From NCBI GenBank assembly GCA_903858815.1, contig CAIOKE010000031.1:1-62829 (forward strand): a stretch of 62,829 nucleotides of DNA, in the 5' to 3' direction. The translations under genes were made by a program, and so were the position numbers. Shown here piece by piece: positions 1 through 62,829 of this stretch. The notes under the pieces are model-generated. The model worked only from the letters and a program-made list of their open reading frames with translations. It did not search any database and had not been told where the DNA came from. How positions within the stretch are numbered: position 1 is the first letter of the stretch; every line of letters starts with the position of its first letter. Source of the stretch: an uncultured Planctomycetaceae bacterium. GTDB taxonomy: Bacteria; Planctomycetota; Planctomycetia; Planctomycetales; Planctomycetaceae.

Positions 1-3000
1 CTGAAGTGCTGGGGGTTACTCAGGGTGGTGTCCGGTATTTCGATATGCAGGATGCTGGTGAGCTGCTTCAAATGGGCTTCGCACTGTTCTGCGGGAATCT
101 GCAACGCCAACTCCCGCAGGGCCGGCGCAATCAGCAGTGAATATGCGTTCTCGCGGAGCTGCAGCATTTCGTGGGGATCGCCGGGCGTGGCGAAGAAATC
201 CAGCAGTGCCGACCACGCCTTTGGTCGATCTGCCGCAGCGAGGTGTCGCACGGTGCATCGCAGCAACTGGGATCCGGCAGTGGCCGTGTTGAACGAATGC
301 CCATCGTTCCAGTTGACCTGCCTGAACGCGGTCATCAGATGATCGAAAGTGACAGGGATCAGCGACTTGTCGGTTCTGGAAAGTACCAGATCAAGTGTCG
401 GAGCCAGTATCTCGGCGACACTGTGGAAGTTCTCGTCACGAAAATTGACGGACTGCAGCAGGTGCAGGAAGTTACCGTCATCCGCGGGATCAGCCCGGTG
501 CCAGATTCGCTCCAGCAGGGATGCAATGGACGGACCATTCTGGAGTGCCCTCTGCCGCAGTTCGGGATCAACGTCCCGGACTTCAGGTCGCAGGGGCATC
601 GTCAATTCGAATTTGAGTGTGGCCAGCTGAGTGGGATTCAGATGATCAACCAGCACATTCAGAGCGGTCATGACGGCCGGCAGTGTCGCGATTGGCCGCT
701 GTGTGTCATGTGGCAGCGCCAGCAGGTCAGTCACCGCTGCGGCAGCACCGGCTGTGTCCAGCCTGCCTGCAAGCATGGCCATTGGCTGGCTCATGACCAC
801 CTGCCACCAGTCAGACTGTTCGCCGGCCTCCACCGTGCTCATCGCCTGCATGATGCTGCCCCACAGCTGCGTCACCTGATCCTGCGTGAGCAGGGGAACT
901 ACCGGGGTGAGTGCGGGGCCCAGCATTTCCAGCACCGCCGCCTGCCCGTTCATTTCCACCATGGCCATTGCGTACGCTGCGGTGGCTTCAAGTGCTGCCG
1001 GGGGCAGCTGACGAACGCTGAATCCCAGCAAGCCGGCAAGTTTCCAGCGGTGTCCCGGACTCCAGTCAATTGCCTGCGGCAGGATCATGACCAGTTGCCT
1101 GCAAATTGCCGTGTTATCCTCGGCGGACAGTTTTGGCAGCAGGATTTCGAGGTAGCGTCGGCAAACAGAAATTCTGTCGCTGTCAGCATCGCTGGCAAGC
1201 TCTCTCATCAGCCGTTGTGCGGTCACAGCAACGTGTCCGCCGGACAGTCGCCCGATCAGCAGCAGGTCGCCGCCATGATCCAAAAGCATCCAGACGTAGT
1301 CTCGCGGTACGCCCGATGGACGACTTTCAATCAGGTTCAGGAGCTGTTCGACAGCCTGCGGGACGGCGCTGTCCGGCAGAGTTTTCACGACCGGAGTGAT
1401 GAGTTCCGAGTTTGGAACAGGGACGGAAAGGCTGTCCGGCATCAGCCTCGCTGCAGACTCCTGCAGATCCTTCAGAAGATGCTGCCAGACCATCTCCACG
1501 GAAGGCTTGATGGCGTCATCCAGCAGAATTTCAAATTCGCCATGCCGCATGTGTGTCGCGGCCGATTGACCTTCAGTCCGCGGTGTCAGCAGAAATCTCA
1601 GCAGTCGATTGCGTTCAGCTTCAGATACCGCCGGCAGTATTCTCCAGACGTTCTTTTCAAATTCATGGGTCGGCAGTTTCAGGGAAGAGACATCTGCAGA
1701 GGCCGACAGATCGGTCCCACCGAGGGCTGCGCTCAGCAGGCAGCACGCTCCGCGTATCTCAGACGCACAATCGGCTGATCGTTGTTTTTCGGCCAGTAAC
1801 TGCAGTACCCTGGCCCGGCGTGCTGTGCTGAAACCCACACAGGCACGCAGCACGCTGATGGAACGGGTGGCCAGTTGTCGGGCCGTGGTGGCGTCAGACA
1901 GGCCAGTCTCCAGCACCCGAATCCGCTGTTCGTCGTCCGGCAGCGCTGCCCACGCCCGCAGCGCCGCAGACTCTGCTTCAGAAATGTCAGCACCTATCGA
2001 ATCCTCAAAACCACTCAGCCCGATACTCCGCAAAATCCCCTCGGCAAGCAACTGATCGGCCACCTGACGCTGCTGCTGTGCTGCATCCCGAGCACGCTGT
2101 TTTTCGCCCCGCTCCTGCTGCACCTCGCTGATCGACTGCTGGATCTGAGTGCTGGCCTGACTTGACTTTTTCCAGCCCCAGCCCAGCCCGACACTGGTCC
2201 CCAGCACGGCCACCGCCAGCGCCGCTGCCACCAGCAGCCCTGTGCGCTGGCGACGTGCAAAGCGGCTGATTCGGTAAAAGAGGCCGGGAGGACGGGCCTG
2301 CACGACATCATCCGTCAGGAAACGCTGTATGTCCTCCGCCAGCAAAGTGACAGTTTCATATCTGCGAGCACGCTCCTTCTCAATCGCCTTCATCACAATC
2401 CAGTCCAGATCGCCTGTCACGCAATGACGCAGTACTGACGGCTCAACATTCCGCTGAGCAGCGATCAGCGGCAGACGATCACTGCTGCTGAGACGAGTGC
2501 TGGGAGGAATCGGATCTTCCTCCCGAATCAGTCGCAGGACCTCCTGCATGGCCGCGCGACGCAATTGCTCCCGATCCAGAGGCGTGGTCCCGGTCAATAA
2601 CTCATACAGCACGACCCCCAGTGAATACACGTCGGTGCGAGTGTCGACGTCCAGATTGTTCAGCTCAGCCTGTTCAGGAGACATGTAGATCGGGGTGCCG
2701 ACCATCACACCATGCGCCGTATGCAGCGTCAGATCCGTCAGTTCCTGATTCAGTGCCTTGGCGAGCCCGAAATCGATCACCTTTATAACGGGGCGTCCGT
2801 CGTACCGACACACGAGGATGTTCGAGGGTTTCAGATCCCGATGCACAATTCCTCTTGCGTGAGCATGCTGCACGGCACGACACACCTGCAGGAACAGATC
2901 CATGCGATCACGGATCGACAGCCTCGCCTGATCGCAGTAATCGGTCAGCGGTGTTCCGCGCAGATATTCCATCACAAAAAATGGCCGTCCCCGCTCGGTC

Positions 3001-3467
3001 ATGCCCCCGTCATGCACTCGAGCGATGTTGGGGTGATCCATCATCGCCAGTGCCTGACGCTCCGCATCAAATCGCGCCAGCACAAGTTTTGAATCCATAC
3101 CCGCTCGAATCAGCTTGATCGCTACTCGGCGTTTGACCGGAGTCGTGTGCTGGGCCAGCCAGACGGCCCCCATACCTCCTTCGCCAATCAACAGCAGCAG
3201 GCGATAGCGCCCCTGAATCTCGTCACCGGAAGCATACTCCCCAGGGGGCTGCTGCTGCGGAGCACGCGAGCCAGTGCTGCCGGTCTGCCGCATCTGGTCA
3301 AGCTGGGCGTTTCCGATGAAGAATGCTCGCAGGCCGGTTGCATGCTGTGGATACTGACCCACCAGAGCATCCGGATCCAGCTTCTCGCCATTGTCGATAC
3401 GCTCAAGCAACTCTGCCAGAAGTTGATCAAGCTCGGATACATGCACCGTGGAATCTTCACCTGACAT
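1..3467 (-). CDS. Membrane-anchored serine/threonine protein kinase (3' end off the window)
   Basis: The reading frame is open from an ATG at 3467 to the left edge, giving at least 1155 residues with no stop, so the gene is partial. The kinase domain spans roughly residues 85-385. It has the glycine loop GEGGMG (95-100), catalytic lysine in VAIK (K118), HRDLKPSN (D211) and DFG (D232). A transmembrane helix lies near residues 409-430, so the kinase should be cytoplasmic. The remaining 700+ residues are an alpha-helical region with no domain I recognise. The start is supported by GGAGG six bases upstream. An ECF sigma factor gene ends 32 bp upstream on the same strand, a linkage common in Planctomycetota, which suggests the kinase controls or is controlled by that sigma factor. 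The target is unknown. Confidence 0.93.
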   Translation of the reverse strand, partial: MSGEDSTVHVSELDQLLAELLERIDNGEKLDPDALVGQYPQHATGLRAFFIGNAQLDQMRQTGSTGSRAPQQQPPGEYASGDEIQGRYRLLLLIGEGGMGAVWLAQHTTPVKRRVAIKLIRAGMDSKLVLARFDAERQALAMMDHPNIARVHDGGMTERGRPFFVMEYLRGTPLTDYCDQARLSIRDRMDLFLQVCRAVQHAHARGIVHRDLKPSNILVCRYDGRPVIKVIDFGLAKALNQELTDLTLHTAHGVMVGTPIYMSPEQAELNNLDVDTRTDVYSLGVVLYELLTGTTPLDREQLRRAAMQEVLRLIREEDPIPPSTRLSSSDRLPLIAAQRNVEPSVLRHCVTGDLDWIVMKAIEKERARRYETVTLLAEDIQRFLTDDVVQARPPGLFYRISRFARRQRTGLLVAAALAVAVLGTSVGLGWGWKKSSQASTQIQQSISEVQQERGEKQRARDAAQQQRQVADQLLAEGILRSIGLSGFEDSIGADISEAESAALRAWAALPDDEQRIRVLETGLSDATTARQLATRSISVLRACVGFSTARRARVLQLLAEKQRSADCASEIRGACCLLSAALGGTDLSASADVSSLKLPTHEFEKNVWRILPAVSEAERNRLLRFLLTPRTEGQSAATHMRHGEFEILLDDAIKPSVEMVWQHLLKDLQESAARLMPDSLSVPVPNSELITPVVKTLPDSAVPQAVEQLLNLIESRPSGVPRDYVWMLLDHGGDLLLIGRLSGGHVAVTAQRLMRELASDADSDRISVCRRYLEILLPKLSAEDNTAICRQLVMILPQAIDWSPGHRWKLAGLLGFSVRQLPPAALEATAAYAMAMVEMNGQAAVLEMLGPALTPVVPLLTQDQVTQLWGSIMQAMSTVEAGEQSDWWQVVMSQPMAMLAGRLDTAGAAAAVTDLLALPHDTQRPIATLPAVMTALNVLVDHLNPTQLATLKFELTMPLRPEVRDVDPELRQRALQNGPSIASLLERIWHRADPADDGNFLHLLQSVNFRDENFHSVAEILAPTLDLVLSRTDKSLIPVTFDHLMTAFRQVNWNDGHSFNTATAGSQLLRCTVRHLAAADRPKAWSALLDFFATPGDPHEMLQLRENAYSLLIAPALRELALQIPAEQCEAHLKQLTSILHIEIPDTTLSNPQHF

Positions 3468-3499
3468 GATAACCTCCGCTTTCGCCAGGAGACCTGAAT

Positions 3500-4078
3500 T
3501 CAGAACTGCCCGCCAAATTCCGGCAGCAGTGATCGCAGTTGCTCAAGACCACGCCTGAGCAGAGCTGCGACCGCAGGGACTGTCCGCCCCAGGGAATCCG
3601 CAATAGCGCCAACACTGCGTCCCTCCAGATAACGCTGCACAACAACCTCACGCTGCTCAGCCGGCAGCTGCACCAGTGCGTCAGCCAGCAGCAGTAATCG
3701 CTCATTGCGAACCGCCGCCAGACTGGGGGATGTCTGATCAGCGGCCAGACACGCCTGCAGACCTGCGGCCGATGCATCCACCCCGGATTCCAGTAACTGC
3801 TGCTCACGGCGAATATCGCGACGATCACGATGAAGTCTGCGATACTCGTCCACCAGAACATTCTTCAGCACCTGCCGCAGCCATGCCAGCAGAGATTGCT
3901 CATCACTCACCGGGCTGTCAGCCAGCGAATGGGCAGCCCTTAACAGCGTCGCCTGCACTACGTCGGCAGGGTCCAGCTGGTTGCGAAAACCAGCACCCAG
4001 ACTGGCTCTGGCAAGTGCCCACAGGTAACCCCGGTACTTCAATGCCAGGTCCTGCAGGTCAATTCTGAACGGCGTCAT
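3500..4078 (-). CDS. ECF-type RNA polymerase sigma factor (planctomycete type)
   Basis: This 192-residue protein has the sigma-70 region 2 near residues 15-80 (DPADVVQATLLRA and a WLRQVLKNVLVDEYR segment) and region 4 near residues 135-190 (LPAEQREVVVQRYLEG followed by a helix-turn-helix with SVGAIADSLGRT). It should direct RNA polymerase to a small regulon in response to a signal. I chose the ATG at 4078 because GGAG lies six bases before it; an in-frame TTG at 4147 would add 23 residues without a good ribosome binding site. No anti-sigma gene is adjacent. The partner is probably the Ser/Thr kinase encoded immediately downstream. Confidence 0.92.
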   Translation of the reverse strand: MTPFRIDLQDLALKYRGYLWALARASLGAGFRNQLDPADVVQATLLRAAHSLADSPVSDEQSLLAWLRQVLKNVLVDEYRRLHRDRRDIRREQQLLESGVDASAAGLQACLAADQTSPSLAAVRNERLLLLADALVQLPAEQREVVVQRYLEGRSVGAIADSLGRTVPAVAALLRRGLEQLRSLLPEFGGQF

Positions 4079-4789
4079 GGAATTCTCCGAAGGCAGGTCA
4101 TTGGGTGAACCGTCTGAACCTCTCAACGATGTCCGCACCCGTTTCAACCCGGATTTCCGGATGAAATCTCTGATTATGCGAAAAGTTCCGCCGTCGCACC
4201 GCTGTTAGTGCCGCCGAAAATCCGTCTGAATCACAGGTGCCTGGCGAGGCGTGAGGCGAGTTCATGGCGTCTGAACCCAGAAACAGGCGGAAAATCGGTG
4301 AGCCGCAGCGACAGCATACCGAGTGACAGGCCTCGCTGCACAGCGCGAGCGTGTCTGAAGCCGAGCATCCGGCAGTGCTCGGAAAAAACCGAACGCCCCG
4401 AGGTTGCAGCGAGGAAAATCGTCACCGTCCAGCAGAGAAAGCGGGGCTGCAAATGGGCAATTCAGGCCTTTGTTCCCAGCGCCCCCGCGCCTCTGGGGGA
4501 AAATCCGGACATTACCGAACGCCACATCCCGCGGAGACGCTGAGAATTCGGCAGTCGGACTTCGATGCGAGTTGCCCTCGACGGGACAGAGTCTCGTTGC
4601 CTCGCTGGATGCGGATGATTCACTGAAGGGCCCGGGGTGTCAGCCAGTTGTAAAACCCAGCAACCGACACGCCACCCCAGCCCCGGAACCCACCCACGGT
4701 TTGCTGCGATCTCGCTGATCGCCGCAAACGCGGGCAGAACAAAAACGAAACAGTCGCACCAGGGGACCGCCTGGTTTCGTGGGTAAGGT

Positions 4790-4899
4790 CCCGGGCTGAA
4801 GCCGAGGCTACGGGTGGGGAGTTTCAATGGTGTTGGAAGGCGAGGACCGAACTGGAAGGACTCTGGGGATCAACACCGTAGCCTGCGCTTCAGCCCGGG
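4790..4899. repeat. 110-bp element with terminal inverted repeats, copy 1
   Basis: The ends are inverted copies of about 23 bp: the left end begins CCCGGGCTGAAG and the right end closes CTTCAGCCCGGG, each running into GGCTAC/GTAGCC. A second element at 6163-6272 has exactly the same length and aligns without gaps, including internal blocks such as ACTCTG.GGA and GGAAGG. It resembles a MITE or other non-autonomous intergenic repeat; no flanking target duplication is visible. Confidence 0.75.
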
Positions 4900-4965
4900 T
4901 CGACGCTCGGAAACGCTCGCAAAAAACCAGCAGACCGGCCGAGCAGGAAAACCGCGAGGAACAAA

Positions 4966-5045
4966 AATGTAGCCCGAGCATTCCTGCTGCCATGGACAAA
5001 AATGCAGCCCGAGCATTCCTGCTCGGCCCCATCCCTCAAAAAACA
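4966..5045. repeat. Tandem hairpin repeat, CCGAGCA family
   Basis: Two tandem copies of a roughly 35-bp unit beginning AAAAATG(T/C)AGCCCGAGC are present. The second contains the hairpin CCGAGCA-TTCC-TGCTCGG at 5009-5026 (7-bp stem, 4-nt loop), followed by CCCC and then CCTCAAAAAACAC. The same hairpin and flank recur inverted at 6304-6341 and directly at 21074-21112. Confidence 0.75.
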
Positions 5046-5238
5046 CGATGTTTTTCAATGAGCTGGAGTCAATTGGACGGCCTCAGCCGACTTTTGTCCT
5101 CATCGTCATTCCTGCTCGGGCCACGGTTTTGTGTTCAGCTGTGTCGGAATTGCAGCGACAGTGCAACAGACAGGGATCTCGTGATAGAATCCACGTTCGG
5201 AATGCACCTTTTCATCTCAGCACTTTGTCGCCTGACGG

Positions 5239-6036
5239 ATGACAATCATGGATCTTGGGATTGCCGGTCAGGCAGCTGTCATTGTTGGTGGCGCAAGTGG
5301 GATTGGTGCGGCTGTGGCCGCGTTGCTGAAGGAAGAAGGTGCGCGGCCTGTTGTGTGGGACCTGCATCCAGCAGGTCAGACGTCTTCCGCAGCGGCCCTG
5401 CCGTTCCTGCGGGTCGATGTCTGTGACAACGCAGCTGTTCAGACCGCGTGGGATCAGACAGTCCAGCAGTTCGGACCCGTCAGGATCCTGGTGCACTGTG
5501 CAGCCATCGGTTCGGGTTCGTACGGCTTCCCATATACCAATGTGCCTGTGTCTGCGTGGTCACGAGTCCTCGAAGTCAACATCCTCGGTATGACTCACGT
5601 GGCACATGTCGCGGGCCCGGCTATGGCCGCACAGAAGCAGGGTGCGATGGTGTTTCTTGCCAGTGTTGCTGGTCAGATGGGGTCGCCCACGGATCCGCCT
5701 TACAGCGCCAGCAAAGCCGCCAATATCAACTTTGCTCAATGCATGGCGAAGGATCTGGCACCGCATAACGTGCGAGTCAATTCGGTGTGTCCCGGCATGG
5801 TTCAAACTCCCCTCAATCGCTCGGTCTGGGCCGCATGGAACGAACAGCAGCAGCCCGCCGATCAGCTGACATATGACGTCTGGGCCGAACAGAAAATTCG
5901 CAAAGTCGTGCCACTGGGACGCTGGCAGCGACCGGACGATGTGGCCAATCTGATTGTCTTCCTCTGCAGTCGCCGGGCGTCTGAAATCACCGGGCAGACC
6001 ATCAATGTGGATGGTGGCACGGTGATGCACTGGTAA
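5239..6036 (+). CDS. Short-chain dehydrogenase/reductase (SDR) family oxidoreductase
   Basis: The 265-residue product is a classical-length SDR, a cytoplasmic NAD(P)-dependent oxidoreductase. The cofactor-binding motif reads GGASGIG (17-23, in place of the usual TGxxxGIG). N114, S142, Y155 and K159 (in YSASK) form the catalytic tetrad, and the C-terminal IDG-type segment reads TINVDGG. An alternative ATG three codons later would not change the domain. The substrate cannot be read from the sequence. It stands alone between two repeat-rich spacers, so its neighbours give no pathway hint. Confidence 0.93.
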   Translation: MTIMDLGIAGQAAVIVGGASGIGAAVAALLKEEGARPVVWDLHPAGQTSSAAALPFLRVDVCDNAAVQTAWDQTVQQFGPVRILVHCAAIGSGSYGFPYTNVPVSAWSRVLEVNILGMTHVAHVAGPAMAAQKQGAMVFLASVAGQMGSPTDPPYSASKAANINFAQCMAKDLAPHNVRVNSVCPGMVQTPLNRSVWAAWNEQQQPADQLTYDVWAEQKIRKVVPLGRWQRPDDVANLIVFLCSRRASEITGQTINVDGGTVMHW

Positions 6037-6162
6037 CGGCAGTTTCTGCCGGTTGACGCCTCGATGGCCACGGGATTTCCCACAGCTTCCTCTACAGCCA
6101 ATTTTCCGAAGTGCGTAGAATCTGGCATGGGTGCAGACGGCAGGAAGATCAGACAGGGTGTT

Positions 6163-6272
6163 CCCGGGCTGAAGCTCAGGCTACCGGGGATGCGGTACAG
6201 TGTTGTGGGAAGGAACCGACCAGGCAGGAAGAACTCTGCGGATACAAAACGTAGCCTGGACTTTAGCCCGGG
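6163..6272. repeat. 110-bp element with terminal inverted repeats, copy 2
   Basis: It is the same length and gapless to the element at 4790-4899, with matching ends (CCCGGGCTGAAG at the left, TTAGCCCGGG at the right). The differences are mostly in the central 50 bp. Both copies have the same orientation and flank the SDR gene. Confidence 0.75.
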
Positions 6273-6303
6273 CACGAACTTCTCGTCACCCTTGAAATCC
6301 CCG

Positions 6304-6388
6304 GTGTTTTTTAAAGGATGGGGCCGAGCAGGAATGCTCGGGCTGCGGTTTGTCGACGCGTCAGGTATGCTCGGGCTGCGGTTTCGTC
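6304..6388. repeat. CCGAGCA-family hairpin repeat, inverted orientation, with half copy
   Basis: CCGAGCA-GGAA-TGCTCGG at 6324-6341 is the reverse complement of the hairpin at 5009-5026. It is preceded by GTGTTTTTTAAAGGATGGGG, the complement of the flank seen there. A second GCTCGGGCTGCGGTTT block follows at about 6370-6385. Confidence 0.7.
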
Positions 6389-6435
6389 TGCAGTGCCGGC
6401 AATCCTGCATTGACTTTGTCAGGGAGTGACTCGCT

Positions 6436-7785
6436 ATGGCCACCAGGATTCTCAGTATTTCAGGTCTTCGCGGTGTCATCGGAGATGGTCTGGATCCGGT
6501 TTATACCAGCCGGTTCGCAGCGGCTCTGGGAACCATGTTCTGCGGTGGCAGGGTTGTGCTGGCTCGTGATGGTCGTTCCACCGGCCCGATGCTGCAGCAT
6601 GCGGTGGTTTCAGGTCTGCTGGCGACGGGCTGTGAAGTGCTTGATGCCGGCATCTGCACGACTCCGACCTGCGGTGTTCTGGTGCAGCATCACGGGGCGG
6701 CCGGAGGTCTGCAGATCACTGCCAGTCATAACCCGATTGAATGGAATGGCCTGAAACCCTTTGCCCCTGACGGTTCGGTCTTCAATCGGGATCTGGGTCA
6801 GCAGCTGCTGCAGATCCTTGAGCGGGATACGATTGCCTGGCGTAGCTGGTCCGGTCTGGGCAGTGTGGTCACGCTGCAGAACCCTGCTCAGGTCCACATC
6901 GACCGCGTCCTGTCGCTCGTGAATGTGGACGCCATTCGACGTCGAAAATTTCGAGTGGTGCTGGACTGCAATCACGGCTCAGGTGCCGTTGGCGGTCCAC
7001 AGCTGCTGGAGGCTCTGGGCTGCGAAGTCGTTGTCCTCGGTGGAACTCCTGATGGTCGCTTCGAACACATACCTGAACCTGTGGAGAAGAATCTTGGTGA
7101 CTTGTGCCGGGCCGTTGTGAAGCATTCGGCCGATGCCGGATTTGCCCAGGATCCTGACGCCGATCGCCTTGCGATTGTGGACGAGTCCGGTCGGTTTATT
7201 GGTGAAGAGCTGACGCTGGCACTGGCGGCTGACTTCGTGCTGGAAAAGCAGAAGGGTCCCTTTGTGGTGAATGGGTCCACCAGTCGTGTGACTGCCGATA
7301 TTGCTGCCAAACATGGCTGCCAGTTTCATCGCAGTTATGTGGGTGAAGCGCACGTGTGTGGCAAAATGCGAGCGGTCAATGCGGTCCTGGGTGGCGAAGG
7401 GAACGGTGGTGTCATTGAGCCGCGGATCGGCTATGTCCGGGACAGTCTGGTGTCCATGGCCTACGTGCTTGCCGGGCTGGCGGCCGGCAAACGACGACTT
7501 TCCGCATGGGCCGATTCGCTGCCGTTCTACACGATTGTCAAAGACAAGATCGAGTGTCCGGCCAGTCAGGTGGACGCCGCCTGCGCGGCGCTGCGAGCAG
7601 CTTTTCCGGACGCTGAAGCGCGTGAAGGAGACGGCCTGCGACTGGACTGGAACGACCGCTGGGTGCAGGTCCGAGCCAGCAATACTGAGCCGATCATTCG
7701 GATCATTGCGGAGGCACCACAGACCGCCGATGCAGTCAGATTGATCGATCACGCGATGCAGGTCGTGCGCCGTGCCGTTTCCTGA
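6436..7785 (+). CDS. glmM: Phosphoglucosamine mutase-like alpha-D-phosphohexomutase
   Basis: This 449-residue enzyme of the alpha-D-phosphohexomutase superfamily moves phosphate between C6 and C1 of a hexose phosphate. The four family signatures are all present: the phosphoserine loop TASHNP (95-100, S97 being phosphorylated), the Mg-binding DPDADR (239-244), the sugar-specificity loop GEGNGG (320-325) and the phosphate-binding RASNTEP (413-419). The RASNTEP form and overall length fit the archaeal-type GlmM/phosphomannomutase branch, so glucosamine-6-phosphate is the most likely substrate. GEGNGG differs from the GEMSGH or GEQSGH loop of classical GlmM, leaving phosphomannomutase or phosphoglucomutase activity possible. 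Confidence 0.88.
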   Translation: MATRILSISGLRGVIGDGLDPVYTSRFAAALGTMFCGGRVVLARDGRSTGPMLQHAVVSGLLATGCEVLDAGICTTPTCGVLVQHHGAAGGLQITASHNPIEWNGLKPFAPDGSVFNRDLGQQLLQILERDTIAWRSWSGLGSVVTLQNPAQVHIDRVLSLVNVDAIRRRKFRVVLDCNHGSGAVGGPQLLEALGCEVVVLGGTPDGRFEHIPEPVEKNLGDLCRAVVKHSADAGFAQDPDADRLAIVDESGRFIGEELTLALAADFVLEKQKGPFVVNGSTSRVTADIAAKHGCQFHRSYVGEAHVCGKMRAVNAVLGGEGNGGVIEPRIGYVRDSLVSMAYVLAGLAAGKRRLSAWADSLPFYTIVKDKIECPASQVDAACAALRAAFPDAEAREGDGLRLDWNDRWVQVRASNTEPIIRIIAEAPQTADAVRLIDHAMQVVRRAVS

Positions 7786-7895
7786 TAAAGCCTGGAAAGT
7801 CTGCGGAACCGGAAACTTTTTTGTCGCCGGGCACCCGGCAATGGATAGACTCCTGGCGTTTCCCTGACCCAAAACGCCCCGGTAACCAGTATTCC

Positions 7896-8945
7896 ATGTC
7901 CCAGACAGAATCGACGCCTTCGTCACAACCGTCCGCTGGTGTGAATCAGCCTGCAGTGGCGGTTCCTGTTACCGGACGTATGATGCTGCTGGGTCTGTTT
8001 GCAGCCGCGGCATACTCGGTTGCCAACATGGCCTTGCGGCAACTGGCACGCACTGATGGCGGGGCCGGCTGGGATATGTGGGTGGCCGGTACCAAAGCCT
8101 TTCCAACGTTCTTCATCGCAGTCACCCTGATCACATGGCGCCGTCTGAACGGGCTGCATTCGTTTGCCGAATGGAGCTTTGTCTGGCCGATCGCTCTCGC
8201 TGCCATCTTCAACCAGCTGGGCGGCAACCTGCCCTTTCAAATGTCGCTGCGCGTCATCGGACTGGCGGTTTCCGTCCCCATCTGTTTCGCTTCGATTATC
8301 TGCAGTGGTGCTGTCGTAGGCCGCATTGTGCTGGGTGATCAGGTCTCGATTCGCTCGGCCATCAGCATGGGTCTGATGGTGGCAGCCATCGTCTTCCTGT
8401 CCTCGGGTGCCAACTCCCGCACGACCTCGACTGTCAGTCCCGCAGCGGTCACTGAAGACGTGCCTCAGCCCGAAACCATCGCTGCTCCCACGGCACTTGA
8501 CGCGTCCGCAGGACCTGGTGTTACTGTCGGTGTTCTGCTGTCCATAGTTTCCGGGCTGTGTTATGGAATCACGGGTGTCTATATTCGCAAAGCTGTGCGA
8601 TCGCATATGCCTGTAGCGGCAACTTTGTTTCTGTTCAGTGCAGCCGGCTTTCTGATTCTTGTCCCCGGCAGCCTGCTGCTGCTGCCATTGGCCGAAATCC
8701 ATCGCACCAGTCCTGAAGACTGGATCACGATCGGCATTGCCGGAACGTTCAACGCGATCGGCTTCTTTGCTATTACGCACGCCATGAGATTTCTGACCAT
8801 CAGTCGTGCCAACGTGATCAATGCGTCACAGAATGCCATGTGTGCCGTGGGTGCCGTCACCCTGTTCAATGAACAGCTGTCGTGGACAGCGATGGCCGGT
8901 ATCTGCCTGACGATCACCGGCCTGTTGACGCTTGATCGACGCTGA
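7896..8945 (+). CDS. EamA/DMT-family membrane transporter
   Basis: The 349-residue protein has about ten hydrophobic segments in two halves, as in drug/metabolite transporters of the EamA type, and should be an inner-membrane permease of unknown substrate. The halves are joined by a Ser/Thr/Ala/Pro-rich linker near residues 170-205 that is longer than usual. The ATG at 7896 is preferred; an in-frame TTG 75 bases upstream would add a hydrophilic, improbable extension. It lies 110 bp downstream of the phosphohexomutase on the same strand and converges on the dehydrogenase gene that follows. Confidence 0.85.
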   Translation: MSQTESTPSSQPSAGVNQPAVAVPVTGRMMLLGLFAAAAYSVANMALRQLARTDGGAGWDMWVAGTKAFPTFFIAVTLITWRRLNGLHSFAEWSFVWPIALAAIFNQLGGNLPFQMSLRVIGLAVSVPICFASIICSGAVVGRIVLGDQVSIRSAISMGLMVAAIVFLSSGANSRTTSTVSPAAVTEDVPQPETIAAPTALDASAGPGVTVGVLLSIVSGLCYGITGVYIRKAVRSHMPVAATLFLFSAAGFLILVPGSLLLLPLAEIHRTSPEDWITIGIAGTFNAIGFFAITHAMRFLTISRANVINASQNAMCAVGAVTLFNEQLSWTAMAGICLTITGLLTLDRR

Positions 8946-8981
8946 CCAACCGCACAGGTTCTACTGCCCGGCAGTACGGCA

Positions 8982-10004
8982 TCAGACCAGCCTCGCCTCA
9001 GCAGCGATTTCGCCGTTACGAAACTCCAGCAGACTCTGCAAAGTTCGCTCGGCAATATTCTGCAGTGCTTCGCGAGTTAAAAACGCCTGGTGCGAAGTGA
9101 TCAGCACGTTGGGAAATGTCAGCAGCCGGGCCAGAACATCGTCCTGCAGACCGCTTTCAGAAAGGTCGCTGAAAAAAATCCCTTCTTCCTCCTCGTACAC
9201 ATCAAGTCCGGCGGCACCAATCCGCCCCGATTTCAAAGCCTGAATCAATGCTTTCGTATCAATCAGACCACCGCGACTGGTGTTCAGCAGCATGACTCCC
9301 GGCTTCATGCGCGACAGTCGATCGGCATTGATCATGTGTCTTGATTGTTCTGTCAGCGGACAATGCAGCGAAATAATGTCAGACTGTTCAATCAGCTGTT
9401 CCAGATCCGTCAACTGCACTGCGGGCATGGTCTGGATTTCGGCAGCAGGCTGAGGATCATACGCGAGAACTCGGGCACCAAAACCCGTCATAATGCGAGC
9501 AAAAACCGTACCGATCCGACCGGTTCCAATCACGCCCACAGTCCTGCCGTGCACATCAAAACCAGTCAGCCCGTCCAGTGAAAAATTCAGTTCCCGTACT
9601 CGCTGCCACGCTCGATGCACATGCCGATTCAACGTCAGCAGCAGACATACCGCATGTTCCGCCACAGCATACGGCGAATAGGCGGGCACACGAGCCACAG
9701 CGATCCCCAGTCGACGACAGGCGGCCAGATCCACATGATTGAACCCGGCAGACCGCAGCACCAGTAAACGCACTCCCAGAGCATGCAGCGACTGAACCAC
9801 TGGTGCCGACAGATCATCACAAACAAAAACACAGACCGCCGCACAACCGGCGGCCAGCGAGACTGTTTCGGGCGACAGCCGAGTCTCAAACCACGTCAGC
9901 TGCAGATCAGCAAACCGGGCCGCCCGCAGCGCATGGCCAAAGGATTCCCGGTCATACTGCCGTGTACTGAAAACCGCGACTGGAAATTCCGTGGATGCTG
10001 TCAT
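8982..10004 (-). CDS. D-2-hydroxyacid dehydrogenase, fermentative D-lactate dehydrogenase type
   Basis: This 340-residue NAD-dependent dehydrogenase has the Rossmann motif GVIGTGRIGTVFARIM, with the glycine loop near residues 159-165, the catalytic-arginine segment NTSRGGLID and the catalytic-histidine segment ITSHQAFLT. The N-terminal FSTRQYDRESF segment and the EEEEGIFF segment are typical of LdhA-like D-lactate dehydrogenases, so pyruvate/D-lactate is the likely pair. I chose the ATG at 10004 because AGGAG lies eight bases upstream; a GTG at 10010 sits too close to that site. It may be the last gene of the minus-strand series that starts near 19.9 kb, but a 94-bp gap precedes it. Confidence 0.9.
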   Translation of the reverse strand: MTASTEFPVAVFSTRQYDRESFGHALRAARFADLQLTWFETRLSPETVSLAAGCAAVCVFVCDDLSAPVVQSLHALGVRLLVLRSAGFNHVDLAACRRLGIAVARVPAYSPYAVAEHAVCLLLTLNRHVHRAWQRVRELNFSLDGLTGFDVHGRTVGVIGTGRIGTVFARIMTGFGARVLAYDPQPAAEIQTMPAVQLTDLEQLIEQSDIISLHCPLTEQSRHMINADRLSRMKPGVMLLNTSRGGLIDTKALIQALKSGRIGAAGLDVYEEEEGIFFSDLSESGLQDDVLARLLTFPNVLITSHQAFLTREALQNIAERTLQSLLEFRNGEIAAEARLV

Positions 10005-10098
10005 TTGCACATCTCCTGAACTGCCTCGTCACCTGCCGCCCGGATACCTCAGGACAATCGCAACACAGTCGCTGCCACGGGCCCACGACGGTCGCAAT

Positions 10099-11715
10099 TC
10101 ATCCACCGGTTGCCGGTACCGTCAGCCAGAAACCAGAAACCTCAGTCCCATCCGTGGCCAGCCAGACCACCGGGAATTCACGGCCATCAGCCGCTCTGCC
10201 CATCACTCGAATTTCACCTGACCAGACGGCCGGCAGTTTTCCCGCCAGCTTCAGCGTCACAGCTTTGGACGTATCACCATCCTTTGCTGACGAAAGCGGC
10301 TCGGCCACAATACCCTGCGGTAACCCATCCACCCGCAGCTCCAGGACTTCCGCGAAGCCATTGCGGCGAGCCACTGTAATCGGAATCTCAAGAGCTTTGT
10401 CGGCCGGTACAGTCCACGCAGTTGCACTGACCGTCAGTCGCACTTCCGGCTGCGTTTCCCGCACTGCCAGAACATAGTGCCAGCGACTGCCATGCCCGAG
10501 GAATCGATCCTGGACGCGAATCTCAAAGGTCCCGTCGGCGGGCGCCGTCAGTTCCAGTGCGGCGTCCGGGTTTCCACCGTCCACATCATCCGCTTCCTTC
10601 AGCACCTTGCCGGCACTGTCACGCACAGACAATACAGGATCCAGCAGTGAACTGAATCGCTGCACCTCAGCACTCAGACTCAGTCGCTGTCCCTGCTTCA
10701 GTGTCAGACGAAAATTGTCCGGACCGGGCTGGTTCAGGCAGCCACAGACCACCAGTGGCAATGCCGGCAGCAACCGCTCAGACAACTGATCTTCCAGCAG
10801 CACAGGATCTGCCGTGTCATAGACTCGCCACGGCTGCGCAAACTGGCCGGTCAGTACGGTCTGATCGGCCCCCAGCACGGCCTCCTGAACCGCCAGATTC
10901 CAGCCGTGCAGCTGCAGTCGCTGTTCACCACTGCCGCGCTGCCGCACCAGCGGCATGACGTGATCAACATAGGGCTGCGCAGCCAGCGTCAGCCGATACA
11001 CATAGTCTGCACCACCGGCAAAGGCGATCGAACTGTTCGGTGCTGCCGGAAACGCAAAGACTCGCACGTACCACGTGCCGTTCACAGGAGCCTGAAATGT
11101 GGCCAGCGGATCCATGCTGCAGTCATCATCATTCTGCGATACCACGGTGCCGCGTCCGTCCACGATCTGCAGCACGCCGTCCATCGGCGAACTCAGCACT
11201 CGCGATGCCGTCAGACTGGCAACCAGCGTCTGCCCCGCTTCCAGTGGCACAGCCCACGTATCCACATCGCCCGATTTTTCCAGCACGCCGTTGACGGTGG
11301 CAGCCGTCCCAGCCAGCGTTGCAGCTTCTGCTAATCGCCCGTTAGGCTCCGTTTCGGCCTGTTCGGGCAGAATACCCACGACAAACGGACGCAGTTCAGA
11401 AGCCCCGGAATCATTGCAAAGCCGCACAAGGTGTACGCCCGGCTCGACATCCGCGGCAATATCCACATCCACAGTATCACGCTTTTCGCTGAGGCGAAAC
11501 GTCAGACCTGCCGAGGCACTCTGCAACCGCACATTGCCCTCGCCCGGCTTACCAATCACTTTTGCAGTCACTGTGGTACCACGCTGGCCACCGGCTGGCA
11601 GCAGTCGGTCTAGTACCGGTGGATCGGCAGCCGATGCTGCGGCAGCACCCGACAACACACCTGCCAGCGGCAGCAGATACCACCGCCAGATCCCCAATCC
11701 CGTTCTCCGCTTCAC
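10099..11715 (-). CDS. Secreted protein with prepeptidase C-terminal (PPC-like) domains
   Basis: The 538-residue protein begins with basic residues, a hydrophobic stretch and an Ala-rich cleavage region (signal peptide, about residues 1-29). Two beta-rich repeats match the bacterial pre-peptidase C-terminal domain pattern: ETEPNGRLAEA...GDVDTWAVPLEAG near 120-215 and a second GPDNFRLTLKQG...DPVLSVRD block near 335-415. The last 110 residues are Ig-like. The start is GTG, supported by GGGAG seven bases upstream. The gene lies 35 bp after a DUF1501 gene in a PSD1/DUF1501 operon, an arrangement often seen in planctomycetes, so it probably works outside the cytoplasm with those two proteins. The catalytic role is unknown. 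Confidence 0.82.
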   Translation of the reverse strand: MKRRTGLGIWRWYLLPLAGVLSGAAAASAADPPVLDRLLPAGGQRGTTVTAKVIGKPGEGNVRLQSASAGLTFRLSEKRDTVDVDIAADVEPGVHLVRLCNDSGASELRPFVVGILPEQAETEPNGRLAEAATLAGTAATVNGVLEKSGDVDTWAVPLEAGQTLVASLTASRVLSSPMDGVLQIVDGRGTVVSQNDDDCSMDPLATFQAPVNGTWYVRVFAFPAAPNSSIAFAGGADYVYRLTLAAQPYVDHVMPLVRQRGSGEQRLQLHGWNLAVQEAVLGADQTVLTGQFAQPWRVYDTADPVLLEDQLSERLLPALPLVVCGCLNQPGPDNFRLTLKQGQRLSLSAEVQRFSSLLDPVLSVRDSAGKVLKEADDVDGGNPDAALELTAPADGTFEIRVQDRFLGHGSRWHYVLAVRETQPEVRLTVSATAWTVPADKALEIPITVARRNGFAEVLELRVDGLPQGIVAEPLSSAKDGDTSKAVTLKLAGKLPAVWSGEIRVMGRAADGREFPVVWLATDGTEVSGFWLTVPATGG

Positions 11716-11750
11716 TGCGCCGCTCCCAGAACCTGCCTGCCCGCCGTCGT

Positions 11751-13091
11751 TCAGATCAGCTCGCGAATCGGGGTCGGATCGCTGACAAGGTGAGTCGGAC
11801 GCCCCTCGGGCGAAAACACCACCTTGTCCGGGTCAATGCCCAGCTTGTGATACACCGTCGCCACAAAGTTTTCAGGAGACAACACACGATCCACAGCTGA
11901 AAAGCCTTTACGATCGGTGGCCCCCACAACAGTGCCACCCGGAGTTCCCCCGCCGGCCATCAGCACCGACATCGCGTTCGCCCAGTGATCACGACCGGGT
12001 GTGTTGGAACCGGACAGCGTCGAAATCTTCGGAGTACGACCGAATTCTCCCAGGGCCACCACAAGCGTTGAATCAAGCAAACCACGCTCTTTCAGATCCT
12101 GAATCAAAGTCGCTACCGAATTGTCCCATTCCGGCAGACGTTTTTTCAGAGCGCCGAACAAGTCACTGTGATGGTCCCAGCCACCGTCATACACCGTAAT
12201 AAACGGGACACCGGCTTCCACCAGACGACGGGCCAGCAGACACCGCTGACCAAAACTGTTGCGACCGTATCGTTCCCGCACAGCCTCGGGTTCCTGATGA
12301 ATATCAAAGGCCTGCTGCGCCTGAACCGATGTCACCAGACTGAAACCCTGACGATAGTATTCGTCGTAAGCCGCAGCGGGATCCCCGGCCGCCTCGTCCT
12401 GCAGCCGCACCATCCGGTCAACCTTCGCTCGCAGCTCTGTACGTGATGTGAAACGCAGCTCACTCAGATCCCTTGGCAGGGCCACATCACGCACCTTGAA
12501 TCGCTTACTGTTCGGGTCGTCACCGACCACAAACGGAGCGTACCGGGCGCCAAGGAAGTTGGGACCACCCGAACGAGACATCTGCGGCATACTGAAATAC
12601 GACGGCAGACCGTTGTTGCGACCCAGCTCGCGAGCAACCACTGAACCCATGCTGGGATGAAAACTGACAAAGGCACCGCAGCCCACCGGAATTCGCGGCG
12701 GAGCCCCCGTCATCATGTAATGATTGCCAGCACCATGATTTCCCTGATCATGCCGAATCGAACGGATCATGGCGTAATCATTGAGACTGGCCGCCAGCTT
12801 CACCATATGCTCAGAATAACCCACTCCCGAAACCGCCGTCGCAATATCCGCGAAATCACCCCGGTATTCGGCCGGTGCGTCAGGCTTCGGATCGAAGGTT
12901 TCAAAATGCGTCGGACCACCATCCATCCAGATCAGAATACAGCTGGTCGCCTTCGCCACAGGTCCACCTGACCCGCGCGACTCAGCCATCGCCCGCAGTC
13001 CGCTGGCCAGACCAGTTCCCAACATGCCACCCAGACCAACCTGCACGGCATTGCGTCGAGTCACACCATCACAGCGTCGTATGAATGACAT
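11751..13091 (-). CDS. DUF1501 protein, Tat-exported, alkaline-phosphatase-like fold
   Basis: The 446-residue protein has a twin-arginine leader (TRRNAVQVGLGG). It carries the DUF1501 hallmarks: MDGGPTHFETFDPKPDAP near residues 55-75, a GWDHH segment and GEFGRTP in the C-terminal half. The family has a sulfatase/phosphatase-like fold, but its substrate is not established. It is encoded 15 bp after a PSD1 protein and before a PPC-domain protein, the standard planctomycete operon order. The ATG at 13091, with GGAG eight bases upstream, is chosen over the adjoining GTG. Confidence 0.92.
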   Translation of the reverse strand: MSFIRRCDGVTRRNAVQVGLGGMLGTGLASGLRAMAESRGSGGPVAKATSCILIWMDGGPTHFETFDPKPDAPAEYRGDFADIATAVSGVGYSEHMVKLAASLNDYAMIRSIRHDQGNHGAGNHYMMTGAPPRIPVGCGAFVSFHPSMGSVVARELGRNNGLPSYFSMPQMSRSGGPNFLGARYAPFVVGDDPNSKRFKVRDVALPRDLSELRFTSRTELRAKVDRMVRLQDEAAGDPAAAYDEYYRQGFSLVTSVQAQQAFDIHQEPEAVRERYGRNSFGQRCLLARRLVEAGVPFITVYDGGWDHHSDLFGALKKRLPEWDNSVATLIQDLKERGLLDSTLVVALGEFGRTPKISTLSGSNTPGRDHWANAMSVLMAGGGTPGGTVVGATDRKGFSAVDRVLSPENFVATVYHKLGIDPDKVVFSPEGRPTHLVSDPTPIRELI

Positions 13092-13106
13092 CACTGCGTC
13101 TCCACT

Positions 13107-15320
13107 TCAGTCCTGAATAGCAAACTCGGCCGAATTCAGCATGGCCCAGATCAGATCCTCAAGCACCTGTCGGCGATTGGCTGCCTCTGCCTCCAGCAGA
13201 CTGCGCACCAGCTGACGCTCGTCAGCCACCGGATCACGGCTGAAAATTGTGCGGTACAGCTGCACCGCCAGCTCGTCCGCCGATTTCCCACCATCAGCCA
13301 GCTGCTTCGCCAGCCCACGATCACTGACCACGTCCGCATACAGCTTCTCACTGTTCATCAGATGCAGACTTTGAACCACGGTCGATTCTCCCGTGCGTTC
13401 GCAGGGAGGATCCTGGTTGGGATCAGGCCGACCAAAGGTATCCAGAAACACAGACTCTGTTCGATGAGTCCAGATCTGTCGTGAACTGGAATCCGGGGGC
13501 ATCGCCTGAAAGTCCTGCGGAATGCCCGTAATCTGCACGATCGAATCCAGCAGCACTTCGGCCCGCTGACGATGCCGGTAATGCCGGGAAAAACTGCGAG
13601 TATCAGCCGAGTTGGTGTCGTTGGGCAGCGAACTCAGCTGGTACACATGCGAATTCGCAATCACTCGAACCAGTTCCGCCAGCGAAAAACCCGAGTCGCG
13701 GAAGTGTTCACCCAGAGCTTTCAAAAGGGGCGGATTCGAAGCGGGGTTCGTGCCGCGAAAATCATCCACCGGATCCACCAGACCGCGACCCATCAGATCG
13801 GCCCAGACGCGATTGGCCATCACCTGAGCAAACAGATGGTTCTGCGGTGATGTCAGCCAGGCTGCCAGTGCTTCCCGAGAATCTTCGGTGGAATCCGCCG
13901 CAGGAGCCTCACCGAAGAGCGGCCGCGGAGTCATCACCTCGCCCGTCACAGGATGCTTCACACTGCCCCGCGATCCTGCAAAGAAAAATTCTTCAGAACC
14001 CGAAATCGGCGGACTTAAACCTGTTCCCTTGCGGCCAATCTGAGCAAACCAGGCGGCAAAGCTGTAGAAATCATCCTGACCCCAGACTTCAAAGGGATGA
14101 TGATGACACCTGGCACATTCCAGACGGACGCCCACAAACAGACGGCTGACCAGAGTTGCAACTTCTTCAGGTTCCCGACGATCACGAAACAATGTCACCG
14201 CACCGTTCCGGAAGGTACTGCCGCGAGCCGTAATCAGTTCACGCACAAACTGATCCCACGGCTTGCGATCATGAAATGACTGTCGGATCCAGTGGTCATA
14301 GTTGAACACCGCCTTGATGCCCACCCGATAAGGATTCGGACGCAGCAGATCAACCCACTTGTTGGCCCAGAAGTCCGCAAACTCAGGCTGTTGCAGCAGA
14401 TGATCCACCAGCACCGCACGGCGATCTGCGGATGTGTCCTCCAGAAATGTGGTGACTTCCTGAGCGGTCGGCATTCGCCCGATGATGTCCGTGTAAGCGC
14501 GTCGCAGAAACGTATGATCATCACACAGCACGGATGGCACGATGTTCAGTCGCTGCAACCGACTCCAGACATGCGGGTCAATGAAATTCCTGCGCGGCAG
14601 AGCGGCATAGACTTCCGGGGAAATGGTCTGCTGCCGCGGAATCAGAACCTCACACACCGCAATACGACCCAGAAACCGCGCCATGATCGCAGCTTCACCA
14701 GTGATGCTGCCCGCCGTGATCAGACCGGATTCTGTCACTGCCGCGATCGGCGCTTCATTGGACTGGAAGGCCGCCAGCGAGGTGATATCGCGTATTGAGC
14801 CGTCGCTGAAGGTGGCCGTCACCTGCAGCTGCTGCGTCTGCTGCGGAGCCAGAGTCACAGCGGCAGGGGTGACCTGAATAGACTGCAACTGCGGAGCATT
14901 CGGGGCGCGTCGAGGTGTTCCCTGCTGAATCCACTGCAACAGCGTCCGCACCTCGGCACCGTCAGGTTCCAGCCGACGCCCACCCCCATGAGGCACGAGG
15001 CCCGCAGGCTTCGCAACCAGCAGGCTGAGCTGCGGTGAACCCGCAAAAACACGCCGTCCACGACCCTCTTTGGTGATCGCGTCGTGATCCTGCTGAGAAT
15101 CAAAACCCAGCAGCGAAAGCTGAAAACCACCCTGCCCCCGAGCCTTGCCATGACACGGACCACTGTTGCAGCCAAACTTCGTCAGAATCGGCTGAATGTC
15201 ATTGTCGAAATCCACAAACGGCTGAGAATCTGCCGCGACGACAGCCGGCTGCTGCCCACGGACTTTCCCCGCGCACAGCAGAAAACACAGCAGCAGAATG
15301 AACAGACGCGGCATGTTCAT
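13107..15320 (-). CDS. PSD1-type protein: DUF1549 and DUF1553 with a BIG2-like domain
   Basis: This 737-residue secreted protein has a signal peptide (residues 1-22) and then a cytochrome-like start with the variant heme motif CNSGPCH (51-57; CX4CH rather than CX2CH). A bacterial Ig-like (BIG2) segment lies near 145-225 (QVTATFSDGSIRDITS), DUF1549 near 245-445 and DUF1553 near 490-725. A second heme-type motif, CARCH, sits at the end of DUF1549. Proteins of this group are abundant in planctomycetes and are encoded beside DUF1501 genes; their biochemical role is unknown, though redox-linked breakdown of polymers has been suggested. The DUF1501 gene follows 15 bp downstream. Confidence 0.92.
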   Translation of the reverse strand: MNMPRLFILLLCFLLCAGKVRGQQPAVVAADSQPFVDFDNDIQPILTKFGCNSGPCHGKARGQGGFQLSLLGFDSQQDHDAITKEGRGRRVFAGSPQLSLLVAKPAGLVPHGGGRRLEPDGAEVRTLLQWIQQGTPRRAPNAPQLQSIQVTPAAVTLAPQQTQQLQVTATFSDGSIRDITSLAAFQSNEAPIAAVTESGLITAGSITGEAAIMARFLGRIAVCEVLIPRQQTISPEVYAALPRRNFIDPHVWSRLQRLNIVPSVLCDDHTFLRRAYTDIIGRMPTAQEVTTFLEDTSADRRAVLVDHLLQQPEFADFWANKWVDLLRPNPYRVGIKAVFNYDHWIRQSFHDRKPWDQFVRELITARGSTFRNGAVTLFRDRREPEEVATLVSRLFVGVRLECARCHHHPFEVWGQDDFYSFAAWFAQIGRKGTGLSPPISGSEEFFFAGSRGSVKHPVTGEVMTPRPLFGEAPAADSTEDSREALAAWLTSPQNHLFAQVMANRVWADLMGRGLVDPVDDFRGTNPASNPPLLKALGEHFRDSGFSLAELVRVIANSHVYQLSSLPNDTNSADTRSFSRHYRHRQRAEVLLDSIVQITGIPQDFQAMPPDSSSRQIWTHRTESVFLDTFGRPDPNQDPPCERTGESTVVQSLHLMNSEKLYADVVSDRGLAKQLADGGKSADELAVQLYRTIFSRDPVADERQLVRSLLEAEAANRRQVLEDLIWAMLNSAEFAIQD

Positions 15321-15585
15321 GACAGATTCAGGGGCAGGAAAGCGGTAGGCGGGAAGCGATCAAAGCAGGCGCAGGTCGCCAGAGAACTGGAAATCACCAG
15401 TCAGCCTAGCAAATCACCTGATAAGGTGTCACGTGGAAATCGGACGTCCCAGAGTGATTCTGAAGGGAAATCCGTGCCCACGGATTGAACCGAATAATCG
15501 TATCGCACCGTCTTTCCACCCCTGCGCCCCACCCCAATTGGCCAACGCCCACATTCAACGCAGCCATCGGCAACCCACCAGGGTC

Positions 15586-16968
15586 TCAGGCGAACGCCCC
15601 GTAACACACCACCATTGCCGTTGCGGCCAGCGGAATCAGCACCGTCAGGACCGCTATATCCGGATAACTCTCGCGATGCGTACACCTGCAGATCATCAGC
15701 AGAGTAATCAACGCGCCGTTGTGCGGCAGACTGTCCAGTCCACCGCAGGACATCGCTGCCACACGATGCAGCAGCTCCGGGTCCACTAACCCGCTCTGAG
15801 CCTGCTCGGCATACACTCGCCCCATCGACTCCAGCGCCAAACTCAGTCCACCCGATGCCGAACCCGTAATACCCGCCAGAATATTGACAGTCACGGCTTC
15901 GGAAACCAGCGGATTTCCCGGACTCAGCGAACCCAGCCAGTCGCGAATCGCCGAGAAACCCGCCAACGACGCAATCGTCGTCCCGTAACCGTACTCCGTG
16001 GCCGTATTGAAGACCGGCAACAGGCACGACCTCGCTCCGTCCGCCAGCCATTCATTCACTCGTTTCAGCGATCGACCAAACAGCACGATCGCCAGACCAA
16101 TCGCCAGCAGCATGGATAAAAGTGCTGACCATGTCCCGAGCACTTTAGCCAGCGTCGTGGCACCAAACCGTGTCTCGGACAGATAGCCTGCATCGACTTT
16201 TGGCAGCACATACTGTGACAGCACAAAGTTGGCGACAATCACACACAGGATGGGAGCAAATGCGGCCGCTGTGGCAGGCAGGTGCGTGACTTCAGATGCT
16301 GTCGTTTCAACACCCTGCGGATCTGCACCATATCCTTCACCCTGCATTCGCGCAGACTGCACTCGACGGCTCAGCCACAACATGCCAACACCAAACATAG
16401 CCACCGATGCCACCAGCCCTGCCCCGGCGGCGGCAAACGCTGTTGTGCCAAACCACTGCATCGGAATCAGATTGGGCAGTTGCACTGTTCCTGGCAGCGC
16501 AGTCATGGTGAACGTAAATGATCCCAGCGCAATGGCCGCCGGAATCAGCCTTCGCGGTACATCTGCTCTGCGAAACAGATAGTCGGCAATCGGCTGCACG
16601 GCAAACACCACGACAAACAGGGAAACCCCGCCCCCGGTCAGCACGGTACAGGTCAATACGACGGCCAGCACTGCGCGTTCAGCACCCAACAGCTCGGTGA
16701 TGAACAAAGCGATCCGCCGCGCTGCTCCCGAAGCTTCCATCACGCGCCCAAAGACTGCCCCCAGCAGAAACAGGGGAAAGTACTGAGCGATAAAGCGACC
16801 AACTCCGGGCATGAAAACCTGAGTATATCCGGCAAGCAGAGGCGTCGCTGGGTCGGCAGCCACCGCCAGCAGCAGACAAATGGGCGCCAGCACAATCACG
16901 CTGGCACCGCGATATGCCAGCACCATCAACAGACTTAATGACGCCAGAATTCCGGTAATTCCCAGCAT
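15586..16968 (-). CDS. GntP-family permease (gluconate/organic acid:H+ symporter type)
   Basis: The 460-residue protein has about twelve hydrophobic segments and family features such as GGGVSLFVVVFAVQPIA, PLFLLGAVFGRVMEASG, GSASGGLS and a C-terminal GGLDSLPHNGALITLL segment. These match the GntP gluconate permease family and the related hydroxybutyrate permeases. It should import a small hydroxy or organic acid through the inner membrane with protons. A D-2-hydroxyacid dehydrogenase is encoded about 5.6 kb downstream on the same strand, but a shared pathway is only a guess. The gene starts 42 bp after the DUF1570 peptidase gene ends. Confidence 0.88.
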   Translation of the reverse strand: MLGITGILASLSLLMVLAYRGASVIVLAPICLLLAVAADPATPLLAGYTQVFMPGVGRFIAQYFPLFLLGAVFGRVMEASGAARRIALFITELLGAERAVLAVVLTCTVLTGGGVSLFVVVFAVQPIADYLFRRADVPRRLIPAAIALGSFTFTMTALPGTVQLPNLIPMQWFGTTAFAAAGAGLVASVAMFGVGMLWLSRRVQSARMQGEGYGADPQGVETTASEVTHLPATAAAFAPILCVIVANFVLSQYVLPKVDAGYLSETRFGATTLAKVLGTWSALLSMLLAIGLAIVLFGRSLKRVNEWLADGARSCLLPVFNTATEYGYGTTIASLAGFSAIRDWLGSLSPGNPLVSEAVTVNILAGITGSASGGLSLALESMGRVYAEQAQSGLVDPELLHRVAAMSCGGLDSLPHNGALITLLMICRCTHRESYPDIAVLTVLIPLAATAMVVCYGAFA

Positions 16969-17010
16969 AGCTCCGACATCCCTCTCTGCTGCAGTCCACG
17001 AGCGGCCAGA

Positions 17011-18396
17011 TCAGGGCCTGTCCGCCTGCTGTAACTGCACTCGATAACCGCCCGAGTTCCCCTTGCGCTGGCCTTCAAAATCATTGATCCGCAGCCACAG
17101 CTCACTGCCCGCTGGCACCGACAGCTCACTACCCGGCCCCACGGACACTCGCTGCGGAAGACTGTGCGGTTCACGCTGCACCAACAGCACCTGCAGCTCA
17201 CCAAGTGGCCTGCCCTGAGCATAATCAATCGTAATCCCGGCAGGCTCAGACTCCCACACACGCACACGATTGCCCTGTGCCGGCTGCACAACGCAGCGAC
17301 CAGTGGCAGTCAGACCGAGGCGAACCGCGTCACTGAACCAGACACCACCCGGCTGCCAGCCACGGTCCGCCAGCACTTCCACTTCCTGCTTCGCTGGTGA
17401 CAGCTCAGACCATGCCTGCCACTGCGGTGATAAGGGCGGAAATGAGCGTTCCACATCGAAACCTTCGTCCCACGAATCCAGCATCAGTTGCCAGACAATC
17501 GCCAGACGCTGCAGCTGAGCGGGCGTTATTCCGGCTGTCACAGCATCGAACTGCGCCCGCGACCGGACACGTGACAGACCAGCAAAAGGACGCTGCAGCT
17601 CCGGATGATTCCGCAACAGCCACACAAGACCCCACGCCTGCGCATAACGCAGATCTGAGAGAAAAATTCGGCTCTGCGGGTTCAGAACATCACTCAACAA
17701 CAGCCCTTCAGCATCTTCAGCCCGCTGCTCCGCTGGTCGCTTCCGCAGTTCTGTGATCCGCCCCCAGCCCTCAAACCCATTCAACTGATCCGGCAGAATC
17801 CCGAACTCCAGTGGCTCCTGTCGATGTGTCGCCAGCACCTCTGCAATGCCCTCTGTGTACCACAATGGAGGAATGTCGCGGAGACCGTATTCACACATCA
17901 GATAGCAGTGCACATATTCGTGCAGCAGCAGGTGTCGTCGGTAATAGTCTGAAGGCTGATTGGCCATCCAGAACTGGTAGCCGCGATGTCGACCATGCCT
18001 GATAACAAAGTCACCGTCCGGCAGCACTCCGGCATCCTGAAATCGCTCCCGCGCATCCATCAGATAGCCGGTCACCTGAAACTCAGTCCCCGCCGCGTCG
18101 GTCGCCAGCGGCCCCAGCTGCTGCTGCAGCGCCCGAAAGAACTGATCCGCCAGCTCAGGCAGACCCCTGCATTGTTCAGCCGGTGCATCTGAGACCAGAA
18201 TCAGATGACGAGACCGATAGACCGTGAGACCACTGGCCTGCAATCGCTGCAGATCCAGTGGCGGACGATCGTCCGGAAGTCGCTGATCGGGCACCGCGGC
18301 TGTTGCCGCCTGCCGCCCCTGGCCAGACACCTCAGTGTCAGACAGCAGGCAGACGCAGCCAACCCACAACAGCAGGTGGCGAAGATACGACGGCAT
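17011..18396 (-). CDS. DUF1570-type secreted zinc metallopeptidase-like protein
   Basis: The 461-residue protein starts with a signal peptide (about residues 1-25). It carries HEYVH at residues 159-163 followed by WYTEGIAEVLA, the HExxH plus downstream glutamate arrangement of gluzincin metallopeptidases and of planctomycete DUF1570 proteins. The C-terminal third is beta-rich and not recognised. It is probably exported and acts on peptides or wall material, though no substrate is evident. The ATG at 18396 has GGGAG seven bases upstream. It lies 23 bp downstream of the MFS gene and 42 bp upstream of the GntP gene, so the three are probably cotranscribed. Confidence 0.82.
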   Translation of the reverse strand: MPSYLRHLLLWVGCVCLLSDTEVSGQGRQAATAAVPDQRLPDDRPPLDLQRLQASGLTVYRSRHLILVSDAPAEQCRGLPELADQFFRALQQQLGPLATDAAGTEFQVTGYLMDARERFQDAGVLPDGDFVIRHGRHRGYQFWMANQPSDYYRRHLLLHEYVHCYLMCEYGLRDIPPLWYTEGIAEVLATHRQEPLEFGILPDQLNGFEGWGRITELRKRPAEQRAEDAEGLLLSDVLNPQSRIFLSDLRYAQAWGLVWLLRNHPELQRPFAGLSRVRSRAQFDAVTAGITPAQLQRLAIVWQLMLDSWDEGFDVERSFPPLSPQWQAWSELSPAKQEVEVLADRGWQPGGVWFSDAVRLGLTATGRCVVQPAQGNRVRVWESEPAGITIDYAQGRPLGELQVLLVQREPHSLPQRVSVGPGSELSVPAGSELWLRINDFEGQRKGNSGGYRVQLQQADRP

Positions 18397-18419
18397 GCCC
18401 ACGCTCCCTTCGCCACCAC

Positions 18420-19940
18420 TTATTCCGGCAGAGGTTTACCCTGAGTCTCCGGAAGAAATGGCAGCACCACCAGCCCCACAAGGAATACCAGACACATCGT
18501 TACTCCCGCATAGCGCAGAGGCTCAGGTGTTTCCTTGAAAACTTCGTTCAGCCATAACTTCACCAGTGGCCCGACTGCCGCCACAAAGCGCCCCACATTG
18601 TAACAGAAACTGACTCCGGTCGAACGCAGGCGAGTCGGAAACAGTTCGGGGAAGTACACGGCATACCCACCGAACAGACTGAGCTGACAGAATCCCATGA
18701 TCGGCACCAGCACAAAGATCTGCCACAGATCCTGCAGCGTCCAGAACACCGTGACCGTGGAAACAAAGGCAGCGATGAGGGCCATCGCGAACGTCGGCTT
18801 GCGCCCGATTCGCTGCGATAACGCACCAAAACCAAACATGCCGCAGAACGCACCGATGTTGATCGCAATCGAACTGAAACTCTGATAATACGTCAGACGC
18901 CCCTTGATCTTCGGATCAACTGTCTTTTTCACCGCCTGAAGCTCAGCACTGAGCCCTTCAACGGCGTTGGTATTCACGGCCTGCTGCACCTCCTGCAGAG
19001 CCGCAACCCGAGCCGTGTCGCCGGCTGCCGTCGCAGCCTCAATTTCCGCCGCATACACCGCAGCCGTCACTGGTTTTGTCTGCACCTGCCGAGTCAGGTC
19101 GGGGACGTAGAACCCGACCGCCCACAGACCAATCACTCCGGAACATGCCAGTGCCAGTCCCAGCAGCGCGTGCTTACGCCAGACCGGATGCCCGAACAGC
19201 TCGCGGTACGTCGCCACTGGCGAAACCACCTTACCCTCGGCGCGACTTTTCTGCCATGCTTCCGGTTCCTTCAGGTTCCGTCGAATCACAATCGTCAGCA
19301 GCGCCGGCAAAGCACCGATACAGAACATGATACGCCATGGACTGGTGACAAATCCCTCGCCCTCAGCCACACCCAGCCCGAGGTTGATCAGGGCCGCACT
19401 GATATTGCCAAAAGCCGACAGAGCCTGCAGCAGAGACAGTGCATAGGGACGCGCCGCAGCAGGCATGACTTCGGCCACCAGAGCCACCCCGACTGCAAAT
19501 TCGCCACCGACACCCAGTCCCGTCAGAAAACGGTAAAAGGCAAAGTCATACACACTGACCGAAAACGCACTCAGACCCGTAAACAACGAATACATCAGAA
19601 TCGTGATCAGCATCGTCTTTGCTCGACCAATCCGATCCCCCAGCATGCCGAAAATTAATCCCCCCGTGGCCCAGCCGGCGATAAACACCGAGGTCGCTAT
19701 GTCGCCGTACTTCTGCGTCTCACTGGCCAGCAGCTTCGCATCCTTGATGTGACTCAACAGATCGCTCATCGCCGCCGGCCGCGCCAGAATAAAAAGCTGC
19801 TGATCCAGACAGTCAAACAGCCAGCCCAGCGCTGAAACAATCAGGACAAACCAGTGATACCTGTTCAAGGAACGATACCACGGGCCGGTATGAGCCGCAG
19901 TCGACGAATCAGGACCTGATGATGAAAAATCAGCGTGCAA
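18420..19940 (-). CDS. MFS transporter, sugar/metabolite porter type, with a long central loop
   Basis: The 506-residue protein has twelve predicted membrane segments and the MFS signatures GMLGDRIGRAKTM after helix 2 and GALSQRIGRKPTF after helix 8, plus a PELFPTRLRSTG segment typical of the sugar-porter and aromatic-acid groups. Between helices 7 and 8 there is a hydrophilic insertion of about 75 residues (Ala/Glu/Thr-rich, VTAAVYAAEIEAATAAGDTA onward) not found in most relatives. The start is uncertain: I chose the TTG at 19940 because GGGAG lies eight bases before it, and frames further upstream add a poor leader. It heads the minus-strand cluster with the peptidase and GntP permease. Confidence 0.85.
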   Translation of the reverse strand: MHADFSSSGPDSSTAAHTGPWYRSLNRYHWFVLIVSALGWLFDCLDQQLFILARPAAMSDLLSHIKDAKLLASETQKYGDIATSVFIAGWATGGLIFGMLGDRIGRAKTMLITILMYSLFTGLSAFSVSVYDFAFYRFLTGLGVGGEFAVGVALVAEVMPAAARPYALSLLQALSAFGNISAALINLGLGVAEGEGFVTSPWRIMFCIGALPALLTIVIRRNLKEPEAWQKSRAEGKVVSPVATYRELFGHPVWRKHALLGLALACSGVIGLWAVGFYVPDLTRQVQTKPVTAAVYAAEIEAATAAGDTARVAALQEVQQAVNTNAVEGLSAELQAVKKTVDPKIKGRLTYYQSFSSIAINIGAFCGMFGFGALSQRIGRKPTFAMALIAAFVSTVTVFWTLQDLWQIFVLVPIMGFCQLSLFGGYAVYFPELFPTRLRSTGVSFCYNVGRFVAAVGPLVKLWLNEVFKETPEPLRYAGVTMCLVFLVGLVVLPFLPETQGKPLPE

Positions 19941-20313
19941 GAGTATTACTCCCACTGCAGCGAACAGGTGTAAACATGGACAGACCTGAAGCAAAGCTTT
20001 CGGTTTCTGGAGAACACTTTGTCAGATCTGCTGCTGTCGTTCAACCTTACCTGCCCGCAGAAACCAGAGAACGAGCTGGTCGGCCCTGAAAAGTGCCGGA
20101 CCGAATTCCGCTTCCATGGGATTTCCCGCGAGGGACCGTTTTTTCACCCCGTTCAGTTTGTGAATCCCGGCACGGCATGGCAGGATACCGGACTTTGCTC
20201 GGAACCAACGTTCTGTGGCAAACCGGCATGGATGGCGATTTGCCGTGTGCTGCTGTGTCCACTGTCCTGATGCAATCGGGCAAGTGCCCTGCCCCCTGCG
20301 AAGTACTGTTTTC
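19941..20313. other. Divergent spacer between MFS and pgsA-like genes
   Basis: This 373-bp stretch separates two divergent genes and must hold promoters for both. Open frames exist on both strands but carry no motif, and none has a ribosome binding site I would trust. I see no repeat or hairpin of note. Confidence 0.5.
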
Positions 20314-20928
20314 ATGACTCAATCCCCGGCTGCTTCCAGTGCTGAACGCCCCGCTGTTCTGGGCCGTCACGCGCTGAATCTGCCGAATCTGATCACCGGC
20401 ACTCGACTGCTGCTGGCTGTCGCTCTGTTCGCACTGATAGCGCTCAGTAATCAGTGGATTGCCGCTGCTGCGTTGTTCATCTTTGCAGCTTCGACCGACG
20501 CGCTGGATGGCTACATCGCTCGCCGTAACAAGCAGATTACGGTGCTTGGCCGAATCCTTGACCCCTTCGTCGACAAAGTGATCGTCTGCGGCACCTTTGT
20601 GTTTCTGCTGGAACACCAGACTCAGCCGGATTCTGGTGTGCGAGCGTGGATGGTGATTATCATCATTGGTCGCGAAATGTTTGTCTCCAGCCTGCGTGGC
20701 ATCCTCGAAAAAGAGGGCAAGGATTTTTCAGCCAGTATGATCGGAAAGCTGAAAATGGTGCTGCAATGCGTGGCGGTCAGTGTCAGCCTGCTTTCGATGG
20801 CTCCGGCACTGCAGTTCAGCTGGGCCCCGTTGTTTCGCGACCTCACCTTGTACGTCGCTGTTGCCACCACGCTGTACAGCGGTGCCATTTATGTGACTCG
20901 CGGCTTCGCACTGCTCCGCGACGCCTGA
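20314..20928 (+). CDS. pgsA: CDP-diacylglycerol--glycerol-3-phosphate 3-phosphatidyltransferase-like protein
   Basis: The 204-residue membrane enzyme carries the complete CDP-alcohol phosphotransferase signature D62-x2-D65-G66-x2-A69-R70-x8-G79-x3-D83-x3-D87. It has the N-terminal NLPNLITGTRLLL helix typical of PgsA and about five or six membrane segments. PgsA makes phosphatidylglycerol phosphate from CDP-diacylglycerol and glycerol 3-phosphate at the inner membrane. The ATG at 20314 gives a normal-length protein; 33 further upstream codons look untranslated. Another CDP-alcohol transferase such as cardiolipin synthase is the main alternative. Confidence 0.88.
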   Translation: MTQSPAASSAERPAVLGRHALNLPNLITGTRLLLAVALFALIALSNQWIAAAALFIFAASTDALDGYIARRNKQITVLGRILDPFVDKVIVCGTFVFLLEHQTQPDSGVRAWMVIIIIGREMFVSSLRGILEKEGKDFSASMIGKLKMVLQCVAVSVSLLSMAPALQFSWAPLFRDLTLYVAVATTLYSGAIYVTRGFALLRDA

Positions 20929-21270
20929 TCATCTGCACGCCTGATCGTTCCGACCCGGACTGCGATTGAAAACAGTGGCTTTCCGGTTTCCTCGAGGCCG
21001 TTTTCCCGGTGGACGCTGGCCGCAGGCGGTCTAAGACCACAGGGAACGGCGATGCGAGGAACAGGATTTGTGGCCGAGCATTCCTGCTCGGCCCCGCCCT
21101 TCAGAAACACCGGGAATTTCTGGTGTGGAGTGTCGCGCGTGCCCGGGCCAAAGCCCGAACTACGGCTGTTCAGCCCGCGCGTCACTTACAACATCGGTGT
21201 GTCACAGGTCGTGTGGACACAGCGATCTGGCCTGATTGTTTAAGCCGACTTGTGCACCGGGAGCAGAATC
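20929..21270. other. Spacer with a CCGAGCA-family repeat
   Basis: This 342-bp stretch contains the third copy of the dispersed hairpin repeat (21074-21112) and, at 21142-21165, a CCCGGGCCAAAGCCC block resembling one end of the 110-bp element. I see no other feature. Confidence 0.6.
21060..21165. repeat. CCGAGCA hairpin repeat, copy near 21.1 kb
   Basis: CCGAGCA-TTCC-TGCTCGG at 21074-21091 is followed by CCCCGCCCTTCAGAAACACCGGG, matching the flank at 5027-5045. A CCCGGGC..AAGCCC block about 50 bp further on resembles one end of the 110-bp elements, so this is a partial composite. Confidence 0.7.
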
Positions 21271-21462
21271 ATGGGTGATCTGGTGATGCGGATTTCCGTG
21301 TTTGTTCAGCGTGGCTTTATCTGCCAGTGCTGTGGGGTCGAGATTGACGGCGAAATGACGGGTGAACCCCGTCGCTGCAATCGCTGCCACGAGCAGCAGA
21401 ACCAACCAGAAAAAGCGGCCGAAGAAGCCCCGTTGTTCCGTCAGTTGGCAGCTCGTCCCTGA
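21271..21462 (+). CDS. Small zinc-ribbon-like protein
   Basis: The 63-residue product has two cysteine pairs, C18/C20/C21 in FICQCCG and C36/C39 in CNRCH, spaced as in a zinc ribbon, followed by a charged Gln/Glu-rich tail. The ATG at 21271 has GGGAG seven bases upstream, which supports real translation. I do not recognise a family. It is on the same strand as the dimethylformamidase-like gene 94 bp downstream. It may bind zinc; no function can be assigned. Confidence 0.6.
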   Translation: MGDLVMRISVFVQRGFICQCCGVEIDGEMTGEPRRCNRCHEQQNQPEKAAEEAPLFRQLAARP

Positions 21463-21556
21463 AACTCAGGACTCAATCCCCTTTTTCGCCGCCAGTCTGC
21501 TATGCTGACCGTGCCTGAGATGATCAGTGTCTGCGGTTGAGCACAGGGAACTGGGC

Positions 21557-23158
21557 ATGAAAATCGGATATGTCAGTGATGAACGCTATGTGGCCCTTGC
21601 GGATGTGCTGCTGGAATTTACGGACTCAGCCGGGTATTCCTGGGAAACTCGCTCACGAGCCAGTGGCAGTGTCTGGCTGGATCTGCCCGCTGGTCAGTAT
21701 TCGGTGATTCTGCGGAAGGACGGATTCGGCGCGAAGATTTCTTCGCTGACGGTTCCCGTTGCAAAGGCTGTGCATTTTCGGTTGCTGTCGGACGGACTGC
21801 TGGGTTATGCGTGGCCCAAGTGGGTGCGAAGTGGCTGCGAGTCCGAGTTTCGAGTGCACTCGGTGGAGGCCTATCGTCTGCAGCTCTGGCGTTACGGCTG
21901 GCACCCCGAGCTGGTGCGTCAGCTGGGCTGGCATGATGAACACGGCCCCCGTGCGGTCATGCAGGTCACACCGGATGGCGACTATACTCAGACCGGCTGT
22001 CGCTGGAACAGCGTAGGTTACACGTCGGTCACACATCGTCAGTTTGTGACCGCACCGGCTCGCAGTGGCCTGTATTACTTCCGGGCGGAAGTGCGTTCGG
22101 GGCGTCGATTTTCGTTCCCGTGGATCGTCGCTCCGGCACAGCCTCAGGCAAAGGTTGCGGTACTCGCATCCAATCTGACATGGAATGCCTACAACTCGTT
22201 TGGAGGCCGCAGCAATTACATCCATGCGGATCAACTTCCGGAAACGCCCACGGTCAATTCGCGAGTGGAATTGAAGCGATACAGTGATCCTGAGCACGGT
22301 ACGTGGGGCTATCCCCGGTATGCTTCACTGTCGTTTGATCGTCCGGAACCATTCTGTGACATTGACTTTGACGAACGCATCACGGATCCGATTGAGGGAC
22401 GGCAGGCCTGTCACCTTGCGCCAGCCGAATGGCGTCTGCTGGGCTGGCTGGAGCGTGAGCAGTTTGCCTATGACTATTACGCTGAAACACAGCTGCATGA
22501 TGGCACTCTGAACCTGCAGGACTACCGCGTACTGATCATTGCCGTCCATCCGGAATACTGGAGTCTGCAAATGTATCAGAAGGTCAGGCAATGGGTGCAG
22601 CAGACAGGTGGCCGGCTGATGTATCTGGGAGGTAACGGCCTGAACTGCGAGGTGGACCTGCAGGCGGATGCGATGACGGTGCACAATGGCAACATCCAGT
22701 CGCTGTGGCCCGCCGGCATGAACAACTGTGACAGTCGCTTCGGTATGCGACATGAATCTGAAGCCAGTCTGCTGGGAGTGGTGTTTACTCCGGCCGGTGC
22801 CATGACCGGGGCTCCTTATCGAGTTGAGGATGAATCGCACTGGGTCTTTGCCGGCACGGGGCTGCGGAACGGTGATCTGTTCGGCCGGGAATGCCTGCAT
22901 CAGCGCTGTCCTGGCGGTGCTTCGGGCCATGAGACAGACAAGCGTTCTGCCAGTTCGCCCCCCCGCACGCACCTGCTGGCACGCGGGACCAATCCGGATG
23001 ATGGTGGTGCCGAGATGGTGCTGCTGGAAACCGACTCGGGCGGCGCTGTATTCTCCGTCGGTTCCATCAGTTATGTGGCTTCCTTGCCTGTGGATTCTCA
23101 GATTTCCGTAATCACAGCGAATGTGCTGCGACGGTTTCTGCTGGATTCCGTTTCCTGA
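21557..23158 (+). CDS. N,N-dimethylformamidase beta-subunit-like protein
   Basis: The 533-residue protein begins with an Ig-like, carboxypeptidase-regulatory-type beta domain (about residues 1-90, DLPAGQYSVILRKDGF). The rest resembles the C-terminal domain of the large subunit of N,N-dimethylformamidase: SGLYYFRAEVRSG, NLTWNAYNSFGGRSNY, the VLIIAVHPEYWS segment and GGRLMYLGGNG. Many homologues outside true DMF degraders have this fold with unknown substrates, so I do not claim DMF hydrolysis. No partner small subunit is next to it. The ATG at 21557 has AGGGA seven bases upstream and is preferred to a GTG at 21527. The E1-like gene follows after 22 bp, suggesting cotranscription. Confidence 0.78.
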   Translation: MKIGYVSDERYVALADVLLEFTDSAGYSWETRSRASGSVWLDLPAGQYSVILRKDGFGAKISSLTVPVAKAVHFRLLSDGLLGYAWPKWVRSGCESEFRVHSVEAYRLQLWRYGWHPELVRQLGWHDEHGPRAVMQVTPDGDYTQTGCRWNSVGYTSVTHRQFVTAPARSGLYYFRAEVRSGRRFSFPWIVAPAQPQAKVAVLASNLTWNAYNSFGGRSNYIHADQLPETPTVNSRVELKRYSDPEHGTWGYPRYASLSFDRPEPFCDIDFDERITDPIEGRQACHLAPAEWRLLGWLEREQFAYDYYAETQLHDGTLNLQDYRVLIIAVHPEYWSLQMYQKVRQWVQQTGGRLMYLGGNGLNCEVDLQADAMTVHNGNIQSLWPAGMNNCDSRFGMRHESEASLLGVVFTPAGAMTGAPYRVEDESHWVFAGTGLRNGDLFGRECLHQRCPGGASGHETDKRSASSPPRTHLLARGTNPDDGGAEMVLLETDSGGAVFSVGSISYVASLPVDSQISVITANVLRRFLLDSVS

Positions 23159-23180
23159 TTCCCGGGGATCGATCACCTGA

Positions 23181-24245
23181 ATGACTACTCTGCCGAATTC
23201 CCGCTACCAGAAACAGATGCTGTTCTCGGGCATCGGCCCTGCCGGACAGCAGCGGCTGCGTGAAAGCAGCGTGCTGCTGGTTGGCTGCGGCGCTCTAGGG
23301 TGCGTCGTCGCTGATGCGCTGACTCGCGCGGGTGTCGGTCACATCCGTATCGTCGATCGTGACTTCGTGGAATTGTCCAACCTGCAGCGACAGATCCTGT
23401 TTGATGAACAGGACGTGGCCGAACACCTGCCCAAAGCCATCGCCGCTGAACGACGCCTGAAAAAAATCAATTCTGAAGTGCTGATTGAACCGATCGTGGC
23501 TGATGTGGATTGCCGAAATCTGCCACGACTGGCCGCTGATGTGTCACTGATGCTGGATGGCACGGACAATTTTGAAGTGCGTTATCTGCTGAATGACATG
23601 GCTCTGGAATCCGGACGACCGTGGATCTTCACCGGGTGCACCGGCAGTCACGGGCAGGTGATGCCGATCCTGCCCGGGCGGACCGCCTGTCTGCGCTGCC
23701 TGCTGCCGTCTCCACCACCGCCCGGTTCCGTCGAAACCTGTGATACTGCCGGCGTGCTTGGACCGGCGGTCAGTGTGGCGGCCGCCCTGCAGGCCGCTCT
23801 GGCAATCAGGATTCTGACAGGACACAGTGATGAGATCGCCTGTCAGCTGACGGTACTGGATGTCTGGAATGGGACCTTCCGACAGGTTGATACTTCGCAG
23901 TTGCTGGCTGCTGGCACGTGTCCGGCCTGCCATCGCGGGGAACGGCTTTGGCTGAGCGGCAGCCAGCGCGCTGCCTCCACTGTGCTGTGCGGGCGAAACG
24001 CCGTGCAGATTACGCCCCCGGAACCCTTGCGAGGCACGCTGGGCGAGCTGGCCGAGCGCCTGCAGAATTCAGGACAGATCACTCTGAATAAGTTTCTGCT
24101 GCGACTGCAGCTCCCTGAAAATGCCTCTGATTTACGAGAAACAGCGTTGGAGCTGACGATTTTTCCCGATGGCCGGGCGATTATTCGCGGCACCAGTGAC
24201 CCTGCTGTCGCCCGCACTCTGTATTCGCGTTACATCGGCGGCTGA
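23181..24245 (+). CDS. ThiF/MoeB-family E1-like adenylyltransferase
   Basis: This 354-residue E1-like enzyme should adenylate the C-terminal glycine of a small sulfur-carrier protein (ThiS or MoaD type). The nucleotide-binding motif GCGALG is at 35-40, with D59, R70, Q71, K85 and D126 around the ATP site. Zinc cysteines are C170/C173 and C247/C250, and the candidate catalytic cysteine is C187 in CDTAGV. There is no rhodanese domain; instead a C-terminal domain of about 100 residues ends with FPDGRAIIRGT and LYSRYIGG. No sulfur-carrier gene is adjacent. It sits between the dimethylformamidase-like gene and menaquinone genes, 18 bp before the prenyltransferase, so its substrate may lie in cofactor synthesis. 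Confidence 0.88.
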   Translation: MTTLPNSRYQKQMLFSGIGPAGQQRLRESSVLLVGCGALGCVVADALTRAGVGHIRIVDRDFVELSNLQRQILFDEQDVAEHLPKAIAAERRLKKINSEVLIEPIVADVDCRNLPRLAADVSLMLDGTDNFEVRYLLNDMALESGRPWIFTGCTGSHGQVMPILPGRTACLRCLLPSPPPPGSVETCDTAGVLGPAVSVAAALQAALAIRILTGHSDEIACQLTVLDVWNGTFRQVDTSQLLAAGTCPACHRGERLWLSGSQRAASTVLCGRNAVQITPPEPLRGTLGELAERLQNSGQITLNKFLLRLQLPENASDLRETALELTIFPDGRAIIRGTSDPAVARTLYSRYIGG

Positions 24246-24263
24246 ATTGCGGTTTGGATCTTC

Positions 24264-25133
24264 ATGTTACAGACCATTCGACATTTTCTGGAACTGATCC
24301 GCTTCAGCCACACGGTGTTCGCGTTGCCGTTTGCGCTGTTGTCTGCTGTGCTGGCCTGGTCTCAACCGGGTTCTCAGTTTCGCCTGCGTGACCTGCTGGG
24401 CATCCTGGTCTGCATGGTGGCTGCTCGATCTGCCGCCATGGCCTTCAACCGACTTGTCGACAGGCGTATCGACGCTGAAAATCCTCGCACCGCTCGCCGA
24501 CACCTGCCCGCCGGGTTGCTGTCAGTTCGCAGCGTGGTGATTTTCACCGTGCTGATGAGTCTGCTGTTTGTTGCCTCCACGACCATTTTTCTGCCGCGTC
24601 GCCTGCCACTGCTGCTGGCTATCCCGGTGTTGCTGTTTCTGCTGGGGTATTCGCTGTCGAAGCGGTTCACTCGCTTCTGCCATTACTGGCTGTCGGCAGC
24701 GTTGATGCTGTCGCCGATTGCCGCGTGGATTGCGGTGCGGGATGAGTTTGCCGTGGTCCCGGCCATGCTGGGTGCCGTGATTTTCTTCTGGGTGGGTGGG
24801 TTTGACATTCTGTATGCCTGCCAGGATGCCGACTCAGACCGCCAGGCACGACTGAACAGCATCCCGGCCGCTGTCGGCATTCCCGCAGCACTCCGCGTAG
24901 CCTTCATCAGCCACCTGTTGACACTTGTAATGCTGTTCCTTCTCTGGAAAACCGCAGCGCTTGGACCGTTGTTTCTGGGCGGGATCGTGCTGATCGGGCT
25001 GCTGTTGCTGTATGAGCACTGGTTGGTGCGTCCGGATGATCTGACTCGAGTAAACATTGCCTTTTTCAACGTGAATGCCATCATCAGCTTCGGGATACTG
25101 CTGCTGGGATGTCTGGACCTGTGGATCTTCTGA
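24264..25133 (+). CDS. mqnP: UbiA-family prenyltransferase (MqnP-like, menaquinone synthesis)
   Basis: The 289-residue integral membrane protein has eight or nine hydrophobic helices and the two Asp-rich prenyl-diphosphate sites of UbiA enzymes: NRLVDRRID (N62, D66, D70) and DILYACQDADSD (D181, D188, D192). It resembles the 4-hydroxybenzoate polyprenyltransferase-like proteins that accompany the futalosine menaquinone pathway, where MqnP attaches the isoprenoid tail to the naphthoate ring in the inner membrane. The neighbouring mqnE gene, 19 bp downstream, supports this role over ubiquinone synthesis. Confidence 0.88.
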   Translation: MLQTIRHFLELIRFSHTVFALPFALLSAVLAWSQPGSQFRLRDLLGILVCMVAARSAAMAFNRLVDRRIDAENPRTARRHLPAGLLSVRSVVIFTVLMSLLFVASTTIFLPRRLPLLLAIPVLLFLLGYSLSKRFTRFCHYWLSAALMLSPIAAWIAVRDEFAVVPAMLGAVIFFWVGGFDILYACQDADSDRQARLNSIPAAVGIPAALRVAFISHLLTLVMLFLLWKTAALGPLFLGGIVLIGLLLLYEHWLVRPDDLTRVNIAFFNVNAIISFGILLLGCLDLWIF

Positions 25134-25152
25134 CTGTGACGGGAATGCTATC

Positions 25153-26295
25153 ATGCCATTGACACTGACTGATCCGCGGATGCAGCGTATTGCTGATAAG
25201 GTAGCGGCTTCTGAGCGACTGACATTTGAAGACGGCCTGCTGCTTGACGAGCAGGCGGATCTGCACACCCTTGGGCAGCTGGCCAATCAGGTGCGTGAAC
25301 GGCGGAATGGCAACTACGCGTGGTACAACACCAATATTCACCTGAACCCGACCAACGTATGTGTTTACCGCTGCCGTTTCTGTGCCTTCCGCGCTGATCT
25401 GAAGGATGAAAAAGCCTACACGTTCACTGACGACATGCTGCGGACGCGAGTCCTCGAGGGACGAGCGTCGGGGGCCACGGAAATTCACGTGGTCGGCGGA
25501 CTGCATCACAAGAAAAGTTTCGACTGGTACCTGAACGTCATTCGAGTCATCCATCAGACCTGCCCGGAAATCCACATCAAGGCGTGGACACCCGTGGAAA
25601 TCAACTGGTTTGCCTTCATTACGAAGAAACCGATCCGCTGGGTGCTGGAGCAGATGGTTGAGGCCGGGCTGGGCAGTATGCCGGGTGGCGGTGCCGAGAT
25701 TTTCGACGAAGAAGTTCGTCGCCAGATCTGCGAACACAAAGCCGACAGCGATGTCTGGTTCGACGTACACCGAACGGCCCACGAACTGGGGCTGCGATCC
25801 AATGCGACAATGCTCTACGGACATGTCGAAAAAGCCAGTCATCGAATTGATCACCTGCTGCGTCTGCGCGATCTGCAGGATCAGACCAAAGGCTTTCAGA
25901 CGTTCATTCCGCTGGCCTTCCATCCCGACAACACCGAGTTATCCGGAATTGTGAAGCCGGACATCCTGATGGATCTGCGGATGATCGCCCTCGCCCGCCT
26001 GATGCTGGACAACTTTGATCACATCAAGGCTTACTGGATCATGCTGGGCGAGCAGACGGCCCAACTGGCACTCAGCTATGGCGCGGATGACATCGATGGA
26101 ACTGTCGTTCACGAACTGATCTACCACGATGCCGGGGCGAAGACGCCCGAAGGCATGACTGTGGAACAGCTCCATCGACTGATTCGGGAAGCCGGGCGAA
26201 TTCCGGTGGAACGCGATACACTGTATCGTCGAGTCATCCGGCGTGGGCGTGAATGGTCCGTCGGTGAACCAGTGCATGCACAGCAGAACGCCTGA
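25153..26295 (+). CDS. mqnE: Aminofutalosine synthase MqnE (radical SAM)
   Basis: This 380-residue radical SAM enzyme has the CX3CX2C cluster motif C70-C74-C77 (CVYRCRFC), with NPTNVC before it, and the family segments GGLHHKKSFDWYL, KAWTPVEI and GLGSMPGGGAEIF. These fit MqnE, which joins 3-(1-carboxyvinyloxy)benzoate and SAM to give aminofutalosine in the alternative menaquinone pathway. The related MqnC and cofactor-F420 CofH enzymes are less likely given the SMPGGGAEI segment and the prenyltransferase neighbour. The ATG at 25153 follows GGGAA. The other mqn genes are not in the window. Confidence 0.92.
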   Translation: MPLTLTDPRMQRIADKVAASERLTFEDGLLLDEQADLHTLGQLANQVRERRNGNYAWYNTNIHLNPTNVCVYRCRFCAFRADLKDEKAYTFTDDMLRTRVLEGRASGATEIHVVGGLHHKKSFDWYLNVIRVIHQTCPEIHIKAWTPVEINWFAFITKKPIRWVLEQMVEAGLGSMPGGGAEIFDEEVRRQICEHKADSDVWFDVHRTAHELGLRSNATMLYGHVEKASHRIDHLLRLRDLQDQTKGFQTFIPLAFHPDNTELSGIVKPDILMDLRMIALARLMLDNFDHIKAYWIMLGEQTAQLALSYGADDIDGTVVHELIYHDAGAKTPEGMTVEQLHRLIREAGRIPVERDTLYRRVIRRGREWSVGEPVHAQQNA

Positions 26296-26516
26296 TCGCG
26301 GTGATGTGATTCGCACACCGCACACCACATCCGTGCAGCTGGTGCACACAGCTGCCACTCAACAGACGCTGACAGGCAACTGAAGAATCTCCGAGACTCA
26401 ATACAGACCTGCGATTTGACGGTCCGCGGCGTCATGGCGCAGCGTTTGCAGCGTTTCCAGACATGATCTGTGGGCCCGGTGGCCGCAGGCTGGATTCGTA
26501 GTGCGGAGTCTGTGCC

Positions 26517-27023
26517 ATGAGTTTCCGAGGATGGAAATCCCTGACGGTGCTGCTGTTGTGTGCCGTTGTCCGCTTCTCGGCCGATGAAACGTCTCGCAGC
26601 CCCCGGGATGGTTCCCTGCCGCGACCCGCACGTGATGAAAACACAGCGCTCCCCGATCATCCACGCATGGAACGGCTGATGCAGCAGAAAATGACCAGCG
26701 CTCAACAGGCCTTCGCCGCCATCGCTCGCGGCAACTACGAACAGACCACAGCAGCCGCAGCACGCCTGATCGAACTCAGCCGCGAAGAAGTCTGGCAGCA
26801 GATGGCCAGTCCACGGTATGTGCAGGATACTGCGGACTTTGTCCGTGCCGTCGAACTACTGGAGCGGATGGCCACAGCTCAGGACTCAGATGGCACGGTA
26901 CTGGCATTCACATATGTGGCCGTCAGCTGCTCAAACTGCCACACACATGCGCGTGCCGCGCGAGTCGCCACGGCGTGGCCACGACCATCAGATTCGAAAC
27001 AGCTGACTGCGAGCCGATTCTGA
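26517..27023 (+). CDS. Small exported CXXCH protein, cytochrome c'-like
   Basis: The 168-residue product has a hydrophobic leader (residues 5-22), a helical middle (MERLMQQKMTSAQQAFAAIARGNY) and a single heme-type motif CSNCH near residue 143. The layout is like small helical cytochromes of the c' or cytochrome b562 fold that bind heme near the C-terminus. It probably acts in the periplasm or equivalent compartment. GGAG lies eight bases before the ATG. Its last 36 bases overlap the 3' end of the convergent LysR gene. Confidence 0.75.
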   Translation: MSFRGWKSLTVLLLCAVVRFSADETSRSPRDGSLPRPARDENTALPDHPRMERLMQQKMTSAQQAFAAIARGNYEQTTAAAARLIELSREEVWQQMASPRYVQDTADFVRAVELLERMATAQDSDGTVLAFTYVAVSCSNCHTHARAARVATAWPRPSDSKQLTASRF

Positions 27024-27890
27024 GATGGCCTTGACCGCCGGATGAGTCACTCGACGTTCCACACTGATCGCATAGAACTGCATCGTGGTACCGTCCAGTG
27101 AACCAATTGGATACAACCCATAACGCTCCTGCAGATCACGCAGGACAATACTGGCTACGGGAGCAATTCCCAGCCCTTCAGCAGCCAGCAGCTTCAGCAG
27201 GGCAGAATCTTCAATTTCAGCAGACACAACAGGATCGAAGTCCTGACGCTCAAGCCACATCTCCACCGATCGCCGCAGGACTGTATTCTGAGTCGGCAGC
27301 AGCAGTGGCTGTCCCTTCAGCGACAGTGGATAGGCAGGACGCAGGATCTCAGCCAGCTCCCTCGTCGCCACCCAACTGATCCCGGACTCACCCAGCGAGT
27401 GATTGTAAGCCTTCACGCTGACCTGTGACCCGACTGTGCTGTCAGACAGAATCAGATCCGCCCGATGCATCGCCAGTTCAGCCAGCAGATCCGTCAGCTT
27501 CCCCTCCTGACAAATCAACTGCACCTTCTGTGGCATCCGAAACACCGGCTCCAGCAGCCGAAACGCCACCTGCTTTGGAAGAAAGTCCGGAATACCCACC
27601 GTGAATGTCTGACTGCCCCCCTGCTGAGTCCCTCGCAGACGCTCCATCAACTCCCGGCCAGTCGAAAAAATCTCGTCCGAATACTCGAACACAATCTGCC
27701 CAACCTCAGTCAGGCGCAGCGAACGACCATGTCGCTCGTACAACTTGCTGCCCACGGATTTCTCAAGTTGCCGCAGCTGACCGCTGATCGTCGGCTGCGA
27801 TAAATGCAGACTGGCCGCCGCCCGGCTGATACTACCCTCCTTTGCGACTGTCCAAAAGTACAGCAAATGATGATAATTCAACCAGTTCAT
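26988..27890 (-). CDS. LysR-family transcriptional regulator, NhaR-like
   Basis: The 300-residue regulator has an N-terminal winged helix-turn-helix (about residues 5-62, with EGSISRAAASLHLSQPTISG) and a type-2 periplasmic-binding-protein-like effector domain. The start MNWLNYHHLLYFW is characteristic of NhaR-type regulators, which respond to sodium in enterobacteria; here the effector is unknown. The ATG at 27890 fits the family start, and upstream in-frame codons encode an unlikely basic leader. It is divergent from the 33-residue protein gene across a 340-bp spacer and convergent, with overlap, on the CXXCH gene. Confidence 0.88.
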   Translation of the reverse strand: MNWLNYHHLLYFWTVAKEGSISRAAASLHLSQPTISGQLRQLEKSVGSKLYERHGRSLRLTEVGQIVFEYSDEIFSTGRELMERLRGTQQGGSQTFTVGIPDFLPKQVAFRLLEPVFRMPQKVQLICQEGKLTDLLAELAMHRADLILSDSTVGSQVSVKAYNHSLGESGISWVATRELAEILRPAYPLSLKGQPLLLPTQNTVLRRSVEMWLERQDFDPVVSAEIEDSALLKLLAAEGLGIAPVASIVLRDLQERYGLYPIGSLDGTTMQFYAISVERRVTHPAVKAISESARSQLFRI

Positions 27891-28230
27891 TGGGAAATCC
27901 ACGAAAATCGAGTATTTTGCAGGGAGACAGAAGAGCTTTCGGGGACACCTGTGAAAAAACCGAAGTTTGGCGATTAACCACAGGTTCCACGGATGATTAC
28001 GGATTCTTCTCACACAGTGATTCGTTCAAATCCGCGAAATATCAGCGTTTTTGAAGAACCGACATAGAATTTCTGATCATCGCATGCTGGTTTTTGCGAA
28101 AACCGGCTGCACAGTCTCACTCGGGGGTTTTCCTGTCGACTTCGACTCGATATCCTGCCACGCTTCAAAATCAACTGCTGCGGTCCGAACTCTGTCACTT
28201 GCGGTCCGCTTTTCCCTGGATTGCGTCATC
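27891..28230. other. Divergent spacer between LysR gene and the 33-residue protein gene
   Basis: This 340-bp A/T-richer stretch should contain the promoters for both genes and any LysR operator. I could not pick a convincing T-N11-A operator or a -35/-10 pair by eye, and I see no gene. Confidence 0.45.
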
Positions 28231-28332
28231 ATGGCAAAAACTCATCGTAAACTGAAAAAGTCCAATCACGGTCAGCGTCCCGCCAGCTCAAAGGCTCGTC
28301 GCCTGAAGCGTAAGCACGTCAAGCTGTCCTAA
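28231..28332 (+). CDS. 33-residue highly basic protein, possibly ribosome-associated
   Basis: The product runs from MAKTHRKLKKSNHGQRP to a C-terminal KHVKLS. About 14 of 33 residues are Lys, Arg or His positive charges and there is no acidic residue. Size and charge resemble very small ribosomal or nucleic-acid-binding proteins (Thx-like or the mS38/COX24-like type), but I cannot assign a family. It is followed 45 bp later by a textbook intrinsic terminator at 28377-28401, so it is probably a short single-gene transcript. The ribosome binding site is weak. I rate the gene as likely because the composition is so biased and the terminator so close. Confidence 0.65.
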   Translation: MAKTHRKLKKSNHGQRPASSKARRLKRKHVKLS

Positions 28333-28376
28333 GCGACCGCCTGCAAGCCCGTTACGGGCCACCTGACTGAATTAAC

Positions 28377-28401
28377 CTGCCCCTGCGGGCAGGTTTTTTT
28401 G
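28377..28401 (+). terminator. Rho-independent terminator after the 33-residue protein gene
   Basis: CCTGCCC-CTGC-GGGCAGG forms a perfect 7-bp GC-rich stem with a 4-nt loop and is followed directly by seven T residues. This is the clearest intrinsic terminator in the window. Confidence 0.93.
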
Positions 28402-28523
28402 CTGCGCCAACAGTTGTTCTGCCACATTCAATTGGACATGATTCGGACACGGTGATCCCGTGCCCCCCCCTCTCCCCGGATTCCTCCCGCCCTCGTCACA
28501 ACCTCCACACAAGAACTCACACG

Positions 28524-29996
28524 ATGCTGACGCTCAGTGGTTCAGGAAAACGACTGTGCAGTGGCGTGACTCGTCGTGAACTGCTGCAGATCGGTGCGAT
28601 CGGCGGACTGGGACTCAGCAGTTTGCAGGCCCGACCGTCAGGCGGTCCGGCACCGAAAGCGAAGTCCTGCATTTTCGTATTCCTGTTTGGCTCGCCGCCT
28701 CAGCACGAAACTTTCGACCCCAAGCCACAGGCACCGCGGGAAATACAGGGAGAAATGTCGGCCATCAGCACGTCGGTGCCTGGCCTGCAGATTGGTGAAG
28801 GGCTGCCACTGACAGCCACGATTGCCGATCGTCTGACCGTTGTCCGCTCGATGACTCACCAGTATCCGATCCACTGCTGTGCCTATGTGATGTCGGGGAT
28901 GCCAACTTACAGCATTCCGCTGGAAACAGCACCGCGGGATCCACAGCACTGGCCATTCATGGGCTCTGTTGTGGACTATCTGGATGCTCGCCAGCGCGGC
29001 CAGCCCTCTGCGATGCCCAACAACGTTGGTCTGCCGTGGCGTTTCTGCTCACGCGGTACTTCCAGCAATCAGGCCGGCCCCTACGCAGCCTTTCTTGGCA
29101 ACGGCTACGATCCCTTCTGGACCGACTTTCAGGGACAAGGCACGGTTGTCGTCCCGGCACTGAACGCAGAGACTCAGACCGAACAAGTGCTTGACCCGCA
29201 CGCCGGCATTGATTCACTCGGACACTTCACGCTGGCCGATGGCTGCCAGCTTCCAGCAGATCTGTCGCCCGGTCGCTTTGATGCACGTCGCCACCTGCTG
29301 GGGCAGTTCGACGCTGCTCGACCGACCTTTGATCATATCGCCGAAACATTCCGCTGGAACGAACAGCAGCAGCGAGCGTTCTCACTGGTTAGTTCCCATC
29401 GCATCCGGCAGGCACTCGATGTGGATCGCGAATCGTCCTCAACACGTACCCGCTACGGCATGACCCTGTTCGGTCAGTCCTGTCTTGCCGCCCGCAGACT
29501 GGTCGAAGCCGGAGTCAGGTTTGTCTCGGTGTTCTGGGATCCCTTCGGTCCGCACGGCGCCTCTGTCTGGGATACGCATGCCAATCACTTCCCACGACTC
29601 CGCAACTATCTGCTGCCGGTCTTCGACCAGAGCTGGTCTGCTTTGATTTCTGACCTGCATGACCGTGGCTTACTGCATGAAACTCTGGTCCTGTGCACCA
29701 GCGAACACGGGCGAACACCGCAGATCGACAGCGGACCGCGTGGCGGAGCACGGCATCACTGGTCCCGAGTCTATTCATCGGTGTTCGCCGGAGGCGGGAT
29801 GGCTGAAGGCCGGATCGTTGGCAGCAGTGATGCAATCGGCGGTGACGTAGCCGATACTCCCATCAGCCCCAAGGACATGCAGGCCACCGCCTATCATCTG
29901 CTGGGATTCCCGGAAGACGCCACAATCCCCGACCCCCAGGGACGCCCACTGCGAATCGCGGGCAGTGGCCAGATTCGCCCCGAACTGCTGCGTTGA
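28524..29996 (+). CDS. DUF1501 protein, Tat-exported, without an adjacent PSD1 partner
   Basis: The 490-residue protein has a twin-arginine leader (VTRRELLQIGAIGG) and DUF1501 hallmarks: FGSPPQHETFDPKPQAP near residue 60 and SEHGRTPQI in the C-terminal half. The first motif lacks the usual GGP(S/T)H; it reads SPPQH here, so a metal or substrate site may differ. The ATG at 28524 is chosen since it puts the leader at the N-terminus. Unlike the other three DUF1501 genes in this window it has no PSD1 gene beside it, and it converges on the coiled-coil gene. Confidence 0.88.
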   Translation: MLTLSGSGKRLCSGVTRRELLQIGAIGGLGLSSLQARPSGGPAPKAKSCIFVFLFGSPPQHETFDPKPQAPREIQGEMSAISTSVPGLQIGEGLPLTATIADRLTVVRSMTHQYPIHCCAYVMSGMPTYSIPLETAPRDPQHWPFMGSVVDYLDARQRGQPSAMPNNVGLPWRFCSRGTSSNQAGPYAAFLGNGYDPFWTDFQGQGTVVVPALNAETQTEQVLDPHAGIDSLGHFTLADGCQLPADLSPGRFDARRHLLGQFDAARPTFDHIAETFRWNEQQQRAFSLVSSHRIRQALDVDRESSSTRTRYGMTLFGQSCLAARRLVEAGVRFVSVFWDPFGPHGASVWDTHANHFPRLRNYLLPVFDQSWSALISDLHDRGLLHETLVLCTSEHGRTPQIDSGPRGGARHHWSRVYSSVFAGGGMAEGRIVGSSDAIGGDVADTPISPKDMQATAYHLLGFPEDATIPDPQGRPLRIAGSGQIRPELLR

Positions 29997-30111
29997 TTCA
30001 GCACCCGCTGGTTCCCACCTGCCGCGCCGCAGGGCTCTGATGAACGCCACGGCCACCCCTGACGATCAAAACGCAATCGGCAGCTCAATAAACAACATCG
30101 CCAGTACGTCT

Positions 30112-31836
30112 TCACGCGGCGCTAGCGGGGCCGGCACTGCCAGTGTCACCCCGCGGCAACTCACGTTCCGTCAGCTGCTCGATCAGTCGGCGAATTGTCT
30201 GCTCCGCCTCCATTCGCTCCTGCTGCCACTTTCGCTGCAACTGTGCCAGCTGCTCCTGCAGACGAGCCTGTTTCTGCTCCTGCTCCTGCAGTATCTCTTC
30301 GCGAAATCGAGTTCCCAGCTCTTCTTCCCGACTGACAAAATACAGCTCCAGCTCAGCACGATCCTGGCGGAACTGCTTCTGTCGCTCGGCCAGATCCACA
30401 GCCGCTGCGTCCAGTTTGTCGCGTTCACTCTGCAGCTGCAGCCGCAACCGTTCAAAATAGGCGAGGACATCATGGCGGGCCTGTTCCAGACGGGCCCGCG
30501 CAGCATCCGGAGACATGGACTCACGCACAAATGCCGCCCGCGCCTCTTCAATCACCAGCCGCTGCTCAAGAATCTCAGACTGAGTCTGATCCAGTTCGGA
30601 ACGCAGTCGCGTCATTCGCTGTGATCGTTCGTCCAGACGCGTTGCCAGCTCAGCAACGGCAGTCTCCTGCTGACGCACACTCCGCTGCCGACTTTCAAGA
30701 TCCCGCAGGACCGCCTCACGCTCTTCCTCAGTACGCCGCTGCCTCTGCAGCAGGTCTGCGGTTGTGGCATTTCGAGTGCGATCCAGAATCCTCAGCTCCC
30801 GCGCCAGCGAATCCTCACGCTGCTGCTGCAGACTTCGAAACCGTTCCAGCTGCACAAATCGCAACCGATGCAGTTCCAGAAACTTCAGGCGATCACTGCG
30901 GAATAACTGCTGCTCCCGACGGAAAGCCCGCAACTCCTCCTCATGATCCTCACGCGCACGCGACAGATGCTCAAACTGAAATCGATATCGTCGCTGCAGA
31001 TTATTCTGCTCGCTCAGCAGCAACTGCTTCTTCTTTTCCGTTTCCTCACGCAGGCGCTCTCGCTCCAGATCCATCTGCTCGCCGAACTCTTCCCGCTGTC
31101 GCTGCAGCTCTTCGCTCTGAGCCCGCAGCTCGGCCTGCTGCTGATCCCAGACACTCTGCTGCTCAGCCTGACGCTGTTTCAGCAACGCCTGCTCAGCGGC
31201 AATCTGCTCCCGCGCCTGCTCGGCCAGCCGCTGCTTCTCCTGTCGCAACTCATCCGCCAGACGCTGCATCCGCTCAGTATGCTCCTGCCGCTCGGCTTCA
31301 GCCTGAGCCCTCAGACGCTGACGCTCCGCGTCCAGTACCGCACGCTCCTGCCCCAGCTTCAGACGCTCCTCGTCCAACTCAGCACGAACCGACTGCCGCA
31401 GCGCAACACGCTCCTCTGAGAGCGTCCGTCGAGCTGACCGGAGCTCTGTCGACTGACGCTCATGCAACTCTTCCTGCTGAGCACACCGTTGCTGACGCTG
31501 CTCAAGATCCGCAGATTGCTCCCGGTGCTCGGCACGCGATCTGGCAACCTCCGCAGCAAACTCCGAAGCACGCTGCTCAAAAGCCGTTCGCTCAGCTTCC
31601 AGCTGCCGCTGGTCGGCTGACAGCTCCGCACGCCGCTGATGCAACTCGGCAAATCGCTGCTGCAAGGATTCTGCAGCGACCGAAGCCTGCAGCAGAATCT
31701 TCAATGCATCCACCTCAGCATACTCGACCGCACCAGACACAGCCGCGACTGCCCCAGAAGCGACTGATGGCGCAGCAGATACCTCGCCGGACTCAGCCGG
31801 CGCAGGCACTGCAGCAGGTTCTGTCGCTTCTGCCAT
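30112..31836 (-). CDS. Large coiled-coil protein
   Basis: The 574-residue protein has an Ala/Pro/Glu-rich N-terminus (residues 1-40) and is then almost entirely Glu/Gln/Arg/Leu heptad-like sequence from about 45 to 560, so a very long, probably dimeric, coiled coil is expected. There is no signal peptide or membrane segment, so it should be cytoplasmic. The composition gives no specific family; matches to SMC-, myosin- or tropomyosin-like proteins would be compositional. It starts 31 bp after the thioredoxin gene on the same strand and is probably cotranscribed. A scaffold or cytoskeleton-like role is possible but unproven. Confidence 0.82.
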   Translation of the reverse strand: MAEATEPAAVPAPAESGEVSAAPSVASGAVAAVSGAVEYAEVDALKILLQASVAAESLQQRFAELHQRRAELSADQRQLEAERTAFEQRASEFAAEVARSRAEHREQSADLEQRQQRCAQQEELHERQSTELRSARRTLSEERVALRQSVRAELDEERLKLGQERAVLDAERQRLRAQAEAERQEHTERMQRLADELRQEKQRLAEQAREQIAAEQALLKQRQAEQQSVWDQQQAELRAQSEELQRQREEFGEQMDLERERLREETEKKKQLLLSEQNNLQRRYRFQFEHLSRAREDHEEELRAFRREQQLFRSDRLKFLELHRLRFVQLERFRSLQQQREDSLARELRILDRTRNATTADLLQRQRRTEEEREAVLRDLESRQRSVRQQETAVAELATRLDERSQRMTRLRSELDQTQSEILEQRLVIEEARAAFVRESMSPDAARARLEQARHDVLAYFERLRLQLQSERDKLDAAAVDLAERQKQFRQDRAELELYFVSREEELGTRFREEILQEQEQKQARLQEQLAQLQRKWQQERMEAEQTIRRLIEQLTERELPRGDTGSAGPASAA

Positions 31837-31867
31837 GGTCGGGACTCCCTTCCCAAACCCCGACTGA

Positions 31868-32191
31868 TCAGGCCTTGCTGATCGCCGTCAGATACGCGTC
31901 CTTCGGCTGACTGCCGACAAGACGAGTCACTTCCTTGCCGTCCTTGAACAGTACAACCGTCGGGATACTGTTCACACCGAGACTGCCCGCAGTGGTCTGA
32001 CAGTCATCCACATTCACTTTCACCACACGCGCCTTCCCCGCAAGCTCAACCGACAAGGCCTCTAATGTCGGCGTCAGACGCAGACAGGGACCACACCACG
32101 GTGCCCACAGGTCAACCAGTACCAGACCTTTGGAATTCAATACTTCAGCTTCAAACGTCGCGTCCGTCAATTCGTGCAGACTGCCCGCCAT
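31868..32191 (-). CDS. trxA: Thioredoxin
   Basis: The 107-residue protein has the thioredoxin active site WCGPC (W32, C33, C36) in VDLWAPWCGPC, the cis-proline segment SIPTVVLFKDG and normal thioredoxin length. It should reduce disulfides in cytoplasmic proteins using thioredoxin reductase. No signal peptide is present. The coiled-coil gene follows 31 bp downstream, an unusual companion for trxA. Confidence 0.95.
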   Translation of the reverse strand: MAGSLHELTDATFEAEVLNSKGLVLVDLWAPWCGPCLRLTPTLEALSVELAGKARVVKVNVDDCQTTAGSLGVNSIPTVVLFKDGKEVTRLVGSQPKDAYLTAISKA

Positions 32192-32634
32192 GTGATTACT
32201 TTCCTGTTACCCGGCCCGTTACGCCAGACGCAAACCGGGCCTGTTGACTGAAATGATCGATTGAACGCAGTATCGAACAAGACATACACCATGTCAACGT
32301 GGTTCGGCAAACTACGCAATCCTGCGGAAGCTCCCAAACTAACCCAGGCATCACTTGCTGTTGCCATTACGCAACACCCGCACAACACCCCAGAAAATCA
32401 ATCCCATCACCCCAAAACTCCGATTTTTACACTTCTTCAGATTCACTTGGATGAAAGTTCAAAAAACTGCAGTCAGACAAGCGATTTCTGCGTCAGATTG
32501 CCGAAGAATGGGTGTTTTTGTGTAGTCGGTTTGGAGTTCCAGCAAAGCGGTTGCCGGGCCGCTCAAGGATCAACCAGTCAGAACCGCTCGTACCTGTTCA
32601 CAAGTCCAGTTTTTTTTCTTGGGAGTATTGTTAC
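32192..32634. other. Divergent spacer upstream of trxA and the DUF3467 gene
   Basis: This 443-bp stretch separates divergent genes. It is richer in A and T than the coding DNA and has no motif-bearing frame. GGGAG at 32620-32624 is the ribosome binding site for the GTG start at 32635. Promoters for both genes are expected here. Confidence 0.5.
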
Positions 32635-32964
32635 GTGAGCGAAGCACAGGAAGAAGCCAAGGGTGGCGAAAATCAGCAGATTCAGGAAGTGGTGGTCAGC
32701 GATTCCAATGCGAATGCCGGCTACGCAAATTTCTGCCGTGTCTCCAGCACTCCGGAAGAACTGATCCTTGACCTCGGCCTCAACCCAACCCCCTATGCGA
32801 CGGGCAAGGTCGAAGTTAAAGTGACCCACCGGATCATTCTGAACCACTACACCGCCAAGCGTCTGTGGCACGCACTGTCCATGGCCCTGCAGCGGCACGA
32901 GCAGGCCTTCGGCGTTCTGGAAACAGACGTTCGCAAACGCGTACGCCTGCCACAGGGTGGCTGA
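32635..32964 (+). CDS. DUF3467 protein (single domain)
   Basis: The 109-residue protein has a DUF3467-type core from about residue 28 (GYANFCRVSSTPEELILDLG) to residue 95 (KRLWHALSMALQRHEQAFG). The family's function is not established; it is small, cytoplasmic and common in bacteria and archaea. I place the start at the GTG at 32635 because GGGAG lies nine bases before it. A second gene with two such domains follows after a strong hairpin, so the pair may be partners. Confidence 0.82.
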   Translation: MSEAQEEAKGGENQQIQEVVVSDSNANAGYANFCRVSSTPEELILDLGLNPTPYATGKVEVKVTHRIILNHYTAKRLWHALSMALQRHEQAFGVLETDVRKRVRLPQGG

Positions 32965-32994
32965 TTTGATATCAGCAGACTGTTGACATCACTC

Positions 32995-33026
32995 AGGCCT
33001 GGCGTTCTTCAACGCCAGGCCTTTCT
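32995..33026 (+). terminator. Hairpin between the two DUF3467 genes, terminator or attenuator
   Basis: AGGCCTGGCGTT-CTTC-AACGCCAGGCCT is a perfect 12-bp stem with a 4-nt loop at 32995-33022. Only TTTCT follows, so termination may be partial. It would separate or attenuate expression of the second DUF3467 gene, which starts 25 bp later. Confidence 0.8.
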
Positions 33027-33046
33027 GCGATTCAGGCAACTCAAAC

Positions 33047-33685
33047 ATGAATGAACATCCGGAAAATCAACCCAACCCCGATGCTCCGCAAAGCCAGGAA
33101 ATCCGGCATGCCTCCATCGGTGCCCTCGTACCGGCCCACGTCGCGCGAGGAATCTTTACGACTGGTGCCGTCGTGCTGCAGGGACAGCACGAATTCATTG
33201 TGGATTTCCTGCTGAGAATGCAGCAGCCTCATCAGGTCGCCTCACGCATCGTTCTGCCACCGATCGTTGTGGCCCAGTTCATCGCAGCCCTGCAGGACAA
33301 TCTCAAAAAATACGAAGACCGCTTCGGCCCGATTCAGATGCCCGTCATTCCCACTCAGGGACAGCAGGTCCGGCAGTCTGCCGAAGAACTCTATGACACT
33401 TTGAAAATCAACGAGGACGTGCAGTCCGGTTCCTACGCCAACACGGTGATCATCGGACACTCACCCACCGAATTCTGTTTCGACTTCATCACCTCCTTCT
33501 TCCCGCGGTCCGGCGTTTCGGCTCGAGTGTTCATGGCGACCGTGAATGCTCGTCGTCTGCTGGATTCTCTGCAGCACTCCTACCAGCAGTTCCAGCAGCG
33601 ACAGCGCAACCCACAACCTCCACCGGATGCGCCGCCGCAGGATCCCTATCAAAGACCTGATGGTGACTGGCCTCCCGGGCTCTGA
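33047..33685 (+). CDS. Protein with two DUF3467-like domains
   Basis: The 212-residue protein contains two successive DUF3467-like units: one near residues 35-92 (GIFTTGAVVLQGQHEFIVDF to FIAALQDNLKKYEDRFG) and one near 128-190 (YANTVIIGHSPTEFCFDF to RRLLDSLQHSYQQFQQR). The C-terminal 20 residues are Pro/Gln-rich. It probably arose by duplication of a unit like that of the upstream gene. The function is unknown, and there is no signal peptide. Confidence 0.8.
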   Translation: MNEHPENQPNPDAPQSQEIRHASIGALVPAHVARGIFTTGAVVLQGQHEFIVDFLLRMQQPHQVASRIVLPPIVVAQFIAALQDNLKKYEDRFGPIQMPVIPTQGQQVRQSAEELYDTLKINEDVQSGSYANTVIIGHSPTEFCFDFITSFFPRSGVSARVFMATVNARRLLDSLQHSYQQFQQRQRNPQPPPDAPPQDPYQRPDGDWPPGL

Positions 33686-33723
33686 TCCCGTTTCCCGCAC
33701 TTGCCTGCCAAAGATGTTCAGCC

Positions 33724-34536
33724 ATGCCCCGTTTTCGTTACTGCCTCAACGCCAGTACCATTCGTACAACTCCGGTCCTGCAGCAGATCAGCACTGCCAG
33801 GGCCGCCGGCTATGATGCCATCGAACTGTGGCACGACCATCTGGACCTGCACCTGCGAAATGGTGGTACCCTCGCAGACGTCCGCAAAGCACTCGAAGAC
33901 CACGGACTTGTCGTTCCCACAACCATCTATCTGGCTGGCTGGTTTCAGCCGGCCGGTCCGGAACATGATCAGGCTCTGATCGAAGTCCGTCGACGCCTTG
34001 AACAGTCGGCAGCCGTAGGGGCCCAGCGTGCGATCGCCGGACCGCCACCAGGCCCGGCAGACCGAGCTCTGGGGGCTCGCCACTACCACGAGCTGCTGGA
34101 ACTGGGGAAATCATTCGGCGTGCACCCGGCCTTTGAATATCTGGGCTTCGTCGAAGACATCTGTCGTCTGGAAGATGCCATCGACATCGTCAATCGCTCA
34201 CAGCACGTGGATGCCACCATCGTCATTGACCCATTCCACTGCGTCCGTGGCGGAGGCTCAATCGATACCATCAGTCGCCTCGACCCGCGACAGATCGCCA
34301 TCTCGCACTTTAATGACAGCCCCGCCACCCCACCCTTCTCACAACAGGGCGATGAAGACCGCGTGATGCCGGGTGACGGCATCGTCGACCTGTCAGGCTG
34401 GTGCCAGGCTCTCACCGATATCGGTTACAACAGCTGGCTCTCACTGGAACTGTTCCGGGAAGATCTGCTCACCCGCAATCCTCTGGATGTCGCTCGCGAA
34501 GGCCTGGAAAAAATGCAGCGGATTGCCGAAGCCTGA
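33724..34536 (+). CDS. Sugar phosphate isomerase/epimerase (xylose-isomerase-like TIM barrel)
   Basis: The 270-residue protein has the AP-endonuclease-2/xylose-isomerase-like barrel pattern: YDAIELWHDH near residue 30, HPAFEYLGFVEDI, a metal-binding VIDPFHCVRGG, ISHFNDSP and a C-terminal SWLSLELFRED. Metal ligands probably include the glutamate of FEYLG, D and H of DPFH, H of SHFND and E of SLELF. It should isomerise or epimerise a keto sugar or inositol derivative; the actual substrate is unknown. It ends 18 bp from the convergent cytochrome gene. Confidence 0.88.
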   Translation: MPRFRYCLNASTIRTTPVLQQISTARAAGYDAIELWHDHLDLHLRNGGTLADVRKALEDHGLVVPTTIYLAGWFQPAGPEHDQALIEVRRRLEQSAAVGAQRAIAGPPPGPADRALGARHYHELLELGKSFGVHPAFEYLGFVEDICRLEDAIDIVNRSQHVDATIVIDPFHCVRGGGSIDTISRLDPRQIAISHFNDSPATPPFSQQGDEDRVMPGDGIVDLSGWCQALTDIGYNSWLSLELFREDLLTRNPLDVAREGLEKMQRIAEA

Positions 34537-34554
34537 TTTACGCAGGGCTCTGCT

Positions 34555-36225
34555 TCAGTCCCGTTCGGGGTGCTGAATCTGCTTCCAATAACTGTCAAAA
34601 TCAAACTCCGGGCTGTTGTCGCCATCATGGCACTTGACGCAGCCAGCATCTCCTCGCGCCTGCTCCAGCGTCATTCGCACCTCAACTGCGGCCGCCGCCG
34701 TATTGCCAGCCTCGATCAACTCCACGTGACGACTGCCCGGACCATGACAGTTCTCACACTGATTGCCCGGCAGCAACGCAGCCTGCAGCCTGTCTGCATC
34801 TGTCTCCGTCTGCTCAGCTGGCAGAAATCCGCCATGATATCGCACAAAGTTCCGCGGGTCCCAGCCCCCCACATGACACGCCAGACACTCCGGATCCGCA
34901 GACCGATTGATCCCATGCAGCCGCTCAGCACCCGGTCGCCCCGCCGCCGGGTCCAGACTTTCCAGAGCGTGCGAATGTGCTGACTGCTGCCAGACCTGCA
35001 GAGCCTTCGTGTGACATTCTCCACACTTCTGCGCCCCCACAAAACCGGCACCCGTCGGATGACCTGTGGCCGGCTGTGCCGCCGCAATTCGCTCATCCTG
35101 CAGCCGCTGCTGATACCCCCGCATTATCTCCACCATGGCCGCATCATCCCCGAATCGCGGCCCCGACAGAGTCACCAGCTCGTAACGCACCGGCTGCTCT
35201 TCATCACCCGGATAAAATCCCAGCACTCCCGCCGTTCGCCCCTTTTCACCAACCTGCACCAGACGGACTCGGCCAATCTGCTCGGCAGTCGCCTCGCCAT
35301 CACCAAAACCCTGAGCACTGATCACAACATCAAATGCCGGATACTGCTCAGCCAGCGTTCTTGCCTCAGCCAGCGTCGTTTGAGCCAGCAGGATCCGCAC
35401 CTGTACCTGCTCAGCTTCAAACTGCTGCAGCACACCCTGCAGAGCCACCGCCGGTTCCGTCCACGTGACATCTCCACCACTGCTCTCATCAGGAAGTACT
35501 TCACGACGGATCGCTTCACTCATCACACTTGTCACACCCACCTTCACACCACCCGCCTCAAAAACTCGTCTGGACAGCGGAGTCCCCACATCAGGCGAAC
35601 CAAAAAACGTCAGGTTGGCACTGACAAAACCCACATACTCGGCCCCATCCGTCAGATGTTGCGACAACAGATAACCGGGCTCCAGCCGCAACTCCTCCGG
35701 CCCCACCGCCAGTGCCATGTATTTCAGCTGCCGAAAAGCCTCCAGAGTCGCTTCGAACTTCATCTGCGCCTGAGTTCCCGTGCGACTGGAAATGCTGCCC
35801 GCATCAACTCCGTACACAGGCCAGCCCAGCTGCTGCAGCCTGCGGAACAGCCCCGCTCGACGCGTCATCCCGCCCAGCTGATTGGCCGTACAGCCACAGG
35901 GCTCGAAATAACCTCGCTGCTCTGCTGTGGCCACCAGAGTAAAAGCCGGCTTCGGCCATTCGGGAAATCGCAGCTCCGGCAGAGTCCCGGCTGGCGCGGA
36001 CAACGACGACTTGCCGGCTGCACCACCCTCGGTGGCCGACTGCTCTGCAGCCCCCGCCACGGGCACCACGGCAGCCTCAGCCCCGGACGCCACCGACACC
36101 TCAGGTGCCACGACGTCGCGAGCCTGCTCACCACCCGATTTCCCGGACGGGTACCAGACCATCACGGCCGCCAGCAGAATCAGACTGCTGAAACCACACA
36201 CAGCAAATACCGACGTCCTGTTCAT
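34555..36225 (-). CDS. Tetraheme cytochrome c with an UshA/metallophosphatase-like N-terminal part
   Basis: The 556-residue protein has an N-terminal membrane anchor (residues 8-25), a low-complexity Ala/Val/Gly linker, and a region near 95-360 resembling 5'-nucleotidase/UshA-like calcineurin-fold proteins (AEQRGYFEPCGCTANQLGG, GVKVGVTSVMSEAIR, FDVVISAQGFGD). Four CXXCH heme sites follow: CGECH 401-405, CLACH 447-451, CENCH 490-494 and CVKCH 529-533, arranged like cytochrome c554 domains. The phosphatase part lacks an obvious full metal-ligand set, so it may not be catalytic. It probably transfers electrons outside the cytoplasm. The DUF1573 gene is just upstream. Confidence 0.85.
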   Translation of the reverse strand: MNRTSVFAVCGFSSLILLAAVMVWYPSGKSGGEQARDVVAPEVSVASGAEAAVVPVAGAAEQSATEGGAAGKSSLSAPAGTLPELRFPEWPKPAFTLVATAEQRGYFEPCGCTANQLGGMTRRAGLFRRLQQLGWPVYGVDAGSISSRTGTQAQMKFEATLEAFRQLKYMALAVGPEELRLEPGYLLSQHLTDGAEYVGFVSANLTFFGSPDVGTPLSRRVFEAGGVKVGVTSVMSEAIRREVLPDESSGGDVTWTEPAVALQGVLQQFEAEQVQVRILLAQTTLAEARTLAEQYPAFDVVISAQGFGDGEATAEQIGRVRLVQVGEKGRTAGVLGFYPGDEEQPVRYELVTLSGPRFGDDAAMVEIMRGYQQRLQDERIAAAQPATGHPTGAGFVGAQKCGECHTKALQVWQQSAHSHALESLDPAAGRPGAERLHGINRSADPECLACHVGGWDPRNFVRYHGGFLPAEQTETDADRLQAALLPGNQCENCHGPGSRHVELIEAGNTAAAAVEVRMTLEQARGDAGCVKCHDGDNSPEFDFDSYWKQIQHPERD

Positions 36226-36270
36226 CCGACAGCCTCACCTGAGTCCGTTCCTGATCGACTTACGCAACTG

Positions 36271-37482
36271 TCAGTTCGAATACAGCATCAAACCGAGGGA
36301 AATAGCATCACCCGACGGATGATTCGTCTGCAGTCGCACAAACCCCGGCTTCTCGGCAGTCCGCTGCACCGCAGGACGCCCCGGAGGAATCTTCAGTGTC
36401 AGTCGATACCGATGCACCGTACCTGAAGGCGCCCCAAGGGGCTCGAGTGTGGCCGTCAGATAGCCGGGATCCGCCTCTGACTCCGTAATCGCAAACGGCT
36501 CCTGCATGTCCTTTTCATCCACAATCACCAGCAACTGGACTTCTTTGCCCTCAGCCGCCCGAAATGATCCCAGCATCAGACTCAATGTCTCTGAATTCAG
36601 CTGAGTTCCAGGCATTGGCTGAATCCGAATAGCGCCGAACTTTCGCGCCTTCACCGTGACCCGTACCGGATCCGGGGACACGTCCGTGTACAGCAGCAAC
36701 TCTTCCGAAAATAAACCCGATGGAATATCCAGACCAACTTCCGCAAACAGCGAGAAGCCTCCGACAAAACTGTCAGTACCCAGTTCCTCAATATTCATCG
36801 GCACAACGTTCACATGCACCTTCCCCGATGGACTTTCCACTTTCGTAATCGAAAACTTTTCATGCAGCCGCGACGCGATACCGCCCTTGAAAGTCGCTGG
36901 CTTGTCGTAAATGCTGCCGACATCCCACGTAAACTGCGGCATCACATCAAAAGGCATCTCAATCGCACCCTCGACTGCGACTTTCAGCAGCGGAGTCTTC
37001 GGGTCGTTTGTGTGCACGTCACCACCGTGCCGGAAACCCCGGTCCGGCGCGTCGCCAGCTTTCCAGTTGATCAGCAGTACAACCTTTTCACCCGGTGCCA
37101 CCTTCACCCGATCAACAGCAGCCTCAGCAGTCTCACCAAACCCGAATTTTGTGCACTTGCATGTCGTATTGCCGGCTTTCAGTTCCAGCTCGGCAGCACC
37201 ACGGTTCTCCACGATGAATCGATGCGAGTTCTTACCCATCACCGGCATCCGGCCAAATTCAAAGACCGGATCTTCAATCACAGCCTCAGGCCACGGACCT
37301 TCCTTGCTGGCCACAGGCAGATCAGAAACTTTCTTCACGGTCGGCTCCGGAGCAGTCGCTTTCCGCTCAGCCTGCATCTGCTTCAGCGAATCTGCCAGCG
37401 TCTGCTCAGGAGGCTGCCTCAGCAGCAGCACTGCCACCACCACTCCACCTAATAACCCCGCTCCGATCAGTACCTTCTGCAT
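36271..37482 (-). CDS. DUF1573 protein, membrane-anchored
   Basis: The 403-residue protein has an N-terminal hydrophobic segment (residues 5-20). An Ig-like DUF1573 domain lies near 70-175: FEFGRMPVMGKNSHRFIVENRG, then the family cysteines in TTCKCTKFGF, then a VAPGEKVVLLINWKA strand. Further beta-rich domains follow. DUF1573 proteins are exported; their role is not known. It lies 45 bp upstream of the tetraheme cytochrome gene on the same strand, so the two probably form one transcript. Confidence 0.86.
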   Translation of the reverse strand: MQKVLIGAGLLGGVVVAVLLLRQPPEQTLADSLKQMQAERKATAPEPTVKKVSDLPVASKEGPWPEAVIEDPVFEFGRMPVMGKNSHRFIVENRGAAELELKAGNTTCKCTKFGFGETAEAAVDRVKVAPGEKVVLLINWKAGDAPDRGFRHGGDVHTNDPKTPLLKVAVEGAIEMPFDVMPQFTWDVGSIYDKPATFKGGIASRLHEKFSITKVESPSGKVHVNVVPMNIEELGTDSFVGGFSLFAEVGLDIPSGLFSEELLLYTDVSPDPVRVTVKARKFGAIRIQPMPGTQLNSETLSLMLGSFRAAEGKEVQLLVIVDEKDMQEPFAITESEADPGYLTATLEPLGAPSGTVHRYRLTLKIPPGRPAVQRTAEKPGFVRLQTNHPSGDAISLGLMLYSN

Positions 37483-37537
37483 GGTTCACCCCAAAGCACA
37501 ACAACCGTATTCAGCAACACAGTCCAGTCAGACTTCC

Positions 37538-39925
37538 TCACAGCACCTGCCGACCTGCGGCATCAGACCCCACCAACTGCTCCATTCGCTTCAGTACAGC
37601 AGGCTCAAGCAATTGTTCCTGGTGGCCCCAGTGTTCGTTGACCTGCTGCAGCGCCAGAGCACGGCCAGCCGCCTGTATGGCCCTGCCAGCCTCGCCAACA
37701 GCCCACAACAGCTCGGCAGACTCAGCCCACAAAATGGCCTTACCCCGATAACGCTGCAACACCCGCTCGTAGTCCTCGCAGGCCTGCTGCTGCAGCGGCA
37801 GATCAGCCAGCAGCCGACCCACAGCACCACGACATCGACCCCGATAAAGATACCCTGCCGGGCTGCGATTGTCAGCCTCAATCAGCCGCTCACAAGCCGC
37901 TTCGCACTTTTCCAGCGATTCGCGAAACCGAAGTACCTCCAGCGGATCCGTGATGATCACAGGACTCGATCCTGCCCGACCCGAAAGCCCCGCACACTCC
38001 GCCAGCAACCCTCCCGCCAGAATCTCCACACGCACCTGCCGCGGCCTCACAGCCAGCGGATCCATCAACTGGGCCTGCTCCAGCAACTGCAGCGCCTGCA
38101 CAGCCCCGTTTCCACCCGTACCACCCGCCTGCAACTCCGCCGCACCAACCAGAGCACGCATACCAATGGCTGGCGCAACCCCCTGAGACAGAATCACAAC
38201 GGCCATCGCCAGAAAGACCACCCCCACCAGACGCCGCTGAAACATTTCAGCAAATCCAATCCTGATCGCAGCCCGCGACGTCACCCCGCTCTGATCCGCC
38301 TCGCCCCACGCACCACCACAGACCACAGCCAGGCAAACCAACACCATCAGCATCACTGCAGGTGTCTCAAATCCCCCCGCGGCCAGCAGATGCACACACA
38401 TCGCACTCAAACCACTCAAAGCCGCCGATCGATCCATTAACCCCGGCTGCACGGAACGCCGCGGCAGAAAGACCAGGCCGCACAACAACAGCAGATCCAG
38501 CCACTTTTCACCAAACGACTCCAGACTCAGCCATTCCCAGAACACGTCCAGAAGAAAGGCCGGCAACACAACCTTCCACAAATCCGTGGCATAACCCCCA
38601 ACGGCTACAAGGGTCCTGCCCGTACCAGCTGAGCCCCCTGATGCGGACGCTGATGCGAACCTCGACAGAACCTGCCACAACACCGCAGCAGACAACAGCG
38701 CCAATCCCAGCAGTCCCGTAACGCCACTGGAAGACCACGCATCCAGCAGCAGATTATGCGGATCACGAATCTCCTCACTGGACTCATCAGATTTAAAAGG
38801 CATGTAGCTTTCACGAAAATTTCCCGGACCAGCTCCCGTCCATGGATGCTCTCGCAGCATCCGCACCGTACCGGTCCAGTACATCAATCGAAACTGCAGC
38901 GACCGCGGAGCTTCGGCCAGAACCTCACGATCCAGACTCCCCGTCCGCAGCAGTACCACGCCGCCCAGCAACACCAGACCACACACACCCAACAACCACG
39001 GATAGAGCCTTCGCTGCACCACCGCCGGAAAGGCTGGCACTCCCACACAACTGAACCACAACACGCCCAGCCCAACAAGAGTTCCCAGCCACGCGGAACG
39101 ACTCTTGGTTAACAGCAGACAGTAGCCACACAACACGATCAGCAGAATCGCCGAAAAACGCTCCTTACACTCGTTGTCATAAGACGGATTTCGCCACTGG
39201 TCGATCAGTCGCCCCACAAGGACCAGGAAACCCACGGACAGGAGCCCCGCCAGCGTATTCGCCAGCGCAAAACTGCCAATCGGTTCCTGACTGAAAAGAG
39301 CACGGTTCTCCCACAATCCTCGACTCGGACCCTCCAGTGGAATCTGCAACTCCCGAAACTCAGTCAGAATCTGCTGCACCTGCGCATAGGAAATGCCACT
39401 GCGCAACCCACCAGGCTCGCCCTCACCAAACCACGCATCCAGCACCGCACGCCGTTCTCGATACCACTCGGCGTTCTGCGAATACACAACGTGATGCTGG
39501 ACGACTCCCAAAGCAGCCTGCCCCACCACAATCACCACAATCAGCTCCAGCAGCAGCGCAGATCCGCGCCCGGAACCCGCCGCCTGTCGACTCACAACCA
39601 ACCACGCAGCCAGCAACCCGATCCACTCCAGAGTCAGGTTCAGAGCCGCCCGCCGATCACCACCTTCGCGGAATACGTAACACGCCGAAATCACATGCCC
39701 GGCTACCAGCAACAGCATTCCGATATCAGCAATGCGACGAGCCACTCCTGCGACATGCCGTGGTCGCTGCAGATCTTGTGCTGTCTGCGATAACAGAAAC
39801 TGGCCTGCCGCCAGACACCAGCCACACGCCACGATCAATCCGCGCCCGTCCACCGCCTCCTCAGCCACCCACCAGCAGCTGGTACACAGCAGCATCAGAC
39901 CCGCTCGATACCACAGATCACGCAT
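37538..39925 (-). CDS. O-antigen-ligase-like polymerase with C-terminal TPR-like region
   Basis: The 795-residue protein has about fourteen hydrophobic segments and the Wzy_C/O-antigen ligase loop with LTKSRSAWLG, HPWTGAGPGNF and the conserved histidine of DPHNLLLDAW (H390). The last 150 residues are hydrophilic helical repeats of TPR type. It should join or polymerise an undecaprenyl-linked glycan outside the inner membrane. The ATG at 39925 overlaps the stop of the WecA-like gene by 8 bp (ATGCGTGA), which indicates translational coupling and fixes the start over an in-frame upstream extension. Confidence 0.86.
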   Translation of the reverse strand: MRDLWYRAGLMLLCTSCWWVAEEAVDGRGLIVACGWCLAAGQFLLSQTAQDLQRPRHVAGVARRIADIGMLLLVAGHVISACYVFREGGDRRAALNLTLEWIGLLAAWLVVSRQAAGSGRGSALLLELIVVIVVGQAALGVVQHHVVYSQNAEWYRERRAVLDAWFGEGEPGGLRSGISYAQVQQILTEFRELQIPLEGPSRGLWENRALFSQEPIGSFALANTLAGLLSVGFLVLVGRLIDQWRNPSYDNECKERFSAILLIVLCGYCLLLTKSRSAWLGTLVGLGVLWFSCVGVPAFPAVVQRRLYPWLLGVCGLVLLGGVVLLRTGSLDREVLAEAPRSLQFRLMYWTGTVRMLREHPWTGAGPGNFRESYMPFKSDESSEEIRDPHNLLLDAWSSSGVTGLLGLALLSAAVLWQVLSRFASASASGGSAGTGRTLVAVGGYATDLWKVVLPAFLLDVFWEWLSLESFGEKWLDLLLLCGLVFLPRRSVQPGLMDRSAALSGLSAMCVHLLAAGGFETPAVMLMVLVCLAVVCGGAWGEADQSGVTSRAAIRIGFAEMFQRRLVGVVFLAMAVVILSQGVAPAIGMRALVGAAELQAGGTGGNGAVQALQLLEQAQLMDPLAVRPRQVRVEILAGGLLAECAGLSGRAGSSPVIITDPLEVLRFRESLEKCEAACERLIEADNRSPAGYLYRGRCRGAVGRLLADLPLQQQACEDYERVLQRYRGKAILWAESAELLWAVGEAGRAIQAAGRALALQQVNEHWGHQEQLLEPAVLKRMEQLVGSDAAGRQVL

Positions 39926-41027
39926 GATTGTCAGATCCCGTCTGCTGCGGATCCACCTGCACCTGCCGCAGTCGCCCCTGCATCTGACCAACCGAACTGC
40001 GACCAACAAACTCCAGTATCCCAACCACCAACAGAGCCATCGCAATCACACTCATCACGATCGCTGCACCCCACCAGTCCGCCACCCGATAAAGCAGCAG
40101 ACCACAGGCACCCGTCATCGCCGTCATCAGATGCACCGTCAGCACCGCATAAACCGGCTTCAGACCAAGATCCACCAAACGATGCGAAACATGGCTCTTG
40201 TCACCATGGAACGGACTGCGCCCCTGCAGCAGACGAATCACAATCACCGTTGAGAAGTCATACAACGGGACAGCCATCACACACAATGGCGCCAGCATCA
40301 CATGCCGACTGCCACTCCGCTGATAAAACGTCCCGGCCACCGTCAGGGTCGCCAGCAGAAAACCAATCAGATTGCTGCCACAATCCCCCATAAAAATTGC
40401 CGCCGGAGGACGATTCCACACCAGAAATCCGGCCAGCGATCCAGCCAGCAGCAATAACAGCAACGCCACCTCCCACGCCGCTCGCTCCACCATCAGCAAC
40501 AGGATCGCTGCAAACACCAGCGAAGCAATCAGACCAATCCCGGCCGACAAACCGTCCATGTTGTCCAGAAAGTTCAGCGCGTTGGTCAGCACCAGAATCC
40601 ACAGCACCGTCAGGCCAAACCCGAACCACGGCTGAGATACAAACACCGTCGCACGTACTCCACTGCCCGCCACTCCACACGCCACCAGCAACTGCAGCCC
40701 CAGACGCAGCTTCCACGACAAACTCCAGCGATCGTCCGCCAGACCCGTCAGAAACAACACCACCGCACCCGCGCCAATCGACAGCAGCTGGACGCCAGAA
40801 CCGTCCGATCGAGGCAAATCCGAAGTGCAGAGAATTACCACCGCCGGCAACAGCACCCCCAGAAAAATGGCAATGCCGCCACCACGCGGAGTCGGAATGA
40901 TGTGCACCTTGCGATGCCCCGGCAGGTCAATCAGTCCCAGCGCAGGAGCCATCCGGCGAACCAGCGGTGTCAATACCACCGCCAGCAGGAACGCCCCCAC
41001 TACGCCCAGACACAACCAGATTCCCAT
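39918..41027 (-). CDS. Undecaprenyl-phosphate sugar-1-phosphate transferase (MraY/WecA type)
   Basis: The 369-residue membrane protein has about eleven helices and the family's Asp sites: GLADDRW (D98/D99), LNFLDNMDGL (D155/D158) and FMGDCGSNLIGF. A cytoplasmic loop reads GDKSHVSHRL, the His-containing motif of the WecA/TagO group. It should transfer a sugar phosphate (often GlcNAc-1-P) to undecaprenyl phosphate and so begin a cell-surface glycan. It is coupled by overlap to the O-antigen-ligase-like gene. MraY itself is less likely because mur genes are absent here and the His motif fits the WecA group. Confidence 0.9.
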   Translation of the reverse strand: MGIWLCLGVVGAFLLAVVLTPLVRRMAPALGLIDLPGHRKVHIIPTPRGGGIAIFLGVLLPAVVILCTSDLPRSDGSGVQLLSIGAGAVVLFLTGLADDRWSLSWKLRLGLQLLVACGVAGSGVRATVFVSQPWFGFGLTVLWILVLTNALNFLDNMDGLSAGIGLIASLVFAAILLLMVERAAWEVALLLLLLAGSLAGFLVWNRPPAAIFMGDCGSNLIGFLLATLTVAGTFYQRSGSRHVMLAPLCVMAVPLYDFSTVIVIRLLQGRSPFHGDKSHVSHRLVDLGLKPVYAVLTVHLMTAMTGACGLLLYRVADWWGAAIVMSVIAMALLVVGILEFVGRSSVGQMQGRLRQVQVDPQQTGSDNHA

Positions 41028-41486
41028 CTCACAACCTTACAACGCAGGGCTACTCACAAGAGACAGCAATTCCACTACGTGAAATTCGACCGACCTCGCC
41101 AGGCCAATCCCGCAAACAGTTCGCCTTCCCGACAAATTCCAGAGGATTCCGCAAACCACTACAACCCGCAGCCCTCAACAACCGCCCTTTGTAATTCTTA
41201 CAATTCGACAGGCAAAATCTGCCGAATCTGACGATTTCCACAGCAGCAAAGTGTCTGAAAATTGTAGTTTTGGCAGAGCTGCAATTTCAGACAAAAAGAT
41301 ACTTATTACTCCCAAGTCCCTGAAAACAAACACCTTACAAAAAATCACAAAAATCGAAACACGTTTGGCGCAGCAGTTGCAAAGGTTCTGTCATCAGGAC
41401 GATTACAAAACGACACGGCTGTCGAATCGGTTTGACTGACACTCCATGCACTCGCGGCCGGAAATTCTGTTCACAGGAGCTCTGCG
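41028..41486. other. A/T-rich divergent spacer with an inverted repeat
   Basis: This 459-bp stretch between divergent genes is visibly A/T-richer than its surroundings. It contains an imperfect inverted repeat: GTCTGAAAATTGTAG at 41253-41267 against CTGCAATTTCAGAC at 41279-41292 (one base inserted, one mismatch). No gene is evident. Confidence 0.5.
41253..41292. promoter_or_regulatory. Imperfect 14-15-bp inverted repeat, possible operator
   Basis: The two arms flank an 11-nt spacer in the divergent region between the WecA-like and TPR-like genes. It lacks a U-tract in either direction, so an operator or RNA structure is more likely than a terminator. The regulator is unknown. Confidence 0.35.
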
Positions 41487-41885
41487 ATGCGATCAACCCT
41501 GACCCCAAAAACTGTCCGTCGTCTGCTGGCAGCCGATGGCTTTCTCGATCTGGACATGCCCGCCGAAGCGATCGCTGAGCTGGACAGAATCACAGATGCA
41601 GGTCCTCTCGAAGGCCCTCGTCGCCTGCTGCTGGGGATTGCTCTGAAAGCGGCAGGAAGGATGGATGACGCAATCCGCAGTCTTGAGCTGGCAGCCCGCA
41701 TTATGCCGTCTCCCATCCGTCGATTCGCATGGCGTGAGCTGGTGGATTGCTACGCGGCTGTGGGCAGCGAGGAAATGGCTGAACTGGCGGGCACCCTTGG
41801 CGGCTCAGAAAACCTGCAGCTGCGGATTGCCCTGCCCTGCTCCAACCTGACGCTGGACATCGAGGCTCCGGCTAAAACCGGCTGA
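41487..41885 (+). CDS. Small TPR-like helical protein
   Basis: The 132-residue protein contains helical repeats of tetratricopeptide type: FLDLDMPAEAIAELDRI near residues 18-35 and LLGIALKAAGRMDDAIRSLELAARI near 47-72. There is no signal peptide, so it should be cytoplasmic and mediate a protein contact. I do not recognise a specific family. It stands alone between an A/T-rich spacer and a repeat-rich spacer. Confidence 0.72.
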   Translation: MRSTLTPKTVRRLLAADGFLDLDMPAEAIAELDRITDAGPLEGPRRLLLGIALKAAGRMDDAIRSLELAARIMPSPIRRFAWRELVDCYAAVGSEEMAELAGTLGGSENLQLRIALPCSNLTLDIEAPAKTG

Positions 41886-41946
41886 TTGCCCGCGAAAAGA
41901 CACAGCAGTCAGGGACGCCCGGGGGACACAGGCGGTATCGCAATAC

Positions 41947-41966
41947 CCGTCGGTTTCTACCGACGG
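41947..41966. repeat. Perfect 8-bp hairpin
   Basis: CCGTCGGT-TTCT-ACCGACGG has an 8-bp perfect stem and 4-nt loop. It lies 62 bp after the TPR gene but has no following T-run, so it is more likely part of the repeat family than a standard terminator. Confidence 0.65.
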
Positions 41967-41990
41967 CTCGCGCATGCAACACCCCCTTCG

Positions 41991-42063
41991 GGAGGGCGAA
42001 GCTCCTGCTGAGCCGAACCAACGGAAAACCAGTCCTTGCGGCTCGGCGGGAGCCTCGCCCTCC
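41991..42063. repeat. 25-bp imperfect inverted repeat with a 23-nt loop
   Basis: The left arm 41991-42015 (GGAGGGCGAAGCTCC...) and right arm 42039-42063 (...GGAGCCTCGCCCTCC) pair over 25 bp with three transitions. The right arm plus CCAGG closely resembles the GGCTCGGCAGAAACCTCGCC block of the tandem repeats at 62.5-62.8 kb, so they belong to one repeat family. Confidence 0.7.
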
Positions 42064-42383
42064 CAGGTTGCCAGGAGCCCCGTCCGTCCAAGGGGGGAAA
42101 CTCGCGTCTCCTGAGGCTGAAAACGCAAAAGCCGTCTGCACTTTGTTTTCAGCAGAGCTTCAAAAACGGGCGTTTTTTGCGGGTCCGCAGCAACCGCAGC
42201 AGTTTTTTCCGACCTGCAGTGCCAGTTCACGGATTCTCTGATAGCCACGAAACACGCCCCCCAAAATCCCTCTACCCCCAGGCACGGCACTCTGCATACA
42301 CTAAGCCTGACTCTGCGGCGCAAGGATCGCTGCGCGCCGCACGAGGCTTTGTCTGCCCTGCATTCGGAAGGGATTCCGCCGTC

Positions 42384-43070
42384 ATGGTTCTCCGCAGGAA
42401 ACTACTGCTGTTGACTCTGCTGCTGACCTGCACAGTGCTGCTGCCGGGCTGCCGGAAAAAACAGTTCGCACATGTGCTCAGCCAGAACGATCCGGATATG
42501 GTTGGCAGCCACAATGCGGGTGCAGAAACGTGGAAGCCGCTGATTGACGAATCCGTCTCGCGACTGCTTGGAAAGTCCAGCCAGACGATTCTGCAGACAT
42601 CACACACCTCCGTCCGCAGCGACGGCAGTCTGGCACGATCTGTCTGCTTTGTGGGTGTCGAAAACAAAAGCGGCGAGACGATCGGAGATTTCAAGGAACA
42701 GATCTACGAACATATCAGCACGCTGGTCAGTCAGGATCCGCAGTACCAGATGATCAGTCGGCGTTATGTAGAAGCCGCCATGGCCGAACTGCGATGTTCT
42801 CCGGACAGTCTGATTCTGCCCCAGAAACAGCGCGACTTTCAGATGGTTCTGGAAAAGAGCAGTCAGCCCATTGATTACCTGCTGTTTGCTCGCGTCACGT
42901 CAGGCACCACCACCAGCAACGGTGACTATCAGCGGGACTACCTGCTGACGCTTGAGCTGCTGAATATCCACACTGGCGAATCCGTTACGGAATCCGCGAT
43001 GCTCCGGAAAGGCTATCATAAACGCCGCTGGGGACGCCTCGTACACTACGGTGATAACGACGACGACTGA
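42384..43070 (+). CDS. LpoB-like lipoprotein (penicillin-binding-protein activator type)
   Basis: The 228-residue protein has a lipoprotein signal ending in the lipobox LLPGC (Cys23). Its core, including VGVENKSGETIGDFKEQIYEHI, ISRRYVEAAMAELRCS and PIDYLLFARVTS, follows the pattern of LpoB, the outer-membrane activator of PBP1B in enterobacteria. The fold is shared with CsgG/TolB-N-like proteins, so a different role is possible. The next gene, 37 bp downstream, encodes a COG3014-like lipoprotein, and such lipoproteins often accompany LpoB homologues. The ATG at 42384 is fixed by the signal peptide. Confidence 0.75.
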   Translation: MVLRRKLLLLTLLLTCTVLLPGCRKKQFAHVLSQNDPDMVGSHNAGAETWKPLIDESVSRLLGKSSQTILQTSHTSVRSDGSLARSVCFVGVENKSGETIGDFKEQIYEHISTLVSQDPQYQMISRRYVEAAMAELRCSPDSLILPQKQRDFQMVLEKSSQPIDYLLFARVTSGTTTSNGDYQRDYLLTLELLNIHTGESVTESAMLRKGYHKRRWGRLVHYGDNDDD

Positions 43071-43107
43071 ACCCTGACCGAATCATGCCTGTCGTTTGGC
43101 AATCCGC

Positions 43108-44661
43108 ATGCTCGGATCCCGCTCCACTGCAGTACCCACACCACTCTCAGTCCCTCTGGGACTGTTGCTGATCATTTGCTGCGTCGCAACCGGCTGCAAA
43201 ACCGGCGTCAGTCTCCACCAGAATGGGTTGCAGGCATGGCGTGCTGGTGATATTCGCACTTCCTCCAGTCGTCTGCAGAAAGCCGGCGGTCGCATCAAAT
43301 CTGAAAAAGAGCTGCTGCTGCTGGATCAGTCCATCATCGACCTCGCCAATGGTGAACCTCAGGTGGCCGAATCGCGCCTGCGGACAGCGCGTGACCGGCT
43401 GGAATATCTGCGGCAGAAAAATGGCATCGAACAGACGGCATCAATGCTGACGGACGCTCGCGCCATTGCGTGGTCGGGCCGCGAATTTGAACATGCCATG
43501 CTCGTCAACGTTGCCATGCTCTCCAGCCTTGTCAACGACGGGCAGGATGCATGGGCGTGGTCGCTGCAGGCCATGCAGACATCTCAGAAGCGTCGCCAGA
43601 CACTGATCGCTGCCGCAACCGGCAGTGCTCCGGAAAAATCGGGCCAGCCGGACAGCAAATCAGATGACTCCGGCAGGGTCAGACTGGCGGACGCCGAAAC
43701 CGCGGGAACTGTGCAGCAAGCCAGCTTCGCCGCGGCAACTCCACCTCGCATTACCGCAGAGACACTCGACCAGCCATTAGCTCTGTCGTCCTATCTCACA
43801 GCCATTGTCCATTCCGAAAAGCCCACGGAAGTCGCTGAGACTGACCTGGCGCTGCAGGATGTCAGACTCTGGAACCCTGGCTTCAGCACTGCCAGTGCTG
43901 GCAAAATGACTCCCATGGGAGTTCAGTGTCGCAAGGGACACGGTTCGCTGCATGTGATTGTGCTGGCCGGAGTTGCTCCGGAGTGGGTCTCGGAATCATG
44001 CGAACCAACTTCAGCCGCACTGCTGATCGCGGACCGCATTCTGTCAGCCCAAAGTAAACACAAACTGCCTCCAACTCTGGCCTCCGTCAAAATCGCCCGA
44101 CCTGCTTCGATCAATCATCGCGCGTCTGATCTGACACCCGGAGCCGCCATTGTGGGTGCCGGGCTGGGTACGGAACGCCGCCAGCTGGGATTCTCAACGA
44201 TCGTTGATCTGCAGGAAGTGGCAAGAGCTTCCTATCAGCAGGGACGTGACAAGGCCATTGCTGACGCAGTGGTACGTCGAGTCGTCAAGAAGGGTACCGT
44301 CGTTGCCGCAAAAGCGGTGACCAATCAGAGCTCGGACTGGAAAGTTGACCTCGCTATGTCAGCCGTCGGAGTCCTCTGGGAAGCGCTGGAAAAGCCCGAT
44401 ACGCGGTCGTGGAGCACTCTGCCGGGTGCCGTTCGCATCGCAGCGGAAGAGCTGCCGGCGGGAGAATACAATCTGGATCTCTGGACACGACCACTCAGCG
44501 AACGCTATCCGCTGCACGCACAGCCCGTGAAACTGCGAATTGAAGACGGTCGCAATACCTGTGTCCTGCTGACAGTGCCTGGTGATCGTATTCGCAGTGC
44601 GGTGCTGCTTGGTGGAGCTGACCGCAATATCCTGCTGCCAACGCAGAACGACCGGAACTGA
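43108..44661 (+). CDS. COG3014-like lipoprotein paired with the LpoB-like gene
   Basis: The 517-residue protein has a lipobox VATGC (Cys30). A helical TPR-like region (about 45-190) is followed by a low-complexity Ser/Asp/Ala linker and a C-terminal part with SLHVIVLAGVAP, GAAIVGAGLG, a KKGTVVAAKAV helix and DTRSWSTLPGAVRIAAEELP. The layout (TPR-like repeats, then a WSTLP-type segment near the end) matches COG3014 lipoproteins found next to LpoB in proteobacteria. It probably sits in a membrane facing away from the cytoplasm. The start is not certain: TTG at 43096 is in frame four codons earlier. Confidence 0.75.
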   Translation: MLGSRSTAVPTPLSVPLGLLLIICCVATGCKTGVSLHQNGLQAWRAGDIRTSSSRLQKAGGRIKSEKELLLLDQSIIDLANGEPQVAESRLRTARDRLEYLRQKNGIEQTASMLTDARAIAWSGREFEHAMLVNVAMLSSLVNDGQDAWAWSLQAMQTSQKRRQTLIAAATGSAPEKSGQPDSKSDDSGRVRLADAETAGTVQQASFAAATPPRITAETLDQPLALSSYLTAIVHSEKPTEVAETDLALQDVRLWNPGFSTASAGKMTPMGVQCRKGHGSLHVIVLAGVAPEWVSESCEPTSAALLIADRILSAQSKHKLPPTLASVKIARPASINHRASDLTPGAAIVGAGLGTERRQLGFSTIVDLQEVARASYQQGRDKAIADAVVRRVVKKGTVVAAKAVTNQSSDWKVDLAMSAVGVLWEALEKPDTRSWSTLPGAVRIAAEELPAGEYNLDLWTRPLSERYPLHAQPVKLRIEDGRNTCVLLTVPGDRIRSAVLLGGADRNILLPTQNDRN

Positions 44662-44778
44662 CGGCTGGCAGCAGTCTCTGACAATTGCATTTTCCCGCTC
44701 CTTCCGTAGACTCGGGACGTGATCGGTGCTCAGCCGACCCTGATTTCTGCTTCCGCCTTCCCACAAAGGTCCCACCCC

Positions 44779-46119
44779 ATGTCTCGCTCTCAGCAGTCCC
44801 GTCGCGGGTTTCTTTCCGGTACATCGGCCATGCTGGCGGCCGCTACCGCCTCGGCCGCCTTTCCGTGGTCCGGCAAAGTTTTCGCCAACAACATGGCCAA
44901 TGATCGTCCGCGAGTCGGCTGTATCGGCCTCGGCGGGATGGGCCGCGGCGATGCTCACGGACACCGCAGCTTCGGGGACATCGTGACACTTTGCGATGTC
45001 GATGAAAACCAGGCCGCAAAGGCGAACGAAGACCCGAATATCGGTGCTGGAAAAGCCGATCTCTGCACCGACTACCGCAAGGTCCTCGAACGCCCGGATA
45101 TTGATGTCGTCAGCATCGTGACTCCCGATCACTGGCACGTCAAAATTGCCATCGAAGCACTGATTGCCGGGAAACACGTCTTCTGTCAGAAACCACTCAC
45201 TCTGACGCTGGAAGAAAATCAGCTCATTCGCAACGCCTGTCGCAAGTACAACGACCGCGTCTTCTTCGTGGGAACTCAGCAGCGCAGCGATCAGGAGCGA
45301 TTTCTGCGAGCTGTCAATATGGTCCGCCGTGGTTTGATCGGTGACGTACAGAAAATTACTGTGGGTATCAATGGTGGTGATGTCGGTGGTCCGTTTCAGA
45401 AGTCCGATCCGCCAGCCGGACTCAACTGGGATATGTGGCTGGGCCAGGCACCGCAGGTCCCCTACATCAGGGAACGCTGTCACAATACGTTCCGCTGGTG
45501 GTACGAATACTCCGGCGGAAAATTCACTGACTGGGGCGCTCACCATGTGGATATTTCACTGTGGGCCGCCGGACTGGATCAGGAAGGCACCGGACCGCTG
45601 GAAGTTGACGGCACTGACGCTAAGCATCCGGTATCGTTCAGGGACGGCTACCCCGAACAGGATGACCGCTTCAATTCAGCACACGACTTCAATGTGATTG
45701 CTCGTTTTGCCAGTGGCATGGAAATGCACATTACAAGTCGAGGCGACAACGGCATTCTGTTCGAAGGCAGCAAAGGTCGGTTCTTCGTGAACCGAGGCAA
45801 AATTACAGGCCAGCCGATTGAAGAAAACATCGATCAGGGTCAGTTCGGTCCCGAACAGCTGCAGGAACTTTATAAAGGCAAGCCTTTCGAAGGTCACAAG
45901 AACAATTTCTATCGCTGTCTTGCCGAAGGTGGCCTGCCCGTCTCCGACGTGTACTCGCATATCCAGACAATGAACACCTGCCATCTCGCGGTGATTGCAG
46001 CGCGGCTGAACCGCGTCATCAAATGGGATGCGAAGGCCGAAAAGATCACTGGCGATGATCAGGCTGCTTCGTTCTTCGCCAGAACCCCACGGGCCGGCTT
46101 CGAAATTCCTCGAGTGTGA
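44779..46119 (+). CDS. Gfo/Idh/MocA-family oxidoreductase, Tat-exported
   Basis: The 446-residue protein has a twin-arginine leader (SRRGFLSGTSAMLAAATASA) and then a Rossmann domain with GCIGLGGMGRGD near residues 47-58. The family motifs are TPDHWHVKIAIEAL, the EKP-type motif read here as GKHVFCQKPLTLT, and RWWYEYSGGKFTDWGAHHVDI. It is an NAD(P)-dependent sugar or cyclitol oxidoreductase that is secreted with bound cofactor, as is usual for these planctomycete proteins. The QKP variant keeps the lysine. The substrate is unknown. Its stop overlaps or nearly touches the start of the small membrane-protein gene. Confidence 0.92.
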   Translation: MSRSQQSRRGFLSGTSAMLAAATASAAFPWSGKVFANNMANDRPRVGCIGLGGMGRGDAHGHRSFGDIVTLCDVDENQAAKANEDPNIGAGKADLCTDYRKVLERPDIDVVSIVTPDHWHVKIAIEALIAGKHVFCQKPLTLTLEENQLIRNACRKYNDRVFFVGTQQRSDQERFLRAVNMVRRGLIGDVQKITVGINGGDVGGPFQKSDPPAGLNWDMWLGQAPQVPYIRERCHNTFRWWYEYSGGKFTDWGAHHVDISLWAAGLDQEGTGPLEVDGTDAKHPVSFRDGYPEQDDRFNSAHDFNVIARFASGMEMHITSRGDNGILFEGSKGRFFVNRGKITGQPIEENIDQGQFGPEQLQELYKGKPFEGHKNNFYRCLAEGGLPVSDVYSHIQTMNTCHLAVIAARLNRVIKWDAKAEKITGDDQAASFFARTPRAGFEIPRV

Positions 46120-46127
46120 GTCGGTTC

Positions 46128-46712
46128 ATGGCAACAGGGTCCGCGGGGAAACCACGGCAGCAGACTGACCAGTCAGTCACAACTGTCGGAAATGCTCAGC
46201 CCGGTGACGTGATGTCACCGGGTCCGGACACTGCTGCTGCAGTTGCTGCTGCCGACATCACAAAAATCTATCCTCCGTGGATCGTCGTGTTCCTGGCAGC
46301 ATGGCTGGGCACCGTCGCCGGAGGTGTCTTGTTTGGATTCGCATGTGGCCTGATGCCCTTCTGGTTTCTCGGCCCGATGGCAACCATTACGGGGCTGTAC
46401 GGTGCCTTTATGGGGCTCCTGCTGACGACAATCGGCAGTCTCCCGATCTCACTGATTCTCACCGGGATCGTGCGACTGCTGCCCTCCCACAGACGAACTC
46501 GTGAAAACTATATCATTGCTGCAGTCAGCACTGGCTTCTGCACAGGTGTTGGCTGCTTCTCAGCTCTCTGGCAACTCAGCCCGCTCGCCCTGATCCCCGG
46601 TCTGCTTGGTGCCACGGGAGCCGGCCTCGCCACGCTGCTGTCCGCTCGTAACGAACTGATTGCACCCCCGGCGCCACCACCAGTTTCCACCTGGGGTGAT
46701 CTTGACGCCTGA
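46128..46712 (+). CDS. Small integral membrane protein of unknown function
   Basis: The 194-residue protein has a hydrophilic N-terminus (about 45 residues) and then four hydrophobic helices (near 50-75, 80-115, 125-150 and 155-170), ending in a Pro-rich tail. I do not recognise a family. It follows the oxidoreductase gene directly: a GTG at 46116 overlaps that stop codon (GTGTGA), and an ATG lies at 46128. I prefer the ATG, but coupled translation from the GTG is possible. Confidence 0.65.
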   Translation: MATGSAGKPRQQTDQSVTTVGNAQPGDVMSPGPDTAAAVAAADITKIYPPWIVVFLAAWLGTVAGGVLFGFACGLMPFWFLGPMATITGLYGAFMGLLLTTIGSLPISLILTGIVRLLPSHRRTRENYIIAAVSTGFCTGVGCFSALWQLSPLALIPGLLGATGAGLATLLSARNELIAPPAPPPVSTWGDLDA

Positions 46713-46745
46713 CCACTGACTACTGACCACTGATTACTGATCACC
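46711..46745. repeat. Five degenerate heptamer repeats, TGACCAC type
   Basis: Directly after the membrane-protein stop codon the sequence runs as degenerate 7-bp units: TGACCAC, TGACTAC, TGACCAC, TGATTAC, TGATCAC. Short heptameric repeats of this kind occur in intergenic DNA of several bacteria. No function can be assigned. Confidence 0.7.
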
Positions 46746-46908
46746 GAAAACTCACTCGCTTCTCTCTCGGCAGTATTCTCAGCCCGCACTTCCGCCGATA
46801 CTCTGTGAACAAGGCGGACAATTCCTGAAGACACCAGCAGTGACGACCGTCCCGAGTCTGTTGGTCACCAGTCGCTGCTCACGGACCCCGCCCCCCTCGG
46901 AGTCGATC

Positions 46909-49900
46909 ATGCGTCCGCAATTCGTCCTGTGCCTGCTGCTGACCCTGCAGGTCTCTGTCGGCAGCAGCCATCCAGCGACCGCTGACGATCCTGCCACAAT
47001 CGATTTCAATCGCGACGTGCGTCCGATTCTGTCCAATCATTGCTGGTCCTGTCATGGCCGCGACGAGTCATCGCGTAAAGCCGGTCTCAGACTGGACACT
47101 CGCGATGCCGCTCTGGCCACCGGAGACAGCGGTCGCCCTGCTGTTGTTCCCGGTCAGCACTCGGCCAGCGAACTGGTGCGGCGAATTCTGTCGCCTGATG
47201 CTGCTGAAGTCATGCCACCACCGGAATTGCAGAAACCGCTCACAGAACAGCAGCAGCGGATCCTGCAGCAGTGGATTCAGCAGGGCGCCGCCTACGCGGA
47301 ACACTGGGCTTTCATCCCTCCCCGGCGACCCGCTCTGCCGACCGTCAGAAATACAGACTGGCCCAGTAATGAACTCGATCTGTTCATTCTGCAGAAACTG
47401 GAACAGGCCGGCCTGCAGCCTGCACCTGCCGCACCACCACTGATGTGGCTCCGCCGCGCTGCACTGGATCTGACCGGGATTTCACCGTCTCCTGCCGAAC
47501 AACAGCAGTTCCTTGCAAACATCCCGGCTCTGGGTCTGAACGCCGCCAAAGCAGAGGCCGCCGATCGGATGCTGCAGTCCCCGCATTCGGCCGAACGACT
47601 TGCCATGCACTGGCTTGACGGAGCACGCTATGCCGATACCAACGGCTACAACAATGATGAAATGCGCACGATGTGGCCCTGGCGTGACTGGGTCATCAAT
47701 GCCTTTCAGTCAGGCATGCCGTGGGATCAGTTCCTTATTGAGCAGCTGGCCGGCGATCTGCTGCCGAATGCCACCATCAGTCAGAAAGTCGCCACCGGCT
47801 TCATCCGCAATCACGTGCTGACCACAGAAGGCGGCATTATTGAAGACGAATACCACTGGGAATATGTGGCGGATCGGATTCATACCACGTCAACTGTGTT
47901 CCTTGGTCTGTCTCTGCAGTGTGCTCGCTGTCACGATCACAAATACGATCCGTTTTCGCAGCGCGATTATTATCGGCTTGCCGGCTTCTTCAACAACGTG
48001 CCCGATCGAATTGTCTCCTACAGCCAGGGTCGCATGGCAGAACCGCTGCTGAAGGTTCCTTCACCAGCCCAGTCAGCCGAACTGGAACAGCTGGCTCGTC
48101 GTGAAACAGAGCTGCAGCAGTTGCTGGCGGGCCGCCAGTCGGCTGTCGCTGAGACCGCTGCCGACTGGGCAGCCGGACTTACCGAACAGCAGCTGGCCGA
48201 ACTGGAACTCTCCGGACTTGCTCACGCCTTTGCTCTCGATGAAACAGGTGCGGAATTCGCCGACAGTACCGGTCGATCTGCTCCGGCCACTCCGCATGGC
48301 ACTCCACAAAGTGTACCCGGTCATTCCGGCAACGCACTGCAGTTGAACGGCAGTCACTGGATTGCCGCTCCAGCCGTTGGTGACTTTGAAGCGGATCAGC
48401 CATTCACAGCATCGGCCTGGATTCGGACGGAGGCCGGTGCCGGAGGCACGGTGTTCAGTCGCATGGATGATGCGGCAGCCTATCGTGGCTACGACCTGAT
48501 CGTGGAAGGTGGTCGTCTGAATGCTCACTTCATTGACCATTGGCCCGATAAAGGCTGCAAAGTCTCTACTCAGGCCATCCTGAAACCGCAGCAGTGGCAC
48601 CACGTTGCACTGGTCTGGCAGGGAACTCGCCGCGCATCAGGGATTCGAATTTACGTTGACGGCGTACTGCAGCCGCTGCAGGTTGACAATGACGGAGAAG
48701 TCGCCGGATCGCTCAGGACCCCGCGCCCATTCCACATCGGACGCCGTTCCGGTTCCGTTCCCTTCACTGGAACGATTGATGACGTGCGAATCTTCAGCCG
48801 AGCGATTTCCGAGACGGATGCGCAGCGTCTGGCAGCCGGTACGGCGCTCGCCGGAATTCGTGATCTCGTACTCACCGCAAGGGCTGAACGCACTGCGGAA
48901 CAGCAGGCTGAACTGCAGCGCTTTTTTATTGATCATATCGATCCTGAAGCACGCAACTGGCGAACTGAACTGACGACCATCGGACCGCGTCGCGCAACCA
49001 TTGAACAGCAGATTCCTCAAACCATGGTGATGCAGGAGCAGTCACCGCGTCGTCCATCCTTTATTCTGCATCGCGGCCAGTACGACCAGCGAGGTGAACA
49101 GGTGACGGCCGGCATCCCGGCTGTCTTCGCCACAACCTCAACAGCCACCGCAGACGCCGCTCCACAACCTGAGCCAACACGTCTCGACTTCGCTCGCTGG
49201 CTGGTCAGCCCTCAGAATCCCCTGACGGCGCGCGTGGCCGTCAATCGCTGGTGGGAGTTGCTGTTCGGCTGTGGAATTGTGGAAACCACAGAAGACTTTG
49301 GCATTCAGGGAGCCCTGCCATCGCATCCGGAACTGCTGGACTGGCTGGCAGTGGAACTGCAGACTAATGGCTGGAATCAGCGAAGCCTGCTGAAACGCAT
49401 GGTCCTGTCAGCCACTTATGGCCAGACATCAGCAGTCAGCAGTGAACAACTTGAACGAGATCCGCGGAATCGGCTGCTGGCTCGCAGTGCCCGGCTGCGA
49501 CTCCCTGCGGAAATGCTGCGCGATAACGCGCTGGCGGCAGCCAGCCTGCTGAACCCGCTGATTGGCGGCCCCAGTGCCAAACCATGGCAGCCGGAAGGGT
49601 TGTGGGAAGATGTTTCTGTGGAGCGTCGGGAAAAGTATCAGCCCGATCCCGGGGACGGCATTTATCGCCGCAGCATGTACACATTCTGGAAACGGACCTG
49701 TCCGCCACCCGCGATGACCGTCTTTGATGCTCCCGATCGGGAAACCTGTCTCGTCCGACGTTCTCGTACAAATACCCCGTTGCAGGCACTGGTACTGCTG
49801 AACGACCCCACATTTGTGGAAGCAGCGCGCAGCCTTGCCGGGCGCGTTCTGCAGGATGCTGCGAAGGATCCAGCTCGTATCGAACTTGCATTCAACATCG

Positions 49901-50118
49901 TTCTTGCACGCCAGCCGGCGCCGGCAGAACGGGATGAACTGCTGCAATTGCTGGCTGCCGGTCGTCAGCACTTTGCTGCGGAACCTGCCGCTGCCGCTGA
50001 ACTGCGAAAAGTCGGACGCGCTGTTGTCGATCCTCGAATTCCTGATGCTGAACTGGCGGCGTGGAGCTCTGCCATGACGGTCCTCCTGAATCTTGACGAA
50101 GCGATTACTCGCCCCTGA
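46909..50118 (+). CDS. PSD1 cytochrome protein: CXXCH + DUF1549 + LamG-like + DUF1553
   Basis: The 1069-residue secreted protein has a signal peptide (about residues 1-25) and an N-terminal PSD1 cytochrome segment with CWSCH (45-49) and VMPPPELQKPLT. DUF1549 spans about 150-350 and contains CARCHDHKYDPFSQ. A LamG/concanavalin-like domain follows near 450-620 (NALQLNGSHWIAAPAVGDFE, VDGVLQPLQVDNDGEV) and DUF1553 near 755-1020. The LamG-like insertion suggests binding to a carbohydrate. A DUF1501 gene follows 21 bp downstream. The ATG at 46909 fits the signal peptide; upstream in-frame codons do not. Confidence 0.93.
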   Translation: MRPQFVLCLLLTLQVSVGSSHPATADDPATIDFNRDVRPILSNHCWSCHGRDESSRKAGLRLDTRDAALATGDSGRPAVVPGQHSASELVRRILSPDAAEVMPPPELQKPLTEQQQRILQQWIQQGAAYAEHWAFIPPRRPALPTVRNTDWPSNELDLFILQKLEQAGLQPAPAAPPLMWLRRAALDLTGISPSPAEQQQFLANIPALGLNAAKAEAADRMLQSPHSAERLAMHWLDGARYADTNGYNNDEMRTMWPWRDWVINAFQSGMPWDQFLIEQLAGDLLPNATISQKVATGFIRNHVLTTEGGIIEDEYHWEYVADRIHTTSTVFLGLSLQCARCHDHKYDPFSQRDYYRLAGFFNNVPDRIVSYSQGRMAEPLLKVPSPAQSAELEQLARRETELQQLLAGRQSAVAETAADWAAGLTEQQLAELELSGLAHAFALDETGAEFADSTGRSAPATPHGTPQSVPGHSGNALQLNGSHWIAAPAVGDFEADQPFTASAWIRTEAGAGGTVFSRMDDAAAYRGYDLIVEGGRLNAHFIDHWPDKGCKVSTQAILKPQQWHHVALVWQGTRRASGIRIYVDGVLQPLQVDNDGEVAGSLRTPRPFHIGRRSGSVPFTGTIDDVRIFSRAISETDAQRLAAGTALAGIRDLVLTARAERTAEQQAELQRFFIDHIDPEARNWRTELTTIGPRRATIEQQIPQTMVMQEQSPRRPSFILHRGQYDQRGEQVTAGIPAVFATTSTATADAAPQPEPTRLDFARWLVSPQNPLTARVAVNRWWELLFGCGIVETTEDFGIQGALPSHPELLDWLAVELQTNGWNQRSLLKRMVLSATYGQTSAVSSEQLERDPRNRLLARSARLRLPAEMLRDNALAAASLLNPLIGGPSAKPWQPEGLWEDVSVERREKYQPDPGDGIYRRSMYTFWKRTCPPPAMTVFDAPDRETCLVRRSRTNTPLQALVLLNDPTFVEAARSLAGRVLQDAAKDPARIELAFNIVLARQPAPAERDELLQLLAAGRQHFAAEPAAAAELRKVGRAVVDPRIPDAELAAWSSAMTVLLNLDEAITRP

Positions 50119-50139
50119 AGTCACTCCAATCCCCACCGG

Positions 50140-51558
50140 ATGCGGAAATCTCTCATGCTGAATGTCTCAGAAATCTGTCGACGAGCCTTCCTGCGACTGC
50201 CACCCGGCGCGGCCGCAGCTGCTGCTCTGCTGAATCCTGCCGCACAGGCTGCTGAAGCCTCACACTTTGCCCCGCGAGCCAAACGAGTTGTCTATCTGTT
50301 TCAGTCCGGTGGCCCGTCCCATCTGGAACTGCTCGATGAAAAACCGGGCCTCCGCAGACTCCACGGCTCTGAGCTGCCCGATTCCATCCGGCGCGGACAA
50401 CGCCTGACCGGAATGACATCCGGACAGAACAGCTTCCCCGTCATCGCTCCGAAGTTTGCCTATCGCACGTACGGCCAGAGCGGTCTGCGGATGAGCGAAC
50501 TCCTGCCGCATACCGGAAGTATTGCCGATCAGTTGTGTGTGATTCGTTCCATGCACACCGAAGCCATCAATCACGACCCGGCAATCACTCTGATCCAGAC
50601 CGGTTCACAGCAACCAGGTCGCCCAGCCCTTGGCGCATGGGCCAGTTACGGGCTGGGCAATGAAGCTGAAGATCTGCCGGCGTTTATCGTCATGATTTCT
50701 CATGGCAGTGGTCGCGATGCCAATCAGGGGCTGCTGGAACGATTATGGGGCAGCGGGTTTCTGCCCTCCAGTCATCAGGGTGTCAAACTCCGCGGCAGTG
50801 GTGATCCGGTGCTGTACCTTTCCGATCCACCGGGTATCAGTCGCGACTTTCGCCGCACCATGCTTAACAGTGTCCAGTCCCTGAATCAGCAGCATCTGCA
50901 GCAGTCGGGTGATCCGGAGATTGCCACTCGGATCGCGCAATACGAAATGGCCTTCCGCATGCAGGCCTCGGTCCCCGATCTGATTGATATGTCGCAGGAA
51001 TCAGAAGCCACATTTCAGATGTATGGTGACGAGGCGCGGAAGCCGGGAACTTTTGCTGCCAACTGCCTGCTGGCTCGACGACTGCTGGAACGTGGCGTGC
51101 GATTCGTCCAGCTGTTTCATCGCGGCTGGGACCAGCATGGAGGATTACCGTCAAATCTGCCGAAGCAGTGCCACGATATTGATCAGCCGCAGGCCGCACT
51201 GATCCGCGATCTGCAGCAGCGCGGCCTGCTGGAGGATACTCTGGTGGTCTGGGGTGGTGAATTCGGACGTACCGTATACGGTCAGGGTGGCCTGCAGGCC
51301 GATTATGGCCGTGATCATCATGGACGCTGTTTTTCTGTCTGGCTGGCCGGCGGCGGCATTCGTGGTGGCATGACACTGGGGCAGACCGACGACTACGGCT
51401 ACAATATTGAATCCGACCCCGTCCACATTCATGACCTGAATGCCACCATCCTGCAGTGCCTCGGGATGGATCATCAGCGGCTGACATACCGTTTTCAGGG
51501 ACGCGACTATCGACTGACGGATGTGCATGGAAATCCAGTAAAATCGATTCTTTCATAA
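50140..51558 (+). CDS. DUF1501 protein paired with the LamG-type PSD1 protein
   Basis: The 472-residue protein has a twin-arginine-like leader ([20 protein letters not shown]) and the DUF1501 motifs [16 protein letters not shown] near residue 55, GWDQHGG and [10 protein letters not shown], and it ends with a [16 protein letters not shown] tail. It is encoded 21 bp after the PSD1 gene and almost certainly cotranscribed. The family probably has an alkaline-phosphatase-like fold; the substrate is unknown. The ELLDEKP form differs from the DTFDPKP form of the other copies. Confidence 0.92.
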
Positions 51559-51727
51559 CTCCCGGAACCAGTAAACGCCGGACTTACCCTGCTTTTCCTG
51601 CATGACTCAGCCGGCTCGATCCGTCATACTTCACTGCTATGCCGACATCGTGCCCAGCCCGGTGTCAGCCCCGCCTCCCGTTCTTTCCCGGCCACTGGCC
51701 CGTGACAGTCCCCCCGTGGATGTTTCC

Positions 51728-54583
51728 ATGAAACACTCTTCTGCCCGCCTGTCGTACCTGTTGCTGCTGACAATGCTGACCGCTTCCACGGTGTCGGCAC
51801 AGCAGTCAGAAGTCAGCTTCTCAGGCCAGGTCCGGCCCCTGTTGGCACGTCGTTGTTTTGCCTGTCATGGTCCGGATAAGGCCGAAGGCGGACTGCGGCT
51901 GCATGCAGCAGAACCGGCTCTGGCAAAACTGGAATCGGGGCATGCCGCGATTGTGCCCGGCAACCCGACAGACAGCGAACTGCTCAAGCGCATCACCAGT
52001 ACCGAGGAAGGAGTGCGGATGCCTCCAGAGGGCGCTGCACTCACCGCCGCCGAACAGCAGATCCTCCGCGACTGGATTGCTCAGGGTGCCGTCTGGAAGC
52101 AGCACTGGTCCTTCGAACCACTCCATCGTCCTGCCGTCCCCGCAGTGGCCGGTGACAACCCCGGTGAGCCTCATCCGATTGATGCCTTCATCGATGCTCG
52201 CCTGCAGCAGAAGGGACTCAGTCGCAGTCCCCGTGCTGATTCGCATGTGCTGCTCCGCAGGCTCTACCACGACCTCATCGGACTGCCCCCCACGCCACAG
52301 CAGATGAGCAGTTTCCTGCAGCGTGCAGCCACGGATTTCAACACGGCATGGCGTCAGGAAATTGACTCACTGCTGGCTTCTCCGCAGTATGGTGAACGCT
52401 GGGCTCGCCACTGGCTGGACGTTGTGCGTTTCGCTGAAACCAACAGCTTCGAACGTGATGGCATCAAGCCCAACGCGTGGCGTTTTCGCGATTACGTCAT
52501 TCGCTCATTCAATGATGACAAACCCTACGATCAGTTCCTGCGGGAACAGCTGGCCGGGGATGAACTGCCTGAAGTCACTCGCGATTCCCTCGTTGCCACA
52601 GGCTTCTACCGACTGGGGATCTGGGATGACGAGCCGGCGGATCGCAAGCTGGCCATGTACGAAGGCTTTGACGATATCCTGACGACAGTCAGCCAGGGAA
52701 TGCTGGGCCTGACACTGAACTGTGCCCGCTGCCATGACCATAAAATTGACCCGCTGCCTGCAGCAGACTATTACAGCACGCTGGCCTTCTTTCGCAACAT
52801 CACACCCAACGGCTACGGTCCGAACGTCGAGCGGCCTTTGATTGCCAATGCCACCGATCAGGAAGCCTTCGCCGCAGCAGAAAAGGACATTCGCGAATCT
52901 TCGGATCGCCTGCAGGCTCGAGTGACTGAACTGGAAGTGCAGCTGCAGAAGCAGATCGCCGAAGTCTCCTCCGCTGCGGCCTCAGGTCGCGATCTGGATG
53001 ACCTTGAATACCGTTTCTACCGAGACTCATTCCAGCAGCTGCCGGACTTCGATTCGCTCAAACCCGAAACCGTGGCCGTGCTGGACCCGCCCCTCATCTC
53101 CATTGCACCGGCAACTCGTCCAGACCACTTTGGCTTCGTCTTCACCGGCATGCTCATCGTGCCGGCTGACGGCGACTACGAATTCGTCCTCGATTCTGAC
53201 GACGGCTCACGATTACTGATCGATGGCAGGAAACTGCTGGAATACGATGGCATTCACGGGCTGGGTGGCGCCAAACAGGCCACTCTGAAGCTGACTCAGG
53301 GACGCCATCCGCTGCGGCTGGAATACTTCCAGGGACTGTTTGGAAAGGGCCTGCAGCTGGCGTGGAGTGGTCCTGGATTCACACGCCGCAGCCTCACTGC
53401 AGAAGACGGCTCCAGTGGTCGTGATCTCAACGAATTCCTCAGGTCACCGGCTGCCGAACAGCTGGATCAGGCTTTGGTTCGCGAATATCGGCAGACACGT
53501 CGCCAGCTGGAAGAAACCAAACGACGGAAACCATGGGACGAATACGGACTGTGCATCAGCGAATCCGGAATCAATGCTCCCGAAACCTTCATTCTGACAC
53601 GCGGCAGTCCGGAAGCGGAAGGTGCGAAAGTTCAACCGGGTTTCCCCGCAATCCTTGGTGGTGGCACTCCCGAAATCACCGCCAACCCCGCTGCCAATAC
53701 CACCGGACGACGGCTGGCTTTCGCCAACTGGATCACCAGTCCGCAGCATCGACTGACCAGTCGCGTTTTTGTCAATCGGATCTGGCAGCATCACTTCGGA
53801 CGCGGCATCGTGCGGTCTCCCAATAACTTCGGGCAGATGGGCGAACCGCCCACTCATCCGGAACTGCTGGACTGGCTGGCCGCAGAATTCGTGGAACAGG
53901 GCTGGCACATGAAATCCCTGCATCGATTGATCCTCACATCAGCCACGTGGCAGCAGACAACCGTGGCCGATGCTGCGGCCCGCGAACGCGATCCGAACAA
54001 TGATCTGTTCGGGCGCTTTGATCTGCGGCGTCAGAGTGCGGAAGAACTGCGGGATTCTGTTCTTGCCGTGAATGGTACGCTGAATCCCAGAATGTTCGGA
54101 CCCGGCATTTACCCGTCCATCTCGCGCGAGGTTCTTGCCGGGCAGTCGGTACCAGGCTCAGGCTGGGGACAGTCGTCTGCGGAAGAGCAGACACGGCGGA
54201 GCATTTACATTCACGTGAAACGTTCGCTGCTGCTGCCTTTTCTGTCCAGCTTTGACTTTCCGGAACCGGATACCAGCTGTGAAGCTCGTTTTGTAACGAC
54301 TCAGCCCGGCCAGGCACTCAGCCTGCTGAATGGTGAATTCTTTAATCAGCAGGCGACTGCCTTTGCCAATCGCCTGCGGCAGGAGGCCCCTGGTGATATC
54401 CGGCAGCAGATGCAGCTGGCCTTTCGGTTGACGCTCTGTCGGGAGATCCGGGACGAAGAAGTGGCTCGTGGTCAGCAGCTGCTGCAGACACTGCAGCAGA
54501 AGCACGGCATGTCGGCCGATCAGGCGCTGCAGTGGTACTGTTTATACGTCCTGAATCTGAACGAATTTGTCTTCATTGAATGA
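51728..54583 (+). CDS. PSD1 cytochrome protein: CXXCH + DUF1549 + PA14 + DUF1553
   Basis: The 951-residue protein has a signal peptide (residues 1-24), an N-terminal PSD1 motif CFACH (43-47) with RMPPEG, and DUF1549 near 150-355 ending in CARCHDHKIDPLP. A PA14 domain lies near 425-560 (FTGMLIVPADGDYEFVLDSD, GSRLLIDGRKLLEYDGIHG), and DUF1553 spans about 640-910. PA14 domains bind glycans, so this member may target a different polymer from the LamG and BIG2 members. The DUF1501 gene follows 43 bp downstream. The ATG at 51728 is chosen for its signal peptide over an ATG at 51602. Confidence 0.93.
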   Translation: MKHSSARLSYLLLLTMLTASTVSAQQSEVSFSGQVRPLLARRCFACHGPDKAEGGLRLHAAEPALAKLESGHAAIVPGNPTDSELLKRITSTEEGVRMPPEGAALTAAEQQILRDWIAQGAVWKQHWSFEPLHRPAVPAVAGDNPGEPHPIDAFIDARLQQKGLSRSPRADSHVLLRRLYHDLIGLPPTPQQMSSFLQRAATDFNTAWRQEIDSLLASPQYGERWARHWLDVVRFAETNSFERDGIKPNAWRFRDYVIRSFNDDKPYDQFLREQLAGDELPEVTRDSLVATGFYRLGIWDDEPADRKLAMYEGFDDILTTVSQGMLGLTLNCARCHDHKIDPLPAADYYSTLAFFRNITPNGYGPNVERPLIANATDQEAFAAAEKDIRESSDRLQARVTELEVQLQKQIAEVSSAAASGRDLDDLEYRFYRDSFQQLPDFDSLKPETVAVLDPPLISIAPATRPDHFGFVFTGMLIVPADGDYEFVLDSDDGSRLLIDGRKLLEYDGIHGLGGAKQATLKLTQGRHPLRLEYFQGLFGKGLQLAWSGPGFTRRSLTAEDGSSGRDLNEFLRSPAAEQLDQALVREYRQTRRQLEETKRRKPWDEYGLCISESGINAPETFILTRGSPEAEGAKVQPGFPAILGGGTPEITANPAANTTGRRLAFANWITSPQHRLTSRVFVNRIWQHHFGRGIVRSPNNFGQMGEPPTHPELLDWLAAEFVEQGWHMKSLHRLILTSATWQQTTVADAAARERDPNNDLFGRFDLRRQSAEELRDSVLAVNGTLNPRMFGPGIYPSISREVLAGQSVPGSGWGQSSAEEQTRRSIYIHVKRSLLLPFLSSFDFPEPDTSCEARFVTTQPGQALSLLNGEFFNQQATAFANRLRQEAPGDIRQQMQLAFRLTLCREIRDEEVARGQQLLQTLQQKHGMSADQALQWYCLYVLNLNEFVFIE

Positions 54584-54626
54584 ACTACGGACACCGGGTC
54601 AACGGTGTGTTGCAGGAGCGACTGCG

Positions 54627-56060
54627 ATGGGATCAGAATTCTGCGGGCGAACTCGACGTGAAACGCTGTGGCAGACAGGTGCTGGGTTTGGCGCGGCGGC
54701 GCTGACCGGACTTCTGTCCGACGAGGGCTTCTTTGGCAAAGCTGTGGCAGCCGATGGTGCTGCACTGGCACAGCCTCACTTTACCCCAAAAGCCAAAAGC
54801 GTCATTTTCCTGTTCATGTACGGTGGCCCCAGTCATATCGATACGTTTGATTACAAGCCGCAGATGAAGGGGCGTGACAATCAGACGGTCGAGGTGAAGA
54901 CATTTGGCCGCGGTGGTCGGCGAAACAATGGGCGAATTGTCGAACCGCGATGGGAATTTGCTCAGCATGGACAGTGCGGAAAATGGATCAGCACACTGTT
55001 TCCGCATCTGGCCACCTGTGCCGACGATCTGGCCTTCATTCATTCGATGACGGCCGATTCTCCAATCCACGGCTCGGCCATGCTGATGATGAATTCGGGA
55101 CGTGTCCAGAGTGGTCATCCGTGTCTGGGGTCGTGGGTCAATTACGGGCTGGGTAGTGTCAATCGCAACCTGCCGGGTTTCGTCGTGATGCTGGACCCCA
55201 CGGGTGGACCGATTTCCGGGGCAAAGAACTGGTCCAGCGGATATATGCCGGCCAGTCTGCAGGGCACCACCTTCCGGACCAGGGGGGCTCCTGTACTGGA
55301 CCTGCAGGCACCGAACGGTGTCAGTCGCGAATTACAGCGAGACCTGCTGGATGCCCTGAAGCTGCAGAACGAGGCGCATGCTGCGCTGCATGGTGGTCGC
55401 TCTGATCTGACATCACGCATCGCCAGCTACGAACTGGCCTTCCAGATGCAGCAGTCCGCACCCGAAGCGGTCGATCTGTCTTCTGAAACTCAGCAGACGC
55501 AACAGCTCTATGGTCTCGACAACGATCGGACTCGCGACTTCGGCACGAAGTGCCTGCTGGCACGACGACTGGTGGAGCGTGGTGTGCGATTCATTCAGGT
55601 GTATTCCGGTGGAGCTCACAACGACGACAACTGGGATGCTCATTCCGATCTGAAGAAGAACCACGACTACCATGCTCTGAATACGGATCAGCCCATCGCA
55701 GCTCTGTTGAAGGATCTGAAGCAGCGCAACCTGCTGGACGAAACGCTGGTAGTCTGGGGTGGTGAATTCGGTCGTCAGCCGACGGCCGAATATGCGGAGG
55801 GGACCGGCCGTGACCACAACTCGTACGGTTTCACGATGTGGATGGCTGGCGGTGGAATCCGCGGTGGTGTCAGTGTCGGCACCACAGACGAATTGGGCTC
55901 CGCAGCGGTTGAGGATCCCTTTCACGTCAGGCGGCTGCATGCCACGGTACTGCACCAGCTCGGCATTGACCCGAATCGCCTCAGCTATTTCCACTCAGGA
56001 CTGGATCAGAAACTTGTCGGCGTAGAACCTGTTGAACCGATCCGGCAGATCATCAGCTGA
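54627..56060 (+). CDS. DUF1501 protein paired with the PA14-type PSD1 protein
   Basis: The 477-residue protein has a twin-arginine leader (GRTRRETLWQTGAGFGAAAL) and DUF1501 hallmarks FMYGGPSHIDTFDYKPQM near residue 70 and GGEFGRQPTAEYAEGTGRDHN in the C-terminal half. The ATG at 54627 has AGGAG eight bases upstream, which fixes the start. It is the second gene of the PSD1/DUF1501 unit. The catalytic role is unknown. Confidence 0.93.
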   Translation: MGSEFCGRTRRETLWQTGAGFGAAALTGLLSDEGFFGKAVAADGAALAQPHFTPKAKSVIFLFMYGGPSHIDTFDYKPQMKGRDNQTVEVKTFGRGGRRNNGRIVEPRWEFAQHGQCGKWISTLFPHLATCADDLAFIHSMTADSPIHGSAMLMMNSGRVQSGHPCLGSWVNYGLGSVNRNLPGFVVMLDPTGGPISGAKNWSSGYMPASLQGTTFRTRGAPVLDLQAPNGVSRELQRDLLDALKLQNEAHAALHGGRSDLTSRIASYELAFQMQQSAPEAVDLSSETQQTQQLYGLDNDRTRDFGTKCLLARRLVERGVRFIQVYSGGAHNDDNWDAHSDLKKNHDYHALNTDQPIAALLKDLKQRNLLDETLVVWGGEFGRQPTAEYAEGTGRDHNSYGFTMWMAGGGIRGGVSVGTTDELGSAAVEDPFHVRRLHATVLHQLGIDPNRLSYFHSGLDQKLVGVEPVEPIRQIIS

Positions 56061-56592
56061 ATCGCGTTTGTCTACAAACAGGTCCGCGCAGTGACACCTG
56101 AATTCGCTGTAATTCGGGTGTGACTGATGACTTTGCATCACTCCAACAGACCAGTACAGCCACTAGACATCCGGATTCTTCAGCAGTCGCAGTACCTGAT
56201 CGAGTCGTTGAACAGCGGATCCATGCGAAATCATGTGGGCACTTGCAGGTTGCAGTGTGATGCGGTTTTTGAAAAGTGATCAACTCGGTCTGACGCGCAG
56301 TCTGAATGTGTTTCATCAATAGAGCGACGATGACCACGGAATCAGTAAGCCGTGTACAGCGCCCTCGGCCTGCCTGTCCCGTACGCGGACAACGTCGCCA
56401 ATCTGCTGTACAGCGCGGCAACTGACCACATACGGTTGTGTTTGGTGGCAGCAGCCATGCTGTTCACAAGCAACTTCCGTCCACTTCCGTGTTTTTCCGC
56501 GTCCCTGCGTGGCGAATCGCCCCAGGCCGGCAACAATATGCTCTGAGCCCTCCAGTGAAGGCAGATGGGTGCACAGACGAGGAGTGACTGAA
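56061..56592. other. Spacer before the giant helicase gene, with a stem-loop
   Basis: This 532-bp stretch contains a stem-loop at 56094-56121 after the DUF1501 gene, two GTACAGCGC blocks 49 bp apart near 56354 and 56403, and the AGGAG ribosome binding site of the helicase at 56580-56584. No gene is evident. Confidence 0.5.
56094..56121 (+). terminator. Stem-loop after the DUF1501 gene, possible terminator
   Basis: ACACCTGAATT-CGCTGT-AATTCGGGTGT has an 11-bp stem with one mismatch. No U-tract follows, so it may stabilise the transcript end rather than terminate by itself. Confidence 0.45.
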
Positions 56593-59500
56593 GTGACAGC
56601 TGGCGAAAATACGCATTCGATTTCCATTCGGGCAGAACTCGCAGGCAGCATCAACTATGCAAGTCATCAGAATTCCGTCCCGGTTGTCAGGTCACTGATC
56701 GTGCAGAACCACGGTGCGACTACGGTGCGCAACCTGAAACTGTCGTTTCGGGTCACCCCGGCATTCGCTCGAGGGCGGATCTGGCACATTGAGCGAATTG
56801 AACCCGGTGCAGAGATCGATATTTCTGACCGCCTGATCGAACTGGAACCGGGCTATCTGAATGGCCTGAATGAAGCGGAACTGGGCCGCATCGATCTCTC
56901 CCTCGCCGATGCGGATCGGGAACTCACCCAGGTCAGCTCAGAAATCCGTATTCTTGCTCGAGACGAATGGGGCGGGTTTTCAGCTGCCCCGGAATTGCTT
57001 GCTGCGTTCGTGATGCCAAATGATCCAGCAGTCTCGCAACTGATGAAAAAGACGGCAGAAGCTCTTGGTCTGCATGGCCACTCGACGGCATTGGATGGCT
57101 ACCAGAGCCGTGAACGAGGTCGCGCCTATATGCTGGCCGCAGCAGTCTGGTCGGCGATTGCGGCCGGAAAGCTGACGTACTCCAATCCTCCAGCCAGCTT
57201 CGAACAGTCCGGACAGAAAACTCGACGACCCTCAGTTGTCCTGCAGAGTGGATTGGCCACCTGCCTCGATTCAACGCTGCTGTTCGCGTCTGTGCTTGAG
57301 GGAATCGGCCTCAATCCGGTCGTGATATTCCAGCAGGGACACTGCTTCGCAGGTGTCTGGCTGGCGGAGGCAACCTTCAGGCAACTGATAGAAACCGACA
57401 TCACCGAAGTTCGGAAGGCTATCCAGGCGAAAGAACTCGTGGTCTTCGAAACCACCCTGATCACCCAGTCGCCGCCGGCTCGCTTTCAGGACGCAGAAGC
57501 AGCAGCCACTCAATCATTAAGTCGAGAGCAGGAAGAACGCTTTGTAGCAACGGTCGACATCAAAAGAGCCCGGATGTCTCAAATCAGACCGTTGGCATCC
57601 CATGATGCTCGGGATCACCGGCAAAAAGTCGCGGACAATCAGGCCCCCGGCTTCATCCCGCTGCCACAGATGCCCGATCTGCCGGACCACGAAGTAATTG
57701 CTGCGCCTGAAGAACTTCCGGTGACTCCACGCGGACGCATCGAACGCTGGCAGAACAAACTGCTCGACCTGTCGTTGCGAAACCGGCTCCTCAACTTCAG
57801 GGATTCCAGACAGGTCGTACCCTTTTTGTGCCCGGATGTGCCACTGCTTGAAGATAACCTCGCCCGGGGAAAAAAGGTCCGAGTTATCTCGCTGACTGAA
57901 GAGAACCCCGTTGGTGACCGTGATGAGAAAATCCACCAACAGACCACTCGAAAAGGTATTAACACAGAATTTGCTCGGTTGGCGCTGGATCGAAATGAAC
58001 TGGTATCGCCACTGCCGAAAAAAGAACTCGACAGCAGACTTGTGGAACTCTACCGCAAAACCAAAAACGATCTCGCCGAGGGCGGATCCAATACCCTGTT
58101 CCTTGCTGTTGGATTCCTGTCGTGGCGCAGAGAGTCGGACGGCGCCACTGCATATCGTGCTCCGTTACTTCTGGTCCCGGTGAAACTGGTCCGCGCATCC
58201 GCTGCTTCACCATTTTGTCTTGCCAGTCATGAGGATGATGTCTGCTTCAATGCGACTCTGATTCAGATGTTGTCAAAGGACTTCGGTCTGAACCTTTCCG
58301 CACTCGAAACAAATCTTCCAGCAGATCAGAACGGAATTGACGTCAATCAGGTATTTGAATCGGTTCGACGCGCCGTGCGGCTGGTGCCGGGGTTTGAAGT
58401 CGTCGATGAAACGGCGCTTTCAACATTCTCCTTTTCCAAATACCTCATGTGGAAGGATCTTACAGACCGCCTTGAACAGCTGACAAAAAATCGAGTCGTT
58501 CGACACCTGATTCAGAATCCGGACAAGCAGTTCGATCGCGCTGTTTCAACACCATTTCCAACCAGTCAGGACATCGATCGAAAGTACTCACCCGGGGACC
58601 TTGTTTATCCACTGCCTGCAGATTCTTCGCAGCTTGCCGCGATTGCTGCGGCCGATGCCGGACAGGACTTTGTACTGATCGGGCCCCCGGGGACCGGAAA
58701 GAGCCAGACAATCGCCAATATGATCGCGCATTGTCTTTCAAAGCGAAAGTCCGTCCTGTTTGTAGCAGAAAAAACTGCCGCACTGGACGTGGTCTATCGC
58801 CGGCTCAGAAATCAGGGACTGGGGAACTACTGTCTTGAACTCCATTCCAGCAAAGCCGAACGCAGGCGTTTCATCGAGCAGCTGACGACTGCCTGGAAGG
58901 CTTCGGAAAAGGCCACCTCGGACAGGTGGCTTGATATCAACTCGCGAACAAAAACTCGCCGCGACCAGCTGAATGCGTATGTCGAAGCCCTGCACAGGGA
59001 GCATCCGAACGGCTGGACGGTGTTTCGTGCGATGGGCGAATCTGTAAAGGGTGGCTCGACACCGACGCCTGCAATCGACTGGCCCCGAACCGTTGTGTTC
59101 GATAAGGCGCAGTATCAGTCCCACGTCGACGCTGTTCAGGAATTAAGCCTGACGCGGAAGGAAGTTGGAAGCATTCAAAAACCCGGTTCCCTGACGGTCA
59201 CGGAGTGGTCTGCGGTCTGGGAACAGAATCTGTATGCCGCAGTGACTTCACTTGAGGACGCATGCGCTGATCTTCGTCAGAAGCTGGCCGCATTTGCAGT
59301 CGCGGTTGGTGCAGGAAATCAGCTGGACGGGTCCGCCGAATCACTGCAGCTTTACGGACGGCTTGCCAAGGAACTGCGTGCCACCGCGACAGAAAACTTT
59401 GCAGTCATCTTTCATAAGGATCTGGCACAGCTCTGCACACACGTCGATTCGCTGGAAGCGTCGTTCCGTATTGTTCAACAGCAGGCGACGCGATTGAAGG

Positions 59501-62466
59501 GCGTCTATGCGCCGGAAGTACTGATGACAATTCCTGTGGAAGATCTGGACAGGGAGTGGCGTGTTGCGAGCACGAAGTTCTGGCCGTTTTCGATCATGGC
59601 AAAACGCCGTGTGAAAAAGCTTTTGCAGACATACGCATCATCCGGCAGCGCCGACCCCGCAATAGATCTGCCCGCTCTGCGCAGGCAGCAGCTGGAATTC
59701 CGGAAGATCGATGCCTGCCCCCTCGCAGGCCAGACCGCAGGATGGAACGGACGCGAGACAGATCCGGAGAAATTACGCGCCCACCTGACAAAAGCGCGAG
59801 AGCTGCGACAGCTGATTGTTGAGCTTGGCAAACAGAATGGCCAACTGAAGCTGATGTCCGAAACGCTGTCTCCCATCCTCAGACGGGATGCTTCTTCAGA
59901 TCCTGTCATCCATGCTGCCGAGGTGTTTTTTGCAGCAATAAATACCTTTGTGGAATCTGTTCAGAAATTCCGTTTCGTAGCTGGTGGAAATCCTTTTGAA
60001 AAGGGCACCAGCTCCATGATTGCCGATACAGAAAAGCAACTGGCCAGTCTGAAGACAAATCGATCTTCGCTGCGAAACTGGATTGCGTGGCATGAGATTA
60101 CACAGCGTGTTTCAGATCTCGGCCTCGGCAGTTTTGTCAAAGCGATGGAATCCGGTCAGCTGGCTCCGGAAGATGCGCCTGCAGCCTTCCGACTGGCCTT
60201 CGTTCGCTGGTGGCTTCCTGGCGCCATCGATGGCAGTCCCGCGCTGAAGCAGTTTCAGCGATTCCGGCATGAAGACGCCATACGGGAGTTCAGAGAACTG
60301 GACGACGCAGCACGCGTCGAAGCTGCCGTGACAATTCGTCGGGCACTGACACACCAACTGCCCGACCCCAATAGTGTTCCGAAACAATCAGAACTGGGGC
60401 TGCTGCGTCATCAATCGCAGTTGCAGCGACCCAGTAAAACGATCCGGGAACTGATCGGGGGTATGCCCGAAAGTTTCGGAAAGCTGGCACCATGCCTGCT
60501 GATGTCACCACTCTCCATCGCCCAGTACCTGCCACCAGATCAGACGGTCTTCGACGTTGTCATTTTCGACGAGGCGTCTCAGATCACGACCTGGGATGCG
60601 ATTGGAGCGATCGCGCGAGGTCGTCAGACAATTATTGTGGGGGACCCCAGACAATTACCCCCCACAAACTTCTTCGGACGTTCCGAAAGTGAAACCGACG
60701 ATGAGGACATGGAGTACCATGAAAAAGATCTGGAAAGCATACTGGATGAAGCCAAAGCCTCTGGTATCCCCACAATGCAGCTCAACTGGCACTATCGCAG
60801 CAGCCACGAATCGCTCATTGCCTTCTCAAACTACCATTATTATGGCAACGAACTGATCACGTTCCCTTCTGCCGTCACTGCAGATCGAGGGGTATCGCTG
60901 AAACATCTTCCCAATGGGACTTTTGACCGCGGCAGAAGCCGTACAAATCGCGAAGAAGCGCGAGCAATCGTCGCCGACGCTGTCGGTCGTATGAAACTCT
61001 GGATGAAACTTCCACCCGAACAGCGTCAGACTCTGGGAATCATTACATTCAACATCCAGCAGCAGACTCTGATTCAGGATTTATTTGACCAGGCGCGCAG
61101 AGACTCACAGGAAATCGAGTGGTTTTTCGACGACGCACGAATCGAACCAACGATCGTGAAAAATCTTGAAAACGTTCAGGGAGATGAACGCGATGTGATG
61201 CTCTTTTCCATCGCATTTGGTCCTGATGCAACCGGTAAGATCCCGCTGAACTTCGGAGCACTCAGTCGTGCCGGTGGCGAAAGACGTCTGAATGTGGCGG
61301 TCACTCGCGCCCGCAGGGAATTGGTGGTCTACTCATCATTCAAAGCGGACCAGTTAAATGCTGACGGGGCCAAACATATCGGTGTACGTCATCTCAAGGC
61401 GTTCCTGGACTACGCCGACCGTGGCCCGATCGCACTGCATGCTCAGGATCAGGGTTCGGTCGGTGGCTTTGAATCACCCTTCGAAGAGGCTGTCGCACTG
61501 CAGCTGAAGTCTCGCGGGTGGCAGGTCGTTTCTCAGATCGGCGTCTCAGCATTTCGCATTGATCTGGGTATTGTCCATCCCGACAAGCCCGGAGCCTACC
61601 TCGCCGGGATCGAATGCGACGGTGCAACTTATCATCGATCGGCAACGGCGCAGGATCGCGACAGGATTCGCGAACAAATCCTGCGTCATCTTGGCTGGGA
61701 AATCCTGAGGATCTGGTCCACCGACTGGTGGGCTGACAGTCGATCGGCCACTGACAGACTGCACACGGCCTTAACGGACTTGCTGGCACGAAAGCGTGAG
61801 GAAGATCGGGTGCAGGACGAACAGGAGGCTTCAAGGCCCCCTGAAGACGCATCTTCTGAGGACGAAATTGTCATCGATGCGGCTGGCCCTGCAGGCAGAC
61901 CACAAATCTCCATCGCCGGTGAACCAGAACAGACCGACGGTGTTATCCATCTGAAATACCGCGTGTTTGACGGATCCGGGTTCACAATCCAGCCGGATGC
62001 ATTTTTCGACAACGGCTATTCCGACACGCTGAAGAAGATCACACTGGCAGCACTCGAGATGGAATCGCCCGTCAGAGACGATATTCTCTGCCAGCGGATT
62101 GCTCGGCTGCACAACATCGGTCGAACAACCAGTCGACTGCGAGATCGAGTTCTGGGGCTGATTCCCCACGTTGCTTTTACTGATGAATCAACAGGCAGGT
62201 TTCTGTGGTATCCAGGCACACCACTGGAATCCACAGATTATCGCTACCCGGATTCAGAAGAAGCCCGCCGACCGGTTGATCAGATCTCACTCGCAGAACT
62301 CTGTGACTTTGTCATCAGTCATCGCGAGATTCTTCAGGAATCAGATCCACCACTGGCGCTGGCTCGAATGCTGGGAATTGGCAGACTCACTGGCAGCGCA
62401 AGAGACCGTCTCAGGGAAGTGATCAGTCGAACCAAAGAACTGACTGGCGAGTCAGAACGGGTGTAA
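56593..62466 (+). CDS. Giant DUF4011 / SF1 helicase / Vsr-like nuclease / DUF3320 protein
   Basis: The 1957-residue protein combines a beta-rich N-terminus (about 1-110), a transglutaminase-like domain near 150-270 (C224 in LATCLD, H250 in QQGHCF), DUF4011 from about 382 (RIERWQNKLLDLSLRNRLLNF) to 620, and a split SF1 helicase core. The helicase has Walker A GPPGTGKS (697-704), Walker B FDEASQ (D1326), GDPRQLPP (1350-1357), a long helical insertion between them, and the C-terminal ENVQGDERDVM and NVAVTRARREL motifs. A Vsr/MTES_1575-type nuclease follows near 1628-1740 (D1657, E1674, D1676), then DUF3320 near 1810-1860. The GTG at 56593 is chosen for AGGAG eight bases upstream. Helicase-nuclease proteins of this layout are candidate anti-phage genes. 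Tandem repeats follow it. Confidence 0.92.
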   Translation: MTAGENTHSISIRAELAGSINYASHQNSVPVVRSLIVQNHGATTVRNLKLSFRVTPAFARGRIWHIERIEPGAEIDISDRLIELEPGYLNGLNEAELGRIDLSLADADRELTQVSSEIRILARDEWGGFSAAPELLAAFVMPNDPAVSQLMKKTAEALGLHGHSTALDGYQSRERGRAYMLAAAVWSAIAAGKLTYSNPPASFEQSGQKTRRPSVVLQSGLATCLDSTLLFASVLEGIGLNPVVIFQQGHCFAGVWLAEATFRQLIETDITEVRKAIQAKELVVFETTLITQSPPARFQDAEAAATQSLSREQEERFVATVDIKRARMSQIRPLASHDARDHRQKVADNQAPGFIPLPQMPDLPDHEVIAAPEELPVTPRGRIERWQNKLLDLSLRNRLLNFRDSRQVVPFLCPDVPLLEDNLARGKKVRVISLTEENPVGDRDEKIHQQTTRKGINTEFARLALDRNELVSPLPKKELDSRLVELYRKTKNDLAEGGSNTLFLAVGFLSWRRESDGATAYRAPLLLVPVKLVRASAASPFCLASHEDDVCFNATLIQMLSKDFGLNLSALETNLPADQNGIDVNQVFESVRRAVRLVPGFEVVDETALSTFSFSKYLMWKDLTDRLEQLTKNRVVRHLIQNPDKQFDRAVSTPFPTSQDIDRKYSPGDLVYPLPADSSQLAAIAAADAGQDFVLIGPPGTGKSQTIANMIAHCLSKRKSVLFVAEKTAALDVVYRRLRNQGLGNYCLELHSSKAERRRFIEQLTTAWKASEKATSDRWLDINSRTKTRRDQLNAYVEALHREHPNGWTVFRAMGESVKGGSTPTPAIDWPRTVVFDKAQYQSHVDAVQELSLTRKEVGSIQKPGSLTVTEWSAVWEQNLYAAVTSLEDACADLRQKLAAFAVAVGAGNQLDGSAESLQLYGRLAKELRATATENFAVIFHKDLAQLCTHVDSLEASFRIVQQQATRLKGVYAPEVLMTIPVEDLDREWRVASTKFWPFSIMAKRRVKKLLQTYASSGSADPAIDLPALRRQQLEFRKIDACPLAGQTAGWNGRETDPEKLRAHLTKARELRQLIVELGKQNGQLKLMSETLSPILRRDASSDPVIHAAEVFFAAINTFVESVQKFRFVAGGNPFEKGTSSMIADTEKQLASLKTNRSSLRNWIAWHEITQRVSDLGLGSFVKAMESGQLAPEDAPAAFRLAFVRWWLPGAIDGSPALKQFQRFRHEDAIREFRELDDAARVEAAVTIRRALTHQLPDPNSVPKQSELGLLRHQSQLQRPSKTIRELIGGMPESFGKLAPCLLMSPLSIAQYLPPDQTVFDVVIFDEASQITTWDAIGAIARGRQTIIVGDPRQLPPTNFFGRSESETDDEDMEYHEKDLESILDEAKASGIPTMQLNWHYRSSHESLIAFSNYHYYGNELITFPSAVTADRGVSLKHLPNGTFDRGRSRTNREEARAIVADAVGRMKLWMKLPPEQRQTLGIITFNIQQQTLIQDLFDQARRDSQEIEWFFDDARIEPTIVKNLENVQGDERDVMLFSIAFGPDATGKIPLNFGALSRAGGERRLNVAVTRARRELVVYSSFKADQLNADGAKHIGVRHLKAFLDYADRGPIALHAQDQGSVGGFESPFEEAVALQLKSRGWQVVSQIGVSAFRIDLGIVHPDKPGAYLAGIECDGATYHRSATAQDRDRIREQILRHLGWEILRIWSTDWWADSRSATDRLHTALTDLLARKREEDRVQDEQEASRPPEDASSEDEIVIDAAGPAGRPQISIAGEPEQTDGVIHLKYRVFDGSGFTIQPDAFFDNGYSDTLKKITLAALEMESPVRDDILCQRIARLHNIGRTTSRLRDRVLGLIPHVAFTDESTGRFLWYPGTPLESTDYRYPDSEEARRPVDQISLAELCDFVISHREILQESDPPLALARMLGIGRLTGSARDRLREVISRTKELTGESERV

Positions 62467-62829
62467 TCTGCTGTCGTTGATGCATTTGCTCGAACCTGTC
62501 GGCAACCGCACAAAAAAAAACACCAGTCAGCTGACACTGACGGCTCGCCTGTACGGCGGAGGAAGGACGTTCGGCTCCGCAGAAACCTCGCCCTCCCAGG
62601 GGGAACTTCCCTGGGACCACCGAGCACCAGCTCGGTAACGCCCAAACACAACACCAGTCACCTGACGCTGACAGCTCGCCTGTGCGGACGGGGGCAGGAC
62701 GTTCGGCTCGGCAGAAACCTCGCCCTCCCAGGGGGAACTTCCCTGGGACCACCGAGCACCAGCTCGGTAACGCCCAAACACAACACCAGTCACCTGACGC
62801 TGACAGCTCGCCTGTGCGGACGGGGGCAG
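62467..62829. other. Region downstream of the giant helicase gene, tandem repeats to the edge
   Basis: After a 54-bp lead containing a run of nine A residues, tandem repeats fill the stretch to the window edge. I see no gene; frames across it read through the repeats and repeat their own sequence. Confidence 0.7.
62521..62829. repeat. 131-132-bp tandem repeat array, two full units and a third cut by the edge
   Basis: Units start at 62521, 62652 and 62784 with CACCAGTCA. Unit 1 is somewhat diverged; units 2 and 3 are identical over the 46 bp that can be compared. Each full unit has a hairpin CCGAGC-ACCA-GCTCGG (62620-62635, 62752-62767) and a second potential stem CCCAGGG...CCCTGGG. The array may continue beyond the window. 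Confidence 0.92.

Follow-up and report, generated by a model that had tools for sequence, protein, structure and literature searches.

A planctomycete helicase-nuclease of the ProA family as a probable single-protein anti-phage defence with a likely transglutaminase-like domain

Background

The closest described systems to the gene studied here are the anti-phage protein ProA of NCBIfam (equivalog NF058533), the PADLOC type PDC-S37, the Hhe system (PADLOC PDLC02194; NCBIfam NF042953) and the MTES_1575-type giant proteins. The last are treated in passages of a 2013 paper (PMC3710099), which describe giant proteins with HEPN, transglutaminase-like, SF1 helicase and Vsr nuclease domains and a wHTH overlapping DUF3320, and propose that they act on invading DNA in a modification-independent manner. 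A literature search found no publication presenting ProA as anti-phage, and the NCBIfam label was not traced to data; the anti-phage activity that the name would imply is NCBIfam's label.

The window analysed here is a whole contig (C31, 62,829 nucleotides) of an uncultured Planctomycetaceae bacterium, whose genome (6.39 Mb) holds one ProA copy. Its cytochrome/DUF1501 genes and its near relative L042, a Planctomycetaceae MAG, likewise point to a planctomycete. The protein that it encodes matches NF058533 with 2134.2 bits against a curated cut-off of 1500, residues 21-1931 aligning with positions 1-1903 of the 1903-position model; the match thus covers the whole model, and we found no difference. 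The comparison with PADLOC gave a match to PDC-S37 (1204.6 bits, residues 382-1947 on model positions 9-1533 of 1550), which starts past the transglutaminase-like part of the window protein. Hhe has the helicase and nuclease regions in common with it, with scores of 510 (PDLC02194) and 784 bits (NF042953), but the latter match, at 784.1 bits against a cut-off of 2000, marks the window protein as a relative and not a member. With the giant proteins, as they are presented in passages of PMC3710099, it shares the SF1 helicase, the Vsr-type REase, the DUF3320/wHTH region and, probably, the transglutaminase-like domain, whereas those proteins bear an N-terminal HEPN RNase and the window protein is predicted to have a beta domain instead. 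A HEPN effector was considered for the window protein and rejected, as the Pfam scans returned no HEPN family and the predicted model places beta strands within residues 10-120.

On these profile matches, the window protein is a further member of an already known family. The initial annotation had termed the gene a candidate single-gene anti-phage system; we support the defence reading, though 'candidate' understates the case given that NF058533 is a named anti-phage equivalog and that PADLOC holds the model PDC-S37. The gene, in our view, most probably encodes a ProA-family (NF058533 / PDC-S37) protein that by itself provides anti-phage defence, and the alternatives are weighed below where the evidence on them is given.

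The gene and its helicase, nuclease and C-terminal domains

The gene occupies an uninterrupted frame of 1957 codons and a stop, so that the single protein originally proposed for this position stands (Table 1). In the mechanical ORF list the frame extends upstream to 56509, but we prefer GTG 56593 because the alignment with the homologue L042 begins at the same residue 1. Against L042, which is 79% identical, we obtained a dN/dS of 0.10 over 1956 codons with a dS of 1.26, a value at which synonymous sites are near saturation. The gene is thus under purifying selection and its frame is not a chance product.

Table 1. Positions of the ProA gene, its domains and associated features (window coordinates, except in the last three rows, which refer to the loci named)
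Feature	Position	Strand	Basis or remark
ProA-family gene, 1957 aa	56593..62466	+	GTG start, stop 62464-62466
AGGAG, likely ribosome-binding site	56580..56584	+	8 nt before GTG 56593
Beta-rich domain, about residues 9-120	56617..56952	+	predicted model of residues 1-390
Probable transglutaminase-like domain, about residues 131-330	56983..57582	+	conservation, model, weak Foldseek matches
C224	57262-57264	+	candidate Cys-His-Asp residue
H250	57340-57342	+	candidate Cys-His-Asp residue
D269	57397-57399	+	candidate Cys-His-Asp residue
DUF4011, residues 389-560	57757..58272	+	Pfam PF13195, E 3e-45
Walker A GPPGTGKS, residues 697-704	58681..58704	+	invariant in 14/14 rows (A1)
Walker B D1326-E1327	60568..60573	+	invariant in 14/14 rows (A1)
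AAA_12, second half of SF1 helicase, residues 1382-1580	60736..61332	+	Pfam PF13087, E 8e-15
MTES_1575 Vsr-type REase, residues 1630-1727	61480..61773	+	PF18741, E 1e-34; D1657/E1674/D1676
DUF3320, residues 1802-1851	61996..62145	+	Pfam PF11784, E 3e-9
Two copies of 132-nt repeat behind gene	62557..62820	+	71 matches in genome
Mre11/Rad50-like pair, L108	13179-17951		
Mre11/Rad50-like pair, L045	4885-9616		
Mre11/Rad50-like pair, L046	15924-19678		

The Pfam HMM search recovered all four domains of the initial annotation, viz., DUF4011, a split SF1 helicase, a Vsr-type nuclease (118.6 bits for PF18741 against a cut-off of 38.2) and DUF3320. AAA_11 matched in two stretches, the better of them at residues 1317-1358, and the helicase is distantly like SEN1/SMUBP-2. 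Both Walker motifs lie where they had been placed and are kept in every row of A1, an alignment of 14 homologue rows. Of the proposed D1657/E1674/D1676 site of the nuclease, E1674 and D1676 are invariant in the 14 rows, and D1657 is kept in 12, being replaced by Ser in L036 and Gly in L037. In a second, 10-row set D1657 and D1676 are invariant and E1674 is present in nine, L074 being the exception. The nuclease part resembles the catalytic domain of the homing endonuclease I-Bth0305I (3r3p_A; Foldseek TMt 0.78, E 0.07).

A winged helix has been proposed for the DUF3320 region in passages of PMC3710099. Our structure model of the C-terminal part is weak (pLDDT 74, pTM 0.43); it has no Foldseek match at an E-value of 0.001, and its winged-helix matches are not significant (E 2.5). 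We also note a same-genus ProA branch (L036 1852-7134 and L037 9347-14632) that lacks the DUF3320 end and carries Ser or Gly in place of D1657; behind ProA in both loci lie a conserved sulfatase gene and then two more genes.

A probable transglutaminase-like domain in the N-terminal region

While correct in the domains that it named, the earlier list overlooked residues 1-390, where we place the beta domain and the probable transglutaminase-like domain. In this region of the window protein Pfam gave no family at E-values up to 1, nor did a profile search against solved structures yield a match; a sub-threshold transglutaminase-like Pfam match (DUF553, E 0.18) was obtained for the homologue L074. 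The Cys, His and Asp/Glu residues of the transglutaminase-like fold occur in the order helix start, strand and loop. In the model predicted for residues 1-390 (pLDDT 83.4, pTM 0.78) C224 opens a helix, H250 opens a strand and D269 lies behind H250, an order that fits that of the transglutaminase-like fold. C224 and H250 are present in 14 of 14 rows of A1, residue 269 being Asp in 12 and Glu in two, and all three are invariant in a nine-row set (9/9).

Foldseek searches with this model retrieved transglutaminase 2 (9bc3, E 2.5e-4), a putative protease (3kd4, E 7.4e-4) and a PNGase (3esw, E 3.5e-3), all with low TM-scores; the latter two we take to carry transglutaminase-type folds. A glycosidase ranks first, and further transglutaminase 2 entries can be aligned over about 120 columns only, probably those of the beta domain. 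Between the window protein and L042, pN is 0.072 over residues 131-340, 0.085 over 650-830, 0.048 over 1291-1590 and 0.148 over 1-130; that is, residues 131-340 are conserved about as well as the helicase halves, and the beta domain less so. From the model and this conservation, a transglutaminase-like domain within residues 131-330 is likely, though not proven.

Two variants of the N-terminal part were seen. L041 (9036-9830, genome G097) holds a 264-residue open frame that matches ProA residues 9-232 only and may be a remnant or an N-terminal part standing alone, and L084 (9548-16027, viral contigs) encodes a ProA homologue in which some 140-150 additional residues precede the aligned part.

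An adjoining Mre11/Rad50-like gene pair

A pair of genes for an Mre11/SbcD-like phosphoesterase and a Rad50/SMC-like ATPase adjoins ProA in nine of the 41 near-full-length loci (L045, L046, L108, L111, L127, L128, L129, L133 and L131, where the ATPase is shortened). This is a raw count, made with six queries from three carrier loci, and the 41 loci include near copies. The carriers belong to two phyla, Pseudomonadota and planctomycetes, and the order of the pair and ProA varies among them; a 43-residue remnant of the pair adjoins ProA in L126. Pfam identifies Metallophos and AAA_27/SMC_N domains in the pair, and SbcD/Mre11 models match below their cut-offs.

These loci bear on an alternative in which the functional unit is a three-gene system of ProA, the SbcD/Mre11-like phosphoesterase and the Rad50/SMC-like ATPase, and where ProA stands without the pair it would depend on the SbcCD of its host. 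The direct adjacency in nine loci of two phyla with differing gene orders, the remnant and the domains of the pair speak for it. However, 31 of the 41 loci have neither pair nor remnant, among them the 79% relative L042 with a right flank of 9 kb; both members of the L108 pair lack a strong PADLOC match; and alphaproteobacterial plasmids, many from related rhizobia, account for seven of the nine carriers and genomes of the window's class for the other two, while three of the carriers had themselves supplied the queries. The window shows 366 bases after the ProA match. We regard the three-gene alternative as rather unlikely, and prefer a defence carried by ProA as a single protein.

Distribution, phylogeny and chromosomal sites

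ProA is patchily distributed. Near-full-length matches in a single locus were found in nine of the 99 genomes searched and, within the genus, in seven of 18, the window's own genome included in both counts; G002, whose pieces are split over two contigs, would raise the latter to eight of 18. The ProA cut-off was passed in 20 of the 297 genomes of the class (own included) and in none of 14 control genomes. Ten of these 20 match from model position 1 and ten from positions 310-352 on, without the N-terminal part. ProA also occurs on plasmids: 452 of 72,556 plasmid records match, spread over many genera, and 66 of them contain 80% or more of the query at a single place (best 54%, Rhizobium). Among phage records two of 50,697 match, one of them near full length (MT836269.1, 31%), and at least 27 ProA loci were found in viral contigs and three in genome contigs. 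A ProA copy on a Klebsiella plasmid had no near match in 20,395 E. coli records.

In a quick tree of 36 rows (LG+G4, SH-aLRT only, with long branches and skewed compositions flagged), drawn from the 41 near-full-length loci without L050, L073, L076, L078 and L129, one clade unites 16 of the 17 planctomycete copies beside a Rhizobium plasmid copy, and L038 stands apart. Frequent transfer between phyla is not supported by this clade. Together with two groups of three same-genus genomes, each group with a locus in common (L032-L034 in one; L036, L037 and L039 in the other), it makes some vertical descent likely, and the common loci count against free movement of the gene.

The sites at which the gene is found differ between relatives. 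The initial annotation would have given up the defence reading had homologues been universally conserved at the same locus; we checked this and found it false, the 79% relative lying elsewhere. In this Planctomycetaceae MAG (G010) the homologue L042 sits between cdsA and the gene for a 691-residue protein, and in the window's own genome the counterparts of these two are adjacent on contig C328 without ProA, one mechanical ORF of 127 residues lying between them, so that the stretch 9574-16339 of L042 has no counterpart there. Conversely, the window genes at 54567-56060 and 51602-54583 have counterparts (92% and 84% identical, respectively) in G007, an 88% complete genome with no ProA match. There the DUF1501 gene is followed by a mechanical ORF of 140 residues and a gene of 421 residues. 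The window's genome matches this last gene once, where contig C154 starts; C154 opens with the repeat that also ends the window, and its collinearity with G007 extends over about 9 kb. If, as we infer, C31 and C154 adjoin, ProA and the repeat sit between two genes that in G007 lie close to each other.

On these grounds we reject vertical inheritance at a single locus throughout the genus, L042 being located elsewhere and the sites in the own genome and in G007 being empty. This pattern of occupied and vacant sites suggests gain and loss of ProA as a single-gene unit. When the window's genome is compared with G010, dN is 0.126 for ProA, 0.133 for cdsA and 0.071 for uppS; as the value for ProA is about that of cdsA, a move within the lineage and a separate acquisition are equally possible.

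Gene neighbourhood and a comparison for defence enrichment

Upstream of ProA lie planctomycete cytochrome and DUF1501 genes, an oxidoreductase gene and surface-polysaccharide genes, two of the 10 ORFs at 37538-56060 having no Pfam family and none a PADLOC family at an E-value of 0.001. The observation that the gene stands in no recognisable defence island therefore holds for the upstream side; downstream, the view ends with the contig. A DUF4011 domain is not by itself a sign of accessory defence, given that passages of PMC10250203 describe a DUF4011 gene of P. aeruginosa as a core gene that flanks a defence hotspot in every isolate.

From 12 plasmids (the 15 plasmid loci viewed, less L048, L049 and L050) we took the 83 ORFs lying no more than 5 kb from ProA and compared them with 92 ORFs from 12 control stretches of 10 kb, which were mostly chosen some 100 kb from ProA on the same plasmid, using PADLOC at an E-value of 1e-10. 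The ProA neighbours matched 108 PADLOC families as against 61 for the controls, counts in which models overlap. Among the 25 families listed for each set, those of the neighbours include IetA/IetS, BilD, PDC-S02, PDC-S06, mad3 and GajB-like and RTasHel helicases, and those of the controls include a CBASS-like set, SoFic, RecD-like, PDC-S68 and GlgB, the last a likely false match. The CBASS-like set (nucleotidyltransferase, ThiF, Mov34 and SAVED) lies in the control stretch L143 (3865-8422) of a Mesorhizobium amorphae plasmid. Control regions hold defence genes too, and this comparison shows no clear enrichment around ProA. Elsewhere, ProA has as neighbours a type III methyltransferase (L112, G180) and a TM0106-type nuclease-helicase (L035, G035), and many of the other ProA neighbours that were scanned have no defence match.

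The ordinary upstream neighbours, the distant likeness of the helicase to SEN1/SMUBP-2, the loci held in common by same-genus genomes and the Mre11/Rad50-like pair, which would suit DNA repair too, could also be read as signs of a host helicase-nuclease for genome maintenance, acting in repair or recombination and not in defence. Such a role is clearly unlikely in view of the patchy presence within the genus, the different loci with empty sites, the plasmid copies in many genera and the score above the cut-off of a curated anti-phage model.

The window ends 363 bases past the gene, inside the repeat. The 132-nt repeat is interspersed, several of its 71 genome matches being located at contig ends, and it probably breaks the assembly here; the whole window has no Rfam family and no tRNA. 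That the gene has decayed or lost its function and persists by chance, as this contig end and the upstream ORFs without PADLOC families might suggest, is highly improbable with a full-length frame, intact helicase and nuclease motifs and so low a dN/dS.

Proposed function and significance

As a single-protein anti-phage defence, ProA might function as follows. The SF1 helicase would load on invading DNA or replication intermediates and travel along them with ATP, and the Vsr-type PD-(D/E)XK domain would then cut the invading DNA. The C-terminal DUF3320 part may bind DNA, and the N-terminal transglutaminase-like domain, with its putative Cys-His-Asp residues, may regulate ProA or cut a protein target. 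Host protection by the window copy, the target that it would recognise and the activity of each domain are what we infer from sequence. More speculatively, the transglutaminase-like domain could be a phage-triggered protease of a two-effector ProA, which in some lineages would be part of a three-gene system with an Mre11/Rad50-like complex readying DNA ends; we give this elaboration a low probability.

The value of the window lies mainly in annotation, in that a large planctomycete protein is now placed in a named anti-phage type. To the family as a whole the analysis adds a conserved, probable transglutaminase-like domain in a region where Pfam scans gave no family for the window protein, and an Mre11/Rad50-like partner pair that recurs in two phyla.
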